A stretch of 39,895 nt of DNA from Bacteroidota bacterium (GTDB taxonomy: Bacteria > Bacteroidota > Bacteroidia > Bacteroidales > VadinHA17), in NCBI GenBank assembly GCA_029564935.1, contig JAKQPD010000400.1, forward strand, positions 1-39,895. The letters are read 5' to 3'. Of the stretch, positions 1-39,895 are shown in pieces. Position 1 is the first letter of the stretch; every line of letters begins with the position of its first letter. The notes under the pieces were generated by a model. The model was not told where the DNA came from, did not search any database, and saw only the letters and a list, made by a program, of their open reading frames with translations. A program made the translations under genes and the position numbers.

Positions 1-3000
1 TTTTGCGAACTCCATTGCTGCCAGCCTCTTATATACATTATATCTCCACTTTGCATTTTCTTCGGCAACTTTGAAGAGGACTTCTGCTTCAGCGGGGAAG
101 GCTTTGATCAATGAAGTATAACGTACTTCCGAGTTCAGGAAATCCTGGAATTTGCTCCAGTCAGGCTCTTTTGAATCGAGCGTGAAAGGATTCTTTCCTT
201 CTTTCTCAAGAAGAGGATTGTACCTGTAAAGATGCCAGTATCCTGCTGCAACAGCTTCTTTTTCCTGAGCCTGGGTTTTGCCCATTCCATCTCTCAGGCC
301 ATGATTTATACATGGTGAATAGGCAATTATAAGGGATGGTCCCGGATAAGCTTCAGCTTCCTTCAGGGCTTTGAGATACTGATTATTATTTGCCCCCATA
401 GCCACCTGTGCAACATAAACATATCCGTAACTCATTGCCATCTGGCCGAGATCTTTCTTACGGATCTTTTTGCCTGAGGCAGCAAATTTAGCTACAGCAC
501 CAGCCGGAGTGGATTTGGAAGCCTGACCTCCGGTATTGGAATATACCTCAGTGTCAAGAACCAGGATGTTGATATCTTCCCCGGAAGCAATAACATGATC
601 CAGTCCTCCGTAACCGATATCATAAGCCCATCCGTCGCCTCCGAATACCCAGTGGGATTTCTTTACAAGATATTGTCTGAGGCTCAGTATTTCGGCAGCT
701 ACTTCTGATTTGTCCTTTTCACATGCTTCAATGATTTTTGCCGATGCAGCTTTTGAAGCTTCGGCATTATTCATACCTGCCAGCCACTCTACGAAAGCTG
801 CTTTTGTCTCAGCATTGACAGTACCGTCAGATTCTCTCATCCTGAGAGCTATTCTTTCCCTCATCTTGTTAGAACCAAGCATAAGGCCAAAGCCGTATTC
901 GGCATTATCTTCAAACAGTGAGTTGGCCCATGCCGGACCATGTCCTTTCCTGTTTGTTGTATAAGGTGTGGAAGGGGCTGATGCACCATAGATCGAGGAG
1001 CATCCGGTAGCATTGGAAACAACCATCCTGTCTCCGAAGAGCTGGGTGATAGTTTTGATATATGGTGTTTCACCGCATCCTGCGCATGCACCGGAAAATT
1101 CAAACAAGGGTTGTGCAAACTGACTGTTCTTGATATTGATGAACTTGTCAACAAGGTGATCTTTGTATCCTACCTTTTCGTGCATGTAGGTCCAGCGATC
1201 AGCTTCTGCAAGCTGTGTTCCCAGAGGCTTCATTATCAGGGCTTTGTTTTTGGCGGGACATACATCGGCGCAGTTGCCGCAACCGGTGCAGTCATATACG
1301 CTTACCTGTATCCTGAACCTGTACTGTTTCAGAACACCAGGTATACCCTGAATTGTAGTTGTTCCTTCAGGAGCATTTTTGGCCTCTTCATCTGTCAGGA
1401 GGAAAGGCCTGATGGCTGCATGCGGACATACATAAGAACACTGATTACACTGGATACACTGATCAGGTTGCCATTCCGGAACATTTACTGCTATTCCCCT
1501 CTTTTCATAAGCAGAAATACCTGCCGGGAAAGTCCCGTCTTCCCTGTCTTTGAATGCGCTTACAGGGACATCGTCACCTTTAAGACCGATTATCGGATCA
1601 ACGACATTACGGTAAAACTCCGGAATATCACGTTTGTCTTCAACAGTCCCGACTTTAATATTTGCCCATTCTGCCGGGATCTCCACTTTCTCAACCTGGC
1701 TGCCTCTGTCTACCGCAGCATAGTTCATATTCACAACATCTTCACCTTTTCTGCCATAGGTCTTGTAAATGGCTTTCTTCATTTCCTTTTCAGCCTGCTC
1801 ATATGGAATAATGTCGGCAAGCTTGAAGAATGCAGCCTGCATTATTGTGTTGGTCCTGTTGCCCAGCCCGATTTCCTCGGCAATAGCAGTAGCATTAATA
1901 ATATAGAAGTTGATCTTGTTTTCAGCCATGTACTTCTTCATGGTATCCGGAAGCCGTTTTTTAGTTTCTTCAGCGCTCCATAAAGAGTTCAAAAGGAAGG
2001 TTCCGTTCTTTTTGAGACCTTTCAGCATATCATATTTGTCAATATATGATGGCACATGGCATGCAACGAAGTCCGGAGTGTTAACATAATAAGGCGACCT
2101 TATGGGTTTGTCACCAAAGCGAAGGTTGGATATAGTTATACCGCCTGATTTTTTTGAATCGTATGCAAAATATGCCTGGCAGTATTTATCTGTTGTATCG
2201 CCAATGATCTTGATGGAGTTCTTGTTTGCACCTACAGTACCATCTGAGCCGAGACCATAAAATTTCGCTGAATGTGTTCCCGGAAGAGCAACATTTATTT
2301 CAGGCAGCATTGGCAGAGACCTGAATGTAACATCATCAATTATACCAACGGTAAAGAAATCTTTTGGTTCTTTCAATTTCATATTTTCATAGATTGAAAG
2401 AACCTGAGCGGGTGTTGTATCTTTTGAACTCAGGCCGTAACGTCCGCCGAATACCTGTGGTTTCAGATCGCTTGTATAGAACATATTCTTAACATCCAGA
2501 TAAAGAGGATCACCGGGAGCTCCGGGTTCTTTTGTCCTGTCGAGAACTGTGATCTTCTTAACTGATTTCGGAAGTACATTGAAGAAGTATTTATCCGAGA
2601 ACGGACGGTAAAGATGAACTGTTAACAAACCGGCTTTTTCGCCTTTTGCTGCGAGATAGTCTATAACCTCCTTGGAGGTATCGGTTATTGAGCCCATTGC
2701 CACAATTATATTTTCAGCATCCGGAGCCCCATAATATGTAAATGGTTTATATTCCCTGCCTGTGATCTTCGATATCTCGGCCATATAGTCATTAACAATA
2801 TCGGGGATAGGCTCATAGAATTTGTTTATAGCTTCTTTTGCCTGGAAGAAAATATCAGGATTCTGATTTGTTCCTCTGGTTACAGGATGTTCCGGATTGA
2901 GAGCATTATTACGGAATTTTTCGAGTGCTTTCCAGTCGACAAGCTTTTTCAGGTCGTCCATTTCAAGAACTTCAATCTTCTGGACTTCAGCTGATGTTCT

Positions 3001-3525
3001 GAAGCCGTCGAAGAAATGCAGGAAGGGAATTCTCGATTTGATTGCAGACAGATGAGCTACTCCTGCAAGATCCATTATCTCCTGAACACTTCCGCTTGCA
3101 AGCATGGCAAATCCGGTCTGGCGTGTTGCATATATATCGCTGTGATCTCCGAAGATCGATAAAGCATGTGCTGCAATTGTTCTGGCGCTCACATGAAATA
3201 CTCCGGGGAGCAGTTCAGCGGCAATCTTATACATATTCGGAATCATCAGGAGCAATCCCTGTGATGCTGTGAATGTTGTACAAAGGGCTCCTGACTGAAG
3301 AGATCCGTGTACAGCACCGGAGGCACCGCCTTCAGATTGCATTTCAACAACCTTAACCTGTTCACCGAACATATTTTTCAGCCCGTTGGCTGACCATTCA
3401 TCAACATATTCGGCCATTGTTGATGACGGGGTGATCGGATATATGCAGGCTACCTCGCTGAACATGTATGCTATGTGCGATGCAGCCTGGTTACCATCGC
3501 ATGTTATAAATTTTTTTGTTGCCAT
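1..3525 (-). CDS. nifJ: Pyruvate:ferredoxin (flavodoxin) oxidoreductase, 3' end cut by window edge
   Basis: Oxidatively decarboxylates pyruvate to acetyl-CoA and CO2 and passes electrons to ferredoxin or flavodoxin in the cytoplasm. The minus-strand frame opens at the ATG complementary to 3523-3525 (MATKKFITCDGNQAASHIAY) and stays open for 1175 codons to the edge, so only a few C-terminal residues should be missing, since single-chain PFORs are about 1170-1200 aa. Seen in order: the N-terminal pyrimidine-binding part with YPITPSSTMAEYVDEW, a central domain II/III, two ferredoxin-type cluster motifs (CIQCNQCSYVCP near 1450 and CTGCGNCADVCP near 1300), and the C-terminal TPP-binding part with GDGWAYDIGYGG and LDTEVYSNTGGQASK. 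It lies 79 bp downstream of rho on the same strand and has its own candidate -7 element at 3580-3587. It points to an anaerobic or fermentative lifestyle. No frameshift was seen. Confidence 0.96.
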   Translation of the reverse strand, partial: MATKKFITCDGNQAASHIAYMFSEVACIYPITPSSTMAEYVDEWSANGLKNMFGEQVKVVEMQSEGGASGAVHGSLQSGALCTTFTASQGLLLMIPNMYKIAAELLPGVFHVSARTIAAHALSIFGDHSDIYATRQTGFAMLASGSVQEIMDLAGVAHLSAIKSRIPFLHFFDGFRTSAEVQKIEVLEMDDLKKLVDWKALEKFRNNALNPEHPVTRGTNQNPDIFFQAKEAINKFYEPIPDIVNDYMAEISKITGREYKPFTYYGAPDAENIIVAMGSITDTSKEVIDYLAAKGEKAGLLTVHLYRPFSDKYFFNVLPKSVKKITVLDRTKEPGAPGDPLYLDVKNMFYTSDLKPQVFGGRYGLSSKDTTPAQVLSIYENMKLKEPKDFFTVGIIDDVTFRSLPMLPEINVALPGTHSAKFYGLGSDGTVGANKNSIKIIGDTTDKYCQAYFAYDSKKSGGITISNLRFGDKPIRSPYYVNTPDFVACHVPSYIDKYDMLKGLKKNGTFLLNSLWSAEETKKRLPDTMKKYMAENKINFYIINATAIAEEIGLGNRTNTIMQAAFFKLADIIPYEQAEKEMKKAIYKTYGRKGEDVVNMNYAAVDRGSQVEKVEIPAEWANIKVGTVEDKRDIPEFYRNVVDPIIGLKGDDVPVSAFKDREDGTFPAGISAYEKRGIAVNVPEWQPDQCIQCNQCSYVCPHAAIRPFLLTDEEAKNAPEGTTTIQGIPGVLKQYRFRIQVSVYDCTGCGNCADVCPAKNKALIMKPLGTQLAEADRWTYMHEKVGYKDHLVDKFINIKNSQFAQPLFEFSGACAGCGETPYIKTITQLFGDRMVVSNATGCSSIYGASAPSTPYTTNRKGHGPAWANSLFEDNAEYGFGLMLGSNKMRERIALRMRESDGTVNAETKAAFVEWLAGMNNAEASKAASAKIIEACEKDKSEVAAEILSLRQYLVKKSHWVFGGDGWAYDIGYGGLDHVIASGEDINILVLDTEVYSNTGGQASKSTPAGAVAKFAASGKKIRKKDLGQMAMSYGYVYVAQVAMGANNNQYLKALKEAEAYPGPSLIIAYSPCINHGLRDGMGKTQAQEKEAVAAGYWHLYRYNPLLEKEGKNPFTLDSKEPDWSKFQDFLNSEVRYTSLIKAFPAEAEVLFKVAEENAKWRYNVYKRLAAMEFAK

Positions 3526-3579
3526 TTTAAATTATTAGTGTTTAAAATATTTATTGTTTGTTATTTTTTTAACAGAGCA

Positions 3580-3587
3580 CAAATTTA
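3580..3587 (-). promoter_or_regulatory. Candidate -7 promoter element for nifJ
   Basis: On the minus strand this reads TAAATTTG, an exact match to the Bacteroidetes -7 consensus TAnnTTTG, about 55 nt upstream of the nifJ ATG. The -33 position shows only a weak GTTA, so the call rests on the -7 element and its place in the short rho-nifJ gap. Confidence 0.45.
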
Positions 3588-3604
3588 CCAAATTTTCATA
3601 AACG

Positions 3605-5494
3605 TTAACCTCCGTTCATAGAAATGAGGAATTCTTCATTTGATTTGGATTGCATCAGCCTGTCGCGAAGGAATTCCATTGCTTCAACTGCATTCATATC
3701 AGCCAGATAGTTACGGAGAACCCATATTTTCTGCATGATATTTTTATTAAGAAGAAGATCTTCACGGCGTGTACTTGAAGCTGGTATATCGATTGACGGG
3801 AATATTCTCCTGTTCGACAGCTTCCTGTCGAGCTGAAGTTCCATATTACCTGTTCCCTTGAATTCCTCGAAGATCACATCGTCCATCTTTGAACCTGTAT
3901 CGGTAAGGGCAGTTGCCAGGATAGTAAGGGAGCCTCCGTCTTCAATATTACGGGCAGCGCCGAAGAATCTCTTTGGTTTGTGGAGGGCGTTTGAGTCGAC
4001 ACCTCCGGATAAAACCTTTCCTGATGCCGGAGCGGTTGTGTTAAATGCTCTGGCAAGCCTTGTTATTGAATCGAGCAGGATCACGACATCATGTCCGCAT
4101 TCAACAAGTCTTTTTGCTTTTTCAAGAACTATGTTAGCAACACGGCAATGTCTTTCAGCAGGTTCATCAAAGGTAGATGCGATAACCTCAGCATTCACAT
4201 TACGTGCCATATCGGTAACTTCCTCGGGTCGCTCATCGATAAGAAGGATCATCAGGTAAACATCGGGATGATATTTTGCTATCGCATTTGCAATCTCCTG
4301 AAGAAGGATTGTTTTACCTGTCTTAGGCTGTGCAACGATCAATCCTCTTTGTCCCTTTCCGATCGGGGTGAACATATCGATTACCCTTACGGAAAGACTT
4401 CCTTCACCCGGTGTGCACAGGGTGAACTTCTCATTGGGGAACAAGGGTGTGAGGAAATCAAAAGGAACCCTGTCTCTTATATAATCGGGACTTCTTCCGT
4501 TGATCTCATCAACTTTTATAAGGGGGAAATATTTCTCGCCTTCTTTAGGAGGACGGATAGTACCTTTAATAGTATCCCCGGTTTTAAGTCCGAAAAGTTT
4601 TATTTGTGATTGTGAGACATAAATATCATCTGGGGAGTTAAGGTAATTATAATCAGCCGATCTGAGGAAGCCATATCCGTCTGGCATGATTTCCAGAACT
4701 CCGGTATTATATATTATACCTTCAAATTCAAAGGGTCTTTCTTTCTTTTCTTCCTTTTCGCGAACGGGAGGTTCGGAAACAGGAGGAATTTCGGTAATCA
4801 CATCCGGCGTTAGCAATGTATCCTGGGTTTTGTTTTCGGCGATTATTATATCTTCGATACTGATATCCAGCGGAGTATCCTCAGCAGGTTCAGTAACAGG
4901 TTCACGGACTATCTTTTCGCGTTCGACCTCTGTTGGTCTGTTGGATCCGGAAGGCCTGTCCATCCTGTTGTCACGCCTGGTGTCGGGCCTGTTATCCTGC
5001 CTCTTTTCCGGCCTGTTGTCCTGCCTGAAATCTGGCCTGTTATCCGGTCTGTTGTCCTGTCTCCATGAAGGTACTCTCCTGGCATCAGAATCAGGTTGCT
5101 GTTGTCTGAACAGATCAGGTCTTTCATCAGGTCTGTTAAATGGTCTTGAAGGATCACGGCGTTGTTCTTCTCCTGCCGGAGCCCCCTGGCCTCTGAGATC
5201 GCCCGGTGATACAGAGATCACAGTTTCTGACGGCCGCCTGAAGACAGGTTTACTCATCCTGGGTCTTTTCCCCCGCCTCTGACCCTGATCACCATCCTGT
5301 TTTAAATCTTCCCCTTCAGGCTCTTCTTCTTTCCTGACATTTTTTGCTGCAGGAGCCTCAAGAGCCTGCTGGTCAAGGATTTTGTAAACAAGGTCCTGCT
5401 TCTTCAGAGATTCAGCTTTTTTAATATTAAGTTCTTTCGCAATCTCCCTTAATTCAGGAAGAAGCTTCTTACTTAAGTCAAGAATGTCGTACAT
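3605..5494 (-). CDS. rho: Transcription termination factor Rho with long disordered insert
   Basis: Hexameric RNA-dependent ATPase that terminates transcription. The start is the ATG at 5494 ([20 protein letters not shown]), where the conserved Rho N-terminal helical domain begins. An in-frame extension to 5563 is AT-rich and not Rho-like. The product is 629 aa against about 420 for E. coli Rho. Order: Rho_N (about 1-45); a roughly 200-residue Arg/Asp/Asn/Pro/Gln-rich low-complexity segment with repeated RPDNR and QDNRP; the cold-shock-like RNA-binding domain (about 256-330, [15 protein letters not shown]); and the RecA-type ATPase with Walker A AQPKTGKT (about 388-395), Walker [17 protein letters not shown], and the Q/R-loop region [20 protein letters not shown]. 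Large disordered inserts are typical of Bacteroidetes Rho, and in Bacteroides such a region has been linked to phase separation. All catalytic motifs are intact. Confidence 0.97.
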
Positions 5495-5854
5495 AAGGTA
5501 GTAATAAAATGGAATATTAAAATGATCGATTTGATTTTGTATTTTTTTGGAAACCCGGATCAAGACTGATTATGAGCCAGACAGATTGTGCAACGCTAAA
5601 ATAACATATCCTGAAAACCGGTACAATTATAAGTATAAAAAGTCAGAAATCTAACAACTTAAGTCAATAAAATGTAACGGTATTTTATCAGTTTTAATTA
5701 ATGATTTGATTTTCAGGAATAAAATAACTAGGCAATATATCATAAATTTCTGAATTCAGCAAAAAATATAAGTATTATTCTGTCGGGAGCATCTAGTTTT
5801 TTATTAACATTGTAGACCTGAATCGATATATAAGGGACCTAACTCAAACCTGCC
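5495..5854. other. Divergent intergenic region between rho and rpoD, no gene seen
   Basis: An AT-rich 360 bp stretch between the two divergent starts. It must hold the promoters for rho (leftward) and rpoD (rightward). I found no full TTTG/TAnnTTTG pair; the nearest leftward candidate is TAGCGTTG (complement of 5591-5598), one mismatch from the -7 consensus. No RNA gene, repeat or small ORF with support was seen. Confidence 0.5.
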
Positions 5855-6718
5855 ATGCGACAATTAAAAATAACAAAGCAGGTTACTAACCGTGATACTC
5901 CTTCCCTGGATAAATATTTACAGGAGATAGGCAGAGTGGATCTTATTTGCCCTGAGGAAGAGGTTACTCTTGCACGAAAGATCAGAGCAGGTGATTCAGA
6001 TGCACTTAAGAAGCTTGTCAATGCCAATCTGCGTTTTGTTGTTTCGGTTGCGAAGCAATATCAGAACCAGGGAATGAGCCTTCCGGATCTTATCAATGAG
6101 GGCAATCTGGGTCTGATGAAGGCTGCTTCGCGGTTCGATGAGACAAGGGGATTCAAATTCATTTCTTATGCTGTATGGTGGATAAGGCAGGCTATTCTCC
6201 AGGCTCTGGCGGAACAATCGAGAATAGTCAGACTGCCTGTGAACAAGATAGGATCGATTAACAGGATCAACAAAGCTTTTGCAAGGCTTGAACAGACATA
6301 TGAAAGAGAACCCACCTCCACCGAAATAGCTGATTTGCTGGAAATGGCCCCGGATGATGTAAAGGATTCCCTGAGAACAAACGGCCGTACCCTGAGCATG
6401 GACGCTCCGATCAGCCCCGAGGAGGATACCAACATGTACGATGTGATGCAGAGCGGCGAAACTCCCAGTCCCGACAAGAACCTTATAAACGAATCACTTG
6501 CATACGAAATAGAGCGGGCACTCAGCACCCTGTCACCAAGAGAAGCTAAAGTCCTGAAATTATATTTCGGTCTGGGTATGAAACATCCGTTCACACTCGA
6601 GGAGATCGGAGAAGAATTGCGTCTTACACGAGAACGTGTAAGACAGATTAAGGAAAAAGCAATAAAAAGGATTCAGTTCACAACAAGGTGTAAAATACTC
6701 AGGACATACCTGGGATAA
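5855..6718 (+). CDS. rpoD: Primary RNA polymerase sigma factor (sigma-70/RpoD, short Bacteroidetes type)
   Basis: Main housekeeping sigma factor, which directs RNA polymerase to TTTG/TAnnTTTG promoters. The product is 287 aa, as in other Bacteroidetes, and lacks region 1.1. Seen: region 1.2 ([20 protein letters not shown], from about residue 14); region 2 with the core-binding and -10 recognition helices ([19 protein letters not shown] then [15 protein letters not shown]); region 3 ([20 protein letters not shown]); and region 4 with the helix-turn-helix ([20 protein letters not shown]) close to the C-terminus. The start ATG is followed at once by the conserved [20 protein letters not shown]. 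It is divergent from rho, with rpe following after a 30 bp gap. Confidence 0.97.
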
Positions 6719-6748
6719 ATTTTGTTTTTATCTTTACAAAAACAAAAT

Positions 6749-7405
6749 ATGATGAATCACCTTGTTTCCCCTTCACTTCTGGCAGCCGACTTCGGGAACC
6801 TGGCACGCGATGTTGAGATAATTAACAGGAGCGAAGCCGACTGGATCCACTGCGATATAATGGACGGGATGTTCGTCCCAAACATTTCATTCGGATTCCC
6901 TGTGATCGAACATGTAAAAAAGATCGCCCGGAAACCTCTCGATGTTCACCTGATGATAGTGGATCCTGACAGATACCTGGTGAAATGGAAGGAAACAGGT
7001 GCAGATATTCTGACAGTTCAGTATGAAGCGTGTGTACATCTTCACCGCACGGTTTCGGAAATAAGAAAGCTGGGCATGAAGGCAGGAGTGGCAGTCAATC
7101 CGCATACACCTGTGTCTCTGCTCAAAAATATCCTTCCTTATATCGATATGGTACTGATAATGACGGTTAATCCGGGATTCGGAGGTCAGTCATTCATTCA
7201 GGAGAGTTACAGCAAGATCTCAGAACTGAGCAAGATGATAAAGACAGGAGGGCATAATGTTCTTATCGAGGTCGACGGGGGAATAGATACAAAAAATGCG
7301 TCAAAGCTGGTTGAGACAGGTGTCAATGTACTGGTAGCCGGAAATTCTGTTTTCGGCTCAAAGGATCCGGAAGCTACGATAAGGCAGCTGAAAAGGCTTG
7401 AATAA
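6749..7405 (+). CDS. rpe: Ribulose-phosphate 3-epimerase
   Basis: Interconverts D-ribulose 5-phosphate and D-xylulose 5-phosphate in the pentose phosphate pathway (cytosolic TIM barrel). I chose the ATG at 6749 (MMNHLVSPSLLAADFGNLAR); an ATG at 6752 is equally possible, and an upstream TTG at 6722 would add an unconserved leader. About 218 aa, normal for the family. Seen: SPSLLAADF, the metal-binding DIMDGMFVPNISFG, DVHLMI, the phosphate loop MTVNPGFGGQSF and the second catalytic Asp in VDGGID. It sits just after rpoD; TATCTTTA at 6729-6736 is one mismatch from a -7 element, so it may have its own promoter. It converges on miaA with an 11 bp gap. Confidence 0.95.
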   Translation: MMNHLVSPSLLAADFGNLARDVEIINRSEADWIHCDIMDGMFVPNISFGFPVIEHVKKIARKPLDVHLMIVDPDRYLVKWKETGADILTVQYEACVHLHRTVSEIRKLGMKAGVAVNPHTPVSLLKNILPYIDMVLIMTVNPGFGGQSFIQESYSKISELSKMIKTGGHNVLIEVDGGIDTKNASKLVETGVNVLVAGNSVFGSKDPEATIRQLKRLE

Positions 7406-7416
7406 AGTCAGATTAA

Positions 7417-8322
7417 TCATTCAGATATCCTTTGCCTAAGGAAGCCGGAGATCCTTTCTTCCTCATCAGCATTGAACCAGGTGATCTCCTTATCCCTGCT
7501 CCACCAGGTCAGCTGTCGTTTTGCAAACCTCCGGGTATTGCGCTTTATGAGCGCGATGGCTTTCTCAAGCGAAACAGCCTTATCGAAATAGTCAAAGAGC
7601 TCCCTGTAACCAACACTGTTAAGTGCGTTCAGGTGCCGGAACGGATACAGATTTCCTGCTTCTTCTTCAAGCCCCTTCATCATCATGTCGTCAACCCTGC
7701 TGTTAATTCTTTCATACAGTTCCTCCCTGGGCCTGTTTATACCGACTTTTATTATACCGAAATCCCGCTGCCGTTTTTGTTTTGTCAGGAAGGCTGAATA
7801 CGGTCTGCCGGTGGTCTCACAGATCTCAAGCGCCCGGATGATCCTTTTATAATTCCTGAGATCGACCTTTTCATAATAGTCCGGATCCAGGTGTTTCAAC
7901 AATATCCGTAAACCTTCAATCCCTTCTTCCCTGTACTTTACAGCATATTTTTCCCGTATCTCAATATCGACATCAGGGATATCATCAATTCCGTTACAAA
8001 CCGCATCTATATACAGACCTGATCCCCCGGTCATTAAAGCAATTCTGTTTTTTCTGAAGAGGTCAGGAAGAAGTTTCATGACATCTCTTTCATAAAGGCT
8101 GGCGCTGTAATAATCATTAATTGAAATAAATCTGACGAAATGGTGTTTCACAGCTGATAACTGTTCATCAGAAGGAACAGCTGTTCCGATTTTCATTTCC
8201 CTGTAAAACTGACGTGAATCGGCTGATATGATCCCGCATCCTATTTCAGCGGCCAGTCTGATGGAAATATCAGTCTTCCCGACACTTGTCGGTCCGAGAA
8301 GAACTATCAGATTATTTTTCAT
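7417..8322 (-). CDS. miaA: tRNA dimethylallyltransferase
   Basis: Transfers an isopentenyl group from DMAPP to N6 of A37 in tRNAs reading UNN codons. The product is 301 aa, the usual length. Seen: P-loop LLGPTSVGKT (about 8-17), the substrate motif ISADSRQFYREMKIGTA, GGSGLYIDAV, the LRNYKRIIRALEI segment, and the C-terminal RNTRRFAKRQLTWWSRD tRNA-binding motif. It lies 21 bp downstream of the small acidic protein gene and is probably co-transcribed with it. Confidence 0.96.
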   Translation of the reverse strand: MKNNLIVLLGPTSVGKTDISIRLAAEIGCGIISADSRQFYREMKIGTAVPSDEQLSAVKHHFVRFISINDYYSASLYERDVMKLLPDLFRKNRIALMTGGSGLYIDAVCNGIDDIPDVDIEIREKYAVKYREEGIEGLRILLKHLDPDYYEKVDLRNYKRIIRALEICETTGRPYSAFLTKQKRQRDFGIIKVGINRPREELYERINSRVDDMMMKGLEEEAGNLYPFRHLNALNSVGYRELFDYFDKAVSLEKAIALIKRNTRRFAKRQLTWWSRDKEITWFNADEEERISGFLRQRISE

Positions 8323-8343
8323 GGGATTATTTCCCCTGAAGGA

Positions 8344-8910
8344 TCATTCCTCCTCTTCTTCCTCCTCGTTCAGGGGTTCTTCATTTTCGAAATCGGGGAG
8401 AACATCTTCATCTTCACCGTTGAGGAAGAGATCATCGACTTCATCTTCATCTTCATCCTCTTCATCGTCGGATACTACTATATTATTATATAGTTTTTTT
8501 GAGCTGCCACCGAAAACGACCTGTTTAGGGGGAACTCCTTTTGAATTTGTACAGGACGGATATTCATGCCCCTGCAGTTCTTTTGCTTCACCTGTATATT
8601 CAACAAACAGACTTCTGTCGTTAAAAAAGTCAAAAACATAGAGCAGTTTCTGATTCTTGCGGAAGATTATATCATCGAGAATTGTATCTTCCATTGTCGA
8701 TGAACCGGTTCCCATGTCGAACAGCGTAAACTCTTCCTCTTTCTCCCAGTTATCTGTTGCCATGTAGAAAGATGCCATCTGCGATTTATCAAATTCCAGT
8801 TCCTCCTGGATCATATTGTGAAAATCCAGCAGGGTATGTGAGTCGAGAAATTCAAATTCTCTCATAAACGACTCATCTTCATCCGATAAGACAACAAACC
8901 TATAAATCAT
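8344..8910 (-). CDS. Plasmid pRiA4b ORF-3-like protein with polyacidic C-terminus
   Basis: 188 aa protein of unknown function. The first 130 residues resemble the pRiA4b ORF3-like family (also annotated as IS1096 passenger TnpR-like), with MIYRFVVLSDEDESFMREFEFLD at the start and a core that includes DDIIFRKNQKLLYVFDF and GHEYPSCTNSKGVPPKQ. From about residue 148 the chain is almost wholly Asp/Glu (DDEEDEDEDEVDD and a terminal run of Glu), which suggests a soluble cytosolic protein with a charged, disordered tail. Despite the family's plasmid-derived name, nothing mobile surrounds it. It is probably the first gene of an operon with miaA. Family assignment is from pattern recognition; no function is proposed. 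Confidence 0.75.
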   Translation of the reverse strand: MIYRFVVLSDEDESFMREFEFLDSHTLLDFHNMIQEELEFDKSQMASFYMATDNWEKEEEFTLFDMGTGSSTMEDTILDDIIFRKNQKLLYVFDFFNDRSLFVEYTGEAKELQGHEYPSCTNSKGVPPKQVVFGGSSKKLYNNIVVSDDEEDEDEDEVDDLFLNGEDEDVLPDFENEEPLNEEEEEEE

Positions 8911-8967
8911 AATCGCTTTTGATTCGATGGGTGCAATATAGTATTTTTTATTTTACAATATCCCCCG

Positions 8968-9996
8968 TCAGTTTTTTTTTGAAAGAAAATCCAACGTGTC
9001 AATTCCATCTGCATAATCCCACAGGGCAGGCACCTGCGCTTTCCCGAAAGGGATATGATTATGCCCTGTAATACACTGGATTTTGTCTTTCAGTAATTCT
9101 GTCTGATCTTTCAGGTCGGCAGCCGATCTGTAATATGAGAAGTAAAGTACCGATACAGGAGAAGATAATTCATTACTTTCCTTCAGAATAAGATAACCGG
9201 TATCGGTGAAGTGCTCCTTATTTATCAGATATACGGCTTTATAAAAATCATAGTTGTTAGCGTATTTGTTGTGATTTATTACGGACGAATACTGATCCCA
9301 AAAACTAACAATCTTCGTAATATCATATTTATCAGGTAAGTATAGCTTGGAGACATTCCTGCAACCTAGTCCGAAATATGAAAATACATCTGTCCCGAGT
9401 GACCGGAGTTCACCATCGCTTTCAGTCCCGTCAATAATTGCTATACTGTTCCTGTTCTTCCTTATTATATGAGGATATTTGCCGAAGTAATATTCAAAAT
9501 ACCTTGAACTGTTATCAGATCCGGTAGCTATTACGATATCAAAATCAGATATCTGGTCTTCAGTCAATGAGATCAGGCTTCCGAATTCAGGGTTGAAAGA
9601 GATGATTATGTCAGCGATCAGTCTTATCAGATCGGGATCTTTTGAGCTTGTTTTGGCAATGATCCTGTTTCCCGATATGAGTACGGAAAGGAAATCGTGA
9701 AATCCGGCAAGCGGAAGATTGCCGGCCATTACTACTCCGACATTTAATGATTTCTTCCCGGAATCCAGTCCTGGATATGCTGAGCACCATCTGGTAAGAT
9801 TTTCCCTGGTCAGTTCACCTGCGATGGCGCTTAATGCCAGCTTTACGTTTTCGGGAGTGAACCACGGATTATTAATATGCTGGGTTTCCGTAAGCTGCCA
9901 GATCCTTGCAGTAAAAGGTGTTGCTTTTCCGGCAATTGCATCACGGAGTGTTTCGCCGAGAAATGAGAATGCTTCTATCCGGTCTGATAATGTCAT
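8968..9996 (-). CDS. LuxC-like acyl-CoA reductase
   Basis: 342 aa protein of the LuxC/acyl-CoA reductase family (ALDH-like fold), predicted to reduce activated fatty acyl groups with NADPH; the physiological substrate cannot be read from sequence. Seen: NVGVVMAGNLPLAGFHDFLSV in the N-terminal half, the nucleotide-binding segment IVIATGSDNSSRYFEYYFGK, and a probable catalytic Cys in YFGLGCRNVSKLYLP. The start ATG at 9996 is 18 bp from a -7-like TAATTTTG. The next gene downstream is the pRiA4b-like gene (57 bp gap), so a loose operon is possible. No ferredoxin or lux genes are adjacent. Confidence 0.85.
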   Translation of the reverse strand: MTLSDRIEAFSFLGETLRDAIAGKATPFTARIWQLTETQHINNPWFTPENVKLALSAIAGELTRENLTRWCSAYPGLDSGKKSLNVGVVMAGNLPLAGFHDFLSVLISGNRIIAKTSSKDPDLIRLIADIIISFNPEFGSLISLTEDQISDFDIVIATGSDNSSRYFEYYFGKYPHIIRKNRNSIAIIDGTESDGELRSLGTDVFSYFGLGCRNVSKLYLPDKYDITKIVSFWDQYSSVINHNKYANNYDFYKAVYLINKEHFTDTGYLILKESNELSSPVSVLYFSYYRSAADLKDQTELLKDKIQCITGHNHIPFGKAQVPALWDYADGIDTLDFLSKKN

Positions 9997-10014
9997 TAGA
10001 TTTGTCTAAGAGGG

Positions 10015-10022
10015 CAAAATTA
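10015..10022 (-). promoter_or_regulatory. Candidate -7 element for the LuxC-like gene
   Basis: Reads TAATTTTG on the minus strand, an exact TAnnTTTG match 18 nt before the ATG at 9996, which would give a very short leader. No TTTG was found at -33. Confidence 0.4.
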
Positions 10023-10169
10023 CAGAAATTAATGAAACGGTACAGCGATCAATCAGCTACAGCTATACAATTGTGAGGAATTTACTTCAGATATATTTCA
10101 GAGTTATTGCCGATCTATGTATTAAAAAGGCTCTGTTTTGATTTAGAAAACGTAGATTTAGTCTCCTTT

Positions 10170-10313
10170 GCCTGTAGGGCATAAGGTATTGTAGATAAGG
10201 TTATATGACATGTTTTTATACCTCGTAGAGGTTATGGAGCAAAATACCATATCCGCTACGCGGAATCATTCCAACAATATAATCCTTTCTACAATACCAT
10301 AACCGCTACGCGG
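10170..10313. repeat. 144-bp REPIN-like hairpin element, copy 1
   Basis: The element starts with the mini-hairpin GCCTGTAGGGC (10170-10180) and ends with CCGCTACGCGG (10303-10313). Inside are CCTCGTAGAGG (10221-10231) and a second CCGCTACGCGG (10253-10263). The outer arms pair over about 28 bp: ATAAGGTATTGTAG on the left against CTACAATACCATAA on the right. An inner pair is formed by ATACC...GGTTATGG against CCATAT. A second copy of identical length lies at 37467-37610. Further out, GGCTCTG (10129-10135) and CAGAGCC (10393-10399) form another inverted pair. The gap 10023-10481 holds no gene. Confidence 0.8.
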
Positions 10314-10404
10314 TAAAGTCCAAGGTAAATCGGAAAAGAGAACAGAATTTTTAAAAATATCAATTTCAGATTTGCTGAACAATATTTTGGATCAGAGCCA
10401 TTAA

Positions 10405-10438
10405 AATACGTATTAAAATACGTATTTTAATACGTATT
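10405..10438. repeat. Perfect 34-bp palindrome with three TACGTA boxes at 12-bp period
   Basis: The sequence reads the same on both strands over 34 bp. TACGTA occurs at 10407, 10419 and 10431, each separated by an AT-only hexamer. It lies 91 bp to the right of the 144-bp element, and a related TACGT array with the same 12-bp period accompanies the second copy. It could be an operator array, an iteron-like site, or part of the mobile repeat. Confidence 0.75.
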
Positions 10439-10481
10439 ATTTTATTATATATAGTTAATATACAGTTGCTTTGCTAAATAT

Positions 10482-10516
10482 AAAAAATCCCCCGCAACAA
10501 AAAGTATTACGGGGGA
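10482..10516 (-). terminator. Rho-independent terminator of the blaI-blaR1-like operon
   Basis: On the minus strand the arms TCCCCCG (complement of 10510-10516) and CGGGGGA (complement of 10488-10494) form a GC-rich 7-bp stem that is extended by A-T pairs. Six U residues follow (A run at 10482-10487). It begins 24 bp past the stop codon of the BlaR1-like gene. Confidence 0.85.
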
Positions 10517-10540
10517 CGAAAGCTGATCGGTTATATATGA

Positions 10541-12262
10541 TTATGCCGGAGGTGCCTGGACTGCTTCGACTTTAGGTTTGTCGAGGGCAAAGGTCACCGG
10601 TACCATATACCAGACGGGAACTGCAACGCCACCCTGTTTCCCGGGCTTGAATGCAGGCAATGTCGAAACAACCCTGAAGGCTTCTGCATCGAGTAGTGGA
10701 TCGACACTTTTCAGGACGCTTATACGGTCAACGGTTCCGTTCTCGGTTACACAGAATCTCAATATTACCCTCCCGGTAATGCCATTAACCTTAGCTGCTT
10801 CAGGGTAATTAATATTCCCGGCAAGGTACTGAAGCAATGCAGCATCACCACCCGGAAACATCGGCATTTCTTCAACAACTACAAATGGTTCCTTTGGATC
10901 TGAAGAGAAAGATCCTCCGCTTCCTTTTGAGACATCAGCCGGCGGTGGTGGCGGTGGCGGCGGTACAGCAGTACTTTTATCAGATAATGTGAAGGTGATG
11001 GGCACCATATACCATACAGGAACAGCAACACCACCCTGTTTCCCGGGCTGAAATGAAGGCAGTTCTGACACTACCCTTTGTGCTTCCGCGTCGAGCACGG
11101 GATCGACTCCTTTAATAACAGAAACATCCTGTACGGCACCATCATCCATTATCTTGAAGCGAACAATTACTCTTCCCTGGATATTCTTTTCTTTTGCTTC
11201 TGCAGGATATTTTGTGTTTTCTGCAATATGTTTCAGAAGAGCAAGGTCTCCTCCCGGGAACATGGGCATCTCTTCAACAACAACAAATGCATCACCTTCT
11301 TTTACGGCAGAAAGTTTGGAATTTTCAACCGCAACCATGTCTGTACCGGACGGTGGGGGAGTATCACTTCCTGCAAAATTATCAAAAGATTTCTTCGCAC
11401 AGGTGGAAAAGATTATCAGCAACAGTGCAACAAATGGCAAAACCAGGAGCATCTTCAGGTTTGCCGGAGCTTTGGAACGTTTTTTTGTCATCATGATCAT
11501 TCGTTTTTTTATAAGTGTTGGATTTGAAAATCTGCTTGTTGCACTGAAAACCCTGGTTTTGAAAACCTGGTTTAACATCAGTCCCTGGTAGCTTATTACC
11601 GGTATGCCTGAACTCAGACACTCATCATCGGCCTGATACTCATGGACCGCCCTCAGTGACCTGTCAAACATGTAGACAACGGGATTGAACCACTGTAATA
11701 TCTTGACAAGCTCAATGAAAACAATATCAAAGAAATGTTTCCGGTCAAGATGCTTCTGCTCATGCTTTATTATCTCCTCTTCATCGCCTGCACTCAGTAC
11801 TTCATCAATGAAAATGTGCCCGAATGCAGTAAATCCCGATACTTTATTGCCCGACAATCTGATCACTTTATTGCCGTTGACCTTTTTCCTGGAAACAATA
11901 AGAAGAAGGTGTGACATTTCAACCATCAGTTTTACACTAAGCAGAATTACACCCGACAGATAGATTATGAATATGATCTTCATAATACCTGCAGATGAAA
12001 GGATTGCCCGCCATGATTCATCATTTTCAGCCGTACCCGTGATAACAACCCCTGTAAGATCTTTTCCAAAGAACTGTATATCAAGAGGCTGTCTGGTCTT
12101 AATTGTTATCAGAGGCAGGATAAGCGATGAAACCAGTGAAAGAAGTATAAAAAAACGATTGCGGCTGTACATGGTATCCCGGCTCAGGAAGAAATGATAG
12201 ACAATATAAAAGAATGCCAGAGCTGTTGCAACCTTAAGCAGGTATAAAAAGAACTGATTCAT
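10541..12262 (-). CDS. BlaR1-like M56 membrane metallopeptidase with two TonB C-terminal domains
   Basis: 573 aa. N-terminal membrane segments (about 4-24, 36-55 and 93-115) enclose an M56 peptidase domain with the zinc motif HEQKH (167-171) and the downstream HEYQADDECL helix. A fourth membrane segment lies near 270-287 (MLLVLPFVALLLIIFS). The C-terminal half carries two tandem TonB_C domains (about 328-427 and 462-560), each with EEMPMFPGGD and ending in GKQGGVAVPVWYMVP, separated by a run of eight prolines. In the BlaR1 family, sensing triggers cleavage of the cognate BlaI repressor; the TonB parts suggest a periplasmic interaction module in place of the beta-lactam sensor. It overlaps the upstream blaI-like gene by 4 bp (ATGA) and is followed by a strong terminator. 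No beta-lactamase is nearby, so the signal is unknown. Confidence 0.88.
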   Translation of the reverse strand: MNQFFLYLLKVATALAFFYIVYHFFLSRDTMYSRNRFFILLSLVSSLILPLITIKTRQPLDIQFFGKDLTGVVITGTAENDESWRAILSSAGIMKIIFIIYLSGVILLSVKLMVEMSHLLLIVSRKKVNGNKVIRLSGNKVSGFTAFGHIFIDEVLSAGDEEEIIKHEQKHLDRKHFFDIVFIELVKILQWFNPVVYMFDRSLRAVHEYQADDECLSSGIPVISYQGLMLNQVFKTRVFSATSRFSNPTLIKKRMIMMTKKRSKAPANLKMLLVLPFVALLLIIFSTCAKKSFDNFAGSDTPPPSGTDMVAVENSKLSAVKEGDAFVVVEEMPMFPGGDLALLKHIAENTKYPAEAKEKNIQGRVIVRFKIMDDGAVQDVSVIKGVDPVLDAEAQRVVSELPSFQPGKQGGVAVPVWYMVPITFTLSDKSTAVPPPPPPPPADVSKGSGGSFSSDPKEPFVVVEEMPMFPGGDAALLQYLAGNINYPEAAKVNGITGRVILRFCVTENGTVDRISVLKSVDPLLDAEAFRVVSTLPAFKPGKQGGVAVPVWYMVPVTFALDKPKVEAVQAPPA

Positions 12263-12639
12263 TTTCCGGATTTTTGTTTTTTAACTTCACTTTCCATGAT
12301 CTTCATGATCTCTTCCATTTCTTTTACCGAGATGTGCTTTTCTTTTGCAAAGAAACTGACCATCTTTCCGAAAGAATTGGAGAAATAATCGTTTACGAAG
12401 TTACTCAGATGAGATTTTGAATAATCATCCTTGGTAACCACAGGATAATACTCATGCGTCCTTCCATACGCTTTGTGGTCAACAAAACCTTTGTCCTGCA
12501 ATATCCGGACAATGGTACTGATCGTGTTGTATGCCGGCTTTGGCTCTTTGAAATGTTCAAGGATGTCCTTTACAAAACCCTTTTCTATTTTCCAGAGTAC
12601 CTGCATAACTTCTTCTTCTGCACGGGTTAGTTCTCTCAT
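12259..12639 (-). CDS. BlaI/MecI/CopY-family transcriptional repressor
   Basis: 126 aa winged-helix repressor. Seen: the opening MRELTRAEEEVMQVLWKIEK, the recognition region PAYNTISTIVRILQDKGFV, the wing HKAYGRTHEYYPVVTKDDY, and a helical C-terminal dimerisation part ending in Lys-rich residues. It overlaps the downstream M56 sensor gene by 4 bp, the standard BlaI-BlaR1 arrangement, so the sensor probably inactivates this repressor by proteolysis. Autoregulation is suggested by a dyad overlapping its own promoter at 12698-12713; the divergent permease gene could be a second target. Confidence 0.93.
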   Translation of the reverse strand: MRELTRAEEEVMQVLWKIEKGFVKDILEHFKEPKPAYNTISTIVRILQDKGFVDHKAYGRTHEYYPVVTKDDYSKSHLSNFVNDYFSNSFGKMVSFFAKEKHISVKEMEEIMKIMESEVKKQKSGK

Positions 12640-12678
12640 AATAAATGTTCTTAATTCTTATTTAATGGAATGACCCTA

Positions 12679-12713
12679 CGAATATATAACGAATAAGTTA
12701 GTTATGCAACTAA
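12679..12713 (-). promoter_or_regulatory. Promoter of the blaI-like gene with candidate operator dyad
   Basis: On the minus strand GTTG (complement of 12707-12710) and TATATTCG (complement of 12679-12686) are spaced by 20 bp, close to the Bacteroidetes -33/-7 pattern. The inverted repeat TTAGTT-N4-AACTAA (12698-12713) covers the -33 box, where a BlaI-type dimer would block transcription. It also lies between this gene and the divergent permease. Operator identity is inference. Confidence 0.5.
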
Positions 12714-12827
12714 ATCCTTAATTATTTTAAAAAATTTTTAATGCCTGATGTGCTAAGGCTGATGCATAAAAATGTTTACTTTTATTTTTTCAAACGTATT
12801 GGCAGTTTAACAGGCAGCTTATTAAAT

Positions 12828-14069
12828 ATGAAGAAAGGAATTGTGAGGGAGAATCTAAGGATCGCATTAAGAGCGATAAAGTCGAACAAGGTACGCTCGA
12901 TCCTTACAATATGCATAATTGCATTTGGTATTATGGCACTGATCGGGATACTTACAGCCATTGATGCCATAAAGAATTCTCTTACGGATCAGTTCACCAT
13001 GATGGGAGCCAATTCATTCAGCATTACATCGAGGGGGATGAATATTCAGGTGATGAATGACAGGGTGAGGTCGAAGAATTACTCATATATTTCATACAGG
13101 CAGGCAACGGATTTCAAGGCTGCCTTTACAGAACCGGCATGGGTTTCGATATCTTTCCGGGCAACCGACCTGGCAACTGTAAAGTACGGACAGGAGGAAA
13201 CCAATCCCAATATCACCTTAATGGGTGTGGATGAGAACTATGTTACCGTATCGGGATATGAGATTGAAGCCGGCAGGGATTTTACTCAGGAAGAGCTTCG
13301 TCTGAACAGGAGGATTATAATCCTGGGTTCGGAGATCGCGAAGGATCTTTTCCCGACAGGAATCGATCCTCTGGGAGAGGAAGTCTCAATAGCCGGTCTG
13401 AAGCTTAAGGTTTCCGGTATACTGAAAAGTAAAGGTGCCAGTGCAACAAGCGATGATAAGATCTGTTTCATTCCAATAACTGCTGCCAGGCAATATTTTT
13501 CACGGCCGAACCTTAATTTCAGGATAACTATAATGCCGATGAATCCTGTTAATCTTGATATAATGGCAGGTGAAGCGGAAGCGGTTTTCAGGATTGTCCG
13601 CAATCTTCATCCCCGTGATGAATCGGATTTTAATATTGCCAAGAGCGATACGATTGTTGCCCTTCTTCTTAAAAATATAAAATTCGTTACCCTTGCAGCG
13701 ACACTTATAGGGATAATTACGTTGTTTGGTGCTGCTGTGGGATTAATGAACATTATGCTTGTTTCAGTTACTGAGCGGACAAGGGAGATTGGTGTCAGGA
13801 AAGCCATTGGTGCAAAGCCTGTAACAATAAAATACCAGTTTCTTTTTGAATCTGTTATGATCGGTCAGCTTGGCGGTATCTTCGGCATTATCCTGGGGAT
13901 CCTGATCGGCAATCTTGTGGCATCGGCGCTCAAGTCAAGTTTCATAATACCCTGGCTGTGGGCTTTCATGGGAGTGCTTGTCTGTTTCCTTGTTGGGGTT
14001 GTTTCGGGATATGCCCCGGCGGTCAAGGCCGCCAACATTGATCCGATCGAGGCATTACGGTACGAATAA
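12828..14069 (+). CDS. MacB/FtsX-type ABC transporter permease
   Basis: I chose the ATG at 12828 ([20 protein letters not shown]); the frame opens earlier at 12741 but the extra 29 residues are not permease-like. About 413 aa. It has the layout of MacB-type permeases: a first membrane helix ([20 protein letters not shown]), a large periplasmic MacB_PCD domain, then three C-terminal helices of the FtsX domain, with [20 protein letters not shown] in the cytosolic loop and [17 protein letters not shown] at the end. Such permeases act with a LolD/MacB ATPase in mechanotransmission or export; no ATPase or membrane-fusion gene is adjacent, so it is an orphan here. It is divergent from the BlaI-like repressor gene. 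Confidence 0.9.
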
Positions 14070-14087
14070 TCGACCGTCACATCGTAA

Positions 14088-14204
14088 CGTAGAGACGCCC
14101 AATTTGGGCGTCTCTGTGCCGTTATATCGTAATGTAGAGACGCCCAATTTGGGCGTCTCTACGATTATATCCAAAAAAAAGACGCCCAATCTGGGCGTCT
14201 CTAC
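14088..14204. repeat. Three tandem palindromic repeats (AGAGACGCCC..GGGCGTCTCT)
   Basis: Three near-identical hairpins: 14088-14115, 14134-14162 and 14181-14204. Each pairs GAGACGCCC with GGGCGTCTC around AATTT or AATCT; the third has lost part of its left arm next to an A8 run. They fill the 149-bp convergent gap between the permease and gap genes and could stop transcription from both sides. The sequence type is a known kind of dispersed intergenic repeat. Confidence 0.85.
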
Positions 14205-14218
14205 GGGTAACAGGTGTG

Positions 14219-15250
<1,032 letters not shown>

Positions 15251-15263
15251 TCAAAATCGACCA

Positions 15264-15294
15264 CAAAAATAATCATTTTCGGAAAATCAGCAAC
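15264..15294 (-). promoter_or_regulatory. Promoter of gap
   Basis: On the minus strand GTTG (complement of 15291-15294) and TATTTTTG (complement of 15264-15271) are separated by exactly 19 bp. This is one of the two best matches in the window to the Bacteroidetes TTTG-N19-TAnnTTTG promoter. The -7 element lies 40 bp before the ATG. Confidence 0.7.
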
Positions 15295-15310
15295 GTGAAA
15301 GCAGGATACC

Positions 15311-16114
15311 TTATTCTTTTTTCCTGCGGAACAGATTTGTCAGTGTGTAATCTTCGGGATGAAGCGGATCTACAATAACACCAAATCTGTAACTTGCAAA
15401 TATTGAGAAGAATATGGCTTTGTTGTCATCGCTGGCCATTATTGGGATTTTCTTTGGAAATGCATTTACCTGGGCTCCTATCTCTATTGCATGAATGATC
15501 TTGTCTTCGCGACTGTATTCAAAATTGAATCCTCCCTTTGCATACAGTCCGGGTAAAGCCTTTGTTTCATTCACTCCTTTAAAAATACCGGCTTTACTGT
15601 AGATCATCGTGGGATCATGAATAGTAATATCAAACTTTTCCTCTCTCAGCTCATATTCGTTAAGAGTGCCGCCGACAGGGTACAGAACCCTGTAATAAAT
15701 TGGTTTATAAAGTCCGATTACGGGACCGGCAGAAATAAAATACCTTACAGCTATACCTCCTGCATCCTCTTTCGGGAACAGCTCATGCTGATGACCAATT
15801 CCACCCCTGATGTAAAAGACACTGTTGAGCTTGCCGAAAACGAAGGTTCCCGTTCCCTGTGTATACGGATTGCTCTGACGATACTCCTTGGGATGCCTGA
15901 GGGTTCCCAGATCAAATTCCAGTATCCGCTTATTAAGGTAATTGATCCTTTTTCCTTCACGATAGCCAATGCCGAAACCATCTGAATTGATCATGATCCC
16001 GAAAGATCTTTCATTCCGGAAAAAGACCTGTTGCTGCTCATTAATTTCTCCCTGGGCACGGAGAAGAACTGCTCCGTGTAACAGAATGAAAATCAGAATA
16101 AGCAGCTTTTTCAT
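15311..16114 (-). CDS. Conserved hypothetical exported protein, probable outer-membrane barrel
   Basis: 267 aa. A clear signal peptide (MKKLLILIFILLHGAVLLRAQ) precedes a mature part of short alternating aromatic/hydrophobic strands with glycines (GIMINSDGFGIGYREG, FVFGKLNSVFYIRGGIGHQH, AIFFSIFASYRFGV), which fits a small beta-barrel or membrane-associated beta protein. The C-terminus ends with a charged RRKKE rather than an aromatic residue. I do not recognise a named family beyond Bacteroidetes hypothetical proteins. A 41-aa lipoprotein gene lies 46 bp upstream on the same strand behind a good promoter, so the two are probably an operon. Confidence 0.7.
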   Translation of the reverse strand: MKKLLILIFILLHGAVLLRAQGEINEQQQVFFRNERSFGIMINSDGFGIGYREGKRINYLNKRILEFDLGTLRHPKEYRQSNPYTQGTGTFVFGKLNSVFYIRGGIGHQHELFPKEDAGGIAVRYFISAGPVIGLYKPIYYRVLYPVGGTLNEYELREEKFDITIHDPTMIYSKAGIFKGVNETKALPGLYAKGGFNFEYSREDKIIHAIEIGAQVNAFPKKIPIMASDDNKAIFFSIFASYRFGVIVDPLHPEDYTLTNLFRRKKE

Positions 16115-16160
16115 GTCAGTGCTACCTTAAAAAATGGGATTATATGAAGAGACGACAATA

Positions 16161-16286
16161 TCAGCCTACCTCTCCGGGTTGTTCTGTTTCAGCCTTACTG
16201 TATGCGGGGCATACTTTACTGTTACATGAACTTACAATAAATACAGTAACAACAAATAAAACCAGTATTACAGCAACTTTCTTCAT
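16161..16286 (-). CDS. Small lipoprotein (41 aa)
   Basis: A short gene with ATG complementary to 16284-16286 and TGA at 16161-16163. It starts MKKVAVILVLFVVTVFIV and continues SSCNSKVCPAYSKAETEQPG. There is a hydrophobic signal segment, a lipobox ending VSSC (Cys21), and a mature peptide of only 21 residues with a second Cys in CPAY. It is preceded by a strong TTTG-N18-TACTTTTG promoter and followed after 46 bp by the predicted barrel protein gene. Very small lipoproteins with a CPAY-like motif occur in Bacteroidetes; function unknown. Confidence 0.75.
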   Translation of the reverse strand: MKKVAVILVLFVVTVFIVSSCNSKVCPAYSKAETEQPGEVG

Positions 16287-16309
16287 ATGAACTATAAAAA
16301 AATTAAATA

Positions 16310-16339
16310 CAAAAGTACGATTTTTCATGAGAAAACAAA
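16310..16339 (-). promoter_or_regulatory. Promoter of the small lipoprotein/barrel protein operon
   Basis: On the minus strand TTTG (complement of 16336-16339), 18 bp, then TACTTTTG (complement of 16310-16317): both boxes match the Bacteroidetes consensus exactly. The -7 box is 23 bp before the ATG at 16286. Confidence 0.7.
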
Positions 16340-16470
16340 CTCTGTGCCAGAATATAATTTGTTAATTTCATTTATATCAACGAGTTTTATACTGCCGGAT
16401 CGAACTCTTATAACGTATTAAAGTAAAAAATGTTCACCTTTTTGAATAAAAGAACTCAACTTTTATCAAT

Positions 16471-16478
16471 TATCTTTG
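16471..16478 (+). promoter_or_regulatory. Candidate -7 element for the msrBA gene
   Basis: TATCTTTG is an exact TAnnTTTG match 22 bp before the GTG start at 16501. A TTTG at 16441-16444 is 26 bp upstream, too far for the usual 19-20 bp spacing. Confidence 0.45.
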
Positions 16479-16500
16479 TTATCCATGAAAACCAGAGAAC

Positions 16501-17433
16501 GTGAAAAATAAGATAACGTCATTTCTGTTTATTATATTATTTCTTACAATGAGTAACGTGTCATTTTCGCAGGAAAAGCTGCCTTATAATTCTTTGAGCC
16601 GGCAGGAAGCTGCCGTGATTAATGATAAGGGAACAGAGACCCCCTTCACAGGAAAGTTTACAACATACAAAGAATCAGGTACATATGTCTGTAAGAAGTG
16701 CGGAGCCGCACTTTATCGTTCTACAGACAAGTTTGAATCAGACTGCGGCTGGCCGAGCTTTGACGACGAGATCAAAGGAGCAGTAAACAGGTCTGTTGAT
16801 GCTGATGGCAGGAGGACTGAGATAACATGTGCGTCATGCGGGGCTCACCTGGGACATGTTTTCACAGGGGAAATGTTCACTAAGAAGAATCTCAGGCATT
16901 GTGTCAATTCTGTCTCACTCGATTTCGTTCCGGCAGTTCTCGAAAGCGGAAGATATGGTACTGCAATCTTTGCAGGAGGCTGTTTCTGGGGAGTTGAGTA
17001 TTTCCTTCAGAAAGCACCGGGAGTAATATCAGTCACTTCAGGATATACGGGCGGACATGTTAAAAATCCGTCATATAAAGAGGTCTGCACCGGAAAAACA
17101 GGTCATGCCGAAGCTGTTAAGATCATTTATGATCCGGATAAGACAAATTATGAAACACTTCTTAAATTATTCCTCGAGATACATGATCCCACTCAGGTCG
17201 GGGGACAGGGTCCTGACATAGGCGAACAGTACCGGTCTGAAATATTTTACCTGAATGAGGAACAGAAAAATATCATTGAGAAAAATCTTAAAATTCTGAG
17301 GGATAAAGGATATAAGATCGCAACAGCTGTTACCCGGGCTTCGGAATTTTATGATGCAGAGAAATACCATCAGGATTATTATTTTCTGAACAGCAAGGTC
17401 CCTTATTGCCACGGCTATACAAAGAGGTTCTGA
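16501..17433 (+). CDS. msrBA: Exported bifunctional methionine sulfoxide reductase (MsrB-MsrA fusion)
   Basis: 310 aa. Repairs both stereoisomers of methionine sulfoxide in envelope proteins. A signal peptide (to about VSFSQ, residue 24) is followed by the MsrB domain (about 28-148), with zinc CxxC pairs CKKC and CASC, ESDCGWPSFDDEI, and the catalytic Cys in RHCVNSVSLDF. The MsrA domain (about 152-310) follows, with the catalytic GGCFWGVEYFLQ, GYTGGHVKNPSYKEVCTG, GHAEAV and QYRSEIFY. The B-then-A order is the reverse of the Neisseria-type enzyme. I use the GTG at 16501 because it gives the signal peptide directly. An ATG at 16485 opens an 8-codon frame that stops at 16511, across this start. 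Confidence 0.94.
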   Translation: MKNKITSFLFIILFLTMSNVSFSQEKLPYNSLSRQEAAVINDKGTETPFTGKFTTYKESGTYVCKKCGAALYRSTDKFESDCGWPSFDDEIKGAVNRSVDADGRRTEITCASCGAHLGHVFTGEMFTKKNLRHCVNSVSLDFVPAVLESGRYGTAIFAGGCFWGVEYFLQKAPGVISVTSGYTGGHVKNPSYKEVCTGKTGHAEAVKIIYDPDKTNYETLLKLFLEIHDPTQVGGQGPDIGEQYRSEIFYLNEEQKNIIEKNLKILRDKGYKIATAVTRASEFYDAEKYHQDYYFLNSKVPYCHGYTKRF

Positions 17434-17442
17434 CAGGCTAAA

Positions 17443-17535
17443 TGCGGCTTCCGGCATCCGGCATCCGGTTTCCGACGTGCGGCGTGCGGCGTCAGGTATC
17501 CGGCATCCGGCTTTCGACGTGCGGCATCCGGTTTC
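17443..17535. repeat. GC-rich minisatellite (GGCATCC / GTGCGGC units)
   Basis: Degenerate tandem units of GGCATCCG and GTGCGGC, with a roughly 45-bp higher-order duplication (ATCCGGCATCCGG then TTCGACGTGCGGC appears twice). A matching run in the opposite orientation (GCGCCGCACGCCGCACGCCA, 17897-17916) sits on the other side of the palindromic element at 17575-17898. Non-coding; the short frames across it are spurious. Confidence 0.8.
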
Positions 17536-17574
17536 CTTTTAGCAATAGAAGATGGACGAACCGGTAACCGCATT

Positions 17575-17898
17575 CCATAGCCGTCAATCTAAGAAATCCA
17601 AAAATGATGAAAACTACTGTAATTATCTGGATTGTAGCTAAATAACTTTCCTCCCGCCTGAGGCGGGAAGGGGTGGCCGGGGTTGCAAATTTTGAATCGT
17701 TAACAATTGTCTTTTTCCCGGCCGGGGTGGTTAAAACGGAATTAGAAAACGGGAATTTATGTCTCTGAATATAATAAACCACCCCGGCCAGAATATCTAT
17801 ATTTCTGCACATCAGATGATTTTGTGGTCTGGCCACCCCTCCTTAAAAAAAGGAGGAGAAACTTATGTCCCCAAAATGCCTTAAGTTGACGGTTATGC
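17575..17898 (-). repeat. Palindromic MITE-like element, copy A
   Basis: Bounded by CCATAGCCGTCAATCTAAG on the left and TTAAGTTGACGGTTATG on the right (inverted repeats). Inside it is a nested palindrome: outer hairpins (17653-17667 and 17839-17855), then GGGGTGGCC / GGCCACCCC arms, and an inner pair GGCCGGGGTGGTT / AACCACCCCGGCC. It is homologous, in reverse orientation, to the copies at 26703 and 31224, including AGACAATTGT near one arm. No protein-coding capacity was seen. It fills most of the 571-bp gap after msrBA. Confidence 0.85.
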
Positions 17899-17943
17899 GC
17901 CGCACGCCGCACGCCACTTTAAATAATTTTAACTCCCGAACCT

Positions 17944-17998
17944 ATTGGGAAATGATTTATTCAATTAACTTTAGCAAGTTTTAATTGAATTCTTTCCC
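17944..17998 (+). promoter_or_regulatory. Promoter/leader hairpin upstream of the cytochrome operon
   Basis: A dyad ends 6 bp before the ATG at 18005: GGGAAA (17947-17952) pairs with TTTCCC (17993-17998), and TTCAATTAA (17960-17968) pairs with TTAATTGAA (17981-17989). ATTG (17944-17947), 18 bp, then TAACTTTA (17966-17973, one mismatch) could be the promoter, which would put the dyad across the start of transcription. A regulator-binding site or an mRNA structure covering the start region are both possible. Confidence 0.45.
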
Positions 17999-18004
17999 AT
18001 AAGC

Positions 18005-19552
18005 ATGATTTTCCATAAGAATAGACAAAAGGCTTCTGTCGGACGCAGGACAAAAGTCTGGTTCTTTATTTCAGGTTTGGTTGTTTTCGCCCTGCTGATA
18101 ATACCCTACAGGTTTTTGATGAAGACAACATCTACTGACAGGTTCTGTATGATTTGCCATGTACATCCTCATGCCGATCAGAGCTGGAAGCTGTCAACTC
18201 ATCACAATAACAGTTCGGGTACTATTGTCCATTGCGTACAATGCCATCTCCCTCCGGAAGGAGAGGGATATTTTTTTGCCAAAGCCAGAACCGGCCTGAA
18301 GGATCTTTATGGATATCTTTTCAAAGATACAGCTGAGATTGACTGGGGAAAAAAGAAGCTTCTGGAGAATGCCAAAAAACTGGTATATGAGAACTCCTGC
18401 ACTGAGTGCCATGAGAATCTCTTTCCTCTTACATTATCTGTTAACGGGGGGAATGCCCATCTTTTATATACTACAAGTAAGGAACCTGTCAGTTGTCTGA
18501 ATTGTCATCTTAATGTGGGGCACTATGACAAAAATGCGGCTTTACATGCTCACGATTCGAGCTTTGGTGTGACAGTCACATCAACAGAACCGCCATTTGC
18601 AGAACCGGCAAAGGTTACGGGATTCAACAACTTTACCGAGATGATCCCGGGTACGAGAGTCTCTTTCAATATGATTGCCCTGCCCGGAGGGACATTCAAT
18701 ATGGGTAGTCCTGATGATGAGCCTCTTCGTGATCCGGATGAAGGACCTGTAAGGAAGGTGACGCTTTCCCCCTTCTGGATAGCCGAGACTGAAGTTACCT
18801 GGGATGAATATATGGCCTTTTTCAGAGCAACAAGTTCCCAGGGAAGGACGGAGGGACAGGTTGTAACCACGCAAAAGACTGATGCGATAAGCGGGGCCAC
18901 ACCTCCGTGGGGCGCCCCGGACCAGGGCTGGGGAAAAGGTTCCAGGCCGGCAATTACAATGTCGTGGCATGCAGCCAGCGTTTACTGCCAGTGGCTTTCA
19001 CAGGTGACAGGTAAGAAATACAGGCTTCCCACAGAAGCTGAATGGGAATTTGCATGCAGAGGAGGCACCGAAACTCCTTATTTCTTCGAAGGCGACCCCA
19101 AAAAATATACTTCTGAGGGATTCCTGAAGAGATTGATCAAACCCGATACCGCGAATATTGCCTCCAGGGTTGTTTATTCGGTAAACAGCGCTTCCAAAAC
19201 AGAGGAGCCGTCATTTGTCTTACCAAATCCTTTCGGGCTGAAGAACATGTCGGGCAATGTAGCTGAATTCTGTCTCGATTTCTATTCTCCTGATTTCTAT
19301 ATAGCAGATTCGACCAGAGTAGATCCGCGGGGACCGCTGAAAGGTCAGGAACATGTGATCAGAGGGGGATCATTCAAGAGCGATGCAAAAGATGTCCGCA
19401 GCGCTGCCCGTGATTTCACGAAGACAAAAGCCTGGCTTGTAACCGATCCGCAGATGCCAAAGAGCATCTGGTGGTATTCCGATTGCATCGATGTGGGATT
19501 CAGGGTTGTATGTGAGATCGATACAACTGCCGGGAAGACTGATACTCGTTAA
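18005..19552 (+). CDS. Membrane-anchored tetraheme cytochrome c (NapC/NrfH type) fused to a SUMF1/FGE-like domain
   Basis: 515 aa. A cytosolic Arg/Lys-rich start is followed by one membrane helix (about 18-39), then four CxxCH heme sites: CMICH (48-52), CVQCH (77-81), CTECH (132-136) and CLNCH (164-168). CVQCHLPPEGEGYFFAK resembles NapC/NirT/NrfH quinol dehydrogenases, which take electrons from menaquinol or pass them to it. From about residue 219 follows a SUMF1/FGE-sulfatase-type domain (IALPGGTFNMGSPDDEP, AETEVTWDEYMAFF, YRLPTEAEWEFACRGGTETPY, NPFGLKNMSGNVAEFC, VIRGGSFKSDAKDVRSAAR). The copper-binding cysteine pair of true formylglycine-generating enzymes is absent from the RGGSF segment, so sulfatase activation is unlikely. 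It leads a seven-gene operon and is followed by two Tat-exported sugar oxidoreductases, so I infer electron exchange between them and the quinone pool. Confidence 0.88.
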   Translation: MIFHKNRQKASVGRRTKVWFFISGLVVFALLIIPYRFLMKTTSTDRFCMICHVHPHADQSWKLSTHHNNSSGTIVHCVQCHLPPEGEGYFFAKARTGLKDLYGYLFKDTAEIDWGKKKLLENAKKLVYENSCTECHENLFPLTLSVNGGNAHLLYTTSKEPVSCLNCHLNVGHYDKNAALHAHDSSFGVTVTSTEPPFAEPAKVTGFNNFTEMIPGTRVSFNMIALPGGTFNMGSPDDEPLRDPDEGPVRKVTLSPFWIAETEVTWDEYMAFFRATSSQGRTEGQVVTTQKTDAISGATPPWGAPDQGWGKGSRPAITMSWHAASVYCQWLSQVTGKKYRLPTEAEWEFACRGGTETPYFFEGDPKKYTSEGFLKRLIKPDTANIASRVVYSVNSASKTEEPSFVLPNPFGLKNMSGNVAEFCLDFYSPDFYIADSTRVDPRGPLKGQEHVIRGGSFKSDAKDVRSAARDFTKTKAWLVTDPQMPKSIWWYSDCIDVGFRVVCEIDTTAGKTDTR

Positions 19553-19566
19553 TAATTCCTTATAAA

Positions 19567-20937
19567 ATGGACAATATCAACAGAAGAAAATTCATCGGAA
19601 CAGCGGCACTTGCGGGAATAGGTCTTGCAGGCGCAGGTGCAATCATTTCAGGCTGCAAAAAGGCTCCCGATAATAAGGAACTCGGCCTGCCTCCGGTTCT
19701 GAGAGGGGCTCCCAAAGGGAAAAAGCTCAGGGCGGCACTTATAGGTGCAGGAGCCAGAGGAACAGGCGCTGCAATAAATTTCATAAGCTCAGGACCGGAT
19801 CTTGAGATAATTGCTCTTGCAGATGTCTTCCAGGATAAGATCGATGCGTGCCGTGAGAGATTTGCCTCATTCAACCTTCCGATCCCTGAGGAGAACTGTT
19901 TTACAGGCTTCGACGGATATAAGAAGGCAATGGCTATTCCTGATGTGGATGTCGTTATTCTTGCCACACCCCCACAGTTCCGGCCCGATCATTTTCTTGA
20001 AGCGGTGCTTAAAGGTAAGCATGCTTTCCTGGAAAAACCTCTTGCTGTTGATCCGGTAGGTATAAGGTCAATCATCACTTCAGCAAAAAAAGCAGAATCT
20101 GTCGGACTAAATGTTGTTACGGGAACACAGCGGAGGCACCAGGAAGATTATATTGAAACATATAAGAAGGTTGCCGCCGGAGCCATTGGAACAATTACCT
20201 CGGCGAAAGCCTTCTGGAACCAGGATCATGTCTGGTTCAGGGAAAGGGAACCCGGATGGGACGATATGACCTATATGATCAGGAACTGGAACAACTTCTG
20301 CTGGTTATGTGGAGACCATATCCTGGATACACATGTACATAATATCGATGTGATAAACTGGTTCCTCGGGAAAGTTCCCGAAAAAGCCATTGGTTATGGA
20401 GGCAGGGCCAGAAGGGTCACCGGCGATCAGTATGATTTCTTCAGCATAGATTTTGATTACGGGAACGGGATCAGTTCTCACAGTATGTGCAGGCAGATAG
20501 ACAGTTGTGCCAACGCTACCGGAGAAATCATAATGGGAACCGAAGGATATACAAATTGTCAGAACACTATCTGGGATCTCAAAGGAAATGTAATCTGGCA
20601 GTTTGAATACCCGAAGGATGAGAATGGAAATCCGATGAACCAGACAGTTATTCCTCCTTATGTTCAGGAGCATATGCATCTGGTATATGCAATCCGGACA
20701 GGTGAATATGTTAATGAAGCCGAACAGACAGCTCTTTCCACACTTACTGCAATAATGGGAAGAACGGCTGCCTATACCGGGCGTGCGATAACATGGGATG
20801 AGATCTATAAATCCGATATGGATCTTGGTCCTGCGAAGCTTGAATTCGGTAAGGTCGATATGGCCTTTCCGACACCCGTGCCTGGTACTCCGGTCATTAC
20901 CACAGTCAAACCAGCCTTTAATGGTCAAATAATTTAA
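19567..20937 (+). CDS. Tat-exported Gfo/Idh/MocA-family oxidoreductase (lipoprotein)
   Basis: 456 aa. The N-terminus has a twin-arginine signal (NRRKFIG, Arg6-Arg7) and a lipobox-like end (ISGC, Cys30), so the enzyme is exported folded, probably with bound NAD(P), and lipid-anchored. The Rossmann domain has the dinucleotide loop IGAGARGTG, then ADVFQDKIDACRERF, and the family hallmark FLEKPLAVDP. The C-terminal alpha/beta domain includes the catalytic-site region DHILDTHVHNIDVINWFLG. Members of this superfamily oxidise or reduce sugars, often at C3, and some exported ones hydrolyse glycosides by a redox mechanism (GH109). It lies 14 bp after the cytochrome gene and 3 bp before a second Tat-exported paralogue. 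Substrate unknown. Confidence 0.9.
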   Translation: MDNINRRKFIGTAALAGIGLAGAGAIISGCKKAPDNKELGLPPVLRGAPKGKKLRAALIGAGARGTGAAINFISSGPDLEIIALADVFQDKIDACRERFASFNLPIPEENCFTGFDGYKKAMAIPDVDVVILATPPQFRPDHFLEAVLKGKHAFLEKPLAVDPVGIRSIITSAKKAESVGLNVVTGTQRRHQEDYIETYKKVAAGAIGTITSAKAFWNQDHVWFREREPGWDDMTYMIRNWNNFCWLCGDHILDTHVHNIDVINWFLGKVPEKAIGYGGRARRVTGDQYDFFSIDFDYGNGISSHSMCRQIDSCANATGEIIMGTEGYTNCQNTIWDLKGNVIWQFEYPKDENGNPMNQTVIPPYVQEHMHLVYAIRTGEYVNEAEQTALSTLTAIMGRTAAYTGRAITWDEIYKSDMDLGPAKLEFGKVDMAFPTPVPGTPVITTVKPAFNGQII

Positions 20938-20940
20938 GAT

Positions 20941-22254
20941 ATGTCAGAAAAATCATCAAGAAGAGATTTTCTAAGGCGTTCTGCTGCAATTGCTGCAGGT
21001 GCTTTTGTGATCCCCGAGATAATTCCCTCCTCAGTCCTGGGGATGGGGAAAGGTACGGCACCGTCAGACAGGGTTGTTATCGGTGCAATCGGGACAGGCT
21101 CACAGGGAATGTCCAATATGAGGGATTTCCTGAGACTTAAGGATGCAGTCAGGTTTGTTGCAGTCTGCGATGTGGATTCAGTCAGGCTGAACAGGGCAAA
21201 GGAAGTTGTGGATAAAGCCAATAACAGCCAGGATTGCCGTACGTATTCAGATTTCAGGGAATTCCTTGAAAAAGAACAGCTTGATGCAGTATCAATTGCT
21301 TTACCTGATCACTGGCATGGGATAATCTATACTGCTGCTGTCAACAAAAAGCTGAATGTTTATGGCGAAAAACCTATATGCAGGACCATTAATGACGGTC
21401 AGATCATTGTGGCTGCAGTTAAGAAGAACAATATTATCTGGCAGACGGGAAGCTGGCAGAGATCTCAGCCTCATTTTCGCCGTGGAGCGGAACTTGCCAT
21501 CAACGGAAGGGTAGGGAAGATCTCAAAGATCGTTGTAGGATTACCCGATGGAGGAAGGACGATAGGGACTCCGCCCGTCAAAGAGGTACCGCCCGAACTG
21601 AACTGGGAAATGTGGCTCGGACCTGCGCCAAAAGTGCCTTACCGGGGTGTAAGCCACTGGGACTGGAGGTGGATCCTCGACTATTCAGGGGGACAGCTTA
21701 CCGACTGGGCCGGTCATCATATCGATATTGCCAACTGGGGCGCAGGTCTGGAACATACCGGTCCTGTTGAAATTTCAGGATCAGGAGTTTATCCGCCGGA
21801 AGGTATCTATAATGCTCCGGTTGAATATGACTTCATGTGTAAATATGCAAACGGTATCGAAATGAGAGTCGCCAGTTCATCAAGGCTTGAACATGGTATG
21901 GGAACCACCTGGTATGGCGATCTGGGCTGGGTTCATACCGACAGGGGAAATGTCCTTACAGCATCAAAACCTGAAATACTTCAGGAAGTGATCGGTGAGA
22001 ACGAGATACATCTTTATGACAGTCCAAACCACTGGCAGAACTTTGTCGATTGTGTGAAATCAGGAAAACAGGCTATTGCACCCATTGAACCGGCTTACAG
22101 GGCAATATCTGTTGCGCTTCTGGGTGAGATTGCGATGACAACAGGAGAAACAATAAAATGGGATCCTGAAAAAGAGGAGATTATCGGAAATCCACGTGCA
22201 GCCAGACTGCTGAGCAGGCCTTACCGCAAACCTTGGACATTACCAACAGTTTAA
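20941..22254 (+). CDS. Tat-exported Gfo/Idh/MocA-family oxidoreductase
   Basis: 437 aa. Twin-arginine signal SRRDFLRRSAAIAAGAF (Arg7-Arg8) and no lipobox, so probably soluble in the periplasm. Seen: NAD-binding VVIGAIGTGSQGM, VAVCDVDSVRLNRAKEVV, ALPDHWHGIIYTAAV, the hallmark NVYGEKPICRTINDG, and the C-terminal DWAGHHIDIANWGAGLEHTG, which provides the His of the active site. The W-rich PPELNWEMWLGPAPKVPY segment is typical of the exported Bacteroidetes/Planctomycetes subgroup. It is clearly distinct from its neighbour at 19567, so the two may act on successive steps or form a hetero-oligomer. It is followed by the ThuA lipoprotein gene after 10 bp. Confidence 0.91.
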   Translation: MSEKSSRRDFLRRSAAIAAGAFVIPEIIPSSVLGMGKGTAPSDRVVIGAIGTGSQGMSNMRDFLRLKDAVRFVAVCDVDSVRLNRAKEVVDKANNSQDCRTYSDFREFLEKEQLDAVSIALPDHWHGIIYTAAVNKKLNVYGEKPICRTINDGQIIVAAVKKNNIIWQTGSWQRSQPHFRRGAELAINGRVGKISKIVVGLPDGGRTIGTPPVKEVPPELNWEMWLGPAPKVPYRGVSHWDWRWILDYSGGQLTDWAGHHIDIANWGAGLEHTGPVEISGSGVYPPEGIYNAPVEYDFMCKYANGIEMRVASSSRLEHGMGTTWYGDLGWVHTDRGNVLTASKPEILQEVIGENEIHLYDSPNHWQNFVDCVKSGKQAIAPIEPAYRAISVALLGEIAMTTGETIKWDPEKEEIIGNPRAARLLSRPYRKPWTLPTV

Positions 22255-22264
22255 ATCCACACAG

Positions 22265-23362
22265 ATGAAAAAGCTATATATATTATTGATTCTTACTGCC
22301 ATTTTGATGGCATCAGTCATTTCCTGTAAACAGCAGGCTGAAAATAAGGCTTTGATAATCACAGGTCAGTCCGGACACGACTGGAAGGTAAGTTCTGAGG
22401 CAGTAAAACAAATTCTCGATCAGACCGGTTTGTTTTCAACAAAAATCCTGGTTTCTCCTGCGCAAGGTGAAGATATGTCGGGCTTCAATCCGAAATTTTC
22501 GAAATACAATCTTGTAGTACTTGATTATGAAGGAGATGCCTGGCCAGAACAAACAGATAAGGCTTTTATGGATTATCTGACCAATGGGGGAGGTATTGTA
22601 GTTTTCAATTCGAAAAGCGATCCCGGACAGGCGATTTCGGAATCTATTACATCATCAAAGCGTTACACTTTTGAAATCAGGACACGGAACACGGACCATC
22701 CGGTCACAAAAGGATTACCGGTACGCTGGATGCAGCCGGAAGATGTAATAGTGCAGGGACTGGTTCCGTCGGGTAGCGAGGTTCTGGTACTTGCCACTGC
22801 ATTCTCAGATACTACTCATGGTGGTTCCGGTAAACCTGAACCTGTAATGGTGGCGATGAATGAAGGTAAAGGAAGGATATTTGCCACTATGATCGGATTG
22901 CCGGGAGGAGAAGAAGACCAGGCTTTACATAGCGTCGGCTCAATCGTAACTTTACAGAGGGGCGCTGAATGGGCAGCAACCGGAGCTGTAACGCAGGAAG
23001 TACCGAGTGATTTTCCTACTGCTGCTGCACCGGTCCTGAGACCGGATTTCAAGGCAATTACAACAGCGGAAGCATTCCGTATGATTGCGGATTATGATAT
23101 CCAGAAAAGCACCAGATACTATACCTTTATTCAAAATCAGCTTAGCAGAGCCGCCGGTGACGAGCAGAAACTTCTTGCTCTCGAAAAAGAAATGGTGAAG
23201 GTATTGAAGAATGAAGCTGCTACTGCCGAAGCGAAAAAACTTATGCTCCGCGAACTGAGCTGGATGGGATCGGCAAATTGTATCCAGGCAATAAAGGATC
23301 TTGCGGATGTGGATGGACTGAAAGACGAGGTGGCATATGCCCTGGAAAGGTTGGGGCAGTAA
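22265..23362 (+). CDS. ThuA-domain lipoprotein
   Basis: 365 aa. A lipoprotein signal (MKKLYILLILTAILMASVISC, Cys21) is followed by a ThuA-like class I glutamine-amidotransferase-fold domain (about 29-240): ALIITGQSGHDWKVSSEAV, YNLVVLDYEGDAWPE, NGGGIVVFNSKSD, then VMVAMNEGKGRIFATMIGLPGG. The last 100 residues are helical, possibly HEAT-like (LMLRELSWMGSANCIQAIKDL). In rhizobia ThuA works with the dehydrogenase ThuB on trehalose via 3-keto derivatives. Placement directly after two Gfo/Idh/MocA enzymes supports a keto-glycoside role in the envelope. The exact reaction is unknown. Confidence 0.85.
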   Translation: MKKLYILLILTAILMASVISCKQQAENKALIITGQSGHDWKVSSEAVKQILDQTGLFSTKILVSPAQGEDMSGFNPKFSKYNLVVLDYEGDAWPEQTDKAFMDYLTNGGGIVVFNSKSDPGQAISESITSSKRYTFEIRTRNTDHPVTKGLPVRWMQPEDVIVQGLVPSGSEVLVLATAFSDTTHGGSGKPEPVMVAMNEGKGRIFATMIGLPGGEEDQALHSVGSIVTLQRGAEWAATGAVTQEVPSDFPTAAAPVLRPDFKAITTAEAFRMIADYDIQKSTRYYTFIQNQLSRAAGDEQKLLALEKEMVKVLKNEAATAEAKKLMLRELSWMGSANCIQAIKDLADVDGLKDEVAYALERLGQ

Positions 23363-23373
23363 TTTAATTGAAA

Positions 23374-24303
23374 ATGTTCTCCCTCGTAATACCGGTATTC
23401 AATGAAGAGAAGCTGATCAATGAGCTGATCAGCCGGACAATTGCAGCTATCGAGGCATTTACTCCGGATTATGAGGTTATTTTTGTCGATGACGGAAGTG
23501 TTGATAGCAGCATACAGTTGATACTTTCACAACGGGAAAAGAATAAAAAGATCAAGCTTCTGACTCTATCCAGGAATTTCGGTCATCAGGCAGCCTTTAC
23601 TGCCGGACTGGAATATTCCACAGGCGATATTGTGGGAATGATGGACGGCGATCTCCAGGATCCTCCTGAACTGCTTGAAGCTATGTACAGGAAACTGCTG
23701 GATGAAGACCTGGAGATAGTCAGCGGGAAAAGGACGGGCAGGAAAGGTAATAAACGCCGGAACCTGGCATCAAGACTGTTTCATTCGGTCTTCCGCAATA
23801 TAGGCGAGCTGAAAAACATTGAGAACTACGGTAACTTTTCCATGATGAAAAGGATAGCGGTCGATGCCCTGCTCTCAATGAAAGAGAAAGTGCGATATCT
23901 TCCGGGACTGAGGAGTATGATTGGTTTCAGACAGGGTTATGTTGAATATGTACGTGACGACCGGCTCAAAGGACGGCCAAAAATGACCTTCACGAACCTG
24001 TTCCGGCTTGCAGGTGATGCAATATTTTCATTTTCAAGGTTCCCGATCAGAATATGCCTTATCCTGGGAACAGCAGGAACTCTGATATTCATGGGTGCAG
24101 GCATCTGGGTAATAATATCAAAGGTTACAGGCATTGCCATCCCGGGATGGTCATCGACATTATTGAGCCTCTATTTCCTGGGATCTATTCAACTGGTCTT
24201 CCTCGGGATTCTTGGTGAGTATATTTACAGGAACTATAAGGAATCACAAAACCGTCCGATATTCTTTGTAAGAAAATTCTATGACGATGCTGAGGGGAAA
24301 TGA
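23374..24303 (+). CDS. GT2-family glycosyltransferase (DPM1/GtrB/ArnC-like)
   Basis: About 309 aa. I use the ATG at 23374 (MFSLVIPVFNEEKLINELI); a TTG at 23368 is the alternative. GT-A fold with FVDDGSVDSS, the metal-binding MMDGDLQDPPELLEAM and NFSMMKRIAVDALLSM, followed by two C-terminal membrane helices (ICLILGTAGTLIFMGAGIWVII and TLLSLYFLGSIQLVFLGILGEY). Enzymes of this type load a sugar onto undecaprenyl phosphate at the cytosolic face. It overlaps the next gene, a GT-C-like membrane protein, by 4 bp, which suggests donor synthesis coupled to transfer outside the membrane. Confidence 0.92.
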   Translation: MFSLVIPVFNEEKLINELISRTIAAIEAFTPDYEVIFVDDGSVDSSIQLILSQREKNKKIKLLTLSRNFGHQAAFTAGLEYSTGDIVGMMDGDLQDPPELLEAMYRKLLDEDLEIVSGKRTGRKGNKRRNLASRLFHSVFRNIGELKNIENYGNFSMMKRIAVDALLSMKEKVRYLPGLRSMIGFRQGYVEYVRDDRLKGRPKMTFTNLFRLAGDAIFSFSRFPIRICLILGTAGTLIFMGAGIWVIISKVTGIAIPGWSSTLLSLYFLGSIQLVFLGILGEYIYRNYKESQNRPIFFVRKFYDDAEGK

Positions 24304-26366
24304 TGGAGAACAGTAAACTGAAATATTTGTTCTTTACATTTTCTGCCGTTCTTCTGTTCATGATGATCCTGATGAGCAGGGATGCAGGTATTTCATGTGA
24401 CGATGTTCTTCATTATGATCACTCTGTTGTAGTTTATAATTATTTTGCCTCTCATGGAGAGGATAAATCGGCACTTGAAACGCCGGTTACCCACCTCAGG
24501 TATTACGGACAGTCTTACGATAATGTTGTTACCTTCATTATCCGTTGGTTTGGTATAGAAGATGTTTACAGGTTCCGCCACCTGATGAGTTCAATTGCAG
24601 GATGGCTTGCAATGTTCATTACAGCACTGTTCGGGATCTGGCTGTGGGGATATGGTACGGGGACACTGATAATGATCCTGTTTGCTGTCTCGCCGACATT
24701 CATCGGACATTCCCTTAATAACCTCAAGGATATTCCTTTTGCCCTTTCATACATTTCAGGGATATTTCTCACACTCCGCCTGCTTACCTCCGAAGGTAAG
24801 ATAGTCTGGTATGAAGTACTCCTGCTGATAATAAGCATTGCTTTTTCAATAAGCATAAGAGCAGGAGGGATTCTTCTGATATGCTACCTGTTGTTTTTCT
24901 TTTTTGTGATCCTTTTATACAGATGTGCAACCGGAGGGAAAATTGATCTTAAGCCCGATGGTCTTAAACTGATAATATTGATCCTGATTTCTGTTTCAGC
25001 ATATATTCTGGGTTTAATTCTATGGCCTTATGCTTTGCAATCACCGGTGAAAAATGTTCTTGAATCCTACAGGGTGATGGCTCATTTTCCCGATACATTC
25101 AGGCAGATATTTGAAGGAAAGAATGAATGGTCCGATTTCATGCCATGGTATTATCTTCCAAAATCAATGGCAATTACAATACCTGTTATCGTACTTGCCG
25201 GGGCAGGCTGTTTCTTTTTGTTTTTGAATAAGATCCGTCAGTCCCGAAAAGGAATGATCTATGTCTTTCTGGTCTTTTCCCTTATTTTCCCGATGGTTTT
25301 CGCCATTATTCAAAAATCAAACCTTTACAGTTCATGGCGTCAGTTCCTGTTCCTGTATCCGGTTCTTGTAATTATAGCTGCGACCGGTATCAGGTTTCTT
25401 TTCCCGGGAATTCATAAAAAATTGTGGCAGATCGGTGTTATAGCAGCACTTGCATTGCTTGTTATTCATCCTGTTGAATTCATGGTGAAGAATCATCCAT
25501 ATCATTACCTGTATTATAATCAGCTTGTAGGTGGACTGAAGGGTGCATATGGCAGATATGAGACCGATTATTATTATGTGAGCCAGACCGAAGCTTCAGA
25601 GTGGCTGATTGATTATCTGGAGGAAAAAGGAATAGATTCTGTATCAGTAGGAGCGACCTATCCTGTAAAATGGTCCTTCAGGAATAATCCCGGGATAAAA
25701 ACGTTTTACTTCAGACACGAGGAAAGGAGCCGGTATGACTGGGATTATGCAATAGTTGCTAACAGGTATATACATCCTTTTCAGCTTGACAACAAGATAT
25801 GGCCGCCTGAGAATGCAATTTATACGATAAGGGCGGATGGCATTCCGATCGGGGTTGTCATGGAAAGAAAGAACAAGGATGATTACTATGGGTATACAGC
25901 CCTTGAAGAAGGCCGGTCAGCAGAAGCTGTCACTCATTTTGAAAATGCTTTGAAGTACAATGATAAAGATGAGATGATTTTTTATAATTTTGCACGGGCT
26001 TTATATAATGAAGGATTTTATGAAAAGGCAGATTCCGTGCTGAAAGCCGGCCTGGAAATCAATCCGTTCTGCGAGCCGATACTCATGTACCTGGGAAATA
26101 TTGCCAAATCCCGTAATGATTCAGGGACAGCAGCCGGATATTATGAAAGGCTCCTGAAGTATAACCGGAAGTATTTTCAGGCATATGTTGAGTTATCAGG
26201 CTTGTATTTCGCGGAAGATCTTCAGAAAGCAAGAAAGCTTTTACGGGATTGCCTGAAGCTTAATCCGGGTTACAAACCCGCAATAATTGCCCTCGGAGAT
26301 ACTTACAGGGAAAGTGATCCGGAAACCGCTGAAAAATATTATAAAATTGCAGACACTATTAAATAA
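24300..26366 (+). CDS. GT-C-like membrane glycosyltransferase with C-terminal TPR repeats
   Basis: 688 aa. An N-terminal helix, then the acidic loop motif ISCDDVLHYDHSVVV expected for GT-C enzymes that use polyprenyl-phosphate sugars, then about ten further membrane helices to about residue 400. A soluble region follows, and from about 530 tetratricopeptide repeats (YYGYTALEEGRSAEAVTHFE, FYNFARALYNEGFYEKADSV, ILMYLGNIAKSRNDSGTAAG). The start ATG overlaps the stop of the GT2 gene (ATGA), indicating translational coupling. The likely role is transfer of a sugar from the lipid donor made by the GT2 partner to a protein or envelope glycan on the periplasmic side; TPRs could bind the acceptor. The acceptor is unknown. 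Confidence 0.82.
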   Translation: MMENSKLKYLFFTFSAVLLFMMILMSRDAGISCDDVLHYDHSVVVYNYFASHGEDKSALETPVTHLRYYGQSYDNVVTFIIRWFGIEDVYRFRHLMSSIAGWLAMFITALFGIWLWGYGTGTLIMILFAVSPTFIGHSLNNLKDIPFALSYISGIFLTLRLLTSEGKIVWYEVLLLIISIAFSISIRAGGILLICYLLFFFFVILLYRCATGGKIDLKPDGLKLIILILISVSAYILGLILWPYALQSPVKNVLESYRVMAHFPDTFRQIFEGKNEWSDFMPWYYLPKSMAITIPVIVLAGAGCFFLFLNKIRQSRKGMIYVFLVFSLIFPMVFAIIQKSNLYSSWRQFLFLYPVLVIIAATGIRFLFPGIHKKLWQIGVIAALALLVIHPVEFMVKNHPYHYLYYNQLVGGLKGAYGRYETDYYYVSQTEASEWLIDYLEEKGIDSVSVGATYPVKWSFRNNPGIKTFYFRHEERSRYDWDYAIVANRYIHPFQLDNKIWPPENAIYTIRADGIPIGVVMERKNKDDYYGYTALEEGRSAEAVTHFENALKYNDKDEMIFYNFARALYNEGFYEKADSVLKAGLEINPFCEPILMYLGNIAKSRNDSGTAAGYYERLLKYNRKYFQAYVELSGLYFAEDLQKARKLLRDCLKLNPGYKPAIIALGDTYRESDPETAEKYYKIADTIK

Positions 26367-26383
26367 TTATAAATAAGAATGAA

Positions 26384-26653
26384 ATGAAAAAGACAGTTCT
26401 TGCACTCTCATTAACAGCATTATTTGCATTATGCGGGCTCACATCATCATTTTCACAGGATCAGCCCAAGCCACAGAAGGATACGGTCAATATTGATACC
26501 GATGCCAAGCCAACAACTTATTATGATGTTGAAGACGAGGGTAAATCCGCCTCTGATAAAGAAAAAGGAAGCGGCGGAACAATTGCCATAATACTCGGAG
26601 CAGTCGTGGTAGTCGGTGCTGTTGCAATTTTCCTGCTGAAAAAGAAGAAGTAA
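26384..26653 (+). CDS. Small exported single-pass membrane protein, unknown function
   Basis: 89 aa. Signal peptide (MKKTVLALSLTALFALCGLTSS to about FSQ), a polar Asp/Lys/Thr-rich mature part (QPKPQKDTVNIDTDAKP), a Gly-rich hinge, one C-terminal membrane helix (TIAIILGAVVVVGAVAIFLL) and four terminal lysines as stop-transfer. The topology resembles a surface anchor tail, but it is not a sortase or T9SS signal that I recognise. It lies 17 bp after the GT-C-like gene as the last operon gene; it could be a glycosylation acceptor or an accessory subunit. The 455-bp gap beyond it is filled by repeats. Confidence 0.7.
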   Translation: MKKTVLALSLTALFALCGLTSSFSQDQPKPQKDTVNIDTDAKPTTYYDVEDEGKSASDKEKGSGGTIAIILGAVVVVGAVAIFLLKKKK

Positions 26654-26658
26654 AACAA

Positions 26659-26702
26659 TGCTCAGAGCACAGGGCTCAGAGCACAGGGCACAGGGCTCAG
26701 GT
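26659..26702. repeat. Minisatellite of GGCTCAGAGCACA-type units (left of MITE copy B)
   Basis: Short degenerate units of AGGGCTCAGAGCAC and AGGGCAC, directly after the stop of the small membrane protein gene. The complementary type of run (CCCTGTGCCCTGTGCCCTGC) lies at 27031-27110 on the other side of the palindromic element. Confidence 0.75.
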
Positions 26703-27030
26703 CTATAACCGTCAAATTGACGGAATTGTTGAGATAGGAGTTTCCCCTCCTTTTTTTTAAGGAGGGGTGGCCAGACTACAAAATCATCTATCGTGCAGAA
26801 ATATAAATGTTCTGGCCGGGGTGGTTTACTCTTCCTTTTATTAACTTTATTTAAATGGATAAAAATCACCTCATTTACCGAAACAGTCTCAAACCTCTCA
26901 AATCTTAAATAACCACCCCGGCCGGGGAAAGACAATTGTAAACATTTCAAGATAAGCAATCCCGGCCACCCCTCCTTGAAAAAAGGAGGGGAAACTTATA
27001 TTCGCAACAATCCGTTGGTTGACAATGATG
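26703..27030 (+). repeat. Palindromic MITE-like element, copy B
   Basis: Starts near CTATAACCGTCAAATTGACGG and ends near GGTTGACAATGATG, a decayed form of the terminal inverted repeat seen in copies A and C. The left hairpin pairs CCCCTCC (26744-26750) with GGAGGGG (26761-26767); the right hairpin spans 26969-26991. The inner arms TTCTGGCCGGGGTGGTTT and AACCACCCCGGCCGGGGAA pair across the centre. It sits in the convergent gap between the operon end and the Gfo/Idh gene at 27109. Confidence 0.85.
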
Positions 27031-27110
27031 CCCTCCGCTCTGCACTCTTGGCCCTTTTCTCGGTGTCCTGCGCCCTGTGCTCTACGCCCTGTGCCCTGTG
27101 CCCTGCGCCT
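27031..27110. repeat. Minisatellite of GCCCTGT units (right of MITE copy B)
   Basis: Tandem CCTGTGCC/CCTGCGCC units in inverse orientation to the run at 26659-26702. It abuts the TAG stop (27109-27111) of the minus-strand oxidoreductase. Translation gives Pro-Cys-Ala-Leu repeats, a common source of spurious gene calls. Confidence 0.75.
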
Positions 27111-28242
27111 ATATCTTCACCCACACATTCCCTTTGGCATTGGAATTGACCACCGAGTGGATGAACTTCATTCCCCTTACACCATCATGAACAGTCGGGA
27201 ACTCACCTTGAGTGAATGCCTGGCCCCTCATCGATTTTGCCACACCTTTATATATATTGGCAAGGGCTTCATAAATACCTTCAGGATGACCTGCAGGCAT
27301 TGTCTGTCCCTCTTCAGCCATCTTTTCGTTATAACCGTGAGCAGGCTTGAAAACTTTCGTCGGTTCCGTATCACTGAACATATACAGGTAATTGGGATTC
27401 TCCTGTTCCCACCTGAGACTTGCCTTTGATCCGTAAACAGATACAACTATATCATTTTCAAGACCTCCGCAAACCTGGCTGGCTCTTATAACTCCTTTGA
27501 GCTTATCGCTGAACCTCAGCAGTACCGTACCGTCAAGATCAAGTTTTATGTCTTCCTTAACCGGATTCAGATCCGAAAGAACTTCTTTGATCTCAAGGCC
27601 TGTCGTATATTCGATCAGGTTGAATGCATGTACACCGATATCACCCATGCAGCTGCTTACTCCGGCATGTTTCGGATCAAGGCGCCATACACCGGTAATC
27701 CTGCTGCCGGTGCCATGAATAATTGCATTGATCCATCCCTGATAGTACTGTGCATCAATGCGTTGTATCGTTCCAAGCACTCCTTTCGCGATCATTTCCC
27801 TCATCTGCCTTACCATGGGGTAACCGGTATAGGTGTGTGTGAGTGCAAAGGTGAGCCCTGTCTCCTTAACCAGCTTTTCCAGATCCTCTGCTTCCTCAAC
27901 GGTCATTGTCATAGGCTTTTCGCAGACAAGGTGGAATCCGTTTGTGAGGAATTTCTTTGCCTGGGGATAATGAAGTGCGTTGGGTGTGACAATAGATACA
28001 ACTCTGATCCTTTCATTTTCAGGTAAGGCGAGTTCGGCTTTTATCATTGCATCAACACTTTCATAGCAACGGTCGGGACTGATCCCTTCTTTGGCTGCAA
28101 ATTCTTTACTTCTTTCATAATCGATGTCGAAGACTCCCCCGACAAGTTCAAATTCATTGCAAATCCTTGAGGCGCGGCGATGAGCATCACCGATGAATGC
28201 ACCTATTCCGCCACCTATCATTCCCATTTTAATTTTTCCCAT
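27109..28242 (-). CDS. Cytosolic Gfo/Idh/MocA-family oxidoreductase
   Basis: 377 aa from the ATG at 28242 (MGKIKMGMIGGGIGAFIGDA); an earlier in-frame start at 28278 lies inside the preceding gene and is less likely. No signal peptide, unlike the two Tat-exported relatives in the window. NAD-binding GMIGGGIGAFIG, ELVGGVFDIDYERSKEFA, IVTPNALHYPQAKKF, the hallmark HLVCEKPMTMTVEEAEDL, and SCMGDIGVHAFNLIEY with the active-site His. It lies 13 bp downstream of a TIM-barrel sugar isomerase/epimerase gene, a common pairing in catabolism of inositols and keto-sugars. The substrate is unknown; a link to the exported redox module upstream is inference. Confidence 0.92.
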   Translation of the reverse strand: MGKIKMGMIGGGIGAFIGDAHRRASRICNEFELVGGVFDIDYERSKEFAAKEGISPDRCYESVDAMIKAELALPENERIRVVSIVTPNALHYPQAKKFLTNGFHLVCEKPMTMTVEEAEDLEKLVKETGLTFALTHTYTGYPMVRQMREMIAKGVLGTIQRIDAQYYQGWINAIIHGTGSRITGVWRLDPKHAGVSSCMGDIGVHAFNLIEYTTGLEIKEVLSDLNPVKEDIKLDLDGTVLLRFSDKLKGVIRASQVCGGLENDIVVSVYGSKASLRWEQENPNYLYMFSDTEPTKVFKPAHGYNEKMAEEGQTMPAGHPEGIYEALANIYKGVAKSMRGQAFTQGEFPTVHDGVRGMKFIHSVVNSNAKGNVWVKI

Positions 28243-28255
28243 GACAATTATTTTT

Positions 28256-29248
28256 TTATTTTTCAAAAGCAGAATCAAAAGCTATATCAGATGGAGCAAA
28301 ATCGACAGATTTCACAAAATCGCATGCTTCCATTGCCCCGTGTTCACGGTCCATTCCACTGTCTTCCCATTCTACCGAGAGAGGACCTTTATATCCTATC
28401 CTGTTCAACGCTCTGATTATCTCCTCGAAATCAATATTGCCGCGGCCCGGGCTCCTGAAGTCCCAATACCGGCCTTTAGTGCCGAAATCGGTATGGCCTC
28501 CGAATACACCTGCTTCCGCCGGGATTTCCGACCATCCCACATCCTTCATATGTACGTGGAAGATACGATCGGCAAATGCGTAAATGAAATCTACATAATC
28601 AACTCCCTGATAACCAAAGTGTGAAGGATCATAATTGAATCCGAAAGCAGGATGGTTATTTAAAGCTGCAAGTGCTTTCCTTGTTGATGCGATATCGAAA
28701 GCTATCTCCGTCGGATGAACTTCAAGGGCAAACCTTATCCCGAGTTTTTTATATTCATCAAGAATTGGTTTCCAGAGTTTTGCGAATTCCTTGTAGCCGT
28801 CTTCAATCATTTTCGGGAGGTTGGGAGGGAAGGAGTATGCAAGGTGCCAGATTGGACTGCCTGTGAAACCATTAACTATGGATACACCAAGCCTTTTAGC
28901 TGCTTCAGCAGTTCTGATCATCTCTTCGGCTGCACGTTTTCTTACGCCGTCAGGCTTCCCGTCACCCCATACATAAGCCGGTACAATGCTCTTGTGCCGT
29001 TCATCTATCCTGTCAGCTACCGCCTGCCCGACAAGATGGTTCGAGATCGCGAAAAGCTTCATTCCGTATTTGTCGAGAAGCTTCCTTTTAGCTTTGCAAT
29101 ACGCATCATCTGCTTTGTTAACTTCAAAATGATCTCCCCAGCATGCCAGTTCCAATCCGTCATATCCGAAGGATTTAGCTTTCTGACATACCTTTTCCAG
29201 AGGGAGATCAGCCCACTGGCCTGTGAATAATGTTACTGGTCTGCTCAT
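28256..29248 (-). CDS. Sugar phosphate isomerase/epimerase-like TIM-barrel protein
   Basis: 330 aa from ATG at 29248 ([20 protein letters not shown]); an ATG 21 bp upstream adds only MIQNINK. Xylose-isomerase-like TIM barrel (AP_endonuc_2 superfamily). Four metal-ligand positions are visible: Glu in FALEVHPTE, Asp in [12 protein letters not shown], His in [11 protein letters not shown], and Glu in [14 protein letters not shown]. Members isomerise, epimerise or dehydrate keto-sugars (as in IolE/IolI). It is the first gene of a two-gene operon with the Gfo/Idh/MocA enzyme and is divergent from the nitroreductase gene (105 bp between starts). Confidence 0.9.
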
Positions 29249-29353
29249 TTTATTTATATTTTGTATCATGCTAATATAAGAAAATCATTTTCAAAGTGCC
29301 GTAAGCATTGGGCAGAATTTCTTTTCTTTGTAATAATACAACCGAAGTATAAA

Positions 29354-30109
29354 ATGAAATCAATATCTGATACTCTTCTTGGACGGAAAACAATAAGAAA
29401 ATATTCCGGAAGGAATGTGGATGATGATCTCCTGAATGACCTGCTTTTAAAAGGAAGCAGGGCTTCAACAACCGGTAATATGCAGGTGTACAGTATAATC
29501 ATTACCAGGGACGAATCAAAAAAGAAAGAACTGGCGCCCTATCACTTCGGCCAGAAGATGGTAACTGAAGCTCCTGTTGTGCTGACTTTCTGTGCCGATT
29601 TCAACAGGTTCAGTCTCTGGTGCCTTCAGAATAAGGCTGAACCGGGTTATGATAATTTCCTTTCCTTCTTTACCGCAGCCATCGATGCCCTGCTAGTTGC
29701 CCAGACTGTTTGCGTGGCTGCTGAGGCTGAAGGTCTTGGAATCTGTTATCTTGGTACAACAACTTATATGGCAGATAAGATCATTAAAGCTTTGCAGCTA
29801 CCGAAAGGAGTTGTCCCTGTTACAACAGTCACTCTCGGCTGGCCGGCTGAAGATCCTGAGCAACCTGACCGGCTGCCCCTGGAGGCAGTTATCCATAAAG
29901 AAGTTTACCATGATTATACCTCTCAGGAAATAAATGATTTTTACAGATCAAAGGAAGAGAGAGAAGACTCCCGGAATTTTATTAAGGAAAACAATAAGGA
30001 AACCCTTGCACAGGTATTTACTGATGTCAGGTATAAGAAGGATGACAATATCACCTTTTCAGGAATATTATTAAAAGTACTTCATGATCAGGGATTTATG
30101 AATCAATAA
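29354..30109 (+). CDS. Nitroreductase-family flavoprotein (NfsA/FRP type)
   Basis: 251 aa from the ATG at 29354 (MKSISDTLLGRKTIRKYSG); the frame is open upstream to 29261 but that part overlaps the divergent gene's leader. FMN-binding features: GRKTIRKYSGRNV, GSRASTTGNMQVYSIII, AAEAEGLGICYLGTTTY and the LGWPAEDPEQPDRLPLEAVIH segment typical of NADPH-flavin oxidoreductases/NfsA. It probably reduces quinones, nitro compounds or flavin with NAD(P)H. The C-terminal extension after about residue 200 is highly charged. A PLP-enzyme gene begins 13 bp downstream, so the two are probably co-transcribed. Confidence 0.9.
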   Translation: MKSISDTLLGRKTIRKYSGRNVDDDLLNDLLLKGSRASTTGNMQVYSIIITRDESKKKELAPYHFGQKMVTEAPVVLTFCADFNRFSLWCLQNKAEPGYDNFLSFFTAAIDALLVAQTVCVAAEAEGLGICYLGTTTYMADKIIKALQLPKGVVPVTTVTLGWPAEDPEQPDRLPLEAVIHKEVYHDYTSQEINDFYRSKEEREDSRNFIKENNKETLAQVFTDVRYKKDDNITFSGILLKVLHDQGFMNQ

Positions 30110-30122
30110 CAAATTGTTATTC

Positions 30123-31220
30123 ATGATTACCACACCCACACTTCTGCTTAATGAACAGAAATGCCGCCGGAACATAAGGAATATGGCGGAAAAGGCAAAG
30201 AGGAACAATGTTACTCTCCGGCCACACTTCAAGACACATCAATCCCATGAGATAGGCAGATGGTTCAGGGAAGAGGGAACTGAAAAAATAACAGTTTCTT
30301 CTCTGCGGATGGCAAAATATTTTGCTGCGGATGGCTGGAAAGATATCCTGGTCGCTTTTCCTGTAAACATTCTGGAGATCGAAACAATCAATCAGCTGGC
30401 CGGAAAGATACATCTGTCATTACTTGTCGAATCTGCAGAGGCAGTTCGCTTTCTCCAGGTTAATCTCAAATCGCCTGTGGATATATATATAAAGGTAGAT
30501 GCGGGTTTGCACCGTACAGGTGTAAGCTGGGATGATCATAAATCTATTTATGAGATACTGAGATCACTTTCCGAATCCCGCGCTACAACCTTCCGCGGTT
30601 TTGTCACACATTCCGGTCACAGCTACAGGGCACGGAGCAAAAATGAGTCTTCTGCCATTCATAATGAAAGTATAACCAGGATGTTAAGCCTTAAGAACAA
30701 ATTTCTACATGAATATCCCGGGCTTATCATTTCTGTCGGGGATACACCCGGCTGCAGCATAATGGAGGATTTCAGTATGGTGGATGAGATAAGACCCGGT
30801 AATTATGTTTTTTATGATGTTACGCAATACATTATCGGGTCATGCAAAGCTGATCAGATAGCCGTTGCAATGGCATGTCCCGTTGTTGCAGTTCACAGGG
30901 AGAGGTCTGAAGTAGTAATTTATGGCGGAAGTGTTCACTTTGCATCTGACAGTGTCGTTGATGAAAATGGAATAACTATTTATGGAAAAGTCGTCAGTAA
31001 TCATGGCAACGGCTGGGGTGAAATAATCGAGGAATCCTATCTCAGGAAATTATCACAGGAACATGGAATAGTTTACCTGCCGGATAATTTTATAGATGAT
31101 TATAAGCCTGGGGATATCATTAAGATATTACCTGTTCATTCCTGTACAACAGCGAATTTGATGAAGGGTTACCTGACCACCGAAGGACAGAAAATCAGCA
31201 CGATGCAAATCTACCCCTAA
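30123..31220 (+). CDS. PLP-dependent D-serine dehydratase / D-threonine aldolase-like (DSD1) enzyme
   Basis: 365 aa from ATG at 30123 (MITTPTLLLNEQKCRRNIRN); a TTG at 30114 is a weaker alternative. Fold-type III, alanine-racemase-like N-terminal barrel with the PLP lysine in LRPHFKTHQSHEIG; KVDAGLHRTGVSW and FVTHSGHSYRA line the cofactor site. The C-terminal D-ser_dehydrat domain includes the metal-binding PVHSCTTANLM. It acts on D-hydroxy amino acids in the cytosol; dehydratase and aldolase activities cannot be separated from sequence. It follows the nitroreductase gene by 13 bp and converges on the dehydrogenase gene at 31707, with MITE copy C between. Confidence 0.88.
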   Translation: MITTPTLLLNEQKCRRNIRNMAEKAKRNNVTLRPHFKTHQSHEIGRWFREEGTEKITVSSLRMAKYFAADGWKDILVAFPVNILEIETINQLAGKIHLSLLVESAEAVRFLQVNLKSPVDIYIKVDAGLHRTGVSWDDHKSIYEILRSLSESRATTFRGFVTHSGHSYRARSKNESSAIHNESITRMLSLKNKFLHEYPGLIISVGDTPGCSIMEDFSMVDEIRPGNYVFYDVTQYIIGSCKADQIAVAMACPVVAVHRERSEVVIYGGSVHFASDSVVDENGITIYGKVVSNHGNGWGEIIEESYLRKLSQEHGIVYLPDNFIDDYKPGDIIKILPVHSCTTANLMKGYLTTEGQKISTMQIYP

Positions 31221-31223
31221 ATC

Positions 31224-31627
31224 CCATAGCCGTCAACCAAAGTCTCACTACAATTTTTTACACACCAGCTGTAATGGCAAAATTGCAAGTATAATATTGT
31301 GTAACTTACAAAATGTTGTCATTAGCAGGGATGTTAAGCGCAAAAGTTTCCCCTCCTTTTTTTAAGGAGGGGTGGCCAGACGCAGAAATCGTCGGACTTA
31401 CAGGAATTTATATTGTCTGGCCGGGGTGGTTTGTTAATTCTGAGAAAAAAGTTCTCTTTTAGTAAGTCTGCATTAACCACCCCGGCCGGGAAAGCAGGTT
31501 TGTAATTATATTAAAATCAGCAATCCCGGCCACCCCTCCTTTGAAAGGAGGGGAAACTTATTTAGTTATAATCCAGATAATTACAGTAGTTTTCGTTGTA
31601 AAGACATTTCTAAGGTTGACGGCTGTG
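31224..31627 (+). repeat. Palindromic MITE-like element, copy C
   Basis: The most complete copy, about 404 bp. Left end CCATAGCCGTCAACC (31224-31238) and right end GGTTGACGGCTGTG (31614-31627) are inverted repeats. Left hairpin 31350-31372 and right hairpin 31533-31553 each pair CCCCTCC with GGAGGGG; the inner arms are GTCTGGCCGGGGTGGTTT and AACCACCCCGGCCGGGAAA. The right flank ATAATCCAGATAATTACAGTAG is also present, inverted, in copy A (from about 17614), showing that the unit extends to the terminal repeats. It fills the convergent gap 31221-31706; nothing else was seen there. Confidence 0.87.
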
Positions 31628-31706
31628 CCCTAGAGGGGGGAATGGTTGAAGTCGGACCCTCGGAGGGGAAATCTGAGGCTATGCCAGACTCAGAAGGATG
31701 AATATT

Positions 31707-32777
31707 TTAGTCGAAATCGATATTCAATTCCTTTGCAATAACTTCCAGATCTTTCCTGATAGCGGGGACCAGATCAATACCTTCTTTCCTGATCCTTTCT
31801 TCGGCTTCTCTTTCCGGATCTCCCGGTATGAGTACACGTTCCTCTCCTTCCGCAGGTTTTGATGAACGGAAGGTTTCAATCCACTCGTCCATTTTTGATT
31901 TGAATTCCGCTGCAGGCTGGAATGCATCTATTCTCATTGCACCGAAGAAGTGGCCGGTCCCGTCGCCGACTTTCTTTTCCAGAACCGGAAGGTAAGCGAC
32001 GCTTGGTGGTACAAATGGTCCGAAATTAGCTCCGCTGAATACTGCCGAGAATATATCCACAATCGATGAGAGGCAATAACCTTTATGACTTCCGTGCAGT
32101 CTGTCACCGCCGAGAGTCAGCATCGAGCCGCCCGCTTTCAGGATTGACGGATCATCAGAAGGTTTACCTGTTTTATCCTGGACAAATCCGGTTGCCACTT
32201 TTTCCCCTTTCTTTTCTGCCACGGCAAGTTTTCCCCTGGCGATAGGAGTTGTTGCGAAATCGGCAACAAATGGAGGTTGATTTAACGCCGGTATGGCCAC
32301 AGCGATCGGATTAGTTCCCATCATCCTGCTTATTGAGAAAGTCGGGGCGACAAGAGGATTGGCATTTGTCAGACAGATACCTATCATATCATGTTTAAGG
32401 GCCATCATTGCATAATAACCTGCTATCCCGAAATGGTTAGAGTTCCGTGTTGCAACCCATCCTGTCCCGGCTGTCCGGGCTTTTTCAATTGCGACCTCCA
32501 TCGATTTCCGGGCAGCAACCATCCCTACTGCGTTATCGCCATCCACAACTGCAGTGGAAGGTGACTCATGGACTATTTTTACAAGAGGATTCACATTTAT
32601 CCTCCCTGATTTCCATAATTCGTAATAATCTTTTATCCGTATCATTCCGTGGGATGCATGACCCCTCAGTTCCGCCGCAAGAAAAACATCGGCTATAGTT
32701 TCCGAATGTTCTTCACTGCATCCCATCTTCATAAAGACACTCCTCGTAAAGTCCAGCAGATATTGGTACGTGTACAT
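31707..32777 (-). CDS. Malate/L-lactate dehydrogenase family oxidoreductase (LDH2/AllD type)
   Basis: 356 aa. NAD(P)-dependent 2-hydroxyacid dehydrogenase with the non-Rossmann fold of the malate/L-sulfolactate/ureidoglycolate dehydrogenase family. Seen: the N-terminal ELRGHASHGMIRIKDYYELW (catalytic His), DGDNAVGMVAARKSMEVAI, TRNSNHFGIAGYYAMMAL, MGTNPIAVAIPA, FATTPIARGKL, and LHGSHKGYCLSSIVDIFSAVFSGANFG. The substrate (malate, lactate, sulfolactate or other) cannot be read directly. A single gene with no same-strand partner nearby; its upstream gap holds a CATTGCGAG repeat. Confidence 0.92.
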   Translation of the reverse strand: MYTYQYLLDFTRSVFMKMGCSEEHSETIADVFLAAELRGHASHGMIRIKDYYELWKSGRINVNPLVKIVHESPSTAVVDGDNAVGMVAARKSMEVAIEKARTAGTGWVATRNSNHFGIAGYYAMMALKHDMIGICLTNANPLVAPTFSISRMMGTNPIAVAIPALNQPPFVADFATTPIARGKLAVAEKKGEKVATGFVQDKTGKPSDDPSILKAGGSMLTLGGDRLHGSHKGYCLSSIVDIFSAVFSGANFGPFVPPSVAYLPVLEKKVGDGTGHFFGAMRIDAFQPAAEFKSKMDEWIETFRSSKPAEGEERVLIPGDPEREAEERIRKEGIDLVPAIRKDLEVIAKELNIDFD

Positions 32778-32820
32778 TCTATATTTCGTTTATTACAAAG
32801 TTCCCTACTTTAGTTACCGT

Positions 32821-32912
32821 CATTGCGAGCCCGAATTAATACGCCTCCGTTAAAACTACGGCGTATAAAAGAGGGCGAAGCAATCCTTACCGTGTATCAC
32901 TAAGTACTCTCA
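32821..32912. repeat. CATTGCGAG...GAAGCAATCC repeat, single copy
   Basis: CATTGCGAG (32821-32829) and GAAGCAATCC (32877-32886) enclose a longer hairpin (CTCCGT... / ACGGCGTAT around 32842-32865), followed by GTGTATCACTAAGTACTCTCA (32892-32912). The last bases supply the TGA stop of the minus-strand protease gene. The same unit, in the same orientation, occurs three times at 36249-36429. Confidence 0.85.
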
Positions 32913-35900
32913 CCTCCTCACCCTCACCGGATACGCCGGCCTTACCGGTTTCGGCTGCGGATTCTTCTCAAGTTCTTTCAGCGCAACCTCAATTGCTTTC
33001 TCAAGCTGAGGATCCCTGCCTTTAATTATCTCTGCAGGCAGCTGTTCGACTTCTATATCCGGAGCAATACCTACATTTTCCACAATGAACCCATCTTCAG
33101 TCCAGATTGCCAGGTTCGGTGCCGTAACTCCTCCTCCGTCCATCAGCTCCGGGAAACCAAGTGTCCCAACCAGTCCGCCCCAGGTACGTGTTCCTACAAG
33201 TGTTCCGACTTTGAACTTCCTGAACATCCAGGGAAGCATATCACCACCTGATCCGGCATATTCATTTACGAGCATCACTTTCGGACCCTGGATCGAACCA
33301 CTGGGCGACTTGAGATCATTGCCATAACGCATATTCCAGTAGGACTGAAGCGGTCGCAGAAGTATGTCAATATAATAATCCGCAAGAAGTCCGCCGCCAT
33401 TGAACCTTTCATCGACAATCACAGCCTTCCTGTTGACCTGGGGGAAGAAATACCTTTTGAAATATTCATGTCCCGATGTTGATGTATTCGGTACATAAAC
33501 ATATGCAACCTGTCCGTTGGTAGCTTCGGTCACCTTCTTCAGATTCCCTTCCACCCAGTCGCGGTTCCTGAGGCTATATTCACCGCCTACAGGTACCACC
33601 TTAATAACTCTCGACCCTGAATAGTCAGGCTTTGAGCCGATTGTAAGCTCTGTTATCTTACCGTCGGTATTTTCAAAATAACTGAAGATATTCTTATCTG
33701 CAGTAAGATCTTTTCCGTTAACAGCCAGTATATAATCTCCCGGATTGACATTAAGTCCGGGTTCTGCAAGCGGACATCTGAGGTCGGGATTCCAGTTCAA
33801 TCCTCCGTAGATCTTTTTGATCTGGTATCTGTTGCCTGATATGCTGAAATCGGCGCCAAGAAGTCCAACCCCGACTCTCTGCGGATTAAGGGGGCGATCA
33901 CCTCCGCTCACCCTGTGGTGACCTACGGCCAGTTCGCTGCACATCCACTGGATCAGCCTGTTGAGGTCGCTCCGGCAGGATAGATCCGGAAGGAATTTTG
34001 AATATTTGGTCTTAATTGCATTCCAGTCAGCGCCATGCATTCCCGGATCGTAGAAATAATCGCGGTTGATCCTCCAGGCTTCATCGAACATCTGTGGCCA
34101 CTCAACTGCCGGATCGACTTTCACTGAAACAGCACTGAGATTCAGAATGCCCTTACCCGGTTCAGGTTTCTTCCCGGTTGAGGTAATTCCGACCGTCTGG
34201 TCTTTTGTATACAGCATCTTCTTTGTGTCAGCTGAGATAATAAAATTATCTGCTTCCATTATCTCACTGTCCTTCCTTTCCTTGAGATCATATTTATGAA
34301 TGGTTGATCTTTCAGATATTACAGACGGACTTACAATATAGTATATTTCACCGGCTGCCCCTGCACCAAGATTATAATAATCACCTGCAGCAACGGGAAT
34401 ATTCACTATCCTGTTCCTTAATCCTTCAGTGTCTATTTTCAACCCTTCAGGCTCCGTTTTTTCAGGTATGCTGCTTTTGGCTTCTTTCTTCTTATTTCCC
34501 GCAGGCTTTGCCGGTTCCGTTTTTTCTTCTTTTATTTTCTCTTCATCGCTTTCTTTTGCGAATGGTGACAGAGTATCTTTTTGAAGTGTGACAAGGTAAA
34601 TTGACTTTGTCATTCTCATATCCTGGGTTGAAAGATCGAACCAGTTAACAACAGGTCCCGCATCTGTTGATACAAAGAAATAAAGGTATTTGCCTGAGGG
34701 GTCAAAAACCGGTTCTGAGGCATCGCTCATACCGTCGGAAACAGGAAAAGATCTCTGCTGATCAACTGAATAGAGATATACTACCTTGAAATATGTATCA
34801 GACACTTTTGTATATAATATCCATCTGGAGTCGGATGACCAGTCATTTATAAGTTTTCTGAATGGTCCGGGAGAGTTGAGAGCATCAGAATCGATCTTTT
34901 TAATGACACCTGTTTGTACATCAGCCAGATACAGGCTCTTACTATTATCTACATAGCAGATCTTCTTACTGTCGGGTGACCATTCCGGGAAGGCATAAAA
35001 TCCTGACCCCACAGGTTTTATTATCTTAGGATCTCCTTTACCGTCCTGTGATTTTATATGTAGTTCATATTCTCCTGATACATCTGAGAACCAGGCTATG
35101 GATTTACCGTCAGGAGACCAGGAGGGATATTTTTCATGAGATCCCGGTGTAGAGGTTATATTTCTCGGATCACCCTTTTCTTCCGGTACAGTAACTATAT
35201 CCCCCCGGATATCGAAAACTGCTCTTGCCCCGGAGGGAGAGATATCCAGGCTTCTTGCATAGGAAGTTCCCTGGACAAATCTTGGCCTGAGTTCCTGGAG
35301 ATCTGCAGCCACACCTACTTTCAGCCTGTGCACTGAGACAGCAGCAGGATCAAACATATGAAGATAACCGCCCTGTTCAAAAATTATATTTTTGTTTCCC
35401 GAAGCAGCCTTTATAATAGGATAATCGGTGAACGACGTGAGAGCCCTGACCTCTTTTGAAGAAATATCATATGAAAAAAGGTTGAACTCGCCATTTCTGT
35501 CACTTATAAAGAAAATGGTGTTATCTATCCACATCGGATCTGCATCATTGCATCCCCCTTCAGGCTGAGGTATTTTTACTATCGAATGGTCGGCCAGGGA
35601 GCAAATCCAGATCTTTGAAATTCTTCCGCCGCGGTAATTTTTCCATTGCTGGTAAGCAGGTGAAACCGGGGTATATGCCAATGATTTCCCGTCAGACGAA
35701 AAGGATGCTGAGTATCCTGCCGGGATGTCAAGCTGAACAGGATATCCTCCGGCAACCGGCACAAGGTAAAACTGCAGGTATGCACTTGTAAATGCCGAAC
35801 GTGGAGAAGTGAACAGGACATTGGCGCCATCAGGGGAGAAGCCTCTCACAATATCATTTCCGGGATGCCATGTAAGACGTTTCGGAACACCTCCATCAGC

Positions 35901-36197
35901 AGGAATAGTGAAAACATCAGTATTACCGTCATATTGTGCGCTGAAAGCTATAATCCTTCCATCCGGAGAGAACATCGGATCAGATTCGATACCTTCATCA
36001 ACGGTAAGCCGTTTTGGATTTGTGCCATCCATATTTGCCACCCAAAGGTCCTCAGCATAAATGAATGCGATCTTATCTGTACTTACAGCCGGTTGCGAAA
36101 GCATCCGGGTATCAGTGGTATTAATCCCGTACAGGGTACCTGTTCCGAAAATTGTCAGAATAAGTATCCAAACTTTAAAGCAATTAATTCTTTTCAT
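32910..36197 (-). CDS. Tricorn-like S41-family protease with beta-propeller and PDZ domains, exported
   Basis: 1095 aa from the ATG at 36197 (MKRINCFKVWILILTIFGTG), which gives a signal peptide. An upstream in-frame opening to 36302 only translates repeat DNA and is rejected. Order: PD40/TolB-like propeller repeats (FSPDGRIIAFSAQYDG, WSPDGKSIAWFSDVSG, WSPDSKKICYVD); a Lys/Glu-rich linker (DEEKIKEEKTEPAKPAG); a helical C1 domain with SELAVGHHRVSGGD (likely catalytic His); a PDZ domain; and the S41 core with VDERFNGGGLLADY and the nucleophile Ser in VNEYAGSGGDMLPW. Related tricorn enzymes degrade oligopeptides; here the signal peptide places it in the envelope. A single gene flanked on both sides by the same repeat family. 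Confidence 0.93.
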   Translation of the reverse strand: MKRINCFKVWILILTIFGTGTLYGINTTDTRMLSQPAVSTDKIAFIYAEDLWVANMDGTNPKRLTVDEGIESDPMFSPDGRIIAFSAQYDGNTDVFTIPADGGVPKRLTWHPGNDIVRGFSPDGANVLFTSPRSAFTSAYLQFYLVPVAGGYPVQLDIPAGYSASFSSDGKSLAYTPVSPAYQQWKNYRGGRISKIWICSLADHSIVKIPQPEGGCNDADPMWIDNTIFFISDRNGEFNLFSYDISSKEVRALTSFTDYPIIKAASGNKNIIFEQGGYLHMFDPAAVSVHRLKVGVAADLQELRPRFVQGTSYARSLDISPSGARAVFDIRGDIVTVPEEKGDPRNITSTPGSHEKYPSWSPDGKSIAWFSDVSGEYELHIKSQDGKGDPKIIKPVGSGFYAFPEWSPDSKKICYVDNSKSLYLADVQTGVIKKIDSDALNSPGPFRKLINDWSSDSRWILYTKVSDTYFKVVYLYSVDQQRSFPVSDGMSDASEPVFDPSGKYLYFFVSTDAGPVVNWFDLSTQDMRMTKSIYLVTLQKDTLSPFAKESDEEKIKEEKTEPAKPAGNKKKEAKSSIPEKTEPEGLKIDTEGLRNRIVNIPVAAGDYYNLGAGAAGEIYYIVSPSVISERSTIHKYDLKERKDSEIMEADNFIISADTKKMLYTKDQTVGITSTGKKPEPGKGILNLSAVSVKVDPAVEWPQMFDEAWRINRDYFYDPGMHGADWNAIKTKYSKFLPDLSCRSDLNRLIQWMCSELAVGHHRVSGGDRPLNPQRVGVGLLGADFSISGNRYQIKKIYGGLNWNPDLRCPLAEPGLNVNPGDYILAVNGKDLTADKNIFSYFENTDGKITELTIGSKPDYSGSRVIKVVPVGGEYSLRNRDWVEGNLKKVTEATNGQVAYVYVPNTSTSGHEYFKRYFFPQVNRKAVIVDERFNGGGLLADYYIDILLRPLQSYWNMRYGNDLKSPSGSIQGPKVMLVNEYAGSGGDMLPWMFRKFKVGTLVGTRTWGGLVGTLGFPELMDGGGVTAPNLAIWTEDGFIVENVGIAPDIEVEQLPAEIIKGRDPQLEKAIEVALKELEKNPQPKPVRPAYPVRVRR

Positions 36198-36248
36198 TTG
36201 TACATTATTAATTTCTCGATTATAAGTAATTAAACTTAATTGCACAGT

Positions 36249-36429
36249 CATTGCGAGTCCCGCTTCCTGCGGGACGAAGCAATCCTTTCCGTGTATCACC
36301 AAGTACTCTCAATCGCACCGTCATTGCGAGCCCGAAGAATGATGGCGAAGCAATCCTTTCCGTGTATCACTAAGTACTCTCAACAGCACCGTCATTGCGA
36401 GTCCCGCTTCCTGCGGGACGAAGCAATCC
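36249..36429. repeat. Three tandem CATTGCGAG...GAAGCAATCC repeats
   Basis: Units start at 36249, 36322 and 36393 (periods 73 and 71 bp). Units 1 and 3 fold as ATTGC / GCAAT outside and GTCCCGC / GCGGGAC inside; unit 2 has CCCGAAGAATGATGG in place of the inner stem. The spacers share CCGTGTATCACYAAGTACTC. They lie between the start of the protease gene and the end of the SDR gene, a 247-bp gap with no other content. Confidence 0.88.
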
Positions 36430-36444
36430 GTTCCGGTTTTATCC

Positions 36445-37203
36445 TCAATGTTTCCTGTTCAACACCCCTACCGCCGCCTGCTGTGTCGGAGTTATCGAAA
36501 GGTCATTTATGCAGACATGTGCTGGTAACGTCGCACAATAATAAATTACTTCTGCAATATCATCCCCGGTAAGAGCATCAACTCCCGTATAGACTTGTTT
36601 TGCTTGTTCCTTATCGCCTTTGAACCGCACAAGTGAAAACTCTGTTTCAGCCATTCCGGGTGCTATGTTCGTCACTTTTATATTGTGTTTGAGCAGATCG
36701 ATCCGCATAGCTTTCGAAAGCGAATTGACAGCACTTTTGGTTGCACAGTATACATTACCGTTTTCATAGATATCCGTTCCGGCAATTGATGAGATATTGA
36801 AAATATGTCCGCTTTCTCTTGCAACCATCAGCGGAGCGACTGCACGCGTTACATAAAGCAATCCTTTCACGTTTGTGTCAACCATCCTGTCCCAGTCGTC
36901 AACATCGGCATCGTCGACGTGGGAAAGTCCGACTGCCAGACCGGCATTATTGACCAGGATGTCAATATGCTTCCATTTATCGGGAAGTCCTGAAATAATA
37001 TCTGCCACTTCGTATCTTTTTCTTACATCGAAATTAAGCGGAAGGACTTCGACCTTAAATTCCGCCAGTTCCTGTTCAAGTTCATCCAGTCTTTCTTTCC
37101 TCCTGCCCGTAATAATTACATTATATCCGTTCTTAGCAAATTTCCTTGCTGTTGCCCTGCCGAATCCGGAGGTGGCGCCTGTTATCATAATGATTTTTTT
37201 CAT
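36445..37203 (-). CDS. Short-chain dehydrogenase/reductase (YdfG-like)
   Basis: 252 aa classical SDR. Seen: the cofactor loop ITGATSGFGRATARKF, TGRRKERLDELE (the Arg pair suggests NADPH), LVNNAGLAVGLSHVDD, HIFNISSIAGTDIYENG with the catalytic Ser, and the YCATKSAV motif with Tyr and Lys. The C-terminal PAHVCINDLSITPTQQA resembles YdfG-type 3-hydroxy acid dehydrogenases that oxidise serine, allo-threonine and 3-hydroxypropionate; the substrate is not certain. It is divergent from ubiE across a 675-bp repeat-rich gap. Confidence 0.92.
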   Translation of the reverse strand: MKKIIMITGATSGFGRATARKFAKNGYNVIITGRRKERLDELEQELAEFKVEVLPLNFDVRKRYEVADIISGLPDKWKHIDILVNNAGLAVGLSHVDDADVDDWDRMVDTNVKGLLYVTRAVAPLMVARESGHIFNISSIAGTDIYENGNVYCATKSAVNSLSKAMRIDLLKHNIKVTNIAPGMAETEFSLVRFKGDKEQAKQVYTGVDALTGDDIAEVIYYCATLPAHVCINDLSITPTQQAAVGVLNRKH

Positions 37204-37319
37204 ACTTCATAAAATGTTTAAAGAGGTATAAAAATAGAACTTATTCCGGAAAATGATAAGGATTTTCCAACAGGAATATATGTCCGTAAAATTATAATGA
37301 AAGGCAAATAACTACAAAA

Positions 37320-37349
37320 TACGTCTTTTAATACGTTTTTTAATACGTT
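37320..37349. repeat. TACGT array with 12-bp period
   Basis: TACGT begins at 37320, 37332 and 37344, separated by T-rich heptamers (CTTTTAA, TTTTTAA). It has the same 12-bp period and core as the palindrome at 10405-10438 and lies 117 bp left of the second 144-bp element. Another TTTTTAATACGTTTC stands at about 37777-37791, to the right of that element in the same gap. Confidence 0.65.
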
Positions 37350-37466
37350 TTATTAATCACTTTGTTATGATTTAAAAAGCACTAATACGATTAATTTAAT
37401 TGACACAAGATCAATGATATAAAATATATTTAAACTTGAATTATCAACAAAACAGAATATTGTTTT

Positions 37467-37610
37467 GCCCGTAGGGCATAAGGCATTGTAGGTAAAGATT
37501 ATATTGAATGATTTAATACCTTGTAGAGGTTATGGAAAAAATACCATATCCACTACGCGGAATTATTCCTCTTAGAGAATCCTTCCTACAATACCATAAC
37601 CGCTACGCGG
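37467..37610. repeat. 144-bp REPIN-like hairpin element, copy 2
   Basis: Same length and order of parts as the copy at 10170: GCCCGTAGGGC (37467-37477), CCTTGTAGAGG (37519-37529), CCACTACGCGG (37550-37560) and CCGCTACGCGG (37600-37610), with outer arms ATAAGGCATTGTAG and CTACAATACCATAA. The middle and loops differ between copies, the arms less so. It lies in the divergent gap 37204-37878 between the SDR gene and ubiE. The rest of that gap is AT-rich and holds no gene that I can support. Confidence 0.82.
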
Positions 37611-37862
37611 TAAGCATTCCGGCTTAACTAATAGTATCTCAATTAAGAACCGACTTGAAGAATAAATATCTACAAAAATCAGTTATCAAAATAGCGATTC
37701 ATTGCTATTAATGACTAATTTGAATTCAGTACAATTCAAACTCAGGGCATTTGATTTACAAATTAGAGCTTTGACTTTTTAATACGTTTCTGAAATTTCC
37801 ACCACAAGAGATAAGATAAGGTTGGTCAGGTTGTACAGGCAACAGCCGGCAGCTATTTTCAC

Positions 37863-37870
37863 TATATTTG
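37863..37870 (+). promoter_or_regulatory. Candidate -7 element of ubiE
   Basis: TATATTTG is an exact TAnnTTTG match only 8 bp before the ATG at 37879, so the transcript would be nearly leaderless. No convincing -33 box at the right distance. Confidence 0.45.
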
Positions 37871-37878
37871 CACTTTCA

Positions 37879-38607
37879 ATGGAACATCGTCCCAAAATAG
37901 AAGATCACACAAACCTGACCGGTACCGGTTCAATGTTTGACTCAATTGCTTTCCGCTATGATTTCCTTAACCATTTTCTTTCTTTCGGTATCGACCGGTC
38001 GTGGAGAAAAAAAGCGATCCGTGAAATTTCACTTCTGAATCCTCATCCTTCAAAAATCCTTGATGTTGCAACCGGAACAGCAGACCTGGCAATTGCAGCG
38101 CTGAAACTAAGTCCGGACCATATAACAGGTATCGATATATCTGAAAAAATGCTTGAAGCGGGGAGGGCGAAAACAAGGAGATTATCCCCGGATGAGAAAA
38201 TTACCCTGCTGCAAGGTGATTCACTTAAGCTGGAATTCAGTGATGAAGCATTTGATGTCACCATGGCTGCTTTTGGCGTAAGGAATTTTTCAGATTCTCT
38301 TGCAGGCCTTTCTGAAATGCACCGGGTTCTGAGGAAAAACGGAGTGATAATGATCCTGGAATTCTCCAAACCGTCCGGCAAAGTTTTCAGACATTTGTAT
38401 AATCTTTATTTTCATAAGATCCTGCCGCAGATCGGAAGATTTTTTTCCAAAAGTCATTTTGCTTACAGTTATCTGCCAGATTCGGTAATGAAATTTCCCG
38501 ATAACGAACAATTTATTACGCTTCTAGGGAAAGCAGGATTTACAGCGGTCAGACAAAAGAGGCTTACCGGTGGAGTGGCAAGTATTTATACCGGACGTAA
38601 AATTTGA
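37879..38607 (+). CDS. ubiE: Demethylmenaquinone methyltransferase (UbiE/MenG)
   Basis: 242 aa from the ATG at 37879 (MEHRPKIEDHTNLTGTGSMF); the frame opens earlier at 37822 but the extension is unconserved. SAM-dependent methylation of demethylmenaquinol, the last step of menaquinone synthesis. Seen: MFDSIAFRYDFLNHFLSFGIDRSWRKKAI, SAM motif I ILDVATGTADLAIAA, GIDISEKMLEAGRAK, FDVTMAAFGVRNFSD, HRVLRKNGVIMILEFSKP and the C-terminal LTGGVASIYTGRK. It implies a menaquinone pool, which the tetraheme cytochrome could use. It is followed by the porT-like gene after 36 bp, a neighbour pair common in Bacteroidetes. Confidence 0.96.
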   Translation: MEHRPKIEDHTNLTGTGSMFDSIAFRYDFLNHFLSFGIDRSWRKKAIREISLLNPHPSKILDVATGTADLAIAALKLSPDHITGIDISEKMLEAGRAKTRRLSPDEKITLLQGDSLKLEFSDEAFDVTMAAFGVRNFSDSLAGLSEMHRVLRKNGVIMILEFSKPSGKVFRHLYNLYFHKILPQIGRFFSKSHFAYSYLPDSVMKFPDNEQFITLLGKAGFTAVRQKRLTGGVASIYTGRKI

Positions 38608-38643
38608 ATGCAATAATTTTAATTTAAAGCAGTTTATTATCTT

Positions 38644-39408
38644 GTGAAGCCTAATTACAGTCAGCCTGGTTTGAAGAAAGCTATCTTATATAAATACCTG
38701 ATTCTCGGATTTCTGGTGATAAGCACCTCCGTTTCTGCCCAGAAACAGAAACCTAAAAATGAATCCTGGTACGATGAAAAGCTTATTCATTTCGGCTTCA
38801 GTCTGGGGTTTAATACAATGGATTTCAACATAACACCATCGCAGGATTTCCTCAAAACTGATTCGATCTACCCTGAGGTAAGCAGGCTGAATCCGGGAAT
38901 AAATATCCAGATAGTGACCAATCTCCGACCGGGAAGGTACTGGGATATCAGGTTTCTTCCGGGAGTCTCATTCGGACAGAGAAATGTGAGGTATTATAAA
39001 TTGTCAGAGATACCGGGTGAAGATCCGGTACTTTTTAACGAACAACAAAGGGTTGAATCATCTTTTCTCGAATTTCCGCTTCTTCTTAAATATAAAGGTG
39101 AGAGGCTCAATAATGTAAGGCCATATGTTATAGGTGGATTCAACTTCCGCTATGACCTTGCCGCCAAGAAGGAATATGATGATGAGAAGCCTGTATACCT
39201 GCGTCTTAAACGCCCCGATCTCTATTATGAAACAGGCGCCGGTCTTGATTTTTACCTGAAGTATTTCAAATTATCAGTTGAGCTGAAATTATCAAACGGT
39301 CTGACCAATGTAGTTGTGGACGAGAGGGCACCGGGCTATCCAGAATTCAGGAATGCCATTGAGAAGATGAAATCCAGGATGTGGATAATCGCCTTTCATT
39401 TTGAATAA
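38644..39408 (+). CDS. porT: PorT-family outer-membrane protein (type IX secretion)
   Basis: 254 aa from a GTG at 38644. A TTG at 38671 would give MKKAILYKYLILGFLVISTS, a more typical signal peptide start, so the true start is uncertain. After cleavage near VSAQ the mature protein opens with IHFGFSLGFNTMDFNITPSQ, then beta-strand-rich segments (YWDIRFLPGVSFGQRNVRYY, SSFLEFPLLLKYKGERLNNV, PYVIGGFNFRYDL, YYETGAGLDFYLKYFKLSVE) ending in WIIAFHFE, fitting an outer-membrane barrel of the PorT/SprT family needed for T9SS function. The position just after ubiE supports this. No other T9SS genes are in view. Confidence 0.85.
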   Translation: MKPNYSQPGLKKAILYKYLILGFLVISTSVSAQKQKPKNESWYDEKLIHFGFSLGFNTMDFNITPSQDFLKTDSIYPEVSRLNPGINIQIVTNLRPGRYWDIRFLPGVSFGQRNVRYYKLSEIPGEDPVLFNEQQRVESSFLEFPLLLKYKGERLNNVRPYVIGGFNFRYDLAAKKEYDDEKPVYLRLKRPDLYYETGAGLDFYLKYFKLSVELKLSNGLTNVVVDERAPGYPEFRNAIEKMKSRMWIIAFHFE

Positions 39409-39410
39409 AA

Positions 39411-39895
39411 ATGTCAAAGCTTGTTCAGCTAAATCTCGATCCGGAACAGGCAGCGGATCTAGGAGCAATAACAAGGATTTCCGGACGCCTTGCCAGAACA
39501 GATCCACGGGCAATATCATCGGTAAGGATCATAAAACGGTCAGTTGATGCCCGTAAGAAAGATATAAGGGTCATCCTTTCCGTTGAAGTATTTACTAAAG
39601 ATGAACCTGCCAGTCAGTTAATAAAGCCTTTTATTCCTGTTAATGTTTCCGGAAGGAAAGAGATACTGATCGTCGGTGCCGGTCCGGCTGGATTATTTGC
39701 AGCATTACGTCTTATTGAACTCGGGCTCAGACCTGTTATCATCGAAAGAGGCAGGGACATCTCTGCGCGTAAAAAGGATATAGCCGGGATCAGCCGGGAT
39801 CAGGTTGTGAATCCGGACAGTAATTATTGTTTCGGGATTGGCGGTGCAGGGACTTTTTCTGACGGAAAGCTTTATACAAGATCAAAAAAGCGGGG
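39411..39895 (+). CDS. FAD-dependent oxidoreductase (COG2509-like), N-terminal part only
   Basis: The ATG at 39411 begins 2 bp after the porT stop (MSKLVQLNLDPEQAADLGAI) and the frame runs off the window at about 161 codons; the full family length is about 500 aa. Seen: an N-terminal alpha/beta segment (RISGRLARTDPRAISSVRII, VILSVEVFT), then the FAD-binding ILIVGAGPAGLFAALRLIEL, PVIIERGRDI, and a glycine-rich NYCFGIGGAGTFSDGKLYTR. It is annotated elsewhere as an uncharacterised FAD-dependent dehydrogenase; substrate unknown. Tight spacing suggests co-transcription with porT. Confidence 0.87.
   Translation, partial: MSKLVQLNLDPEQAADLGAITRISGRLARTDPRAISSVRIIKRSVDARKKDIRVILSVEVFTKDEPASQLIKPFIPVNVSGRKEILIVGAGPAGLFAALRLIELGLRPVIIERGRDISARKKDIAGISRDQVVNPDSNYCFGIGGAGTFSDGKLYTRSKKR

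Follow-up and report, generated by a model that had tools for sequence, protein, structure and literature searches.

A tetraheme cytochrome fused to a SUMF1 domain is encoded beside an exported Gfo/Idh/MocA oxidoreductase in Bacteroidota and may be its redox partner

When an oxidoreductase of the Gfo/Idh/MocA family works outside the cytosol, its cofactor, unable to leave the protein, must be re-oxidised there, and we know of no answer to how this is done for most exported members. The question is raised again by a locus of a Bacteroidota bacterium (VadinHA17 lineage) in which such enzymes are encoded next to a cytochrome. Within the window, which is the whole 39,895-nucleotide stretch of DNA that was analysed, seven open reading frames (ORFs) lie on the forward strand at 18005-26653, with gaps of 14, 3, 10, 5, -4 and 17 bp in the ORF list. 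These coordinates confirm the seven-gene, same-strand operon with gaps of -4 to 17 bp described in the first-pass annotation, and the gene order is not due to chance, because it recurs in relatives. A terminator-like hairpin (26736-26751, pattern match only) is found 3' of gene 7.

Most family assignments of that annotation are upheld by Pfam, namely the cytochrome (gene 1), two Gfo/Idh/MocA oxidoreductases (genes 2 and 3), ThuA (gene 4) and a GT2 glycosyltransferase (gene 5). Gene 2 (GfoA, 19567-20937) and gene 3 (GfoB, 20941-22254) match GFO_IDH_MocA with 51.4 and 53.3 bits, respectively, against a cut-off of 24, and both begin with twin arginines, in agreement with the earlier claim of Tat export. 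Gene 4 (22265-23362) scores 55.3 bits for ThuA (cut-off 33.4) and carries a lipoprotein-type signal, as read by eye. Gene 5 (23368-24303, TTG start) scores 109.8 bits for Glycos_transf_2. The GT-C-like reading of gene 6 (24300-26366), a multi-span membrane protein with a TPR tail, finds no confirmation in Pfam, which gives TPR repeats and no glycosyltransferase match. Gene 7 (26384-26653) encodes 89 amino acids with a C-terminal hydrophobic stretch and has no Pfam match or assigned family. Two genes on the reverse strand converge on the operon: a Gfo/Idh/MocA gene with no visible export signal (27109-28278) and a TIM-barrel gene of the AP_endonuc_2 family (28256-29269), both assigned by Pfam.

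Gene 1 (18005-19552, 515 amino acids) is a fusion of two domains. Residues 18-174 (18056-18526) match Cytochrom_NNT (PF03264) with 82.1 bits against a cut-off of 24.1, and include four heme motifs (C48/C51/H52, C77/C80/H81, C132/C135/H136 and C164/C167/H168) that are invariant in an alignment of 27 sequences. Of the named relatives, the 80 best of 550, all but one have four CxxCH motifs (79 of 80). A helix at residues 14-42 appears in a structure model whose mean confidence (pLDDT 54.7) is too weak for placing a loop or the hemes. The N-terminal membrane helix, the four CxxCH motifs and a score above the Pfam cut-off are shared with the NrfH/NapC proteins, a group that includes CymA, another tetraheme quinol dehydrogenase. 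However, gene 1 differs from them by its fusion, by a score of 71.3 bits for NrfH proper (TIGR03153, 134.2 needed) and by having no NrfA among its neighbours. We do not favour a role as the quinol partner of NrfA. Elsewhere in the genome an NrfH-like gene lies next to an NrfA-like one (both identified by eye except for a PF03264 match), so there is no need for gene 1 to serve NrfA.

The second domain (residues 222-471, 18668-19417) matches FGE-sulfatase (PF03781) with 150.3 bits against a cut-off of 23.3, and the nearest solved sequences and folds, the latter from the same weak model, are FGE (SUMF1) and PvdO. Unlike these proteins, gene 1 lacks the catalytic cysteine pair, carries two extra stretches and is fused to hemes. 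The two catalytic cysteines of FGE lie in the stretch after the RGGS motif, and no cysteine occurs in gene 1 from this motif to Trp490; we therefore rejected a function as a sulfatase activator. A sulfatase-like gene was seen by eye beside the gene 1 relative in a few loci (L130, L147). One of the extra stretches is the insertion WLVTDPQMPKSIWW (residues 477-490, 19433-19474); of 23 other SUMF1 domains, 22 show a gap at its DPQxPKSxWW part. The loop DAISGAT (residues 293-299, 18881-18901) is typical of the SUMF1 type linked to GfoA.

What partner does this fusion protein have? In 73 of the 80 named loci GfoA is the very next gene, and of the others four end at a contig edge and one has a single opposite-strand ORF between the two genes; this set consists of the 80 best of 550 and so leans towards near relatives. 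The proposal that the cytochrome belongs with an exported Gfo enzyme is thus borne out, and a cytochrome usually found without the oxidoreductases, the pattern that would have spoken against it, was looked for and not seen in this set. The broader grouping with a second Gfo enzyme and ThuA held in its GfoA core and was looser beyond it: among the 54 named loci (from the best 80 of 550) with five or more called ORFs downstream, gfoB is present in 34, thuA in 26 and both in 25. Inside the genus each of the two is frequent, occurring in 17 of the 20 A-type loci fetched. The conserved core is therefore gene 1 plus gene 2, and gfoB, thuA and the glycosyltransferases are variable. The pairing also occurs in the named strains Saccharicrinis aurantiacus, Sunxiuqinia species and Mariniphaga sediminis. 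SUMF1 and GfoA distances correlate across 86 loci (r 0.87, reached by 0 of 500 shuffles); shared descent and the A/B split would also produce such a correlation, and some contigs are counted twice.

The pairing is not uniform. This genome also contains a B-type paralogue, and a B-type GfoA lies 9.5 kb downstream of it on the same contig. Among the 21 B-type or out-of-genus loci that were fetched, 10 lack GfoA in the next four ORFs, and in nine of these 10 a SusC-length ORF follows. A third GfoA type (type C) has no cytochrome-SUMF1 gene nearby, as none of the 13 extra GfoA loci contains one within the stretch fetched, and might use the cytochrome in trans. In a tree of a subset of 87 GfoA sequences, for which we chose copies from loci with a heme-free SUMF1 gene as the root, the cytochrome-linked copies and those of type C form one group (support 0.82), and the GfoA of L269 clusters with two out-of-genus copies rather than with type C. 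Inner nodes are weak (0.15-0.51), so the tree does not decide whether type C lost its cytochrome.

GfoA itself has the family fold with its Rossmann domain and retains GxGxxG, the Glu-Lys-Pro motif with its lysine and the His region. Its lipobox-like Cys30 is a recurrent feature: a cysteine follows within 34 residues in 74 of 74 named GfoA proteins with twin arginines (from the best 80 of 550), versus 0 of 13 in the loci with heme-free SUMF1 genes. Type-C GfoA carries the same cysteine with no cytochrome nearby, so this residue is not exclusive to cytochrome-linked copies, and its value as proof of linkage is weakened. We did not accept inositol as the substrate; the best NCBIfam model, inositol 2-dehydrogenase, scores 73.9 bits against 355 needed.

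Heme-free relatives of the same SUMF1 subtype bear on whether the hemes are essential to the pairing. GfoA adjoins 13 of these 18 genes and is not next door to the other five, whereas such neighbours occur beside none of 23 more weakly matching SUMF1 domains used as controls (Fisher 5e-7, computed on rows related by descent). The flavin transferase ApbE is present in nine of the 18 clusters, in four families, versus one of 80 cytochrome-linked stretches (the best 80 of 550) and none of the 54 of those with five or more ORFs downstream. Clusters L195 and L196 have a Tll0287-like protein with one CxxCH upstream. Since heme-free SUMF1 genes adjoin GfoA, often with ApbE, and the controls do not, the broader pair is SUMF1 plus GfoA, with a redox part that appears to be exchangeable.

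On these grounds we lean, with modest confidence, towards gene 1 and GfoA being an inner-membrane redox pair. GfoA would fold with NAD in the cytosol, be exported by Tat and be tethered by its lipid-bearing cysteine, and would then oxidise an alcohol group of a sugar or polyol outside the cytosol while retaining its cofactor. The SUMF1 domain, without the FGE cysteines, would serve as the docking part, and the fused tetraheme domain would pass electrons between the NAD(H) of GfoA and menaquinone. Flow from sugar to quinone is the most likely direction because NADH lies at about -320 mV and menaquinone at about -74 mV, which makes this transfer downhill. The resulting keto-sugar would in this window be processed by GfoB, ThuA and the two converging genes, of which the Gfo/Idh/MocA gene is a possible cytoplasmic step. 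Of the 20 A-type stretches fetched, 14 contain a relative of the latter and 10 a relative of the AP_endonuc_2 gene; in L133 and L150 a relative of the AP_endonuc_2 gene follows cytochrome, GfoA, GfoB and ThuA genes on the same strand. This reading draws support from the adjacency in the named loci (the best 80 of 550), the B-type pair, the pairing of heme-free SUMF1 genes, the alternation of ApbE with the cytochrome, the distance correlation, the conserved GfoA cysteine and motifs, and the presence of genes for TatC and a cytochrome c assembly protein in the genome. It is weakened by type C, by the non-adjacent B-type and out-of-genus loci, by the heme-free SUMF1 genes lacking GfoA and by fold relatives that recycle their own cofactor. 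Between the two-electron hydride of GfoA and the one-electron hemes of gene 1 we identified no converter, flavin or other.

Those fold relatives suggest another explanation. GFOR and AAOR recycle their cofactor via a second sugar and need no outside acceptor, and the fold matches of GfoA include AAOR (5a02, 5a03), GFOR (1rye, 1h6d) and RgNanOx (6z3c). GfoA could likewise alternate between oxidising one sugar and reducing another, leaving the cytochrome-SUMF1 protein as a co-regulated neighbour with a different job, and the existence of type-C GfoA fits this. However, identity to these structures is only 14-20%, and an unrelated neighbour is not expected to pair through one SUMF1 subtype in both heme-bearing and heme-free forms, or to show the alternation between ApbE and cytochrome; we judge self-recycling unlikely. 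Reverse flow, in which menaquinol would reduce the NAD of GfoA through the hemes and GfoA would reduce a keto-sugar outside the cytosol, is in keeping with the NapC/NrfH type of the heme domain, as such proteins usually take electrons from menaquinol. The step from menaquinol to NAD would be uphill by ~250 mV, and we regard this direction as quite unlikely.

An envelope glycan system differs from the redox-pair reading in substrate and purpose and is compatible with its redox part, so that their probabilities overlap. Here GT2 would make a polyprenyl-phosphate sugar, gene 6 would transfer it outside, and GfoA and GfoB would carry out its oxidation or epimerisation, the quinone pool taking up the electrons, a logic comparable to that of DprE1/DprE2. 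Relatives of GT2 and gene 6 are each found in 42 of the 54 named loci (from the best 80 of 550), more often than gfoB and thuA, and the NCBIfam models nearest to GT2 are PgfS and an undecaprenyl-phosphate sugar transferase, both under cut-off. Against this, the B-type loci, the heme-free SUMF1 clusters, L133 and L150 instead have some of SusC/SusD, TIM-barrel, lactonase, glycerol and 3-keto-disaccharide hydrolase genes and look catabolic, which leaves the glycan reading rather doubtful. The glycerol genes of B-type loci hint at a glycerol-containing substrate.

Known systems resemble parts of this arrangement. LacABC, a lactose 3-dehydrogenase, combines a GMC flavoenzyme and a cytochrome c, and here a Gfo/Idh/MocA enzyme stands in place of the flavoenzyme; Pfam finds no GMC match among the seven genes and the two converging genes. 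In the 3-ketoglycoside pathway of Caulobacter, membrane-bound oxidation by LacABC on the periplasmic side is followed by a DUF1080 hydrolase (PMC9007349), and the DUF1080 family also follows the cytochrome-GfoA pair on the same strand in L133 and L150. The periplasmic GFOR/AAOR-type enzymes, whose export signal and sugar pairs have been described (PMC4628093), share with GfoA export, fold and an expected bound cofactor, whereas GfoA is of lipoprotein type and paired with a redox protein. The solved chains nearest to GfoB are 8tdf and 8tdh, and its nearest NCBIfam model is the BT_2158 glycoside 3-dehydrogenase family of the Bacteroides thetaiotaomicron BT2156-BT2160 locus, yet at 144.7 bits versus 750 needed it is not that equivalog; that locus is not known to include a cytochrome. 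Deletions of BT2157 and BT2158 gave no growth defect on raffinose-family sugars (PMC11501099). In the accessible parts of the open-licence literature we found no report of a SUMF1-cytochrome-Gfo or SUMF1-Gfo-ApbE system.

It is conceivable, though we hold it only tentatively, that the redox pair is one form of a general respiratory module, in which an FGE-like domain that has given up its old chemistry docks a Tat-exported dehydrogenase with trapped NAD and links this enzyme to redox parts that can be exchanged. These parts would be a fused tetraheme domain in the Bacteroidota described here and, in other Bacteroidia, either a flavin that depends on ApbE or a protein with one heme. The ApbE flavinylation motif is D-x-x-[S/T]-G-A-[S/T] (PMC12052999). 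DAISGAT matches it exactly. Of 121 heme-bearing copies, drawn from overlapping sets, 66 have the motif, and none of 18 heme-free ones does; Gly-Ala is replaced by Gly-Pro in 53 of the 121 and by Arg-Pro in all 18, including those beside ApbE. When relaxed, the loop pattern matched one of the 23 control domains as well (L206). The single ApbE gene of the genome adjoins an NqrF-like gene. With the motif replaced in so many copies, we rejected the view that flavinylation of Thr299 is established; as speculation, FMN on this residue might be the two-to-one-electron gate of the heme form.

The pairing is testable because it is present in named strains. If true, a dedicated membrane partner would offer an answer to how cofactor is re-oxidised outside the cytosol and would link sugar oxidation there to respiration. 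A set of SUMF1 proteins, named for a chemistry that they seem unable to perform, would also gain a function. Many uncultured Bacteroidota encode an exported, probably sugar-oxidising enzyme beside a cytochrome that may carry electrons to or from the respiratory chain.

The window corresponds to contig C166 in a draft genome of 4.18 Mb, and our own ORF calls on it bear out the seven genes (18005-26653, plus strand) and the spacing reported in the first-pass annotation. Gene 1 (18005-19552, plus strand) encodes a 515-residue protein in which Pfam recognizes a membrane-anchored tetraheme domain of the NapC/NrfH type (PF03264) and a SUMF1 domain (PF03781). Genes 2 (GfoA; 19567-20937, plus strand) and 3 (GfoB) encode Tat-type Gfo/Idh/MocA proteins, and GfoA has Cys30 at a lipobox-like place. 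Pfam and NCBIfam labels assign gene 4 to the ThuA family and gene 5 to GT2, while the product of gene 6 is a large TPR-repeat membrane protein and gene 7 has no family assignment. Upstream of the operon (16501-17433, plus strand) lies a gene for an exported-looking MsrB-MsrA methionine sulfoxide reductase fusion (SelR and PMSR domains), and a large protein resembling tricorn protease, in which PD40 propeller, PDZ and S41 peptidase domains are recognized, is encoded on the minus strand at 32910-36302.

Matches to gene 1 at E < 1e-100 occur in 33 of the 35 other genomes of the genus, the exceptions being G019 (fragments only) and G030, and elsewhere in the order, outside the genus, 5 of 24 genomes carry a relative of nearly full length. 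An even draw of 395 genomes from the class, our own included, yielded matches at a threshold of 1e-60 in 22, four with the heme domain and 18 with SUMF1 only, so that heme-bearing copies are uncommon across the class. Copies resembling the window's (A-type) and a more distant paralogue type (B-type; 55-59% identity to the window-like A-type copy) are both listed for our own genome and for 19 of the 35 other members of the genus, fragments not counted. The first translated residues of locus L072, at the end of contig G046:C306, resemble sequencing-adapter read-through, and its N-terminus is doubtful.

GfoA directly follows gene 1 in all 20 A-type loci fetched from 24 full ones (those of G008, G014, G020 and G023 were left out); 14 of these 20 stretches also hold a relative of the MsrB-MsrA fusion. 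Of the 21 fetched B-type or out-of-genus loci, 10 have GfoA as the next gene and 1 has it behind a single ORF; in the other 10 none of the next four ORFs encodes GfoA, and of these 10, nine have a SusC-length ORF (1019-1077 aa) and one runs out close to a contig end. On the contigs of L056, L057, L062, L065 and our own genome's B-type copy, GfoA is encoded further downstream. Because some of these loci share contigs with the best 80 of 550 relatives in GTDB genomes, we used the latter, named set for adjacency, with our own ORF calls labelled by BLAST. Within these best 80, which include Sunxiuqinia, Saccharicrinis, Mariniphaga, Cyclobacteriaceae and one KSB1 MAG, four CxxCH motifs are found in 79 and the next gene is GfoA in 73. 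Four others end at a contig edge; in L094 a single ORF on the opposite strand intervenes, L139 has a short ORF and then the contig end, and L153 has SusC. Of the gene set whose co-occurrence the first-pass annotation proposed to check, the cytochrome-SUMF1 fusion with GfoA is conserved, and the other operon genes vary: where a named locus has five or more called ORFs downstream (n=54), gfoB occurs in 34, thuA in 26, GT2 in 42 and gene 6 in 42. The first-pass interpretation is supported in part: that an exported dehydrogenase and a quinone-type cytochrome form a dedicated genetic pair is well supported, and the electron flow originally proposed between them is plausible. Just before the fusion gene of L146 (Cyclobacteriaceae), positions 7001-8682 carry genes for a small cytochrome c and a protein resembling glucose/sorbosone dehydrogenases.

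The predicted structure of GfoA is a good model (pLDDT 83) that matches the Gfo/Idh/MocA structures RgNanOx, YjhC, inositol dehydrogenases, AAOR and GFOR. The nucleotide-loop glycines, Asp86, Glu156-Lys157-Pro158, Asp250-His251 and His258 are invariant in a 20-sequence alignment. Asp86 points to NAD, not NADP, as the probable cofactor of GfoA. Across 86 loci, with some contigs counted twice, the distances between SUMF1 domains track those between GfoA proteins (r 0.87), and none of 500 shuffles came as high (maximum 0.21). Shared descent and the A/B split would also give such a correlation. We saw no converter between hydride and heme. The window's DAISGAT loop matches the ApbE motif as given in PMC12052999, but the needed Gly-Ala of that motif is not conserved among gene 1 relatives; the words sulfatase, FGE, YceI and NrfH are absent from the main text of a survey of flavinylated systems (PMC8238504).

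A third GfoA type in the genus, with twin arginines and a Cys, argues against electron flow between GfoA and the cytochrome, since it is encoded among DUF2961, TIM-barrel and sometimes GH116(-like) genes and not with gene 1. Gene 1 is absent from the fetched stretches of all 13 extra GfoA loci, namely L255-L266 (12 of 18 weaker GfoA rows not linked to a cytochrome, ordered DUF2961, GfoA, TIM-barrel) and L269; of these, L262 holds only part of the gene, and contig ends truncate L264 and L265. GfoA might therefore recycle its own cofactor in the manner of GFOR. A keto-glycoside route is favoured by L150 (Saccharicrinis aurantiacus) and L133, where the genes after the pair, all on one strand, encode GfoB, ThuA, a 3-keto-disaccharide hydrolase, another Gfo and a TIM-barrel protein. 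These TIM-barrel proteins are 71 and 77% identical to that of the window's 28256-29269 gene. The additional Gfo in L150 belongs to the BT_2158 type (324 of 750 bits) and is no relative of the window's 27109-28278 gene, so these loci link just the TIM-barrel gene to the pathway; L150 also encodes an MFS transporter and one more TIM-barrel protein. GT2 and gene 6, however, argue for an envelope-glycan role instead. Beyond cytochrome and GfoA, the B-type loci L061, L141 and L149 encode a lactonase, a TIM-barrel protein and, judged by eye, a protein like glycerol kinase; L061 and L141 add what by eye resembles a glycerol facilitator, L061 and L149 a GlpD-like enzyme, and L141 a type I phosphodiesterase. 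These neighbours hint at a glycerol-containing substrate.

Relatives of the SUMF1 domain that have no heme domain (n=18, six families) are followed by GfoA in 13 cases; 10 of these 13 also have a TIM-barrel protein resembling the Tat-type protein of the B loci, and ApbE lies within five genes of 9 of the 18. Pfam confirmed ApbE in L180, L185 and L189, YceI in L180, the TIM barrel in L185, a 3-keto-disaccharide hydrolase in L182 and a Tll0287-like protein in L195 and L196, and other neighbours were labelled by BLAST to Pfam-confirmed proteins. The Tll0287-like proteins (L195:7207-7950, L196:7639-8292; two genomes, one family) have one CxxCH and are encoded directly upstream of SUMF1-GfoA. None of 23 weaker control SUMF1 loci (3 from our own genome, 20 from relatives), several of them on short stretches or stretches cut by contig ends, has a Gfo, ApbE or TIM-barrel neighbour; L208 adjoins GT2 and L217 adjoins SusC/SusD. 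Two marks distinguish the GfoA-linked SUMF1 type, a loop from Asp293 and a DPQxPKSxWW insertion, the latter shared by 79 of 80 heme-bearing proteins and all 18 heme-free ones but gapped in 22 of 23 controls.

In contrast to the heme-free loci (9 of 18), ApbE occurs in only one of 80 cytochrome-linked stretches (3.9-19.6 kb long; Fisher 3e-7, not corrected for descent), in L139, near the contig start and far upstream. None of the 54 stretches with good downstream cover has it. This contrast, together with the SUMF1-GfoA pairing that both forms share, leads us to infer that SUMF1, the constant part, would be a single docking domain whose redox parts can be exchanged, and the heme-free form may have preceded the heme form.
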